The notes below the pieces were generated by a model. That model was not told the DNA's origin. It ran no database searches and was given only the letters and a program-made list of their open reading frames with translations. Positions 1-35,556 of a stretch of DNA of 35,556 bases are shown here, one piece after another. The DNA comes from Gemmatimonadota bacterium (GTDB lineage: Bacteria > Gemmatimonadota > Gemmatimonadetes > Gemmatimonadales > Gemmatimonadaceae): contig PMYN01000062.1 of NCBI GenBank assembly GCA_003171215.1, positions 36,234 to 71,789 on the forward strand, written 5' to 3'. The translations under genes were made by a program, and so were the position numbers. Every line of letters starts with the position of its first letter. Positions within the stretch are counted from its first letter, which is position 1.

Positions 1-372
1 AAGCACATCGGCGTCGTGACCGGCACGTCCATGCTGCCGCTGATGCCGCCGCTCCTCGCCCTGCTCGAGAAGGCAACCGGCGGACACTTTGAATTAATTC
101 ACGCCGAAAATTCTTTGTTTGGTCCCACAACTACTACCGCAGGCTTACTGGTTGGTGCCGATATCCGGCGCGTACTGGGCGCTCGCACCGACTTGGATAT
201 GGCTTTGATACCCGCCGAAACGATCAACGAAAACGGACTTTTCCTCGACGACGAATCGTTCGCCGTCGTAAGGGAAGAATTCCCGATGCCCGTGTACGCC
301 TCGTACGACTTCATCGACGTGCTCGAACTCGAGGGCTCTCCCCTCGCGTGCACCACAGCGGGGGCGGCATGA
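1..372 (+). CDS. DUF512 family protein, C-terminal part (truncated by window edge)
   Basis: The reading frame is open from base 1 and ends at a TGA at 370-372, so only the last 123 residues are present. The visible part has the features of the C-terminal domain of DUF512 proteins (a radical-SAM/NifB-MoaA-related group with a PDZ-like start): a TTTAGLLVG segment, then DIRRVL, and near the end an [16 protein letters not shown] stretch that matches the family's typical 'LP...LN..G.FLDD' ending. The stop overlaps the ATG of der by 4 bp, so the two genes are probably co-transcribed. The biochemical role of the family is not known to me. Family assignment is by recognition of the ending only; the N-terminus is outside the window. 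Confidence 0.75.
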
Positions 373-1694
373 GCCTCCCCGTCGTCGCAATCATCGGCCG
401 GCCCAACGTCGGCAAGTCGTCACTGTTCAATCGCATCATCGGCAGCGACACGGCCATCGTGAGTGACGAGCCGGGCACGACGCGCGACCGCCATTATGCA
501 CGCGCCGAATGGAATGCTCGCGCCTTCTGGCTCGTCGACACCGGCGGCCTCCGCGAAGATTCGTCGCTCCCGATGGACCTCGAGATTCGCAAGCAGGTCA
601 AGCAGGCCATCGAGGAAGCCGACCTGATGTTGCTCGTCGTCGATGCGCAGGTCGGCGTGCATCCGAGCGACGCGCGGGTCGCCGAGCTCGTACGCGAATC
701 CGGAAAGCCCTGGCTCGTGGTCGCCAACAAGGTCGACGATCCCAGGAGCACGGACTTCTACGAGTTCTACAAGCTCGGGGCGGGCGATCCGCATCCCGTT
801 TCGGCGCAGAACGGAAAGAACTCCGGCGACCTCCTCGACGAGCTCGTCAAGAAGCTTCCGCCCGAGCAGGAAGACGTGGTCGGTGACGATCTTCGCATCG
901 CGGTCATCGGCCGGCCGAACGTGGGCAAGTCGCTGTTCATCAACAAGCTGCTCGGCGAGGAGCGCCTCGTCGTATCTGACGTAGCGGGCACCACCCGTGA
1001 CTCGATCGACACGCCGTTCACCTTTCACGGCCGTCGCATGATCTTCGTCGACACCGCCGGCTTGCGCCGGCAGTCGAGGACCGAGGACGGCATCGAATTC
1101 TACTCCTCGCTCCGGACCCGCCGCGCGATCGACCGCTCGGACATCTGTTTGCTGCTGATCGATGCGACCGAGGGATTGCACAACCAGGACTTGAAGATCG
1201 CCGCGCTCGCGTGGGAAGCGGGCCGCGGGCTGATCATGATCGTGAACAAGTGGGACATCAAGGAGGACAAGGGCGACAAGACCGCCGCGAAGTTCGAGAA
1301 GGAATGCGCGGAGAAGGCTCCCTTCCTGAAGTTCGTCCCGTTCCTCTTCACGTCGGCCCTCACCGGCCAGCGCGTGACGAAGGTGCTCGATGTGATCGCC
1401 GAGGTGGACGCCGAGCGCCGCAAGCGCATCACCACGTCGGTGGTGAACGACGCACTCCAGCAGCTGCTCGCGCGACGCCAGCCGCCGCAGGCCGCCGGCC
1501 ACGAGATCAAGCTGAACTACGCGACGCAGGTCGAGACGAATCCGCCGGCCATCGCGGTGTTCGGAAACAATCCCGAAATGCTGCAGGAGCATTACGTGCG
1601 CTACCTGCACAACGGGTTTCGCGAATTCTGGGGCTTCAAGGGCAATCCGCTGAAGATCCTGCTTCGTCGCAAGTCGGGCTCGTCCGCGGACTGA
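369..1694 (+). CDS. der: Ribosome-assembly GTPase Der (EngA)
   Basis: Der is an essential tandem GTPase that acts in maturation of the 50S ribosomal subunit. The 441-residue product has two consecutive G domains, each with a P-loop: GRPNVGKSS near residue 10 and GRPNVGKSL near residue 180. DTAG/DTGG switch-II motifs and NKVD/NKWD G4 motifs follow in each half. A KH-like C-terminal domain ends in the typical [11 protein letters not shown] tail. Length agrees with the family (about 440-490). The frame is open further upstream, but the ATG at 369 gives the normal N-terminus ([10 protein letters not shown]) and overlaps the preceding stop by 4 bp (ATGA), so I chose it. It is followed after 9 bp by plsY. 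Confidence 0.97.
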
Positions 1695-1703
1695 AGCCGG
1701 GCC

Positions 1704-2333
1704 ATGCATCCAGCCCTCGGTCTTCTCATCGCCTACATCGCGGGCTCGTTCCCGTCGGCGTATCTCGCGGGACGATTGGTCAAGGGCATCGATCTGCGCA
1801 CGGTCGGCTCGGGCAACCTCGGCGCCACGAATGTCTATCGGGTTCTCGGATTCGGCGCTGCGATGTGCGTCCTCCTGATCGATCTCGCGAAGGGCGCGCT
1901 GCCGGTGCTGTACCTGCCGCGCCTGCTCGACGCGGGTCCGCCGGGCAGCGACCGCGCGCTCTGGTGGGCGCTCGCGTACGGCATCGCCGCGATCGCGGGG
2001 CACGCGAAGCCCGTGTTCCTGCTCTGGAAGGGCGGCGGCAAGGGCGTCGCGACCGCGACCGGCGTCTTCGTGGTGCTCGCGCCCAGCGCGCTGCTCGCCA
2101 CGGTCGTCGTGTGCATGGCGGTCGTCTGGTATTCCGGCTTCATGTCGCTGGGGTCGATCACCGCCGCGGCGCTTTTCCCGCTGCTCGTCTGGTTCGATAG
2201 CGGCGTTTCACCCGTGCTGTGGGGAGCCCTGCTCGTGGCATCGTTCATCTGCTGGACGCATCGCGCGAACATGGTGCGTCTCCGCAACGGCACGGAGCCG
2301 CGGCTCTTTCGCAAGAAGGAGCGTGGCCCATGA
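1704..2333 (+). CDS. plsY: Acyl-phosphate:glycerol-3-phosphate acyltransferase PlsY
   Basis: PlsY is the membrane enzyme that moves the acyl group from acyl-phosphate to glycerol-3-phosphate, the first committed step of phospholipid synthesis. The 209-residue protein is strongly hydrophobic with several membrane segments and carries the three family motifs: GSFPSAYL near residue 14, GSGNLGATN near 36, and a GHAKPVFLLWKGGGKGVAT block near 100. Length is normal. The C-terminal tail is basic (RKKERGP), consistent with a cytoplasmic end. It sits directly before gpsA, which makes the glycerol-3-phosphate substrate, so the pair forms a pathway unit. The stop lies 7 bp before the chosen gpsA ATG. 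Confidence 0.96.
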   Translation: MHPALGLLIAYIAGSFPSAYLAGRLVKGIDLRTVGSGNLGATNVYRVLGFGAAMCVLLIDLAKGALPVLYLPRLLDAGPPGSDRALWWALAYGIAAIAGHAKPVFLLWKGGGKGVATATGVFVVLAPSALLATVVVCMAVVWYSGFMSLGSITAAALFPLLVWFDSGVSPVLWGALLVASFICWTHRANMVRLRNGTEPRLFRKKERGP

Positions 2334-2340
2334 GGGACGA

Positions 2341-3333
2341 ATGAGGTGCGCCGTCATGGGAGCGGGCGCGTGGGGAACGGCGCTCGCGAATCTTCTCGCG
2401 GAGAACGGGCATCCGACCATCGTGTGGGCGTACGAGCCCGACGTGGCCGAGGCGATCAACGACGGGCACGAGAACCCGCGTTTCCTGGCGGGCGTCCAGC
2501 TGCAGCCCGAGCTGCGCGCGACGGCGGACAAGGAAGCCGCGGTGACGGACGCCGAGCTGATCGTATTTGCCACGCCGAGTCACGTGCTGCGCGACGTGGC
2601 GTCCGCGGCCAAGGCCTGGGTGACGCCCGGCGCGACACTCGTCATCGCGACGAAGGGGATCGAGCGGAATCGCCTTGCGCTGATGACGGACGTGATCGCG
2701 GAGGAGTTCGCGGGCCATCCGGTGGTGGCGCTGTCGGGTCCGAGTTTCGCGTTCGAGGTGGCGGCGCGCCAGCCGACGGCGGTCGTCGCCGCGAGCGTCG
2801 ACGCGCAGGCCGCGATCCAGACGCAACAGGTTCTGAGCTCGCCCGGCTTCCGCGTGTATACGCACGACGACGTGATCGGGGTCGAGCTCGGCGGCGCGCT
2901 GAAGAACGTCATGGCGGTCGCCACCGGCATCTCGGACGGCCTGGGGCTGGGCTTCAACGCGCGCGCCGCGCTCATCACGCGAGGACTCGCCGAGATGGTG
3001 CGTCTCGGCGTGAAACTCGGCGCCCGGCCTGCGACGTTCGCGGGCCTCGCGGGCGTCGGCGACCTCGTGCTGACGTGCACCGGCGCGCTCAGCCGCAACC
3101 GGAACGTCGGACTGGAAATCGGGCGCGGCGCCACGCTGAGCGAAGTGCTCGCGGGCCGCGAGACGGTGGCGGAGGGCGTGGTGACCACGGAGAGCGCGAA
3201 GGCTCTGTCCGAACGGGAGGGGATCGAGATGCCCATCGTGAATGCGGTGCACCGGGTGCTGTTCGAGCGGCAGCCGGCGCGCTGGGCGCTGGTCGAGCTG
3301 ATGACGCGCGGACTGCGCGGGGAGCAGGATTGA
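2341..3333 (+). CDS. gpsA: NAD(P)-dependent glycerol-3-phosphate dehydrogenase GpsA
   Basis: GpsA reduces dihydroxyacetone phosphate to sn-glycerol-3-phosphate, the substrate of the PlsY encoded just upstream. The 330-residue product starts with the dinucleotide-binding GAGAWGTALA loop, has the IATKGIE segment and the SGPSFA motif, and carries the conserved catalytic lysine in GGALKNV. The LTRG(L)xE and VGDLVLTC motifs follow. The open frame also contains a GTG at 2323, which would overlap plsY; the ATG at 2341 has a GAGGG ribosome-binding sequence 4 bp upstream and gives the standard N-terminus, so I prefer it. Its stop overlaps the first ATG of the next gene by one base. Confidence 0.96.
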   Translation: MRCAVMGAGAWGTALANLLAENGHPTIVWAYEPDVAEAINDGHENPRFLAGVQLQPELRATADKEAAVTDAELIVFATPSHVLRDVASAAKAWVTPGATLVIATKGIERNRLALMTDVIAEEFAGHPVVALSGPSFAFEVAARQPTAVVAASVDAQAAIQTQQVLSSPGFRVYTHDDVIGVELGGALKNVMAVATGISDGLGLGFNARAALITRGLAEMVRLGVKLGARPATFAGLAGVGDLVLTCTGALSRNRNVGLEIGRGATLSEVLAGRETVAEGVVTTESAKALSEREGIEMPIVNAVHRVLFERQPARWALVELMTRGLRGEQD

Positions 3334-3707
3334 TGATGGCGCGCGGGAACGCGAAGCCCGAGCCGGTGCAGGAGTTCTTCAGCATCGGCGACGTGTGCGA
3401 CCTCACGGCGCTGAAGCCGCACGTGCTCCGCTACTGGGAGAGCCAGTTCAAGTTCCTGAGCCCCGCCAAGAACCGTTCGGGCAATCGCGTCTACCAGCGC
3501 CGCGAGATCGAGATGGTGATGCTGGTGAAGCAGCTGCTGTACGCGGAGAAGTACACCATCGAGGGCGCGCGCCAGAAGCTCGACGAATTCAGGAAGAGCG
3601 GCGGGATGAAACCCGCGGTGCGCGCCGGCCTCGACACCGAGACCGTGCAGATGGTGGAGCGCGACCTTCGCGAGATTCTCGCACTGCTCGACGGGGACAC
3701 CGCCTGA
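3333..3707 (+). CDS. MerR-family transcriptional regulator (HTH only)
   Basis: This 124-residue protein has a MerR-type winged helix-turn-helix at residues 16-85: FSIGDVCDLT, then LRYWE, then a wing ending NRVYQRREIE and the helix that precedes the usual dimerisation coil. No cysteine metal-binding site or separate effector domain follows; only about 40 residues remain, predicted helical. MerR proteins of this short type are common between housekeeping genes, and their targets are usually unknown. Its start ATG at 3333 (a second ATG follows at once) overlaps the gpsA stop, and its stop overlaps the surE start (TGATG), so it is translated as part of the operon. Regulated genes cannot be told from sequence. 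Confidence 0.9.
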   Translation: MMARGNAKPEPVQEFFSIGDVCDLTALKPHVLRYWESQFKFLSPAKNRSGNRVYQRREIEMVMLVKQLLYAEKYTIEGARQKLDEFRKSGGMKPAVRAGLDTETVQMVERDLREILALLDGDTA

Positions 3708-4471
3708 TGCTTCTGCTCTGCAGCAACGACGACGGCATCCTCGCGCGCGGGCTCTCGTGTCTCGAGCGCGCCGCGAGCCCGCTCGGTGAGGTGTTCGTCG
3801 TGGCGCCGGACCGCGAGCAAAGCGCGACGAGCCATTCCCTGACCCTGCATCATCCGCTCCGTCCGGTGCAGCTCGGCGAGAATCGCTGGCAGGTGGACGG
3901 CACGCCGACGGACTGCGTGATGCTCGCGATCGAGCAATTGATGCCGCGGCGCCCCGACTTCGTGCTGAGCGGAATCAATCACGGCCCGAACATGGGCGAG
4001 GACGTGCTGTATTCCGGCACGGTCGCGGCCGCGATGGAGGGACTGGCGCTCGGTGTGCCGTCGATCGCGGTGAGTTTCGCGGGTCGCGAGACGATCGGCG
4101 CGAAGGAGTCGCTTCTCGACGAGGTAGTCGAACCGCTCACCAAGCTGCTCGCGCACCTCACGTCGCTTCCGGCGTTTCCCGCGCACACACTGTTCAACGT
4201 GAACATCCCCGGCATTCCCATCGCGCAGATCAAGGGCGTGAAGCTCACGAAGCTCGGACGCCGCACGTTCTCCGATTCGATCGCCAAGATGAAGGACCCG
4301 TGGGGCCGTCCCATCTTCTGGATCGGGGGCGGATCGGTGACGTGGACCGCCGAGGAGGGGACCGACGTGGCGGCGGTGCGAGAGGGATACATCTCCGTCA
4401 CGCCGCTGCATCTCGACGTGACCTTCCAGGCGCGCCTCGACGACGCGGAGACCTGGTGGAAAGCCCCGTAG
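3707..4471 (+). CDS. surE: 5'/3'-nucleotidase SurE
   Basis: SurE is a metal-dependent survival phosphatase acting on nucleoside monophosphates. The 254-residue product begins with the metal-binding SNDDGI motif at residues 6-11, followed by VAPDREQSATS (the catalytic-site loop), a DGTPTDCV block and the SGINHGPNMGEDVLYSGTV block, all diagnostic of the family. Length is normal (about 250). The ATG at 3707 shares its A with the TGA stop of the MerR-type gene. The next gene is pcm; a surE-pcm neighbourhood is known from several bacterial groups and fits a shared role in stress and stationary-phase survival. Confidence 0.95.
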   Translation: MLLLCSNDDGILARGLSCLERAASPLGEVFVVAPDREQSATSHSLTLHHPLRPVQLGENRWQVDGTPTDCVMLAIEQLMPRRPDFVLSGINHGPNMGEDVLYSGTVAAAMEGLALGVPSIAVSFAGRETIGAKESLLDEVVEPLTKLLAHLTSLPAFPAHTLFNVNIPGIPIAQIKGVKLTKLGRRTFSDSIAKMKDPWGRPIFWIGGGSVTWTAEEGTDVAAVREGYISVTPLHLDVTFQARLDDAETWWKAP

Positions 4472-5112
4472 GCCGTCAGTACAAGGGCGCGCGGTCGCGG
4501 CTGATCGAGGAGCTGCGCGAGAAGGGCGTGCGCGACATGTCGGTGCTGCGCGCGTTGGATCTCACGCCGCGCCATCTCTTCGTGCCGACGGGCATTCGGC
4601 ATCGCGCGTACGAAGACACGGCGTTGCCGATCGGCAGTTCGCAGACGATCAGCCAGCCCTCGGTGCACGCGCGCTATCTCGAGACACTCGCGCTGAAGGG
4701 CACCGAGCGCGTGCTCGAGATCGGTACGGGGTCGGGGTATCAGACCGTGCTGCTCGCGCACCTGGCGGCGCAGGTGTTCAGCGTCGAGCGGATCAAGGCG
4801 CTCCTCGACAACGCGCGAGAGGCGATCAAGCTGTGCGAGGTGTCGAACGTGTCGCTCATGCTCGGCGACGGCACGTACGGATGGAAAGCGTACGCGCCGT
4901 ACGACGCGATCCTCGTTGGCGCAGCGAGCCCCGACGTGCCGCAGCCGCTGCTCGACCAGCTCGCCGAGGGCGGGCGATTGCTCGTGCCGGTCGGATCGAA
5001 AGATGAGCAGCAACTGCTGTTGATCACGCGCAAAGGAAGGACCTTCAATCGCGAAACACTCACGCCGGTGCGATTCGTGCCCTTGCTGGGCGATCACGGA
5101 TGGAACCCGTAG
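4456..5112 (+). CDS. pcm: Protein-L-isoaspartate O-methyltransferase
   Basis: Pcm uses S-adenosylmethionine to methylate isoaspartyl residues in damaged proteins and so starts their repair. The 218-residue product shows the family N-terminal substrate segment (RHLFVP, then ALPIGSSQTISQP at about residues 50-70) and the SAM-binding VLEIGTGSGYQT motif near residue 90. A further AILVGAASPDVP block and GGRLLVPVG close the fold. I chose the GTG at 4456 because a GGAG sequence lies 5 bp upstream; the open frame continues further upstream inside surE without family similarity. The gene overlaps the end of surE by 16 bp, indicating coupling. Confidence 0.94.
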   Translation: MESPVGRQYKGARSRLIEELREKGVRDMSVLRALDLTPRHLFVPTGIRHRAYEDTALPIGSSQTISQPSVHARYLETLALKGTERVLEIGTGSGYQTVLLAHLAAQVFSVERIKALLDNAREAIKLCEVSNVSLMLGDGTYGWKAYAPYDAILVGAASPDVPQPLLDQLAEGGRLLVPVGSKDEQQLLLITRKGRTFNRETLTPVRFVPLLGDHGWNP

Positions 5113-5129
5113 CGGAGACCGAGCCGCCG

Positions 5130-5402
5130 ATGGAATGCCGCCTGATCGTGAGTGGGTACGTTCAGGGAGTGGGATTCCGCGCGTTCGTTCGCGATACGGC
5201 GCGAGCGCTCGGCGTGAAGGGTTGGACGAGGAATCTCCCAGACGGCTCCGTCGAATTGGAGGCTGGGGGTGAGGCGGCGGCGATGGCCGCGTTCCGCCGG
5301 CGCGTCGGCGCCGGTCCGGGATGGACGGAGATCGAGTACGTGCTCGAGGGGCCGCGGCGTTCCACCGAACCGCTTCCCGACCCATTCACGATCGTGCGCT
5401 GA
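5130..5402 (+). CDS. Acylphosphatase
   Basis: Acylphosphatase hydrolyses the carboxyl-phosphate bond of acylphosphates. The protein (90 residues from this start) has the whole family signature: VSGYVQGVGFR, containing the catalytic arginine, followed by WTRNLPDGSVE with the catalytic asparagine, then the second alpha helix and a C-terminal beta strand. The ATG at 5130 gives the usual 90-residue size; an in-frame ATG at 5100 would add ten residues and overlap pcm by 13 bp, and neither start has a strong ribosome-binding sequence at normal spacing. It lies 9 bp before apt, in the same operon. Confidence 0.92.
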   Translation: MECRLIVSGYVQGVGFRAFVRDTARALGVKGWTRNLPDGSVELEAGGEAAAMAAFRRRVGAGPGWTEIEYVLEGPRRSTEPLPDPFTIVR

Positions 5403-5411
5403 GGGAACATC

Positions 5412-5954
5412 ATGGATACCAACGAGCGCGCCGCCATCGCGGAGGAAGTCCGCCGCACCGTGCGGGATATTCCCGACTTCCCGAAGCCCGGAATCCTGTT
5501 CAGGGACATCACGCCGGTCCTCGCGAACCCGCTGCTGTTCGGCAGGGCGATGATGGCGATCGCGTCCCCCTTCGAAGGGCAGGGGATCACGCATGTCGTA
5601 TCGATCGAGAGCCGCGGATTCATTCTCGGCGCGCCGGTGGCGCTCGAGCTGCGCGCGGCGTTCGTGCCGGTGCGAAAGCCCGGCAAGCTCCCGTCAGCGA
5701 CGGTGCGCGAGGACTACACGCTCGAGTACGGGACCGACGCCCTCGAGATGCACGCGGATGCGCTGCGCGGGGCGAAGGGTGTGCTCGTGGTGGATGATGT
5801 GCTCGCAACCGGCGGGACCGCGGCGGCGACGTGCAGGCTGGTGGAGCGTGCGGGCGGAAAAGTCTTTGCGTATGCCTTCATGATCGAGCTGGCTGCCTTG
5901 GGCGGGCGCGCGAGGCTCGCGGGCACGCGAACGGATTCGCTGATTACGTACTGA
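5412..5954 (+). CDS. apt: Adenine phosphoribosyltransferase
   Basis: Apt salvages adenine by forming AMP from adenine and PRPP. The 180-residue protein has the normal length and motifs: the N-terminal DIPDFPKPGILFRDITP stretch, the SIESRGFILG segment, and the PRPP-binding loop VVDDVLATGGTAAA near residue 125. The ATG at 5412 follows a GAGGGAAC ribosome-binding sequence. It is the last gene of the housekeeping operon; the next chromosomal element is the broken tRNA-Arg gene 45 bp downstream, so apt marks the left edge of ordinary chromosome. Confidence 0.96.
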   Translation: MDTNERAAIAEEVRRTVRDIPDFPKPGILFRDITPVLANPLLFGRAMMAIASPFEGQGITHVVSIESRGFILGAPVALELRAAFVPVRKPGKLPSATVREDYTLEYGTDALEMHADALRGAKGVLVVDDVLATGGTAAATCRLVERAGGKVFAYAFMIELAALGGRARLAGTRTDSLITY

Positions 5955-5999
5955 GACACTTTCGTTCGCTGTGGGCCGCGGCTAGCCTTCAGTGCAATC

Positions 6000-6040
6000 G
6001 CCCTCGTAGCTCAGGTGGATAGAGCAAGCGTTTCCTAAAC
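6000..6040 (+). tRNA. 5' half of tRNA-Arg(CCU), interrupted at the anticodon arm (left island boundary)
   Basis: The acceptor strand GCCCTCG (6000-6006), U8-A9, a D-arm closed by GCTC and GAGC, and an anticodon arm AGCGT + TTCCTAA with anticodon CCT at 6034-6036 form the first half of a canonical tRNA-Arg. The 3' side of the anticodon stem should read ACGCT but after A6039-C6040 the sequence becomes CGTTG. No T-arm or CGAGGGC acceptor strand follows before the integrase gene. The gene is therefore split here, with the integrase stop only 75 bp away, as expected for an attachment site in an anticodon loop. The matching 3' half is not found elsewhere in the window. Confidence 0.85.
6032..6040 (+). 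other. Probable left attachment core (attL) in the tRNA-Arg anticodon loop
   Basis: The last bases that still fit tRNA-Arg are TTCCTAAAC. The change to non-tRNA sequence right after them, next to a tyrosine integrase, makes this the likely crossover site. The right-hand tRNA fragment begins with a similar TTCCCAAGC, so the cores share TTCCyAA. Exact limits cannot be fixed without the empty site. Confidence 0.5.
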
Positions 6041-6114
6041 CGTTGTGCATCCGCTTCCGCTGGTGACGTTTTCTCCTCTCACAGCTGCGCCGGCGCGTTG
6101 TCTGGACACAACGA

Positions 6115-7332
6115 CTAGACACCGTTTGGGGACGATTTTGGCCCAGTCGCCCGGCGCGCGCGGGCTCGGCCGTACTGATTCGCGCCCTTGAGGTAGCGCG
6201 CGGTCGTGGACGCCTCCCGGTGTCCGAGCCGCTCGCGAATCTCCGCCTCCGACACGCCCTCCTCGACCGCCCACCGTACGGCGCGGGTGTGGCGCAAATC
6301 ATGCACCCGCGCTTTCACGTCGGCCTTGTTGACGGTGCGACGCCAGGCGGACTCGAAGGCATTCCGATTGCGGAGTTCCGGCGGCCACACAAAATCCGAG
6401 TTCGTGTCGCGCGCAGTGAACGCCTGGTCGAGATGCTCCTTGGCCAACACGGACAGCGGGATCTCGCGCGTTGCCGCGGCGCTCTTCAGGGGGCGGTCCG
6501 TTTTCTCGACCAACTTGAGCGCATCGAGGTCCAGGAACACCTCGCTCCATTTCAAGTGCAGGCACTCCTGCGCCCGGAGGCCCGTTTCCGCCAGCACCGT
6601 GAACACCGCCTCCCAGTGTGTCGGACTCAGGTGCTGGAAGAGTTTCGACACCGCTTCGGGCGAGAGTGCCCGCGGCAGTGGTTGGGCCTCTCCCTTGCTC
6701 ACGCTGATTCGGTGATCGGGCAGGTCGAGGCCAAGGCCATGCGGGGCGCGGACCCAGGTGGCCCACGCGGAGACGATCGCCAAGTGCCGATTCGCCGTCG
6801 CGCGAGACCGTTTGCGCCCCTTGAACTCGGTTTGCTCGACGTGTATGCGCCAGTCGAGCAGCATTCGTTTGTTGACTTCCGTGACCGTCGTCAGCGGCCC
6901 GCGGCGATCTCCCGTATTTAGCCATTCAATGAAGAGCGCCCAGGCTCGCTTATACGCCGTGATCACGGTGGGGGCATAGGCGCGTTCGCGCACGCTTTCG
7001 AGCTTGTGATCGAGGGCGTACACCCATCGAGCTCCGGCCTCGGCGACGGTGATCGTGGCAGGGGTGGCCGCCGGTTTCGCCGGCAGCAGGTCCGCGAGCG
7101 ACAGACCGCGGGCGGCGAGGCGTTCCGCCTTATGCACCGTGATCAATTTAAGAATCAGCTCGGGGCGTTCGCCGACCGCTTTCAATAGATCGTCGCGCTG
7201 GTAACGGCGGAGCCAGGTCAGCGCGGCGAAGGCATCCTTCGCCTCCTCCTTATCACGAAGCGTGAGGGCGAGGTGAAGCGATGACCAGCGGGTGCGAACG
7301 CGATAAGTGCTTCCTCGTTGTTCAACTCCCAC
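6115..7332 (-). CDS. Tyrosine-recombinase integrase
   Basis: The product (405 residues) is a phage-type integrase that would move the island by recombination at the adjacent tRNA site. An N-terminal arm-binding part is followed by a SAM-like core-binding domain around residues 110-200 and the catalytic domain. Active-site residues are visible: Arg253 in TGLRAQE, His344 and Arg347 in HDLRH, His371 in LGHRE, and the nucleophile Tyr380 in ARYLK; a candidate catalytic lysine lies in the hairpin before IPLS. I chose the GTG at 7332 because a GGAGG lies 6 bp upstream; the frame is open to 7725 but that part is a shadow of the upstream gene. The start overlaps the stop of the HTH gene, so the two are translationally coupled. 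The C-terminus faces the tRNA. The gene looks intact. Confidence 0.95.
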   Translation of the reverse strand: MGVEQRGSTYRVRTRWSSLHLALTLRDKEEAKDAFAALTWLRRYQRDDLLKAVGERPELILKLITVHKAERLAARGLSLADLLPAKPAATPATITVAEAGARWVYALDHKLESVRERAYAPTVITAYKRAWALFIEWLNTGDRRGPLTTVTEVNKRMLLDWRIHVEQTEFKGRKRSRATANRHLAIVSAWATWVRAPHGLGLDLPDHRISVSKGEAQPLPRALSPEAVSKLFQHLSPTHWEAVFTVLAETGLRAQECLHLKWSEVFLDLDALKLVEKTDRPLKSAAATREIPLSVLAKEHLDQAFTARDTNSDFVWPPELRNRNAFESAWRRTVNKADVKARVHDLRHTRAVRWAVEEGVSEAEIRERLGHREASTTARYLKGANQYGRARARRATGPKSSPNGV

Positions 7333-7894
7333 GTGGTACCTCCACGAGCCATGCGGCAATGGCGTCAGGTGTGCGATCGGTCGGTGCGAGGTCGCGAACG
7401 ACAGGGCGGGGCAGTGCAAGGCGGCGGGCCAGCGCATCGTCGCTCCACCACGTTCGCCGACCCTGCCAAGCGCCCGCACCGGCTGTTCGATAGGCGGCGA
7501 TGGCACGCGGTTCTGCAGTCGCGCCGGTGATACGAAGAAAGAGATCGCGTGGGCTGATGCGGATGTCTTTGCCGAACTTCTTGTTCGGCAGGGCGTCGTC
7601 ATCGAGGACCGCTCGACGCTTGCGACCGAGAAGGAACGCGACATGCTCCGGACTGAGCCACACAGCGCGGTGCCAGAGCCATTGCTCCAACGTGATCCCC
7701 GGCGGCGGCACCTCAAACTCGTCATCGCCGTCCGCGATGAACCACCGGGTCCCTCGGCGTACGGCGCCTCCGACGCTCACATCGGCGGCGTGCGTAGACG
7801 CTGGGGGCTCGGACACGGTCGGTGCTGATGGTGCCGGTGCCTCCGGCCGAACGGTGGGCTCGAGAAAATCAGACCGACGCGCTTTGCGTCCCAT
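7322..7894 (-). CDS. Excisionase-like helix-turn-helix protein
   Basis: This 190-residue protein overlaps the integrase start by 11 bp. Its N-terminal 45 residues are proline/alanine-rich and probably disordered. Residues 79-122 have the pattern of a MerR-like 'HTH_17' excisionase domain: WLSPEHVAFLLG, a turn with basic residues, then a wing FGKDIRISPRDLFLRI, comparable with the usual 'lt.eevAelLgvs...IPr.dl..fl'. A second helical region follows, with WWSDDALARRLALP. In this position it probably sets the direction of recombination or regulates int. Assignment to excisionase function is inference from fold and location. The ATG at 7894 has no clear ribosome-binding sequence. Confidence 0.65.
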   Translation of the reverse strand: MGRKARRSDFLEPTVRPEAPAPSAPTVSEPPASTHAADVSVGGAVRRGTRWFIADGDDEFEVPPPGITLEQWLWHRAVWLSPEHVAFLLGRKRRAVLDDDALPNKKFGKDIRISPRDLFLRITGATAEPRAIAAYRTAGAGAWQGRRTWWSDDALARRLALPRPVVRDLAPTDRTPDAIAAWLVEVPRGS

Positions 7895-7896
7895 GA

Positions 7897-8302
7897 GGTC
7901 AGCCTACCCGGTGCGAGCGGCTTTCGCGCGCTCGCGCACAGGATATCGAATGTGGAATCGGACAACGCATGCGCGACGTTGGTGGTTTCGGCATTGAGTT
8001 GAGACCAGCGCACCTGCAACGTTCGATCGAGAACGTCGACGTCCCGTCGGGATCGCCATGAACCGGAGGCTCCTCGGTGGGTTCGGTCGCCAGCCTAATG
8101 ACCTCCGGAACGTACTCGGAGGTTCGGCCAAACGCGCACGAAGCTGTACCTTGAGGTGCCGGCAGACACGGCGGCCATCGGCGCGACACCGCCAGTGAGC
8201 GTTCTCGGCGGAGCCGTGAAGGTGGTCGACTCGAGTGAACGAACCGTCCGCAACCACCGGCCGAGATTCGGCCACCCGGATCGTCAGCTCCTCCGGCGTC
8301 AC
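7897..8302 (-). pseudogene. Frame-disrupted hypothetical gene
   Basis: Three minus-strand frames each look coding in turn. The first part (from the ATG at 8302 to about 8125) gives MTPEELTIRVAESRP and a CRADGRRVCRH segment resembling part of a SWIM zinc finger. The middle part (about 8125-8025) continues in another frame as EYVPEVIRLATEPTEEPP. The last part (about 8025-7900) continues in the third frame as ETTNVAHALSDSTFDILCAS. In each part the frame with sensible composition also has GC-rich third positions, and it changes at the same two places. I read this as one gene with two frameshifts, either decayed or mis-sequenced. No function can be assigned. Confidence 0.45.
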
Positions 8303-8325
8303 CTCACAAACTGCAAGGTAGGCAC

Positions 8326-8754
8326 ATGCTACGGATGCGCGACATCGCTCGCAGTACGACAGCCGAGGCTCACGGCATGGCCGAGCGAGCCGTCGAGGCT
8401 TTTCGCGACTGGGGCCACCCTGACGGCCATACGTTCGCGGACTTCTACGAGGCCGAGATTAGTCGGTCGCGCGATGACCCGGCGGAGCTACGGCGGGCTG
8501 TCTTGTGCAGCGGAGTATCCGCGAGCAGCATGATCGCACGGTCGGTCGCTGGCGAGCCACCAGCGTCGCTGTTCGTACCACCCGTCACCTCGGACGGACT
8601 CGCGGTCGCTGCTGTTATCGAGGCGCACGTTCTTGGTAGCGCGGCGCCTGCGGCGCAGATCGAACAGGCGCTGCCGCTGTTGAGCGGGGGCTTAACGCTG
8701 ATCGCCATACGTCAACTGCCCGGGGCGGTGCCCCCGCCGTCGCTCGGTCTCTAG
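8326..8754 (+). CDS. Hypothetical protein
   Basis: A 142-residue plus-strand product with GC-rich third codon positions along its length and an AAGG ribosome-binding sequence about 8 bp before the ATG. Visible parts are an N-terminal basic helix (MLRMRDIARST), an acidic central region (HTFADFYEAEISRSRDDP) and a C-terminal half rich in Ala, Val and Leu with a possible amphipathic helix. No known motif or membrane segment stands out. It is divergent from the disrupted gene at 8302, with only 23 bp between the two starts, so any promoter overlaps the coding ends. I do not recognise the family. Confidence 0.5.
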   Translation: MLRMRDIARSTTAEAHGMAERAVEAFRDWGHPDGHTFADFYEAEISRSRDDPAELRRAVLCSGVSASSMIARSVAGEPPASLFVPPVTSDGLAVAAVIEAHVLGSAAPAAQIEQALPLLSGGLTLIAIRQLPGAVPPPSLGL

Positions 8755-8853
8755 CAGACGGTCGAGCGGTCGGTCGAGAACCGGACCATGGTCGATCGCC
8801 CGGGCATGCCATGGACTAGCTATTTGATCGTTAGCGGCGATTGCGAGCCACGA

Positions 8854-9168
8854 TTAAACCCGGTTCTGCAACGCCTGCAGCACCAGCGTCCGCAGATCTG
8901 GATCGTCTGTCCCCAGCAACGTCGCCAGCTCGTCGGGCCGCATCCGCCGCACCGCGGCCGTTACCGAGCGAACTCTGCGCGCGGCCTTTGCAGTGACTGC
9001 CCGCATCCGCCGCTTGTCGACGCGAATGCTTCGCCGGAGGTAGACGATCTGCCCCCGGTCGCCGTCGAAGTTGTTGGCCGCCACTCGGCCGCGGCGAACT
9101 ACGCCATTCTCGCGTCCTTGCTTGCGAGCGAACCAGCGCGACAGCGGCCGGTGATCTGCCCGGACCAC
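8854..9168 (-). CDS. Small basic hypothetical protein with shared C-terminal signature
   Basis: The 104-residue product is strongly basic in its first 70 residues (many Arg and Lys) and could bind nucleic acid. The last 25 residues, from RPDELATLLGTDDP to VLQALQNRV, match the pattern 'LaxLLxxdxPxxRxxxLxAL' also seen at the ends of the two next proteins upstream on this strand and of the protein at 30425-31138. Third codon positions are GC-rich, which supports coding. Function is unknown; the shared tail suggests a common partner or helical interaction module. Confidence 0.55.
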   Translation of the reverse strand: MVRADHRPLSRWFARKQGRENGVVRRGRVAANNFDGDRGQIVYLRRSIRVDKRRMRAVTAKAARRVRSVTAAVRRMRPDELATLLGTDDPDLRTLVLQALQNRV

Positions 9169-9314
9169 CAGCAGTGCGGCACGACTGCGGAACCGCCGGC
9201 CTGCTACAGGTGTCGCCCGCCCTCGACAGGCCTGGTTAGAAACGCTCGGGGCATCGGCGTCGCTCCGGCGTGATCACTGGATGCACCGACGCATCGCGCC
9301 ATACGCTTTCGCGG

Positions 9315-9824
9315 CTACCGTCCCCACGGCTGGAGGCAGGGAAGGTGTTCGACCGTCCGGTACCTCCCGACCCATTCCCCAGCCTTCCCGTCGCTGGTCC
9401 ACGCCGCAACGGTGAACGGTTGGTCAGCACTCGCGACCCAGCGGTCGGTGGACTGGCGGCCCAGGCAGAGGACGAACGGAGCGTCGCTGTGATCGTCGAA
9501 CATCACCTCCAGCGTATCGACGCCGTCGAGGCAACCACGCGTGATCACACACTCCGTGGCCGTCGCCATCTCATGCAGGGCACTCCGCTGCGTGTCAGGC
9601 ACGAGGATCCGAGCGACCGACGCATTCCACGACAAGAAGAACAACCCCTGCCGCGCCATCGCGGAATCGAAGTAGTTCGTCTCGCGAATGTCACCACCGC
9701 GGTTCGCGATGATGAGTGGCTCGTGCTGCTCGAATCGAACGCGTTTCGAGGAAAGGCCAACATACGCGCGATCGGACGCGCGATGGCGATTCGGCGTATG
9801 CTGATTCTTGAAGTGCTGGGACAT
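9315..9824 (-). CDS. Hypothetical protein, probably structured
   Basis: From the ATG at 9824 the product has 169 residues (the open frame goes up to 9911, but the added part looks non-coding). It has a mixed alpha/beta composition with sensible hydrophobic spacing: EQHEPLIIANRGGDI, then ARQGLFFLSWNASVARILVP, then a C-terminal part with FVLCLGRQSTDRW and EWVGRYRTVEHLPC. No Walker, nuclease or methylase motif is visible, and there is no membrane segment. It lies in a minus-strand group with the small genes upstream, separated by about 130 bp. I do not recognise the family. Confidence 0.55.
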   Translation of the reverse strand: MSQHFKNQHTPNRHRASDRAYVGLSSKRVRFEQHEPLIIANRGGDIRETNYFDSAMARQGLFFLSWNASVARILVPDTQRSALHEMATATECVITRGCLDGVDTLEVMFDDHSDAPFVLCLGRQSTDRWVASADQPFTVAAWTSDGKAGEWVGRYRTVEHLPCLQPWGR

Positions 9825-9956
9825 CGTGACATCCTGTGGGCTGAGGTAGTGAGAGGTAATGAGACCGGAGCGCTCGACGACAAGCCCGGCCACCGCTCGG
9901 AACCCCCACACGTACGGACGAACACCGCCATCGCATAGCGTCGCTCGTCCGGGCCA

Positions 9957-10211
9957 TCACTCCATCGCCAGTACGAGCAGCGCGGCCCGGCGCACGGCCG
10001 GGCGGGTGCATGTGAGCAAGCCGGCGAGCCTCTTGTACCTCCGCGCGGCGCGCAGGTCGGCTTTTGCGGCGTCGAGGGCGGCGTGGTGGGCGTCGTATGC
10101 GGACTTGCCAGACACGCCGGCTAAATGGGAGTCCCAGTTATGAGACCAGACGTGGGACCAGTCCACATCGAGCTTCTCGATCGCCCGTTCCACCGCGGGC
10201 TCCCGCGTCAT
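9957..10211 (-). CDS. Small helical protein, paralogue of the neighbouring gene
   Basis: The 84-residue product starts MTREPAVERAIEKL and ends RLAGLLTCTRPAVRRAALLVLAME. Both ends match the neighbouring protein encoded at 10255-10548 (ARDPAVDRVIQVL at its start, LADLLASDRPAVRAATVLAL near its end), so the two are tandem paralogues that differ in the middle. Predicted all-helical. The ATG at 10211 has an AGGGGG sequence just upstream; an ATG at 10235 lacks one. Function is unknown. Confidence 0.6.
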   Translation of the reverse strand: MTREPAVERAIEKLDVDWSHVWSHNWDSHLAGVSGKSAYDAHHAALDAAKADLRAARRYKRLAGLLTCTRPAVRRAALLVLAME

Positions 10212-10254
10212 GCGCCCCCTTCTGGAGGTGTCCATTGGCAGTGTGGGTGAGGGG

Positions 10255-10548
10255 TTACCGCTTGCGCCGTGAGGCGGGCGGTGTGGGTTTCAGCGCGAGC
10301 ACCGTGGCGGCGCGGACGGCTGGGCGGTCGGATGCGAGCAGATCCGCGAGCGTCGTAGCGTTTCGCGCGGCGGCGAGGTCCTCCCATGCGTCTGTCCAGT
10401 CGTCACGTGCGACCTTCCAGGCGGCATGGGCCGCGTCCATGTCGATCTGGTTGTCCCAGCCGACCAGCGCGTCTCGGGCGTCCCGCGCCGTGCGCTCCGC
10501 CCGCTCGAGCACCTGGATCACGCGGTCCACCGCGGGGTCGCGTGCCAT
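10255..10548 (-). CDS. Small helical protein (paralogue pair with the 9957-10211 gene)
   Basis: The 97-residue product is predicted to be almost entirely helical, with many Ala, Asp and Trp residues (WDNQIDMDAAHAAW, WTDAWEDLAAARNAT), and a basic tail (PPASRRKR). The C-terminal LADLLASDRPAVRAATVLAL is the clearest copy of the signature shared by several small proteins of this island. The ATG at 10548 shares its A with the stop of the upstream gene and has GGAGG at 7 bp, a strong coupled start. Function is unknown. Confidence 0.65.
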   Translation of the reverse strand: MARDPAVDRVIQVLERAERTARDARDALVGWDNQIDMDAAHAAWKVARDDWTDAWEDLAAARNATTLADLLASDRPAVRAATVLALKPTPPASRRKR

Positions 10549-11045
10549 CACGCCACCTCCGTGGGCCGCCGAGCATCTGCACCCTGACGAATGCCTTGAA
10601 CTTCGCGGCGGCGCGTCCGGACGGTTCCGTCGATGTCTCGCGCGACTGGCTGGTCATGCGGCGCGCCCGTGGCGGCGGCCCGGCCTTCCGCGTGCGCCCT
10701 GACCAAGGTCGCGTTATGTCGGAGCGCGGCCTCGCAACAGAAGCGCGTCTTGCCCTCCGTGAAGGCCAGGCCGCGGCGCTCCAGTTCCTGATACCGCGCG
10801 CGTAACGCGCGGGGCTTCAATCCACCGAAGACCGTCGCCTCTGATTCCGGGAGCATCGCAAAGCCGGAAACCGCTCGCATGATCCTGTCCGCGAACGCGA
10901 TGAGCGACGTAGCTTCGACGCCGTGCCCTTTGCGTTCCAGGGCCTTCGCGTCAAAGAGCTCCTCCATCACCACGGTGTTGAGCGCTGGCGGTAGTCCCGT
11001 CGGTTCGGCGTCGCTGGAAACGAGCTGCGGGGACGATGTTCGCAT
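10548..11045 (-). CDS. Hypothetical protein, first gene of the left minus-strand operon
   Basis: The 165-residue product has an N-terminal part with VMEELFDAKALERKGHG, then a helical stretch (SLIAFADRIMRAVSGF), then FGGLKPRALRARYQELERRG, which could be a winged-helix or other DNA-binding core, and a basic, probably disordered C-terminus. The stop is inside the ribosome-binding/start region of the next gene (TGATG), so they are coupled. There is no good ribosome-binding sequence at the ATG at 11045; a start at 10967 is also possible. I do not recognise the family. Confidence 0.55.
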   Translation of the reverse strand: MRTSSPQLVSSDAEPTGLPPALNTVVMEELFDAKALERKGHGVEATSLIAFADRIMRAVSGFAMLPESEATVFGGLKPRALRARYQELERRGLAFTEGKTRFCCEAALRHNATLVRAHAEGRAAATGAPHDQPVARDIDGTVRTRRREVQGIRQGADARRPTEVA

Positions 11046-11717
11046 GGTGACGTGGTCGCAGAGGTTCGGCGGAAATGGGCCGCCTTGCGAACAGAGTACT
11101 GGGGCTCAAGTGACCGTTACCAGCCTGCGATGTACGTCCCGAATTTTAAGGACAGATCATCGTCTTCAAACTACTCTAACGCGTTGAAATACATAGCGTT
11201 AGCATTATGGTGCCTCTCTTTAGCTATAAACGGGAGGTCCCGGAATGCCCATGGGTCCCGACTATGTGCCACCCAGCCGAGAGCGAAATCAGCACCACGG
11301 CGAGGGTCCGGCGATGGATGCAGTCCATGTCCATTCCAATGAAAGACGAACTATCGGTGCGTCCAGGCGACACGGAGGAACTCAAGGAGCCGAGCTTTCG
11401 CGCGCATCCGGCGTGCACGTCAGGTCGCTGCGGCGATGGTGCCCTACGCTTGTGTTCGCAGTCATCTCATTCACGCGTATGTCGCGCATGCGCCGCTCTG
11501 GCGAATGTCAGACGCGTGTGCCTTCTTCTAGGCTTCTTCACGACAGCCACTTTCGCTATCGTGGGCCGCGGCGACGTCGATGTGTCGTAAAGGGGCTATT
11601 TCAAGACCCTTGTCGCGGCTCCCCAGTGCGTAGCAACGCTGGACGGTCCTGATCTACCTCGAACCACTGGGGAACGGGCCTCGGCGTTCATCATATCGTT
11701 GTTCGGAGGACTGCCCG
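11046..11717. promoter_or_regulatory. 672-bp intergenic region between divergent units (upstream of DISARM)
   Basis: No open frame here has convincing coding character. The region separates the leftward small-gene operon from the rightward DISARM operon and must hold both promoters. Visible elements are an AT-rich patch at 11140-11240, a 7-bp inverted repeat CTAACGC/GCGTTAG at 11176-11182 and 11196-11202, and a 9-bp perfect inverted repeat TCCCCAGTG/CACTGGGGA at 11620-11628 and 11665-11673. The last lies 45-98 bp before the drmD start and is a candidate operator or leader structure. Confidence 0.5.
11143..11169 (-). promoter_or_regulatory. Possible sigma70-type promoter for the left minus-strand operon
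   Basis: On the minus strand TTGAAG (11169-11164) and TAAAAT (11148-11143) are separated by 15 bp, one to two bases short of the usual spacing, about 100 bp before the ATG at 11045. It lies in the most AT-rich part of this intergenic region. Tentative. Confidence 0.3.
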
Positions 11718-11720
11718 TTG
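11705..11720 (+). promoter_or_regulatory. Strong ribosome-binding site deciding a TTG start for drmD
   Basis: GGAGGA at 11705-11710 lies 7 bp before TTG at 11718. No ATG or GTG nearby in this frame has comparable spacing, so TTG is the likely start codon. Confidence 0.7.
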
Positions 11721-14700
11721 ACCGGTGTACCCGCCATTCGAGATCTTCCCGAACGCCTGCCAAACGTTGGCGAACTCGTGCAAGTGCGTTCGCGCCGCTG
11801 GCTCGTCGAGGAAGTCGTCGCTGCACCGGTCGCCGGCCAGTCCTCACTCGTTCGTCTTGCCTGCGCGGACGATGACGCCCAGGGCCAGTCCCTCGACGTC
11901 TACTGGGACTATGAGCTCGACCGGCAGATCCTCGAAGAAGAGGGCTGGAACGATCTGGCTACGAAAGGCTTCGATGCGCCGCGCCAGTTCGCCGCGTTCC
12001 TGCACACGCTGCGGTGGAACTGCGTCACGGCCACTGACCCGGATCTCTTTCAGGCCCCGTTCCGTGCCGGCATCAAGATAGAGGCGTACCAGATGGAACC
12101 GCTGCGCAAAGCGCTGCGGCTGCCGAGGGTCAACCTGTTCATCGCCGACGACACGGGCCTCGGCAAGACGATTGAGGCCGGCCTGATCGCCCGTGAGTTG
12201 CTTCTCCGCCGGAAGGCGAAGGCCATCGTGGTGGCTGCGCCGCCCTCGGTGCTCGAGCAGTGGAAGGCCGAGCTCGAGGAGCGGTTCGGCCTCATGTTCG
12301 AGGTGCTCGACCGCGAATACCTGACCCGGATGCGTCGTGAGCGTGGCTTCGGGGTTAACCCGTGGCGCACCCATAGCCGCTTTCTCGTATCGCACAATCT
12401 GCTGATTGACCCGACGTACGCGGACCCCATGCGCGAATGGCTGGGGCCACTCCTGCCAGGCAGCCTACTCATCCTCGATGAGGCGCACCATGCGGCGCCT
12501 TCCAGCGGGGGACGCTACGGCATCGAAACGAAGTTCACGAGAGCCGTGCGCGACCTATCGGGCCGATTTGAGCATCGCCTCTTTCTCTCGGCCACTCCAC
12601 ACAACGGCCACTCGAACAGCTTCTCGACGTTGTTGGAATTGCTAGACCCGTATCGATTCACTCGCGGCGTCGAAGTACGCGGCAAGAAGTCGTTAGAAGA
12701 TGTAATGGTTCGGCGCCTCAAGGAGGACATCCGGGAAATCCAAGGCGGTTTCCCAAGACGTCTCGTCGAACGGATAACCCTCGACGGCCTCCCTGCGGAC
12801 GCTCCTGAACTCGTCCTCTCTCGTTTGCTTGACGAGTACCGGACCGCCCGCGATGAACGTCTGGCCAGTACCACGCGCCGGGCGCGGGCCGCGGCAGGTC
12901 TCTTGGTCGTCGGGCTGCAGCAGCGTCTGCTTTCCTCCACCGAGGCGTTCGCCAGATCACTCAAGGTTCACCGGGCCACAGTGGAACGGCAGTGGGCGAA
13001 AGGTCTAGCGGCGCCCGCTGACCGTGCAAAGACCGATGATGCCGAGAACGGCCTGTTTACCATCGCGCCCGACGCCGACGACGAGCGGAGCGAATGGACT
13101 TCGGACGAACTGGAGGCCGACGAGAAGGCGCAAATCGAAGCTGCAACGGCCGCGTCGGAGTCTGGCTCGACAAGAGACGCGGCGGCCGAAGCACTATGGC
13201 GCCGCGAGCAGGCGCTCCTTGATCAGATGCAGGAGGTCGCCGAACAGTCTCGCCACCTCCCCGATGCAAAGATGCGCCGACTGGTGGACTGGGTCCGTGC
13301 GAACCTGTGCCCAGACCTGCCGTCATTCGGCAAACGCACGCACGGCACGCCCCCGATCTGGAACAACCGTCGCGTCCTGATCTTCACCGAAAATCGAGAA
13401 GGAACCAAACGCTACCTGAAGGACCTGCTCGAGCAGGCCATTGAGGGAACCGACCGCGCCGACGAACGCATCGAGGTCATTGACGGTCTCACAAACGGGG
13501 CTCGGCGCAAAGAGATTCAGCGCCGTTTCAACACCGACCCGTCGAGAGACCCGCTGCGCATCCTGCTGGCCACCGATGCGGCGCGCGAGGGCCTGAACTT
13601 CCAGGCGCACTGCACAGACCTGTTCCACTTTGACCTGCCGTGGAATCCTGGACGCATCGAGCAGCGCAACGGGCGTATCGACCGGAAGCTTCAGCCTGCC
13701 GACGAGGTACGTTGCCACTATTTCGTTCTGCCCCAGCGCGTGGAGGACCGTGTGTTGGGCGTGCTGGTCAAGAAGACCGAGACGATCAAGCGCGAACTTG
13801 GCAGCCTTTCGAAAGTGATCGACGACGACATCGAACGGCGGCTGGGGCAGGGCATTCGACACCGTGATGCCGACGCTCTCGCACGAGAAATCGAGCAGGC
13901 CGATCTCGACGCGGAGCGAAAGCGCGTCACCGCGGAGGAGCTCGACTCGTCCCGCGACCGCAAGGAAGATCTGAAGGCGCAAATCGAACGTTGTCGGACC
14001 CTGCTCGAGCAGTCACGCACTTGGGCCGCCTTCGAGGCTGCACCGTTTCGTGATGCGCTCTCGTGCTCACTCGAACTGCTCGGTGCCGATGCGTTATTGG
14101 AATCGAAGGACGAGGAGGGTCGTCGCGTGTGGACCTTTCCGTCGCTCGATCGGCGTGCGGCGGCCGACGCGAGTTGGGCCACCACGCTGGACACGCTCCG
14201 CGCCCCGCGCAAGCAGGACCAGAAGCTGGCCGACTGGCGACGCGAGGCGCCCATCAGACCCGTCGTCTTTGAAGATGCGGGCGTTCTCACCGACGAGACC
14301 GTACACCTGCACCTCGACCAGCGCGTCGCCCAGCGCCTGCTGGCCCGTTTTCGCTCGCAGGGCTTCATCCACCATGACCTGTCGCGTGCGTGTCTTGCCC
14401 AGGCCGCTGACTCAATACCTCGCGTGATCCTGCTCGGGCGCTTGTCGCTCTATGGCCAGGGCGCGGAGCGCCTCCATGAGGAGCTGGTGCCTCTCGCCGC
14501 TCGTTGGGTAGAACCGTCCCAACGGAAGGGGCCGCTTACGGCCTATGGGCGGGAGACGGAACTGAAGACGCTCGATCTTCTGGAACGCTCGCTGGGTGAC
14601 GGCAGCCGCCGGATGCCTGGCGAGGCGATTCAGCGCAAGTTGTTGCCCTCCGCGGCCCGCGATATCGAGGAGCTCTTGCCACAGCTCGAGCCACGCGCCG

Positions 14701-15026
14701 AAGAGCTGGCCGCCCTCGCGATAGCCAGACTCAAGAAGCGCGGCGAGACCGAGGAGAAGGACCTGCGCGAGACGCTGGAGCGGCAACGTACGCGCGTTGG
14801 CGAGAAGCTCGCGAAGAACGAGAAGGACTATCTGCAGCTTACCCTCGGATTTGACCAGGAAGAGAAGCGCCAGGTCGAGTCAGACATGCGCTCATGGCGC
14901 ACGCGACTCGAACAGTTCGACCGCGATCTTGTGCACGAGCCTCGTCGGATACGCGAGTTCTACGAGGTGCGTGCGCAGCGCATCGAGCCCGTGGGACTCG
15001 TCTATCTCTGGCCGGAGACGAACTAA
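11718..15026 (+). CDS. drmD: DISARM class 1 SNF2-type helicase DrmD
   Basis: DrmD is the SNF2/RapA-like ATPase that defines class 1 DISARM, a phage-defence system that restricts incoming DNA. The 1102-residue product has a helicase N-lobe with Walker A ADDTGLGKT at residues 143-151, the DEAH box at 254-257 and the SATPHNGH motif at 291-298. The C-lobe starts near residue 550 (RVLIFTENREG) and includes ATDAAREGLNFQ and the RIEQRNGRIDR motif VI near 645-655. Long charged helical segments fill the rest, as usual for the family. The start is TTG, supported by a strong ribosome-binding site. The stop overlaps the next ATG by one base, which ties it to drmMI. All key motifs are intact. Confidence 0.93.
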   Translation: MTGVPAIRDLPERLPNVGELVQVRSRRWLVEEVVAAPVAGQSSLVRLACADDDAQGQSLDVYWDYELDRQILEEEGWNDLATKGFDAPRQFAAFLHTLRWNCVTATDPDLFQAPFRAGIKIEAYQMEPLRKALRLPRVNLFIADDTGLGKTIEAGLIARELLLRRKAKAIVVAAPPSVLEQWKAELEERFGLMFEVLDREYLTRMRRERGFGVNPWRTHSRFLVSHNLLIDPTYADPMREWLGPLLPGSLLILDEAHHAAPSSGGRYGIETKFTRAVRDLSGRFEHRLFLSATPHNGHSNSFSTLLELLDPYRFTRGVEVRGKKSLEDVMVRRLKEDIREIQGGFPRRLVERITLDGLPADAPELVLSRLLDEYRTARDERLASTTRRARAAAGLLVVGLQQRLLSSTEAFARSLKVHRATVERQWAKGLAAPADRAKTDDAENGLFTIAPDADDERSEWTSDELEADEKAQIEAATAASESGSTRDAAAEALWRREQALLDQMQEVAEQSRHLPDAKMRRLVDWVRANLCPDLPSFGKRTHGTPPIWNNRRVLIFTENREGTKRYLKDLLEQAIEGTDRADERIEVIDGLTNGARRKEIQRRFNTDPSRDPLRILLATDAAREGLNFQAHCTDLFHFDLPWNPGRIEQRNGRIDRKLQPADEVRCHYFVLPQRVEDRVLGVLVKKTETIKRELGSLSKVIDDDIERRLGQGIRHRDADALAREIEQADLDAERKRVTAEELDSSRDRKEDLKAQIERCRTLLEQSRTWAAFEAAPFRDALSCSLELLGADALLESKDEEGRRVWTFPSLDRRAAADASWATTLDTLRAPRKQDQKLADWRREAPIRPVVFEDAGVLTDETVHLHLDQRVAQRLLARFRSQGFIHHDLSRACLAQAADSIPRVILLGRLSLYGQGAERLHEELVPLAARWVEPSQRKGPLTAYGRETELKTLDLLERSLGDGSRRMPGEAIQRKLLPSAARDIEELLPQLEPRAEELAALAIARLKKRGETEEKDLRETLERQRTRVGEKLAKNEKDYLQLTLGFDQEEKRQVESDMRSWRTRLEQFDRDLVHEPRRIREFYEVRAQRIEPVGLVYLWPETN

Positions 15027-18000
15027 TGGCGGGCGCCAAACTCGACCCGGAAGTCCTGGCGCACCTTGAGTGGCTCGGTTTTGTGCGTCCGACCGGCCTG
15101 GTGGTCTCGGCCCCAGCCTTGGTGCGTGCAGGGGCGATCCTCGATCGACGCGACACCGAAGGCCAGCGGTTGCTGCGGGCTTGCATTGAGGAAAGCGTAT
15201 TCGACGTTGATGAAGATCCGGTGCCGTACTTACCGGATTTTCGTTCGTTTGCGCGGTCCGTTTTGGGTTGGAGTTTTTCGCCCAAGGGCTACGCGGGCAC
15301 CGAGGAGTGCTCGATCCCGCCAGAGTTGGAGATCCCGCTCCCCGAGTACAGCGACTCGCTACGCCCGACCTTTGCGGTCCGGGAGCTAGACCCAAAGGAA
15401 GGGGCATCGTCGTGGCAGCTCGTCGTTCAAGTGCTCGACGTCGGCCAGGACTTTGAGCGAATCGCTCGCGGCCATGGGCAACTCGAGGCTTCCGCGCACG
15501 GTCGGATGGAGCGTCTGCTCCGACAGACTGGCGTCCCTGCCGGGCTGCTGTTCAACGGCCGTGGTCTGCGCCTCATCTCCGCGCCGCGAGGAGAGAGCTC
15601 GGGTTGGATCGACTTCTCCGTCGCCGACATGGTGCAGGTCCCGGGCCGGCCGATCTCGACGGCCCTCCGACTTCTCCTCAACGAGAATCGCCTGCTCAGC
15701 CTGCCACGCGCGCAGCGCCTCGCTGCATTGCTCGACGATAGCCGGAAGTTCCAGAACGAGGTGAGCGAACGGCTGGCCGAACAGGTGCTCCATTCACTGT
15801 ATGAGCTGCTGCGCGGATTTCAGGCAGCGCACAACTCGTCAAGGGGCGAACTGCTTCGCGAACCGCTCGCGGAGCACCCCGACGAGGTCTACCGCGCCTT
15901 GCTCACGGTGGTTCTGCGGCTCGTCTTTGTTCTGTTTGCGGAAGAACGGGACATGTTCTCGAACGATGGGACGTTTGAACGCTTCTACTCGCTGGCGGGC
16001 CTCTTCGACCGTCTGCGCGAGGACGCCGCGCTTTTCCCGGACACGATGGACCAGCGCTATGGGGCGTGGGCACAGCTCCTCGTCCTCTTTCGAATGATCC
16101 ACGACGGCGCTGATTCGGGTGCCATGCGGCTGCCCAAGCGCCACGGCGTCCTCTTCGACCCTGATCGCTTCAAGTTCCTCGAGGGGCGAGCGGCATCGGG
16201 CGCCCGACAGCTGCATGAGCGCATCGAGCCGCCGCTCGTGCCCGACGGCACCATCTATCGTGCCCTCGAGAAGCTCCTCATCCTTGACGGCGAGCGCATC
16301 TCGTACCGCGCGCTCGACGTAGAGCAGATCGGCTCGGTCTACGAGACGATGATGGGGTTCCGCCTCGAGACGGCGACCGGCCGCTCGGTGGCGATCAAGG
16401 CCCAGAAGGCGCGTGGCGCGCCCACCGCGGTTGACCTCGAGGCGCTGCTGCGCGAGCCCGCGAATAAGCGCGAGAAGTGGCTCCAGGACTGCGCCGGCCG
16501 CAAGATAAGTGACAAGGTCGCGAAGGCCACGGTCGGAGCCGCAATGCTCGAGGACCTGCACGCGGCACTTCTGCCGGTGATCGATCCCGCTGCCACGCCC
16601 GACCTTGTGCCAAAGGGCGCAATGGTGCTGCAGCCGAGCGAGGAGCGCCGCCGCTCTGGCTCGCACTACACACCCCGCGCGCTCACCGAGCCGATCGTGC
16701 GCACGACGCTCGAGCCGATCCTCAAGCGACTGCGCGGAGCCGACGGCCGTCCGCCCCGGCCTGCGCAGATCCTCGACCTGAAGGTCTGCGACCCGGCGAT
16801 GGGCTCGGGCGCGTTCCTCGTCGAGGCCTGCCGGCAGCTCGGCGATGCGCTGGTCGAGGCCTGGCACGCTCACGGCGAGGTGCCCGCGATCCCGCCGGAC
16901 GAGGACGAGGTGATTTTCGCGCGCCGGCTGATCGCACAGCGTTGCCTCTACGGCGTGGACCGAAACCCTGTGGCTGTGGACCTCGCCAAGGTCTCACTCT
17001 GGCTCGTGACGCTGGCCAAGGACCATGCGCTCACCTTTGTGGACCATGCGCTGCGGCACGGGGACTCGCTGGTCGGGCTCTCGCGCAAGCAGATCGAGGC
17101 CTTCCACTGGGATACGACTATCACGTGGGACAGCCCGTTTCGAACGCTAATGCGTGATCAGTTACGCACCGTCGCGGGTCTACGCCAGCGGATTCGCGAG
17201 GCTGGCGAGGCCGTCTCGGATTGGGAGCGGCGCGACTTGTGGGACGAAGCGCAGTGCGAGTTGAGCAAGGTGCGACTCTTCGGGGATCTCGTGCTAGCGG
17301 CGTACTTCGAGGGGGAGAAACCGAAGGACCGGGAGCGGAAGCGGAGCGAATACGTGAGCGCAGTTGTCAGCGGAGAGGCTGAGCGCTATCGCGGCTGGCT
17401 TGAGGAGCGACGGCACGCCGACCCGCCCCTCGCGCCGTTTCATTGGGAGATCGAGTTTCCCGAAGTGTTCGAGCGGGAGAACCCAGGCTTCGACGCGATC
17501 GTGGGAAACCCGCCGTTCGCCGGCAAGAACGCGGTTGTCGCCGGGAACGTCGCGCACTACCCGGAATTCCTACAAGACCTGCACGCCGAGAGCCACGGCA
17601 ACGCCGACCTCGTTGCGCACTTCTTTCGGCTCGCCTTCGACCGACTTCGTAAAGACGGCGCCTTTGGCCTCATCGCAACGAACACCATCGGTCAGGGCGA
17701 CACCCGCTCGACCGGACTGCGCTGGATCTGCCAGCACGGCGGCGAGATCTTCGCCGCCACCAAACGCGTCAAGTGGCCGGGGCTGGCCGCAGTGGTAGTG
17801 AGTGTGGTCCACGTGAGCAAGGGTTCAGTTCGTGGACTTAGGCGGCTCGACAATCGGGAGGTCGCAACGATCACTGCGTTCCTCTTCCATCGTGGCAGCC
17901 ACGAGGACCCTGTCCGGCTCGCGAGCAACGCGGGAAAGAGCTTCGTCGGGAGCTATGTCCTCGGTATGGGCTTCACGTTCGATGACTCAGACACGAAGGG

Positions 18001-19012
18001 CGTCGCCACGTCGCTCGCCGAGATGCGGCGGCTAATCGCAAAGGACTCTGGCAATCAGGAAGTGATCTTTCCATATATCGGCGGTGAGGAAATCAACTCA
18101 AGCCCCACGCATTCTCACCATCGCTTCGTCATTAACTTCGGCGACAGAAGTCAGGAAGAGTGTCAGCGACGGTGGCCGGACCTCATGGCTATCGTCGAGG
18201 CCAAGGTCAAGTCCGAACGGCAGGCACTTCCTCCAAAGAACAGTTGGAATCGAGATGTTGCCGCGCGCTGGTGGCAGTTTGGAGCCGTTCGGATCGGCCT
18301 ATATCAGGCGATCACCGGCCTCTCACGTTTTCTTGCGCATCCCAATGTCTCGCAGAACCTCGGCTTCGCTTTCTTGCCCGCAGGAACGATCGTCGGTATG
18401 CCTCACAACGTGTTTGCGCTGACTGAGTTTCAGTCGTTCTGCGCCCTCCAGTCCCGCCCGCACGAGCTCTGGGCGCGGTTCTTCGGGTCGTCGATGAAGG
18501 ACGATCTCCGTTACACCCCCTCCGACTGCTTCGAGACCTTCCCCTTTCCCGAGAACTGGGATACCAACGCCGCTCTTGAAGCCGCAGGCAAGGCCTACTA
18601 CGAGTTCCGCGCCGCGCTGATGGTCCGGAACGACGAGGGCCTGACCAAGACCTACAACCGCTTTCACGATCCCGACGAACGCGACCCGGAGATCGTGAAG
18701 CTCCGTGAGCTGCACGCCGCCATGGACCGCGCCGTGCTCGATGCCTACGGCGGGAACGACATCTCGACCGAATGCGAGTTCCTCCTCGACTACGAGATCG
18801 ACGAGGAGGAGTGGGGCAACAAGAAGAAGCCGTACCGCTACCGCTGGCCCGACGAGGTCCGAGACGAGGTGCTGGCACGACTCCTCGAATTCAACGCCAA
18901 GCGTGCGCAGGAGGAGGTGGGTTCCGGCGTTGCGGCGGCAGCGAAGAAACAAGACAAGAAGGCGGCGAAGCGTGGGCCCAGGGAATCAGCTACAGGGGAT
19001 CTCTTCTCATGA
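15026..19012 (+). CDS. drmMI: DISARM class 1 N6-adenine DNA methyltransferase DrmMI
   Basis: DrmMI is the host-marking methylase of class 1 DISARM, which is thought to let the cell tell its own DNA from phage DNA. The 1328-residue protein resembles type IIG/Eco57I-like enzymes: a long N-terminal helical part, a SGSHYTPRALT segment near residue 543, SAM-binding motif I DPAMGSGAF at 589-597 and the catalytic adenine-methylase motif NPPF at 828-831. A TaqI-type target-recognition region lies in the C-terminal third. An N-terminal nuclease domain is not evident. The frame is open upstream to 14894, but the ATG at 15026 overlapping the drmD stop is the natural start. The stop overlaps drmA by 4 bp. 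The recognition sequence cannot be read from the protein. Confidence 0.92.
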   Translation: MAGAKLDPEVLAHLEWLGFVRPTGLVVSAPALVRAGAILDRRDTEGQRLLRACIEESVFDVDEDPVPYLPDFRSFARSVLGWSFSPKGYAGTEECSIPPELEIPLPEYSDSLRPTFAVRELDPKEGASSWQLVVQVLDVGQDFERIARGHGQLEASAHGRMERLLRQTGVPAGLLFNGRGLRLISAPRGESSGWIDFSVADMVQVPGRPISTALRLLLNENRLLSLPRAQRLAALLDDSRKFQNEVSERLAEQVLHSLYELLRGFQAAHNSSRGELLREPLAEHPDEVYRALLTVVLRLVFVLFAEERDMFSNDGTFERFYSLAGLFDRLREDAALFPDTMDQRYGAWAQLLVLFRMIHDGADSGAMRLPKRHGVLFDPDRFKFLEGRAASGARQLHERIEPPLVPDGTIYRALEKLLILDGERISYRALDVEQIGSVYETMMGFRLETATGRSVAIKAQKARGAPTAVDLEALLREPANKREKWLQDCAGRKISDKVAKATVGAAMLEDLHAALLPVIDPAATPDLVPKGAMVLQPSEERRRSGSHYTPRALTEPIVRTTLEPILKRLRGADGRPPRPAQILDLKVCDPAMGSGAFLVEACRQLGDALVEAWHAHGEVPAIPPDEDEVIFARRLIAQRCLYGVDRNPVAVDLAKVSLWLVTLAKDHALTFVDHALRHGDSLVGLSRKQIEAFHWDTTITWDSPFRTLMRDQLRTVAGLRQRIREAGEAVSDWERRDLWDEAQCELSKVRLFGDLVLAAYFEGEKPKDRERKRSEYVSAVVSGEAERYRGWLEERRHADPPLAPFHWEIEFPEVFERENPGFDAIVGNPPFAGKNAVVAGNVAHYPEFLQDLHAESHGNADLVAHFFRLAFDRLRKDGAFGLIATNTIGQGDTRSTGLRWICQHGGEIFAATKRVKWPGLAAVVVSVVHVSKGSVRGLRRLDNREVATITAFLFHRGSHEDPVRLASNAGKSFVGSYVLGMGFTFDDSDTKGVATSLAEMRRLIAKDSGNQEVIFPYIGGEEINSSPTHSHHRFVINFGDRSQEECQRRWPDLMAIVEAKVKSERQALPPKNSWNRDVAARWWQFGAVRIGLYQAITGLSRFLAHPNVSQNLGFAFLPAGTIVGMPHNVFALTEFQSFCALQSRPHELWARFFGSSMKDDLRYTPSDCFETFPFPENWDTNAALEAAGKAYYEFRAALMVRNDEGLTKTYNRFHDPDERDPEIVKLRELHAAMDRAVLDAYGGNDISTECEFLLDYEIDEEEWGNKKKPYRYRWPDEVRDEVLARLLEFNAKRAQEEVGSGVAAAAKKQDKKAAKRGPRESATGDLFS

Positions 19013-22000
19013 ACACGCGGTCCGATCGCAGCGCGCCCGCTGACTCCGTAGAGGTGCGCGCGCGGCTAGTCGAGGCACTCAAACTCGATCTCGTGGGCCC
19101 TTGGGCGGGTCATGCCTACTCGACCGAGAAGCTCCCTGGCAGGGAGCGCCCCTCGAATCGCTACCTGACTGGTTTCCTCATCCCCTCGGGTACGCCGCCG
19201 GAGAAGAGCGGTGATAGCGATGAGGACGAGGATGAGGGCGTAGTGCCCGAGTCGGCTGGCCTCATCGAGGAGTCGAACGAAGAGCGCAAAGCTGCGAAGA
19301 AGGGGTTCTTCCCATCATCGATGGGCTTGAGCTTCCTTGTTCCGCAGGGAGCGCGCGAGATCGCCGTCACCGTACGCTGGGGCGAGTATACCACCGAGAG
19401 GGTTGAAGAGGACGGGGAAGCGCTCGACGTCTGGCAGCGCGCACCGCGGGAGGAACTGGTCTCGGTTTCACTGGATGGGGCACCAGACCCGGCGGCCCAC
19501 CGCATCCGTGGCTCTCGGGGGCTCCATCTCGAGGTCGTCGAGCGACAGATCGAGGCAGAGGACCTCGAGGGACGCATTCCTGACGGAACGCGCTCGGTCT
19601 CGGTGTTTCTCGTCAACCATCGCGAGCCGGTAAAGGAGAAGGACGGAGAGCCGGACCTGGCCTACGCGTTTCAGCCAGAGCTTGAGGTGCGGAGCGAGTG
19701 CGCCTTTGTACCGCGCCCCGATCTTCGTGGTGCTCGATCGCAAGAGTGGGATGAGCGGGTCTCTGACCTCCACTATGCCGACACCCCAGAGTATGCGACG
19801 GGCCACGGCATCTCGGCGGAATGGGAGATCGTCGATGGGGCCTGTCATGTACTGCGCACCGCGTGGATTCCGTGCGCTCAAGTAGAAAAGACTGAAACCG
19901 TGAAGATGCCGGGAGTCGAGCTCTCCATGCAGGCGCTGGGAGCGCTGCCCAACGGTGCTGCTGTGGCGGCTGCACTGACCCCGCTCGTGGTCAAGTATCG
20001 GGAGTGGATTGAGGTGGCGAGGGCAGGCGCCGCGTCGCTAGAGCAGCAGCAACGAGAGTCAGCGGAAGAGCTCCTTCGACTTGCTGGCGTAGCAGCCACG
20101 CGGATTGAGCGCGGCATTTCAGTCCTGAACAGCGATGCCAACGCGCTTGATGCCTTCCGTGTAGCGAACCGCGCCGTCGCTCGGGCGCTGCGGAAGCGGC
20201 TGAAGATAGAGGAACCCGAGTGGCGTGCATTTCAGCTCGCCTTCGTCCTGCTGAATCTTCCTGGGCTCGCTGACCCCAACGATGCAAACCGCAATACCGT
20301 GGACCTGCTGTTCTTCCCCACCGGTGGCGGAAAGACGGAGGCGTACCTCGGGCTCGCCGCGTTCGCGATGGTACTGCGGCGGCTACGTCATCCTGGCGAC
20401 CATGGGCGGGTTGGGGCCGGCGTGAGCGTGATCATGCGCTACACGCTGCGCCTACTTACTCTGGACCAGCTTGGACGAGCCGCCGGCCTGGTGTGCGCGC
20501 TTGAACTCGAACGCGAGCAGGATGTCACTCGGTACGGTGAATGGCCATTCGAGATCGGATTGTGGGTGGGAAAGGCCGCCACGCCCAACGTGCTCGGGTA
20601 CAAGGGGTACAAAGGATCGGGCGACGCACGCTCGAAGGTGCGCCACTTCAAGAGCGACCCAAAGGGCAGGCCCTCGCCCATCCCACTCGAGAACTGCCCG
20701 TGGTGCGGCACGCGCTTCGAACCTGACTCATTCAATCTCCGGCCCGACGACAACCATCCGCGCGAGTTACGCATCGTGTGTGCGAACTTCGAATGCGACT
20801 TCGCGCGAGACCGACCGCTGCCGATTATCGCCGTGGATGAGCCTATCTACCGAAGGCTTCCGGCGTTTCTCATTGCCACAGTGGACAAGTTCGCCTCGCT
20901 CCCGTTCGTGGGTGCAGCAGGAATGCTGCTCGGCGGCGCAGACCGATACGATGCGTCGGGATTCTTCGGGGCTGCGGAGCCCAACCTAGGAACGCGCTTG
21001 GCGGAGCCGCTTCCTCCGCCCGACTTGGTGATCCAAGACGAGCTGCACTTGATCGCGGGTCCGCTCGGGACGATGGCGGGGCTCTACGAGACGGCCATTG
21101 AGGAACTGTGCACACGGCAGATTGACGGCCGCACCGTGCGACCCAAGATCGTTGCTTCCACCGCGACTGTTCGCCGGGCGCAGGACCAGATTCAGGCGCT
21201 CTTTGCTCGACCGCTCACCCAGGTATTTCCTCCTCCGGGCCCTGATCGGCGCGATTCGTTCTTTGCGCACACGGTGCCGGCCTCCCAAGTTCCCGCTCGC
21301 TTGTATGTGGGCATTGCGTCTCAAGGTCGCAATCCGAAGGTCATGATGCGGAAGGTGCTGCTGGCACTCATGGGTGCCGCAGAGCGTGCCTACCGCGACG
21401 CCGGCGGGGAGACGAACGAGAGCAACCCCGCCGATCCGTACATGACCATGCTCGGTTACTTCAATAGCCTGCGTGAGTTGGGCGGTGCGCGACGCATTCT
21501 GGAGGAAGAAGTCCAGAACACCATGAAATCGTATGGCGCGCGCAAGCGCATTGGTGAAAATCGCGGGCTGTTTCAGGACCGAAAGACCTTCACCGAGGTG
21601 CTCGAACTCACCTCCCGTGTCTCCACCGACAAGGTCGCGGAGGCACGTCGTCGCCTGGAAGCTCCGTTCCACAAGATCTACCAACGCGTGGACTGTGCGA
21701 TCGCGACGAACATGATTTCGGTCGGCCTGGATATTCCCAGGCTTGGGCTCATGGTGGTGCTCGGCCAGCCCAAGACACACGCCGAGTACATCCAGGCGAC
21801 GAGCCGTGTCGGGCGAACGGATAGCGGGCCAGGGCTCGTGGTGACGTTGCTCAACGTCCACAAACCGCGAGATCGCTCCCACTACGAGCGTTTCCGGCAC
21901 TACCACGAGACGTTCTACCGCTCGGTGGAGGTGGCCAGCGTCACGCCGTTCGCTGCGCGTGCGCTCGACCGCGGCTTCGCCGGGGCGCTCGTCGCTCTGG

Positions 22001-22389
22001 CTCGTCATATCCTGCCGGCCCTGGCACCAGCGAGGGGCGTGGAGCAAATCGCGACTGTTCGGCCGGAGCTTGAACGCCGGCTTCTTGACGCCTTCTTGAG
22101 CAGGGTGCAGGAGCAGCCGTTCGCGAGTGATGACGAGCGCAACGAACGGCTCCGGAGCGTGCAGAATCGCGTCGTGGACCTGCTTGATTCCTGGCGCAAG
22201 GTGTTCGACGACTACCATTCGGTGGCCGTCGCAATGCAGTACCAGAAGTACGAACTGAAGGACGCGAAGCCGCTGCTGCGTGATATGCTGGACGAGGTGT
22301 TCGAGAGCGAACACCATCGAAAGTTCCGGGCGAATAGGTCGCTGCGCGACGTGGAGCCCAATGTGAACCTCTTCCTGAGAACCCTGTGA
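19009..22389 (+). CDS. drmA: DISARM helicase DrmA
   Basis: DrmA is a core DISARM protein present in both classes; with DrmB it forms the DNA-sensing and translocating complex. The 1126-residue product has Walker A with GGGKT at 439-443 (FFPTGGGKTEAY), a four-cysteine probable zinc site (Cys563, Cys566, Cys591, Cys596), the Walker B box DELH at 677-680 and the C-terminal helicase motifs NMISVGLDIPR and QATSRVGR (929-936). The N-terminal 400 residues have no obvious enzyme motif. The ATG at 19009 overlaps the drmMI stop (ATGA), so translation is coupled. The length and motifs agree with known DrmA proteins; nothing appears broken. Confidence 0.93.
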   Translation: MNTRSDRSAPADSVEVRARLVEALKLDLVGPWAGHAYSTEKLPGRERPSNRYLTGFLIPSGTPPEKSGDSDEDEDEGVVPESAGLIEESNEERKAAKKGFFPSSMGLSFLVPQGAREIAVTVRWGEYTTERVEEDGEALDVWQRAPREELVSVSLDGAPDPAAHRIRGSRGLHLEVVERQIEAEDLEGRIPDGTRSVSVFLVNHREPVKEKDGEPDLAYAFQPELEVRSECAFVPRPDLRGARSQEWDERVSDLHYADTPEYATGHGISAEWEIVDGACHVLRTAWIPCAQVEKTETVKMPGVELSMQALGALPNGAAVAAALTPLVVKYREWIEVARAGAASLEQQQRESAEELLRLAGVAATRIERGISVLNSDANALDAFRVANRAVARALRKRLKIEEPEWRAFQLAFVLLNLPGLADPNDANRNTVDLLFFPTGGGKTEAYLGLAAFAMVLRRLRHPGDHGRVGAGVSVIMRYTLRLLTLDQLGRAAGLVCALELEREQDVTRYGEWPFEIGLWVGKAATPNVLGYKGYKGSGDARSKVRHFKSDPKGRPSPIPLENCPWCGTRFEPDSFNLRPDDNHPRELRIVCANFECDFARDRPLPIIAVDEPIYRRLPAFLIATVDKFASLPFVGAAGMLLGGADRYDASGFFGAAEPNLGTRLAEPLPPPDLVIQDELHLIAGPLGTMAGLYETAIEELCTRQIDGRTVRPKIVASTATVRRAQDQIQALFARPLTQVFPPPGPDRRDSFFAHTVPASQVPARLYVGIASQGRNPKVMMRKVLLALMGAAERAYRDAGGETNESNPADPYMTMLGYFNSLRELGGARRILEEEVQNTMKSYGARKRIGENRGLFQDRKTFTEVLELTSRVSTDKVAEARRRLEAPFHKIYQRVDCAIATNMISVGLDIPRLGLMVVLGQPKTHAEYIQATSRVGRTDSGPGLVVTLLNVHKPRDRSHYERFRHYHETFYRSVEVASVTPFAARALDRGFAGALVALARHILPALAPARGVEQIATVRPELERRLLDAFLSRVQEQPFASDDERNERLRSVQNRVVDLLDSWRKVFDDYHSVAVAMQYQKYELKDAKPLLRDMLDEVFESEHHRKFRANRSLRDVEPNVNLFLRTL

Positions 22390-22414
22390 CTGCCTTCATG
22401 GGGGAGGTCCGCGC

Positions 22415-24208
22415 GTGAGCAACAAAGCCGACGGACAGATACGGCGTGGGCAGGTCATCACTACTTACGGCCCCGGCGCACTCATCGACCTCCCGAAGGA
22501 GTCCGCCATAGTCGGAGGCCTTGATACGTGGCCGAAGGTCAGTGACCTCCAAGAGATCATCGAGACCCGACTCACGCAGAAAATGCAGCTCATGACGGGC
22601 GTTCCGGCACCGCGGTTATATGCGCCACCTCCTGATACTGAAGTCTTGGGCAAGTTCCCCCTTGGCATCGTGGCCTGGCGGTTTCCGGAATGGTTTGTTG
22701 TTCAGGACGCAATCGACGATTCTAGTCGTACGCGCTCCCGCCGATTGGTGAATCGGAGAGCGCTCGACGACAAAGGGCGGTTTGAGGGCAAGTCGGTGGT
22801 AGCGACACGCTTTGTGCGAGCATGCGTAAAGGGACACGTGGACGACATCGACTGGCAGCAGTATGTACATGGCATCGAGGACGGCTGCAAGCGTCCACTC
22901 TGGCTCGATGAGCGCGGCACCAGCGGCGACTTGGCCGAGCTCAATGTCCGGTGCGAGTGCAAAAAGTCCCGCGGGTTGTACGAGGCGACGGTCATCGAGG
23001 CCAATCCGCTCGGGACCTGCCGTGGGGCACGCCCTTGGCTCGGCAAGAACTCGAGAGAGGATTGCAAGCTGCCAAGCCGGCTTCTGATTCGCACGGCATC
23101 AAACGCGTACTTCCCCCAGGTGGTGAGTGTGCTGTCGTTGCCGGACCGGGGGACCGCAGTCGAGAGAGTGGTGCGCGACCTTTGGGACGACCTGCAGATC
23201 GTTGATGATGCGGCTGACCTTTCCCTTCTCAAGAAGAAGCCGAAGATCGCAGAGCGGCTTTCGCCGTTCTCGAACGAGGAGATCCTGACGACTGTTGAGC
23301 AGGTCAAGCACGGAAAGGTCGGCGACAAGCCGGTGAAGCAGGTGGAGCTCGAGGCGCTGCTCGCGGCGCCCGAGGGATTCGGCGACGATGTGCCCGTTGA
23401 TCCTAACTTCCACGCCCGTCGGCTTCCGGCCGGCGTCTGGCGCAAGAGCACTCGATACGACGGCATCGAGGCAGTCATCCAGCTTCATCGTCTGCGCGAG
23501 GTGCTGGCACTCGTCGGGTTCACGCGACTCGAGGCCGTCACCCCGGACATCAACGGCGAATACGAGACCGACGTCGAACGAGCCCAGATCGCCCTGGAGC
23601 CGCGTTGGTTCCCTGCGGTAGAGAACCGGGGCGAGGGGGTGTTCATCCAGCTTCGAGCGGCGGCCATGACGAGCTGGGCCAAGCGGCCGGGGGTGCAACG
23701 GCGGGTCGAGAGTCTCGCGTTGGGCCACGCGCGGTGGATGGAAGACCGCAAGACGAAGCGTCTGTTCCCCGGTGGGCCGTACGTTCTGTTGCACACGCTC
23801 TCCCACCTGCTCATCCAGTCGCTGGCAATGCGCTGTGGGTACCCTGCCAGTTCCATCCGAGAGCGGGTGTACGCCGACCCGGACACGGAGCGCTACGGTG
23901 TGCTGCTGTACACGGGTAGTCCGGACGCGGACGGCACGCTCGGAGGCCTGGTAGCCGAGGCGCGACACATGGAGGACCATTTGACGCAGGCGCTGCGGAT
24001 GAGCGCGCTCTGTTCGAATGACCCCATCTGTGCGCAGCACGAGCCCGGAAAGAGTTTCGAGGGACGGCTGCTCCACGGAGCTGCGTGTCACGGCTGTGCC
24101 CTCGTTGCGGAGACGTCCTGCGAGATGAGGAACGACTATCTCGACCGGGCGCTGGTGGTGCCCGTGTTGGGTCTCGCCGACGCCGCGTTCTTCGCGGGGC
24201 ACGCGTGA
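22415..24208 (+). CDS. drmB: DISARM protein DrmB (DUF1998)
   Basis: DrmB is the DUF1998 partner of DrmA and a core component of all DISARM systems. The 597-residue product begins with the very characteristic RRGQVITTYGPGALIDLP segment followed by IVGGLDTW. The C-terminal DUF1998 domain spans about residues 440-590, with LLHTLSHLLIQSL near 458 and a cysteine set (Cys533, Cys539, Cys558, Cys561, Cys569) that probably binds zinc. The GTG at 22415 is preceded by GGAGG at 7 bp. The gap of 25 bp after drmA is the largest inside the DISARM operon. The stop overlaps the drmC start. Confidence 0.94.
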   Translation: MSNKADGQIRRGQVITTYGPGALIDLPKESAIVGGLDTWPKVSDLQEIIETRLTQKMQLMTGVPAPRLYAPPPDTEVLGKFPLGIVAWRFPEWFVVQDAIDDSSRTRSRRLVNRRALDDKGRFEGKSVVATRFVRACVKGHVDDIDWQQYVHGIEDGCKRPLWLDERGTSGDLAELNVRCECKKSRGLYEATVIEANPLGTCRGARPWLGKNSREDCKLPSRLLIRTASNAYFPQVVSVLSLPDRGTAVERVVRDLWDDLQIVDDAADLSLLKKKPKIAERLSPFSNEEILTTVEQVKHGKVGDKPVKQVELEALLAAPEGFGDDVPVDPNFHARRLPAGVWRKSTRYDGIEAVIQLHRLREVLALVGFTRLEAVTPDINGEYETDVERAQIALEPRWFPAVENRGEGVFIQLRAAAMTSWAKRPGVQRRVESLALGHARWMEDRKTKRLFPGGPYVLLHTLSHLLIQSLAMRCGYPASSIRERVYADPDTERYGVLLYTGSPDADGTLGGLVAEARHMEDHLTQALRMSALCSNDPICAQHEPGKSFEGRLLHGAACHGCALVAETSCEMRNDYLDRALVVPVLGLADAAFFAGHA

Positions 24209-24987
24209 TTGCGACCCTGATTGATCTTCCAAGCCATCTGCGTGCGCGCTTGGCGAGTGCGCTCGAGTCTGGGCAACTCGCGATGCCGTGTACGGTCGTT
24301 TCGTTGCGGTCGGTTCTCGGGAGCGCAGAGCACATCGAGGAAGTGCGGATTGCGCTCGCAACCTTGGAGCAAGGGGGCATGAGTGGCGTGGCCATCGCCG
24401 CGTGGATTCGCGGCGTTGAGGCGGCGACATCCCGAGCGCTCCGGCCGGACCTCGTCTGGTCTGGCCCGGAGGTGCCGGGGTTGCACGCGCGCGACACGCG
24501 CCGTGTCTACGAGGAGCTGTTGGGGTCCGCCGAGCGAAGCGTGCTCGCGACTACCTACGCGTTCTTTGATGGTCCGAAGGCATTTCAGGTGTTAGCGGCA
24601 CGTTTGGACAAGACGCCGGGACTTCAGGTCACGCTGCTGCTCAACATCCAGCGCAGGCGCGGCGAGACGACAAAGGCTGAAGACCTGATACGCCGATTTG
24701 CGGACCGCTTCTGGTCCACGGACTGGCCGGGGACCTCGCGGCCGAGCGTGTTCTACGATCCGCGCGCGTTGGAATTGGAAGGACCCGGTGGCGTGTTGCA
24801 CGCGAAGGCGGTGGTGGTTGACCACGAGGCCGTGTTTGTGACGTCGGCCAATCTCACCGAGGCGGCGCTTGATCGCAACATCGAGATGGGACTCCTGCTA
24901 CGCGATCGGGCGTTGGCGGCCAGCGTTTCTCTCCACTTCCACACGCTGATTGAGCGTGGGATGTTGCATCCGTTGCCGGCGAGTTGA
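24205..24987 (+). CDS. drmC: DISARM phospholipase D-like protein DrmC
   Basis: DrmC is the PLD-superfamily component of DISARM; it is predicted to be a nuclease, but published work found it is not strictly needed for protection. The 260-residue protein has a typical PLD fold pattern: VYEELLGSAERSVLATTYAF near residues 107-125 and an HKD motif with His199, Lys201 and Asp206 followed by VTSANLTEAALDRNIEMG. Only this one full HKD motif is visible, so an active site would need a dimer. The GTG at 24205 overlaps the drmB stop (GTGA). It is the last gene of the DISARM operon; a 92-bp gap follows. Confidence 0.92.
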   Translation: MIATLIDLPSHLRARLASALESGQLAMPCTVVSLRSVLGSAEHIEEVRIALATLEQGGMSGVAIAAWIRGVEAATSRALRPDLVWSGPEVPGLHARDTRRVYEELLGSAERSVLATTYAFFDGPKAFQVLAARLDKTPGLQVTLLLNIQRRRGETTKAEDLIRRFADRFWSTDWPGTSRPSVFYDPRALELEGPGGVLHAKAVVVDHEAVFVTSANLTEAALDRNIEMGLLLRDRALAASVSLHFHTLIERGMLHPLPAS

Positions 24988-25079
24988 AGAGAAGTTGGCG
25001 GCGCCGAGCGCCGTGAAGACGGTCTGCGGCATCAACGAACGGAAGCGCGTGCTTCCGGACATCTGGAGTGTGACACGAA
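24988..25079. promoter_or_regulatory. Gap between drmC and the type IV restriction gene, with small hairpin
   Basis: The 92-bp gap holds a perfect inverted repeat GGAAGC-GCGT-GCTTCC at 25041-25056 without a T-run, so it is more likely an mRNA processing or operator element than a terminator. A GGAG lies about 11 bp before the next ATG. The next gene could be read through from the DISARM promoter. Confidence 0.35.
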
Positions 25080-27182
25080 ATGAAAGCTACGGAAGCAAAA
25101 CTTCTCGGATTCCTGCAGAAATCGCCGCAGTTCATCATACCGATCTACCAGCGCGCATACTCCTGGACTGACAAGCAGTGTCGCCAACTGTGGGATGACA
25201 TCATTCGAGCCGGGTCGAATGAGGCGATCAGCGTTCATTTCATCGGGTCCATCGTGTATGTGGAACAGGGGCTCTCGCAGGTGTCGCATCGGGCGCCTCT
25301 GCTGGTGATCGACGGGCAGCAACGGCTCACAACCGTTTCGTTGCTCCTCGAGGCTTTGGCGCGCGCGTTCGGAGAGACCGATTTCATCGACGATTTCTCG
25401 GCCGCCAAGATCCGCTATTACTGGCTCACAAACCTTCACGAGGAAGGCGATCGCTACTTCAAGCTGCTTCTCTCTCAAACCGACAACGGGTCGCTCAAGG
25501 CGCTGATTCGGAATGGCGAACTGCCGCATGAACCATCGCTGCGTATAACGCAAAACTTCGAGCTCTTCACTGAACTCCTGAAAGCGCAGAAGGGAGACCT
25601 CGGGCCCGTTTGCCGAGGGCTCGCGAAGTTGGTGGTCGTGGACATTGCCCTCAACCGCGACCAGGACAACCCGCAGCTCATCTTCGAGAGTATGAACTCG
25701 ACGGGGAAGGAGTTGAGTCAGGCGGACCTCATTCGAAACTTCGTCCTCATGGGTCTCGAGCCTCACCTCCAGACGCGTTTGTACGAGGAGTTCTGGCGCC
25801 CGATGGAACAGGACTTCGGACAAGAGGCCTATGGAACGCAGTTCGACAGCTTCATGCGCCACTACCTCACGCTGCGTTCGGGAGAAATACCCCGCGAGAG
25901 CGACGTCTATGAGGCCTTCAAAGACTACGCCCGATCCAAGCCCGTACTGGACGCAGGAATCGAGGCGTTGGTCAAAGAGATTCGCGCGTTCGCACGGTAC
26001 TTTTGCGCGATGGCCCTCGGTGCCGAGGAGGATGCGGCCTTGCGCCAGGGTTTCCACGATCTGCGCGAACTCAAGGTTGATGTGGCGTATCCGTTCTTGT
26101 TGGAGCTCTATCACGACTACGCGAGCAACGTTTTGAGTGCCGGTGAGTTTGAGCTGGCTGTCCGATTGATCGAGGCGTATGTGTTCCGCCGGGCCATCTG
26201 CGCGATCCCGACGAACTCGATGAACAAGACGTTCGCGACGTTTGGACGGGCGCTCAAGAAGGAGCGCTACCTCGAAAGCCTTCGGGCACATTTCCTCACG
26301 TTGCCATCATACCGACGGTTCCCCGGTGACGACGAGTTCCAGCGCGCGTTGCGCACGCGCGATCTCTATCATTTTCCGCGTCGATCCTACTGGCTCCGCC
26401 GCCTGGAAAACCACGACCGTAAAGAGCGAGTGGCAGTGGATGAGTACACGATCGAACACATCCTGCCGCAGAATCCCAACCTATCGGCTGCGTGGAGGCA
26501 GGCCCTCGGGTCCGAGTGGGAGCGTGTGCAACAGCAGTGGTTGCATACGCTCGGCAACCTGACGTTGACCGGATACAACGCCGAATACAGTGACCGCTCG
26601 TTCGCAGAGAAGCGTGACATGACGGGTGGCTTCAGCCAGAGTCCGCTGAAACTCAACGCCGGGCTCGGCCAGCTGACGGATTGGAACGAGGCAGCCATTG
26701 AAGAGCGAGCAGGACGGTTGGCGGCCCAGGCGATCACCGTATGGGCAGCGCCGATTCTCGATGCAGCTGTGCTCGCTGAATATCAACCACAGAAGCCGTC
26801 AGCGGCTCCTGGCTACAGCATCAATGATCATCCGAATCTGCTCAATCCTGCGATGCGGCCTTTGTTCGAGACGTTCCGCCACGAAGTGCTCGCCCTCGAC
26901 CCATGCGTGAGCGAGTCGTTCATGAAGTTGTACGTGGCGTACAAGGCCGAGACGAACTTCGTTGATGTGGTGCCGCAGGCGAGTCGTCTGCGGCTGAGCC
27001 TCAACATGGCGTTCGCTGACATCAACGACCCGCAGGGACGGTGCAGGGATGTGACCGGTCTCGGGCGCTGGGGTAATGGTGATGTTGAAGCCGAACTGAA
27101 GACGCTTGACGAGTTGCCATACGTTCTCGGGCTGGTGCGCCAGTCATTCGAGCGCCAGATGGGGGAGGGGGGCCAGCAGTAG
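25080..27182 (+). CDS. GmrSD-like type IV restriction enzyme (DUF262-DUF1524-DUF5655)
   Basis: Proteins of this architecture, such as GmrSD and the BREX-associated BrxU, use a nucleotide-dependent DUF262 domain and an HNH nuclease domain to cut modified phage DNA. In this 700-residue single-chain version, IPIYQRAYSW near residue 19 and DGQQRLTT at 78-85 mark the ParB/Srx-like DUF262 nucleotide site, and the NSTGKELSQADLIRNF segment follows near 206. The HNH-like DUF1524 domain shows EHILPQNP (His460) and LGNLTLTGYNAEYSD near 490-505. The last 100 residues, including YVAYKAETNFVDVVPQ and DINDPQGRCRDVTG, fit DUF5655. All motifs look intact. It lies on the DISARM strand 92 bp downstream, so it adds a second layer acting on modified DNA. 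The substrate preference is inferred. Confidence 0.88.
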   Translation: MKATEAKLLGFLQKSPQFIIPIYQRAYSWTDKQCRQLWDDIIRAGSNEAISVHFIGSIVYVEQGLSQVSHRAPLLVIDGQQRLTTVSLLLEALARAFGETDFIDDFSAAKIRYYWLTNLHEEGDRYFKLLLSQTDNGSLKALIRNGELPHEPSLRITQNFELFTELLKAQKGDLGPVCRGLAKLVVVDIALNRDQDNPQLIFESMNSTGKELSQADLIRNFVLMGLEPHLQTRLYEEFWRPMEQDFGQEAYGTQFDSFMRHYLTLRSGEIPRESDVYEAFKDYARSKPVLDAGIEALVKEIRAFARYFCAMALGAEEDAALRQGFHDLRELKVDVAYPFLLELYHDYASNVLSAGEFELAVRLIEAYVFRRAICAIPTNSMNKTFATFGRALKKERYLESLRAHFLTLPSYRRFPGDDEFQRALRTRDLYHFPRRSYWLRRLENHDRKERVAVDEYTIEHILPQNPNLSAAWRQALGSEWERVQQQWLHTLGNLTLTGYNAEYSDRSFAEKRDMTGGFSQSPLKLNAGLGQLTDWNEAAIEERAGRLAAQAITVWAAPILDAAVLAEYQPQKPSAAPGYSINDHPNLLNPAMRPLFETFRHEVLALDPCVSESFMKLYVAYKAETNFVDVVPQASRLRLSLNMAFADINDPQGRCRDVTGLGRWGNGDVEAELKTLDELPYVLGLVRQSFERQMGEGGQQ

Positions 27183-27276
27183 GCCAGCTCGCGCGCATCT
27201 TGACTCATGCTTGCCGGGCGACTCTCGCGCAGTTCGGCGCGCGGGAGCCGTCGCCATCTAGGACGGATGCCATGAA

Positions 27277-27312
27277 GGAAAGAGGGCCAACCGCTAGGTT
27301 GGCCCTCTTTCC
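27277..27312. terminator. Bidirectional rho-independent terminator
   Basis: A perfect 16-bp stem (27277-27292 with 27297-27312) with the tetraloop GCTA separates the plus-strand type IV restriction gene from the convergent minus-strand gene ending at 27314. The stem has an A/G-rich left arm and a matching T/C-rich right arm, so it can stop transcription from both sides. Confidence 0.88.
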
Positions 27313-27313
27313 C

Positions 27314-27853
27314 TCATAGTATCTCGTAGTTGCAGCCCGGCCACAACGGGCTGTCGAGGGCCTCGTTGATTGCCCGTCGGAGCGACGATTCGCCGTATCG
27401 CGACTCGAGGCGATTCCACGTCTCCTGACTGCTCGGCCCGTCCTCGACGCGCCAGGTCCGTAGACACGACGAGTACTCGAGATACAGAAACTCCCCGTCG
27501 GCCCGAATCCCAACGCGCCACTGGTGGTGAATCTCGTCTTCCTCGTCGGCGCCTTCCACGTCCGGGTACGCCGCGCGGTACTCCTCGTCTTCGTCTGAAG
27601 GTGTGCACTCCTCGATGTGATTCGCCGTCACAAGTTTCGCGACGAGCGGTCCAGCAGTTGAAGTCGGCATTGCGGTATTGGTGTTGGCGGGACAGAAGTG
27701 CCCCGCGACCACACCGTATCTGCCCTCGAGCGGCGTCCGCAACTGGTCCGGAGTGTCGAGCGACGTCCGTCCCACGGTCCCGAAAGTGTGTGCCCGATTG
27801 GCGCCGGCATGCTCACGCGGCGGCGGGACCAACGCCGGATTGTCGCGTGCCAT
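27314..27853 (-). CDS. Hypothetical acidic protein
   Basis: From the ATG at 27853 (GGAAG 6 bp upstream) the product has 179 residues; a shorter start at 27670 would leave 118. The central part is acidic (PSDEDEEYRAAYP, EGADEEDEIHHQW), followed by a likely beta-rich segment (GEFLYLEYSSCLRTW) and a C-terminal helix ending ALDSPLWPGCNYEIL. No known domain is recognised. It is convergent with the restriction gene across the shared terminator, and divergent from the adenine methylase gene. It could be a satellite accessory protein; function unknown. Confidence 0.55.
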   Translation of the reverse strand: MARDNPALVPPPREHAGANRAHTFGTVGRTSLDTPDQLRTPLEGRYGVVAGHFCPANTNTAMPTSTAGPLVAKLVTANHIEECTPSDEDEEYRAAYPDVEGADEEDEIHHQWRVGIRADGEFLYLEYSSCLRTWRVEDGPSSQETWNRLESRYGESSLRRAINEALDSPLWPGCNYEIL

Positions 27854-27989
27854 ATAGGACTTCCGATGGCAACCGCAATCCCCGGGGCCAGATCCGGAAC
27901 CAGCCACGATCCTCTTGCCGAGCCGCCCAGCTCCCGGAGGCAGCGCCTAGTCCTATCTGCTGTGAGCACCTCCTTCCAATGGTGCTGAC

Positions 27990-28493
27990 ATGCGTAAGAA
28001 GATGCTCCCCTCAACGAAGCAGAAGTCCCGCGGCGCGCGCGGCTACATCCCCGTCTCGAAGACGGACAACTGGGCCACCCCGCAGTATCTCTACGACGAA
28101 TACAATGCGAAGTACCAGCTGACCTGCGATGCGGCGGCCTCGGCTCGCAACACCAAGTGCCCGAAGTTTTTCACGAAGAAGCAGGACGGACTGAAGCAGG
28201 ACTGGGGCACCGAACGGGTGTGGTGCAACCCGCCGTACGGCCGCGTGCTCGGAAAGTGGATGCAGAAGGCGGACGACGCGTGCCGCGCCGGCGCGACGGT
28301 CGTTATGCTCGTCCCGTCCCGCACCGACACGAAATGGTTCCACAAAATCGCGATGAAGCGCAAGAAAGTGTTCCTGAAGGGACGGGTGAAGTTCGGCAAC
28401 GGCAAATCGCCGGCGCCGTTCCCGAGCCTGGTCGTGGTGTTCACGCCGAGAGCGCGCCGGCGCGGCGCGGCGGGCACGGCGGCCACGCGCTGA
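27990..28493 (+). CDS. Phage-type DNA N6-adenine methyltransferase (Dam family)
   Basis: The 167-residue product matches the small phage N6-adenine methyltransferases of the Dam type found in many prophages and satellites. It has the family opening DNWATPQYLYDEYNAKY, a CDAAASARNTKCPKFF segment and the catalytic NPPY at residues 80-83, followed by a VVMLVPSRTDTKWFH strand-helix element. The C-terminal end is basic. Such enzymes usually methylate element DNA, perhaps to avoid restriction. It stands alone on the plus strand between a divergent gene and a strong hairpin, so it is a single-gene transcription unit. Target sequence unknown. Confidence 0.87.
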   Translation: MRKKMLPSTKQKSRGARGYIPVSKTDNWATPQYLYDEYNAKYQLTCDAAASARNTKCPKFFTKKQDGLKQDWGTERVWCNPPYGRVLGKWMQKADDACRAGATVVMLVPSRTDTKWFHKIAMKRKKVFLKGRVKFGNGKSPAPFPSLVVVFTPRARRRGAAGTAATR

Positions 28494-28525
28494 CCGCGGC
28501 GCCCGTAACACGACCGACCAGGCCA

Positions 28526-28565
28526 CGGCAGCCCCCGAGCGCATCGCTCGGGGGCTGCCGTTCTT
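28526..28565 (+). terminator. Hairpin terminator after the adenine methylase gene
   Basis: A perfect 16-bp GC-rich stem (28526-28541 with 28545-28560) with a 3-base loop is followed by TTCTT. It lies 32 bp after the methylase stop and 20 bp before the end of the convergent primase gene, so it may serve both directions. Confidence 0.75.
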
Positions 28566-28585
28566 CGGAGGCCGCCGTGCAGGCC

Positions 28586-30106
28586 CTAGGTCGGCGCGCC
28601 ATGCGTCCTCAGGCGCAGGCCCGTCCAGACCAACTCCGGCCGATTCCGTTCGCCGAACAGCGGCGCGCCGTCGTCATTCTGCTGACGGCGTAGCGCGCGA
28701 CCCAGCGCGATGGATGAGAGGGGCGCCCGATTGTGCCCCGATTGTTCGAACGAGGCGCGGTACGACGCGTAGAGCGCGCCGTGCGTTTCCTCGAACGAGC
28801 GCCCGACCTCGCAGGCCTCCGACATCCACTGGGCGACCGGGTCCTGGTCCTGCGCCCACTGGTTGCTTGCCGCTGCCACCGCGGCCGGCAGAGGGCCGAG
28901 CGATTGGCCCGCGCGCATGTACGCCTCCAGGCCGCGGACCATCCACGCGGCGATGCCGGGGAGCTCCGACGTGATGCGTGCGGCAAAGTCGGGGTCAGCG
29001 TCTCGCTGCGCTTGCGTGACGCGCCGCGTCAAAGGAACGATGCGCATGCGGTCTCGCATCGCGGGGCTCGTGTCCGACGTGCTGGGAGCGTGGTTCGTGG
29101 CGAGCCAGATTTTGCACTGCGGGCGAAAATCGAACGCGCCGCGATACAGGTGGCGCGCGGTGATCATGTCCACGCCGCCCGTGAGCTGCTTGATCAACTC
29201 GTCGTCGAGGCTGCGCCCCTTCGCGATCTCGCCCGCCGTGACGTAGCGAGCCCCGGCGAGCCGCGCGATATCTGGCGACGCCCCCGAGGGATTGACGGAC
29301 TGCTTCGCCATGAGCGACGCCGCCTGGACGTTGACGTGATACGGGGCGAGGACCGCCTGCAACGTGTCGAGCAACGTGGACTTTCCATTTCTCCCGTGCC
29401 CCACGAGCACCCAGAGCGCACGCGCATTCGTGTACCCCGTCATCGAATAGCCGGCGCACCGCTGGAGCCACGCGATCAGCTCGTGATCGCCGTTCAACGC
29501 GTAATCCAGAAACGCGTCCCAGGTCGGACATTGTGCGCTGGGGTCGAACGGAATGCTGATGACTCGCGTGAGCAAGTCGTCCTTGCGATGCGGGCGCAAC
29601 GCGCCCGTCTCGGCGTCGAGCGTGCCGTTCGCAAAGTTGACGAGGCCGGGGTGAGCGTCGAGCGAAGGAGCGGAGACCGCAAGCTGCGGATCGGTGGCCG
29701 CGTACTCGAGCACCGCTCGATGGCCCTTGCGGTCGAGCATCTGATGCACCGCTCGCCAGAGCGATGCTGCACGCTTGGTGTCGTCCGCATACCGACGCGC
29801 GTCGCGTGCGACCGCTTCCGACGTTTCCTCGATGCACGCGGTCAACTCGTGCCCGCACGCGGTGTCGTCGCACAGCCAGCGGGTGCCGTCCCACCGGAAC
29901 CAGTCCCGTCCGGGGACATGACAGATGCGTCCGGCGTGCATGGCCGCGAATCGTTTCGCGATCTTCGCGGGCGTCGCTTCGCACGCGCGTTCGAACCGCG
30001 CACGATCGACGTCGTCGCTCGTGGTCGCCGTGACGGCGTCCGTGACGGCAACCCCGATGGCGTCGCCGCGCGCGGAAGAGGAAGCGTTCGAGTTCGAGGT
30101 GGACAT
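28586..30106 (-). CDS. P4/D5-type primase-helicase (C-terminal helicase part)
   Basis: Proteins of the P4-alpha/D5 family start replication of satellites and plasmids. From the ATG at 30106 the product has 506 residues. It contains a D5 N-terminal domain at about 55-215 (DWFRWDGTRW, LVNFANGTLD, LLTRVISIPFDP), then an SF3 helicase core with Walker A GHGRNGKST at 236-244, an AGE acidic motif near 291, ATNH sensor at 336-339 and a C-terminal arginine-finger region (RDRMRIVPLTRRV). The N-terminal archaeo-eukaryotic or TOPRIM primase domain seen in full-length relatives is absent, so priming would need another protein. A longer frame upstream to 30220 looks non-coding. No strong ribosome-binding sequence was found at the start. 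Confidence 0.9.
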   Translation of the reverse strand: MSTSNSNASSSARGDAIGVAVTDAVTATTSDDVDRARFERACEATPAKIAKRFAAMHAGRICHVPGRDWFRWDGTRWLCDDTACGHELTACIEETSEAVARDARRYADDTKRAASLWRAVHQMLDRKGHRAVLEYAATDPQLAVSAPSLDAHPGLVNFANGTLDAETGALRPHRKDDLLTRVISIPFDPSAQCPTWDAFLDYALNGDHELIAWLQRCAGYSMTGYTNARALWVLVGHGRNGKSTLLDTLQAVLAPYHVNVQAASLMAKQSVNPSGASPDIARLAGARYVTAGEIAKGRSLDDELIKQLTGGVDMITARHLYRGAFDFRPQCKIWLATNHAPSTSDTSPAMRDRMRIVPLTRRVTQAQRDADPDFAARITSELPGIAAWMVRGLEAYMRAGQSLGPLPAAVAAASNQWAQDQDPVAQWMSEACEVGRSFEETHGALYASYRASFEQSGHNRAPLSSIALGRALRRQQNDDGAPLFGERNRPELVWTGLRLRTHGAPT

Positions 30107-30424
30107 GGACGAACGTGAGCGATCGGAGGTGTCGGCACCTGCACACCGGGGTGGTGGCCGAGCGGCCGACGGACCTTGGCAGAGAGGAGGGGGCGGGAGG
30201 CCCGCCGCAAGTCTTTTCATCCATTTCGCTCGACTTCCGAACGATTCCTCGTCATCGCTCTTCCAAGATTTTCTGGAAGATCGATGAAAAGGATTAATCG
30301 ATGAGTGGCTGACACTCCCTCGTGCGCTGACGTCGGCGACGTCGGACGACGCGATCCTGTTGGCGGATCGCGCGTTGCTTTCCCTGTCCCTGTAGCGTGC
30401 CGGGGTTCGCCTTGGCCGCTCGCC
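30107..30424. promoter_or_regulatory. 318-bp intergenic region upstream of the primase-helicase gene
   Basis: No gene is supported here. An AT-rich part at 30240-30300 has an inverted repeat TCTTCCA/TGGAAGA near 30261-30282 and a direct repeat ATCGATGA at about 30281 and 30298. These are candidate operator or replication-protein sites on the side where the primase promoter should be. Confidence 0.4.
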
Positions 30425-31138
30425 TCACCGAAGACTGCACGCCAGCCCTCGAACGTACTCGTCGTCGCTGCGCAGCAGCCACGCCCGCTGCTCGTTCGTC
30501 AGCGCACGCTCGTCGAGGATGGCGTGGAACACCGGAACGGCCGCCGCCCGCCACGCGGCCCCGCGGTCCGCGGTCTCACAGTCTATCACGTACACGTCCC
30601 TCGCGAGGGCTCTCGCTGCTCGCTCGGCGGGTGACCACCGAGTCAGTCGCTTGTTGCGCGCCTCTTCCTTCGCACGTGTGAGTGGGCGCCAGTGAGCGTG
30701 GTCGCGGTGATGGAGCTGCACGCTGAGGTCATCGATGCGCTGATCGAGCGCGGCGAAGCGCACCCACTGAGCATCTGCACGCGAACGTGTCGTGCGACGT
30801 GATCCATTCACGCGACGTAGTCCATTCAGCTGCCGGACGAGGTGTGCTTCTTGTCGGCCACCCGCCGCGAAGGCGAGCAGCTGCTCGGTTGGGTCTTCAT
30901 CGCCGAGCATCCGCGCGAACAAGCTCACTGCTGCGTCGTGCCGCATGAGTTCCGGCGGATCCCACCGGAACCGTGCCGCGACTAGGCCGGCAGCGTACTG
31001 CTCCGGTGAGGCAGAGAAGAACTGCCGGTGCTCGGCCAGCGCGGTCAAGAACCGGATGCCGCGCGCAACGCGTCTGCCGAGTCGAAGGCGGTCGCACAAC
31101 GAGTCGATGCGCTGATGAAGCTGTTCGATTGAGGTCAT
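30425..31138 (-). CDS. Hypothetical protein, paralogue A
   Basis: The 237-residue product begins MTSIEQLHQRIDSLCDRL and is predicted helical throughout. It can be aligned with the next protein upstream (31298-32050): IDSLCDRLRL with IDFLCHQLHL, a LF..MLGDEDPTEQL stretch with FF..LLGDGELTHEL, and LTRWSPAERAARALA with MTRFTPSQRAAHVLA. They therefore seem to be diverged tandem paralogues. Its own end, WLLRSDDEYVRGLACSLR, also fits the C-terminal signature of the small proteins left of the DISARM cargo. No enzyme motif is visible. Function unknown. Confidence 0.65.
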   Translation of the reverse strand: MTSIEQLHQRIDSLCDRLRLGRRVARGIRFLTALAEHRQFFSASPEQYAAGLVAARFRWDPPELMRHDAAVSLFARMLGDEDPTEQLLAFAAGGRQEAHLVRQLNGLRRVNGSRRTTRSRADAQWVRFAALDQRIDDLSVQLHHRDHAHWRPLTRAKEEARNKRLTRWSPAERAARALARDVYVIDCETADRGAAWRAAAVPVFHAILDERALTNEQRAWLLRSDDEYVRGLACSLR

Positions 31139-31297
31139 GGGGGGCCGAGGACGAGAGAGGGCTGCATTCTCTCTCCAGGGTGTGTGAGACGGGAGGCAGC
31201 CGACAATACTCCCGATCCTATCAGTGGCCGTCGCCGTGCGTTGGCGACGGCCTCTCCACGATCGCATCTACGCCGTCTGGCTCCGCGTCCGCCGAGG

Positions 31298-32050
31298 CTA
31301 CGGCGTTCGCACCCGATTGCGCTTCGGCTGCGGGGGCTTGGCGGGCACCACTGACGGGGCGCTCGGCGGCGTCGCGAGGTGAATCGAGACCAGTCCCCCG
31401 AGATGGCCGTACTCCTTCAGCGCAAGCAGCTGCTCTTCGGTGGCCGCGCGGCCCTCCAGAAAACCGGTGAAGATGTCCGAGACGCTTCGCTCCCAGTCGC
31501 TGTGCGGGAAATAGTGCCTGTACCGCAGGCGCTCTGTCGCAGCAGCGAGAACGTGCGCGGCGCGCTGGGAGGGCGTGAAGCGCGTCATGTGCGCCGTCCC
31601 CGCGCGGTAGCACGCCGTCTCGATCGTGCCGGCTTCCAGCCCGAGGCGAGCGCCGAGTTCGCGGATGCGCGTCTGCACGACCTCGAGCGCGATGGCATGA
31701 CGGTCAGGATGCGGACTGCGCACCGGTCGCGGATGCGCGCTCAGTCTCCCGACCACCAGCGCGCCCGAGTTGCCAGTGTCGGCGAGTTTCCGCATCAGCT
31801 CATGCGTCAACTCGCCGTCGCCGAGGAGCGCCTCGAAGAACGGCTCCGCGGCGTCCAAGAAACGATACCCTGCGTCGCCCCAGGAGATCTGGCACGCGAG
31901 ACCGTTGGCGACAGCCGCAAGGGGAGTGTCGAGCGGGGCAGGCGACCGCGCACGCCGCTTCACTTCGGCGGCACAGAATCCGTTGAGGTGCAGCTGGTGA
32001 CACAGGAAATCGATGCCGGCGTCGAGCGCGATGAGGTCAGTGTCGGTCAT
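31298..32050 (-). CDS. Hypothetical protein, paralogue B
   Basis: The 250-residue product starts MTDTDLIALDAGIDFLCHQL and shares several blocks with paralogue A just downstream, in the same order. It differs by a longer middle (HPDRHAIALEVVQTRIREL) and a C-terminal proline/basic tail (PAKPPQPKRNRVRTP) in place of the shared signature. Predicted mostly helical. The two genes are separated by 159 bp without a clear terminator. The paralogue pair lies between the primase and the small membrane-protein genes of the element. I do not recognise the family. Confidence 0.65.
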   Translation of the reverse strand: MTDTDLIALDAGIDFLCHQLHLNGFCAAEVKRRARSPAPLDTPLAAVANGLACQISWGDAGYRFLDAAEPFFEALLGDGELTHELMRKLADTGNSGALVVGRLSAHPRPVRSPHPDRHAIALEVVQTRIRELGARLGLEAGTIETACYRAGTAHMTRFTPSQRAAHVLAAATERLRYRHYFPHSDWERSVSDIFTGFLEGRAATEEQLLALKEYGHLGGLVSIHLATPPSAPSVVPAKPPQPKRNRVRTP

Positions 32051-32181
32051 TGAGGTGTGGGGTGCGGGACGCCGCGAGCTGCAGTGGAGCATTGTCGAGG
32101 ACGGGGACCGCCGTCTATGGCACCGTACGCGTTCGCCCCGGCCGAACCCGCGCGAAGGCCACGCCAGGGTACGCTGGTCGC

Positions 32182-32544
32182 ATGACCCCATTCTTGCTTG
32201 ACGAGATCGTCGAGAGAATGGTCAGTCGCGTCCGAAAGTCGGCGGAACTCGCGATCCAGGCGGCGCAGTGGTCCCCGGACCCCGCGTCACCCGCGGCATT
32301 CGGAGTGACTTTCTTTCAAGTTCTGCATCGCGAGACGGAGCTGGTGCACGCGTTGCTGGCTGGCGCATCCGTTGACGAGGCACACCTGCTCGCGGAGCGC
32401 GCGCTGATTTATCTCGCGCTGAAAGCGAATGTCGCTCGCGAATCGACCGAGGAGCGGGCGGCGCTGCACGTCGTCTTGTGTGAGCTTGAGCTCGACCTCC
32501 GATCGTGGCGCCAGGCGGGCACGGAGCAAGTGCCACCAGTGTAG
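32182..32544 (+). CDS. Hypothetical helical protein
   Basis: From the ATG at 32182 the product has 120 residues and is predicted all-helical: FLLDEIVERMVSRVRKS, then ELVHALLAGASVDEAHLLAE and RAALHVVLCELELDLRSW. The start is divergent from paralogue B, with 131 bp between, and the stop faces the convergent gene ending at 32588. A palindrome GGCGTGCACGCC (32562-32573) lies between these two stops and may be a weak transcription stop. Longer upstream frame (to 32050) looks non-coding. Function unknown. Confidence 0.55.
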   Translation: MTPFLLDEIVERMVSRVRKSAELAIQAAQWSPDPASPAAFGVTFFQVLHRETELVHALLAGASVDEAHLLAERALIYLALKANVARESTEERAALHVVLCELELDLRSWRQAGTEQVPPV

Positions 32545-32587
32545 TCGCTGTACCAAACGCAGGCGTGCACGCCTTGCGGGCGCCGGG

Positions 32588-33169
32588 CTAGCGGGGTAGG
32601 GACGGTGGCTTCTGGGCACAGAGCAACACAATCGGCATCGGTACCGCCGCGGCCGAGATCGAGGACCGGAACGTCGTGGGCATCGTCATCGGGTATTCGG
32701 CACGCAGCGACGTTGGGATGAGCGTCACATCGACGGACGGCAACGGGTCGTCGTTGCCGAGCAGGCCGTCGGCGTGTGCGTCCCAACACATGGAGGTAAG
32801 GCCCAGCAGTCTTGCGTTCGCCTCTTCCAACGCCGCGAACACTGCCGGGGTCGCCGGCAGGCTTGACCCGCCCTCACTGACGAACTGGAGCAGCAGACTG
32901 CCGGCCGGGATGACGCTCGGGGACGGCCACACCAGTCCGCCGTTGGACTCTGCGTCGAGGATGTCCGCGATCCACCGCTCGTCCTCCTCAACCCGGCGCG
33001 AGACGATCGCGCAACCCCAAGTCATACGTTGGGCCGGGGGCGCACTGCCCAGGATGTCCGCGTCCTCGAGCGCATCCACAATCTCGTCGTGGGCGGCTCT
33101 TGCCTTGGCGATCGCGTCTTGGGCCACGTGGATGAGCGGAGTCGCGGATGACGTGGGCGAGGTCCTCAC
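32588..33169 (-). CDS. Hypothetical protein, coupled to small membrane protein
   Basis: The 193-residue product starts at a GTG (33169) that overlaps the stop of the upstream gene by 4 bp (GTGA). It has an N-terminal helix (HVAQDAIAKARAAHDEIVDAL), a DERWIADILDAESNGGLVWPSP segment, and a hydrophobic, beta-like part (PAGSLLLQFVSEGG), with a hydrophobic C-terminus (AVPMPIVLLC). No signal peptide is clear. The family is not recognised. Tight coupling with the two-TM protein suggests they act together. Confidence 0.6.
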   Translation of the reverse strand: MRTSPTSSATPLIHVAQDAIAKARAAHDEIVDALEDADILGSAPPAQRMTWGCAIVSRRVEEDERWIADILDAESNGGLVWPSPSVIPAGSLLLQFVSEGGSSLPATPAVFAALEEANARLLGLTSMCWDAHADGLLGNDDPLPSVDVTLIPTSLRAEYPMTMPTTFRSSISAAAVPMPIVLLCAQKPPSLPR

Positions 33170-33489
33170 GATTTTGTGCGAACGAAGAAGAACCAGAAAG
33201 CAACCAGTGCGCCAAGGTACCCGAGCACTTCAGACCGGCCGATCGCGTGGGCGACGAGGGCCCCGGCGACGCCGACCGCAAGCAGGAAATGGATGCCTCC
33301 GATGAACCACAGCAGCTCTTGCAGGTGCGCCAGCAGGCCACTCGGTGCAAGGGACGAGCGGGCCGAGGCAGGTGCCCAGGGTCGGCGCGAGATGGTAAGG
33401 ACCTCTCGCTCCTGCACCGCGAGCGTGCCGTCGGGGTACCGCACCGCATTGCGCTGGCGGTCGCGTGTCACGTGGTCACCGCCGTCCAT
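33166..33489 (-). CDS. Small membrane protein with two predicted TM helices
   Basis: From the ATG at 33489 (GAGGG 6 bp upstream) the product has 107 residues. A hydrophilic N-terminal half (VRYPDGTLAVQEREVLTISR) is followed by two hydrophobic segments at about residues 60-82 (WFIGGIHFLLAVGVAG) and 87-103 (LGYLGALVAFWFFF), ending in a short basic tail. The layout, cytoplasmic half plus helical hairpin, fits a small effector, holin-like or anchoring protein, but there is no sequence basis to choose. It is coupled to the gene at 32588-33169. The open frame continues upstream to 33786 with poor coding character. Confidence 0.6.
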   Translation of the reverse strand: MDGGDHVTRDRQRNAVRYPDGTLAVQEREVLTISRRPWAPASARSSLAPSGLLAHLQELLWFIGGIHFLLAVGVAGALVAHAIGRSEVLGYLGALVAFWFFFVRTKS

Positions 33490-33729
33490 CGGCACCCTCG
33501 GCGGGGGCCCCGCGAGGATGGGGCTGATGGGCTCGTGGCGGCTGAACACAGGCGGCCTACCTGGTGGCGAGCGGCGCGACGGTGCGCCGCCAACGCGCAG
33601 GATACGGGGGCGAAATAGGAACCCGGCCCTAGTCTGTTGCGTTTCCGTACTGCTCGGGGTAGCCCGAGCCAAAGTCATTAAATTCAAGGACATGCAACAT
33701 TGAGCCCGGCTGCCGGGGCCCTCGAAAGG

Positions 33730-33760
33730 CAACAACACGCTGGGGGGTCGCGTGTTGTTG
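33730..33760 (-). terminator. Probable hairpin terminator after the replication-relaxation-like gene
   Basis: An 11-bp perfect inverted repeat (33730-33740 with 33750-33760) with a 9-base loop directly follows, on the minus strand, the TAA stop at 33761. Only a short pyrimidine stretch (CCTTTC) follows, so termination may be partial. It separates this gene from the two-TM protein gene. Confidence 0.55.
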
Positions 33761-34615
33761 TTAAATCTGGCGCCCGAGGACAGCACGAATGTCCCTGCCG
33801 AGGGTCAGGCGATAGAGGTCTACCCCATTCGCGCGCATCGTGGCGGGGCTGGCTAGCCGACTGAACGGCTCGAGGCGGTGCAGAGCTACCGATTCGCGGC
33901 CCGTCCACCAGCGTTTGAGCGCACGCTCCGCCGCCTTGCCGTCGTCGGGCTGGACGGCGACCAGTTCGAACTCGAGCGGCCCGAGGAGCCGGAGATCCGG
34001 GAGCCGCGCGAGAAGCGCGGGCACGTTCAGGCCCTCACGGACGGGCACGAGCAACCGGACGACACCGTCGGTATGCACCAGCGACTCGAGTCCGACTGCG
34101 ACCGCCGGCATCCGCTCGATCCGGTCCCGGAACGCGCGGTCCGTGTCGGTCGTGGCCCGCCCGCGGTACTGCGCAAGCGCCGCCTTACGCAGGTGGCCGA
34201 ACGTCTGGGACGCGTCGGTGTGTGTCCAGCCTTGGGCCGCGCGCTCCGTTGCAACCCACGCGGTCTGGCACCAGTGATCGCGGCGAGGCACGTCATGCAG
34301 GGCGCGGAAGGCATCGCTCTTTGGGATTCGCAGGCCCAAGTCGGCCCACCCAGTGTCGGTGAGCGTGAGTACGCGTTGCGACGCTCGACCGAGGCCGGCC
34401 TTTAGTGGCGACGAGCAGATGAGCCCATCCTCCACCAGGCGGTGAACGACGCGAAGTCCCCACCGCGGGTCAATGCCAGAGTTCACAAAGAAGCGCATGA
34501 CGGTCGTGCGAACCGACGCAGCGCGGTAGCGCGCGAGGAATAAGAGGATGGGGAACACCCAGCCTCCTCGCGTGGTCGGTCGGCGGGGGCTGGCGGTGCG
34601 GGTCGTTGTGGTCAT
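33761..34615 (-). CDS. Replication-relaxation-like winged-helix protein
   Basis: From the ATG at 34615 the product has 284 residues (a start at 34642 would add nine). Residues 22-100 fit a winged helix: WVFPILLFLARYRAASVRT, then VVHRLVEDGLI, then LTDTGWADLGL. The rest (RRDHWCQTAWVATERAA, VAVGLESLVHTDGVVRLLVP) is similar in layout to 'replication-relaxation' family proteins of integrative elements and plasmids, which are linked to element replication or transfer. The match is by general pattern and not by a catalytic motif, so the call is tentative. There is no clear ribosome-binding sequence at either start. Confidence 0.55.
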   Translation of the reverse strand: MTTTTRTASPRRPTTRGGWVFPILLFLARYRAASVRTTVMRFFVNSGIDPRWGLRVVHRLVEDGLICSSPLKAGLGRASQRVLTLTDTGWADLGLRIPKSDAFRALHDVPRRDHWCQTAWVATERAAQGWTHTDASQTFGHLRKAALAQYRGRATTDTDRAFRDRIERMPAVAVGLESLVHTDGVVRLLVPVREGLNVPALLARLPDLRLLGPLEFELVAVQPDDGKAAERALKRWWTGRESVALHRLEPFSRLASPATMRANGVDLYRLTLGRDIRAVLGRQI

Positions 34616-34642
34616 GGGCAGGGGGAGGGGGCCCCCGATCAT

Positions 34643-34971
34643 GGCGTCACCGCCGGGCAGAATCTAAGGACCTCGTGGTGTTGGCTGCGGAGACCGGCGT
34701 CGCCCCTGCTCTCGCGGCAGACGCTCCGCCCTCCATGAACGTTAGGCCGGCCGGCTTTCATCAGCCTCCGAAAACCGAGCCGCAAGTCGCGCAACTCTGG
34801 ACTTGCGGAACTTGCGCTTCGACAACGGTTTGCGACTCACCGTGCCGAACGTGCCAAGAACGTTCGGCGAGGCGGGAAGGGAAACCGAGAAATCGAGAAC
34901 CTCCCCCTCTTGGCGCTCTGCGGATTGCGTTTCTCGGTTTCCATTCTGAGATCGATCAGCGCTCTGTCGCA
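34643..34971. repeat. Non-coding region with perfect inverted repeats (candidate origin or operator)
   Basis: This stretch has no convincing gene but unusual symmetry. GCCGAACGT (34844-34852) and ACGTTCGGC (34860-34868) form a 9-bp perfect inverted repeat. GGAAACCGAGAAA (34880-34892) and TTTCTCGGTTTCC (34930-34942) form a 13-bp perfect inverted repeat with a 37-base spacer. Short TTGCG-type repeats occur at 34803-34835. A position between replication-type genes and the element end fits an origin or a regulatory node, but this is inference. Confidence 0.45.
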
Positions 34972-35256
34972 TTACTTGCTCCGTTCCGTCGTCGGGGCGC
35001 GGAACGTGAGAGCGAATGTCGCGCACGCCTCGCGTGAGTATGTCCAATCGGCGCCCGGGAGCTTTCGACCTCCCCACGTCGGCACCTTCCACATCCGCTC
35101 GCCGCCCGGCAGCATCTGCGCAATCTGAAGACGACGACGTACACGATTGAAAGTTCCTGGCCACGGAAGATCCAGGAGTTTCGCGGCTTCTCGACCTGCG
35201 ATGGTGTCGTTCGAGATTTCAGGCGAGCGATGCACTTGCTTCTTCTCTTGCTTCAT
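34972..35256 (-). CDS. Small HTH-like (possibly excisionase/AlpA-type) protein
   Basis: From the ATG at 35256, preceded by GAGG at about 10 bp, the product has 94 residues. A basic N-terminus (MKQEKKQVHRSP) is followed by NDTIAGREAAKLLDLPWPGTF, a possible helix-turn-helix of the kind 'aaklLgi...', and a wing-like GERMWKVPTWGGRKL, then DWTYSREACATFAL. The size and place near the element end fit a regulatory or directionality protein such as AlpA or Xis. It is on the same strand as the replication genes and could be their first gene. The assignment is uncertain. Confidence 0.5.
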   Translation of the reverse strand: MKQEKKQVHRSPEISNDTIAGREAAKLLDLPWPGTFNRVRRRLQIAQMLPGGERMWKVPTWGGRKLPGADWTYSREACATFALTFRAPTTERSK

Positions 35257-35510
35257 GATTTGCAGTCCTCGAATGTTGGAATGATTTGTCGATGTGTTGT
35301 CGTCTCCCGCACGCGTGAGATTTCGAGGCGGCGCTCGAGCGATCGTGCAGCGCATTTTTCGAGCATGAGTTGCGCGAGTTGCTCGATGGGCCAGTTTGGG
35401 CCACATCGACGAAAAAGCCCCGCAACTGACTAGTTGCGGGACTCTCCGTTGTGCGTTGCAGCAGAGCGACTTAGCTTGCGACTGCGGGATTTTATGGTGC
35501 GCGTTTAGCT
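35257..35510. other. Right-end non-coding region of the element
   Basis: No gene is supported. Besides the minus-strand hairpin it holds related short blocks, GTTGCGGGACT at 35433-35443 and TTGCGACTGCGGGA at 35476-35489; TTGCGACT also occurs near 34830. These may be arm-type binding sites for integrase or excisionase beside the attachment site; this is only a suggestion from their position. Confidence 0.35.
35412..35440 (-). terminator. Hairpin terminator acting on the minus strand
   Basis: A perfect 9-bp stem (35419-35427 with 35432-35440, loop of four) is followed on the minus strand by CTTTTTC (35417-35411). It would stop transcripts entering the element from the right, or act as an attenuator before the gene that starts at 35256. 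Confidence 0.7.
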
Positions 35511-35554
35511 GCTTCCCAAGCTGGACGTCGCCGGTTCGAGTCCGGTCGCCCGCT
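35511..35554 (+). tRNA. 3' half of tRNA-Gly(CCC) (right element boundary)
   Basis: The sequence gives anticodon loop TTCCCAA with anticodon CCC at 35515-35517, anticodon-stem 3' strand GCTGG, a 5-base variable loop, T-stem GCCGG with loop TTCGAGT, acceptor 3' strand CGCCCGC (35547-35553) and discriminator T at 35554, all typical of tRNA-Gly. The 5' half should contain GCGGGCG and a D-arm, but bases upstream of 35511 do not form them and only part of the anticodon stem can pair. The fragment therefore starts at the anticodon loop, as expected for an attR duplicate or a cut gene. It is not the partner of the tRNA-Arg half at 6000-6040, since the acceptor strands do not pair. Confidence 0.8.
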
Positions 35555-35556
35555 CT

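Follow-up and report, generated by a model that had tools for sequence, protein, structure and literature searches.

The window, by which we mean the whole stretch of 35,556 nucleotides analyzed, carries an intact class 1 DISARM system that was horizontally acquired and forms part of the cargo of an integrase-bearing island, a reading to which we assign a probability of roughly 95%. It spans positions 36234-71789 of contig C126 (PMYN01000062.1) in a Gemmatimonadota assembly of 4.14 Mb and 162 contigs, and its right edge is the end of the contig. Five open frames, without any internal stop, occupy positions 11718-24987 of the window on the + strand:

11718..15026, + strand: drmD, SNF2/RapA-like helicase, 1102 aa, TTG start with GGAGG upstream
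15026..19012, + strand: drmMI, N6-adenine methyltransferase with an MmeI-type target recognition domain, 1328 aa
19009..22389, + strand: drmA, short-form YprA-type SF2 helicase, 1126 aa
22415..24208, + strand: drmB, DUF1998/MZB Zn-binding partner of DrmA, 597 aa, GTG start
24205..24987, + strand: drmC, PLD-family nuclease with one HKD motif, 260 aa, GTG start

The core trio of class 1 (drmA, drmB, and drmC) is adjacent, and drmMI and drmD lie in the same operon. The drmD/drmMI, drmMI/drmA and drmB/drmC junctions are overlaps of 1, 4, and 4 bp, respectively, and 25 bp separate drmA from drmB, in exact agreement with the overlaps of 1-4 bp and the 25-bp gap read in the first-pass annotation. The motifs expected of each protein were found: GLGKT, DEAH and SATP in DrmD, DPAMGSG and NPPF in DrmMI, GGGKT, DELH, STAT and QATSRVGR in DrmA, paired cysteines in DrmB, and HxKx4D in DrmC. 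The description of these motifs as intact was therefore sound, but its wording needed correction, since the Walker B box of DrmA is DELH and the DEAH box belongs to DrmD.

Profile searches with PADLOC, which had been proposed together with that annotation, and with NCBIfam assigned the genes to DISARM families with scores far beyond chance. PADLOC named all five proteins as DrmD, DrmMI, DrmA, DrmB, and DrmC. DrmD scored 1027 bits against NF038317 DISARM_DrmD (cut-off 610) and 1016 bits against PADLOC PDLC02621; DrmA, 1155 bits against the short-form model NF038325 DISARM_DrmAS (cut-off 950); DrmB, 548 bits against NF038324 (cut-off 240); and DrmC, 181 bits against NF038319 DISARM_DrmC_I (cut-off 133), with a further match to Pfam PLDc_2. 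No NCBIfam model matched DrmMI above its own cut-off, and this protein was identified by PADLOC PDLC02643 (1302 bits) and by the Pfam domains Eco57I, MmeI_Mtase and MmeI_TRD. Another YprA-family system (ARMADA, Dpd, or Druantia) or BREX, all sharing helicase and methyltransferase genes with DISARM, was also considered. ARMADA likewise has BrxHII/RapA-like and PglX-like genes (PMC12458937), and DrmD and DrmMI also matched BREX, Dpd and type IIG families, though less strongly. However, the profiles did not move the genes to other families: DrmA, DrmB, DrmC, and DrmD passed the DISARM cut-offs and failed those of Dpd and BREX. Moreover, the helicase and DUF1998 parts are on separate genes, which is a DISARM trait, and DrmA structures ranked first for the DrmA model described below, so that an origin in one of these other systems is extremely improbable. 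The operon is a complete class 1 DISARM, and this identification is robust.

The comparison with solved structures gave the same result. DrmA and DrmB matched the Serratia proteins of 7s9v (E=1e-170 for DrmA; E=2e-98 for DrmB against 7s9v_B), both aligned over most of their length, and the identity between the two DrmA proteins was 32-34% in the structural alignment. The AlphaFold model of DrmA had a mean pLDDT of 69 and a pTM of 0.66. Foldseek placed 7s9w (E=2.6e-61) and 7s9v first for this model, with a TM of ~0.7, and other helicases were far behind (E of 1e-6 vs 1e-61), which establishes the fold. For DrmD, DrmMI and the GmrSD enzyme described below, the search for solved structures gave distant relatives only. 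Residues 68-101 of DrmA are acidic, were modeled with low confidence and align with the end of the Serratia trigger loop (176-232); from this low confidence and the alignment, the trigger loop of DrmA would lie at about residues 68-101. The C-terminal arm is suggested solely by conservation. K627 of DrmA aligned with the DNA-contacting K803 of Serratia, while the position of Serratia R810 is a valine and so is not conserved. Additionally, an R-x-V at 1113-1115, inside an invariant C-terminal block, resembles the R1294/V1296 sensor of Serratia (PMC9142583), a likeness of sequence and not an alignment.

The Serratia sp. SCBI class 1 DISARM (PDB 7s9v/7s9w, PMC9142583) is one of the closest known systems. 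Both systems have DrmMI, DrmA, DrmB, and DrmC, with DrmA and DrmB on separate genes, and share the DrmAB fold and key motifs, an acidic disordered trigger loop and a C-terminal arm. By contrast, both methyltransferases are present in Serratia and drmMII is absent from the window, and the DrmA of the window is of the short form, without the N-terminal EVE-like domain. Only ~65 residues precede its loop, as in all of the relatives examined. This domain has been reported as usual in class 1 DrmA (PMC12458937), but it was not taken as defining, since NCBIfam recognizes the short form DrmAS. As the N-terminal extension is missing, the reading of modified bases by an EVE-like domain is inapplicable to this branch.

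Relatives were collected by scanning genome contigs with a DrmA alignment, which gave 27 loci from many phyla. The gene order was identical at every locus with a long enough contig, and all five genes were present in eight of them (L128, L129, L133, L137, L139, L147, L151, and L153), belonging to seven phyla. Together with the PADLOC, NCBIfam and structural matches, this bears out the claim that five complete genes stand in canonical order. The closest locus, L147 of Acidobacteriaceae bacterium palsa_357 (PLXE01000102), has the same order as the window and encodes proteins 81% (DrmD), 76% (DrmA), 75% (DrmB), 69% (DrmMI), and 69% (DrmC) identical. Among the 149 genomes searched from its own genus, family and order, the only other full-length relative was found in genome G024, and it was 52-54% identical; the 17 further genomes searched from the genus yielded no full-length DrmMI. 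In the DrmA tree, the window was grouped with rows from Acidobacteriota, Myxococcota and Pseudomonadota in a supported group of four (support 96/93). The horizontal history of the operon is established, and this grouping, together with the distant G024 relative within its own order, speaks for an exchange between phyla, subject to the caution that metagenome bins commonly call for.

The target recognition domain of DrmMI (residues ~976-1180) was 40% identical to that of the nearest relative vs 70-79% in the rest of the protein, and thus the methylation motif is probably different from that of this relative. Such a divergence, suggesting an exchange of the domain, is as expected under selection for new recognition motifs. 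Mobile DNA carrying class 1 DISARM is already documented: a DrmMI relative was found in 33 plasmid records, and the operon was present on the two plasmids inspected, one of which, pMARC5, lists no drmC. No DrmB match was detected in a phage collection. IMG/VR contigs contained distant DrmA relatives (32-45%), some of them with DISARM-like neighbors.

Between drmMI and drmA, 2-7 kb of extra genes were observed in L136 (5284-9893), L153 (6430-9401), L133, L137, L138, L142, L148, and L151. Read by eye, these are other defense or toxin-antitoxin genes, including a CD-NTase-like gene with patatin and DarT/DarG-like and ImmA/IrrE-like genes, and the junction is a possible insertion hotspot. In the window it has no extra genes.

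Directly after drmC, on the same strand and at a distance of 92 bp, a further defense gene was observed that was absent from the first-pass annotation:

25080..27182, + strand: fused GmrSD-type (DUF262+DUF1524) restriction enzyme with a C-terminal DUF5655 (Pfam GmrSD_N 125 bits, GmrSD_C 90 bits, DUF5655)

PADLOC classed it as Orf5 and HEC-06, and the DGQQR motif of DUF262 fused to a DUF1524 nuclease domain places it in the GmrSD family of type IV enzymes. Its strand and spacing would fit a single conserved six-gene system formed with DISARM, and there is a precedent in pEFER, where BREX and the GmrSD enzyme BrxU protect in complementary fashion (PMC8565348). However, a GmrSD gene was within reach of DISARM in none of the 27 related loci, the flanks examined at the palsa_357 locus included, the annotation of the two plasmid systems lists none, and the literature search found no GmrSD-DISARM pair among the papers covered. 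A six-gene system is accordingly very unlikely, and the enzyme is a neighbor outside DISARM and not a conserved partner of it. By analogy with pEFER, a gene so placed may provide a second layer of defense, directed at modified DNA.

The island that carries these genes is defined by the following features:

6000..6040, + strand: host tRNA-Arg(CCU), 5' part only, broken off in the anticodon loop and forming the left junction of the island (identical over 41 nt to the start of this gene in genome G010)
6115..7725, - strand: tyrosine integrase, start codon uncertain; the open frame extends beyond the region of protein similarity (Pfam Phage_integrase 61 bits, PHROG integrase 126 bits)
27990..28493, + strand: phage-type Dam N6-adenine methyltransferase (Pfam Dam 102 bits, PHROG 111)
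28586..30220, - strand: D5_N/DUF5906 primase-helicase, a satellite/phage-type replication gene (Pfam D5_N 111 bits, PHROG primase 330 bits)
35512..35556, + strand: 3' half of tRNA-Gly(CCC); right junction, at the exact end of contig C126 (host 5' half on C152, host 3' flank on C108)

The tyrosine integrase and the D5/primase gene confirm the integrase-bearing island with a satellite-type replication gene that had been proposed. In the closest relative, G010, the tRNA-Arg(CCU) gene is intact beside apt, and the homology of the window ends in the anticodon arm, diverging from position 6041. An integrase beside a split tRNA, with the empty site preserved in a relative, identifies an integrative element. 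No complete tRNA was found in the window, and an Rfam search gave no matches. None of the 17 further genomes from the genus had relatives of the D5 and integrase genes above the thresholds used. Other members of the element's own family were looked for in the order and the idea was rejected, as the D5 and integrase relatives there were unlinked and no more than 31-38% identical. Some ten small frames whose base composition is coding-like were observed on the - strand (30425-34642 and 8854-11045), and none of those tested had a Pfam, PHROG or PADLOC match.

The two ends of the island do not fall in one tRNA gene, being tRNA-Arg on the left and tRNA-Gly on the right. In this genome, elements have thus inserted into at least two tRNA genes, and one end from each of the two is joined in C126. 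The mismatch is either a real rearrangement or the product of a chimeric contig, and the DISARM operon is independent of the answer. A chimera, with the tRNA-Arg and tRNA-Gly parts taken from two elements and DISARM in one of them, stands at about even odds and concerns the carrier only. In its favor, in addition to the differing junctions, contigs C87, C141, and C162 all begin at this tRNA-Gly(CCC) 3' end, each with a different integrase, and the remaining halves of the Arg and Gly genes are on other contigs. By contrast, no internal junction is visible in the window, and a true rearrangement between two arrays would give the same picture. The claim of a tRNA-integrated, transferable carrier is thus supported in part, by the integrase, the replication gene and the split tRNA-Arg(CCU) on the left; that the island is a single intact transferable unit does not follow, because the ends belong to different tRNAs and the right one coincides with the end of the contig.

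The tRNA-Gly(CCC) locus was observed to be a serial array of elements (L042, L043, L045, L124, and L125). The other contigs of this array had no genes in common with the window except a distant DrmMI/PglX-like methyltransferase, 29% identical, at 10362-12200 of C141 (L123). From this methyltransferase, the Gly array may hold other defense cargo.

The displaced 3' half of tRNA-Arg(CCU) was located on C109 (L122) at 3665-3707, with a second copy at 4891-4934. An intact tRNA-Arg(CCU) lies ~190 bp before the first of these (C109:3405-3478), matching the G010 gene at 68/75 positions, and it was the only intact copy among the 30 tRNA loci inspected; no junction links C109 to the window. This arrangement, a broken tRNA-Arg(CCU) whose displaced 3' half has an intact gene close by, is reminiscent of tRNA-dependent integration, in which the target tRNA is not restored and the element brings a tRNA of the same isotype (PMC10865867). 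As in the tRNA-dependent lysogeny of actinobacteriophages described there, the core is short and in the anticodon loop, the host tRNA is split and not restored, and an intact tRNA of the same isotype is near the displaced 3' half; unlike those, the window is not a phage genome, and the two ends are on different contigs. By this analogy, a non-phage element could have destroyed the only native tRNA-Arg(CCU) in its anticodon loop and brought its own copy, leaving the host dependent on it and its defense cargo kept, although we consider this rather unlikely. The satellite-like, tRNA-integrated defense islands (PMC12458937) are alike in having an integrase at one end, a replication gene, YprA-family cargo and serial tRNA integration. 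They differ in their HUH Rep, where the window has D5/primase, in host phylum, and in their usual direct-repeat ends, which the element in the window does not have.

A decayed or silent operon, left as a relic on an immobilized island, would be compatible with the mismatched ends and with the upstream region, where only a weak promoter-like site was found. However, the five frames are open with intact motifs and tight junctions, and a divergence of 24-30% from relatives without stops or frameshifts points to purifying selection. Decay is therefore a slight possibility, and the operon is apparently a working five-gene system.

Given the match of DrmA and DrmB to the Serratia complex, the mechanism published for that system probably holds here too, by homology. 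In that model, DrmAB, itself autoinhibited, loads on DNA that is unmodified and either single-stranded or with a 5' overhang, hydrolyzes ATP, and blocks phage DNA or aids its degradation, with methylation protecting self (PMC9142583). We infer that DrmMI would methylate a specific adenine motif in the host DNA as the mark of self, and that the acidic disordered trigger loop would keep the DrmA-DrmB helicase complex off. When a phage enters or replicates, its single-stranded or 5'-overhang DNA would push this loop aside, and DrmAB would then load and translocate. Degradation of the phage DNA may fall to DrmC or to a nuclease of the host. DrmD, a RapA/SNF2-type ATPase, would have an accessory role; the literature has not settled what it does in DISARM, which counts against this explanation. 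The downstream GmrSD enzyme is probably an independent layer against phages with modified bases.

A class 1 DISARM that is intact and was acquired horizontally is added here to a phylum that has received little study, and the results indicate that the operon moves from phylum to phylum with exchange of its methylation target domain. As an ordinary instance of an established system, it changes the understanding of DISARM little. The carrier is the more unusual lead, and the split tRNA-Arg the best one: the tRNA-dependent reading, if true, would be a way for a defense island to make itself hard to lose.

Follow-up and report, generated by a model that had tools for sequence, protein, structure and literature searches.

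This locus raises the question of what a GmrSD-family gene is doing directly behind a DISARM operon, and whether the two could act as a two-layer defence, as an initial annotation had proposed. The window, meaning the whole 35,556-nucleotide stretch of Gemmatimonadota DNA that was analysed, carried a complete class 1 DISARM operon at 11718-24987 on the + strand, in the order drmD-drmMI-drmA-drmB-drmC. All five products strongly matched the PADLOC families that define class 1 DISARM (DrmD, DrmMI, DrmA, DrmB, and DrmC), and the helicase, NPPF, and HxK motifs were present in the DISARM proteins. drmD (11718..15026, +) encoded a SNF2-like helicase with Walker A GLGKT and DEAH motifs (PDLC02621, 1016 bits); its start is uncertain and was taken as the listed TTG. 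drmMI (14894..19012, +), whose ORF overlaps drmD and whose start is also uncertain, encoded an MmeI/Eco57I-like N6-adenine methyltransferase (PDLC02643, 1302 bits) with the NPPF motif and Pfam matches to Eco57I, MmeI_Mtase, and MmeI_TRD. drmA (18772..22389, +) overlapped drmMI, again with an uncertain start, and encoded a YprA-family helicase with GGGKT and DELH motifs (PDLC02575, 921 bits). It was followed by drmB (22415..24208, +), encoding a DUF1998/MZB-domain protein (PDLC02583, 3.5e-86; Pfam MZB), and, with a 4-bp overlap, by drmC (24205..24987, +), encoding a PLD-family nuclease with a HAKAVVVD motif (PDLC02587, E=2.5e-82; Pfam PLDc_2). The class 1 DISARM of Serratia (PMC9142583) shares these five genes; its operon contains a C5 methylase, whereas none was found in the window's genome, and of the two operons it is the window's that is followed by a GmrSD gene.

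The gene behind drmC (25080..27182, +) encoded a protein of 700 aa and contained no internal stop. Pfam placed GmrSD_N/DUF262 (PF03235) at residues 11-222 (E 7.4e-36), GmrSD_C/DUF1524 (PF07510) at residues 415-549 (E 2.1e-25), and DUF5655 at residues 591-691 (E 3.5e-11). The motifs PIYQR21, DGQQR78, FESMN202, EHILPQ459, and GNLTLTGYN492 were intact and conserved in the orthologues, so that the protein held both the QR, DGQQR, and FxxxN motifs expected of DUF262 and a DUF1524 His-Me finger whose H460, N493, and N500 were invariant in alignments with relatives. Length and motifs were common to nine orthologues, with whose starts (MKA...) the ATG at 25080 aligned. Because these motifs are intact, we regard the product, from its sequence, as very probably a modification-dependent nuclease of type IV that consists of a single chain. 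In PADLOC the protein matched HEC-06 at 217 bits and its best-scoring model was labelled Orf5; structure prediction gave a poor model, with a mean pLDDT of 59. The closest characterised counterpart is Eco94GmrSD (Machnicka 2015, PMC4619093; He 2015, PMC4437046), which likewise joins DUF262 and DUF1524 in one chain, has DGQQR and His-Me motifs, and lies in a defence island beside RM genes. The window protein differs in its extra C-terminal DUF5655 and its DISARM neighbour, and its target is only predicted.

The initial annotation had placed an intact DUF262-DUF1524-DUF5655 gene 92 bp downstream of drmC, in the same orientation and with no strong terminator in between, and this was borne out. 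The spacer (24988..25079, +) contained no terminator-like site on the + strand in a consensus terminator scan, and the region 24980-25090 folded no better than its shuffles (z=-0.3). A 7-bp perfect hairpin at ~25040-25058 was considered as a terminator and rejected, since it lacks a T-run and the fold is unremarkable. After the GmrSD gene, by contrast, a strong palindromic hairpin of 16 bp at ~27273-27317 (+) marked a candidate transcript end; the fold of 27182-27330 gave z=-6.1, none of 200 shuffles was as stable, and the T-run was imperfect. In position the gene resembles a final gene of the DISARM operon, and the single transcript that had been suggested is possible, as read from the shared strand, the spacer, and the hairpin after the gene. 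GC content was 58.7% in the GmrSD gene versus 63-64% in DISARM; given this lower value, the gene may have been acquired separately from DISARM and could carry its own promoter.

The surroundings were examined for the origin of this arrangement. An integrase gene (6115-7725, -) lay on one flank of DISARM and GmrSD, and a phage-type Dam gene with a D5/DUF5906 primase (27990-30220) on the other, which suggests that DISARM and GmrSD are cargo of an integrated mobile element. Host genes such as engA and plsY occupied the left end of the window, and the contig ended where the window ended; neither element-end direct repeats nor a tRNA turned up. Three minus-strand ORFs at 30425-34642 (280, 297, and 293 aa) had no Pfam match.

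To see how often such a gene accompanies DISARM, we listed the best 80 DISARM loci from a species-genome collection by DrmA alignment and sampled up to 10 kb on each side of drmA, 1.37 Mb in total. GmrSD-family ORFs, detected with an iterative profile, lay near drmA in 9 of these best 80 loci, when about 0.6 loci were expected from the genome-average density of PF03235 in 70 of these genomes. The enrichment that had been predicted near DISARM was thus found relative to the genome average, but it did not significantly exceed that near type I RM: of 87 type I R genes in 50 of the same genomes, 4 had a GmrSD within 10 kb, a difference short of significance (p=0.15). As a control this is rough, in that contig ends cut both sets, R genes were taken only at E ~1e-10 or better, and GmrSD was detected with a local profile near DISARM and with PF03235 near type I RM. 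The proposed survey of the 2 kb after drmC fared worse. A same-strand GmrSD gene lay within 2 kb after drmB/drmC in only 2 of 59 loci (L023 and L035), their proteins being distant from the window's (17-38% identity) and of different clades, and no DISARM-specific GmrSD pair emerged. No GmrSD was found in those DISARM loci most like the window's whose sequence was visible at that position (e.g. L009, L013, L014, L017, L022, L037, L046, and L057), nor after drmC in the same-phylum DISARM genomes sampled, on the sequence available. Two sister loci of the same phylum carried a GmrSD gene ~11 kb upstream of drmA, and Deinococcus AJ005 had one near DISARM.

The same loci showed where foreign genes settle in DISARM. 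The interval between drmMI and drmA exceeded 700 bp in 25 of 52 loci, and in three of the 52 (L027, L043, and L065) it held a GmrSD gene; the other interval genes sampled encoded, among others, DarT, macro-domain proteins, C5 methylases, TIR (ThsB), RloB, YhcG, and HTH/peptidase M78 proteins. The genes after drmC were also varied, GmrSD_N being the most frequent Pfam family there, yet with only 3 of 50 proteins. From the variety of defence genes at both places we conclude that DISARM has insertion-tolerant positions, which are used by many of them. In four loci (L068 8370-9995, L072 8391-10019, L075 8379-10013, and L078 8357-9992) a gene pair of similar sizes lay between drmMI and drmA; four sampled interval proteins matched HTH and peptidase M78 (CapP/RmrA-like), and these loci probably carry a protease-type regulator within the DISARM operon.

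We further investigated the company kept by relatives of the window gene. A search of 395 genomes of the phylum found it at 60% identity or more in only three besides the window's own. The nearest relative (G021, 76%) lay inside a type I RM operon and overlapped hsdM and hsdS by one base each; in that operon (L103, G021:C34, 3008-13539) DarT/DarG additionally stood between hsdS and hsdR. The second (G026, 70%) was upstream of an MmeI-like enzyme on the same strand, and a SIR2/STALD gene followed by a short gene (L104, G026:C27, 10655-12580) was divergent from this pair. The third (G019, 63%), also a GmrSD-DUF5655 protein, was encoded 118 bp after DruE2-DruK of Druantia II on the same strand, with DruM2 and DruF2 upstream; this locus (L116, G019:C1:4193500-4212500, 1036-17482) has the same add-on behind another YprA-helicase system. 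Plasmid relatives at ~53-69% identity were found in or near type I/type III RM in Ruegeria, Picosynechococcus, Sulfitobacter, and E. coli: the Ruegeria gene (61%) was embedded in type I RM, and type I or III RM adjoined those of Picosynechococcus, E. coli OHT76, and pSTEC639. No RM system adjoined the plasmid relatives in Planktothrix, Aminobacter, and Arthrobacter, and the enzyme can therefore apparently do without a partner. The search of viral contigs returned no close relatives. In a maximum-likelihood tree the window gene was sister to the G021 gene (100/98) and the DISARM-linked GmrSDs were scattered, with long branches making the deep joins unsure. Since the DISARM-linked genes are scattered and close relatives have other partners, the GmrSD-DISARM pairing arose several times independently. 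Judged by its gene neighbourhoods, the clade is a mobile add-on that has attached itself to methylation-based systems again and again.

Such behaviour has precedents. Machnicka et al. 2015 (PMC4619093) reported type I RM as the system with which GmrSD genes are most often clustered. TgvAB, embedded in the type I RM operon of VPI-2, acts on Tevenvirinae independently of HsdR (PMC11411939). Like the window gene, TgvAB and HEC-06 of Hma loci are GmrSD-like genes set in another defence operon. TgvAB, which is active against hypermodified phages, consists of two proteins, however, and the host operons of TgvAB and HEC-06 are type I RM or Hma instead of DISARM. The initial annotation had pointed to BrxU, which complements BREX (Picton 2021, PMC8565348). 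The likeness lies in a type IV GmrSD-family gene within a methylation-based defence locus and in complementary protection, and this logic agrees with what is published for BREX (PMC8565348) and type I RM (PMC11411939). In other respects the analogy is loose. BrxU lies between brxC and pglX, whereas the window gene follows drmC in a DISARM locus, and BrxU (7P9K/7P9M, PMC8565348) was absent from the PDB sequence matches at E<1, which returned SspE, 9jfl, and 20yv.

The target base can be narrowed by the methylases that coexist with the clade. We dropped the lack of a C5-cytosine methylase in the window's genome as support for a 5mC cutter, since several relatives of the species without the GmrSD gene likewise lacked such methylases, and the genomes with the closest orthologues (G019, G021, and G026) had them; in G019 one is DruM2, a few genes upstream. 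If these are active, the enzymes of the clade should leave plain 5mC uncut in those contexts, something not expected of a 5mC cutter and different from the broad range of BrxU, which includes 5mC (PMC10952713). This tolerance points to sugar-hmC or other hypermodified bases as the likely target, as for Eco94GmrSD and TgvAB, instead of plain 5mC.

How far the two systems belong together was weighed against several other readings. DISARM and GmrSD might be chance neighbours in a defence island, unrelated cargo of one mobile element that is separately expressed and linked by nothing beyond defence. The integrase and phage-type primase on the flanks, the lower GC of the GmrSD gene, its independent acquisitions in the tree, and its near-equal frequency beside type I R genes (4/87) and DISARM (9/80 of the best loci listed; p=0.15) all agree with this, and we give it a minor but real share of the probability. 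It accounts less well for a gene that lies 92 bp away on the same strand, with a terminator-like site lacking in the spacer and a strong hairpin behind the gene, or for relatives that repeatedly sit in or directly after such operons, with one-base overlaps with hsdM and hsdS in G021 and 118 bp after DruK in G019. The opposite reading, a dedicated and selected pair in which the enzyme is a component of a DISARM subtype, could appeal to L023 and L035, which carry GmrSD directly after drmC, and to Deinococcus AJ005. These enzymes, at 17-38% identity, do not form one clade, the sampled DISARM genomes of the phylum had no GmrSD after drmC, and the nearest relatives have other partners; the survey of DISARM loci thus largely refuted this reading, which we consider highly improbable. 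We read the DISARM-GmrSD arrangement as another instance of a habit known from type I RM, BREX, and Hma, and not as a dedicated DISARM partnership.

The protein might also be another kind of DUF262/DUF1524 effector, for example one sensing a DISARM-linked state or, like SspE, phosphorothioate, in which DUF5655 would supply another trigger. Some room for it is left by weak PDB matches to SspE, by a C-terminal DUF5655 of no known function that also matched PADLOC PDC-S18, and by the failure to find literature joining GmrSD and DUF5655. We nevertheless think it improbable, as no Ssp genes occurred among the window genes examined, residues 1-556 have the motifs and the domain order of a single-chain GmrSD, and the clade's partners methylate both adenine and cytosine, which leaves no common mark to sense. 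A bolder extension would make the DUF262-DUF1524-DUF5655 clade a general module, terminal or embedded in operons, with a functional coupling to methylation-based systems, among them both YprA-helicase systems, DISARM and Druantia II. It would use the promoter of its host system, perhaps work on the same DNA intermediates, and recognise a non-5mC modification with the help of DUF5655. We consider this extension improbable.

The reading we favour, and regard as fairly probable, makes the single-chain GmrSD type IV enzyme an exchangeable addition to the 3' end of a class 1 DISARM operon within a probable integrated mobile element, where it adds an independent, complementary layer against base-modified phages. 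DISARM, which includes the N6-adenine methylase DrmMI, would attack foreign DNA without the host mark. The GmrSD enzyme would sense modified bases through its NTP-dependent DUF262 and cut with its His-Me DUF1524 domain; its targets would be phages that evade DISARM by means of hypermodified cytosines. Such escape is plausible, because the DrmAB ATPase is stimulated less by methylated DNA (PMC9142583). The two layers would work independently, probably from one transcript, and the partnership would be opportunistic, as the same enzyme clade joins type I, MmeI-like, and type III RM and Druantia II loci. We infer the activity of the enzyme, its target base, co-transcription, and complementarity with DISARM from the gene and its setting. 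The two-layer defence first proposed for this locus is plausible; the gene is intact and placed as a last gene of the operon would be. A link special to DISARM is not supported, and the tree contains no DISARM-specific clade.

No publication on a DISARM-GmrSD pair was found in a literature search that fell short of most subscription journals. With this locus and its relatives, DISARM and Druantia II join the methylation-based defences that have a type IV enzyme as a neighbour. The finding supports the view that type IV enzymes are swappable add-ons, which close the escape route of base-modified phages. Moreover, close relatives occur in genomes with C5-cytosine methylases, one of these methylases belonging to a Druantia II operon, and this limits what the clade can recognise as its target.
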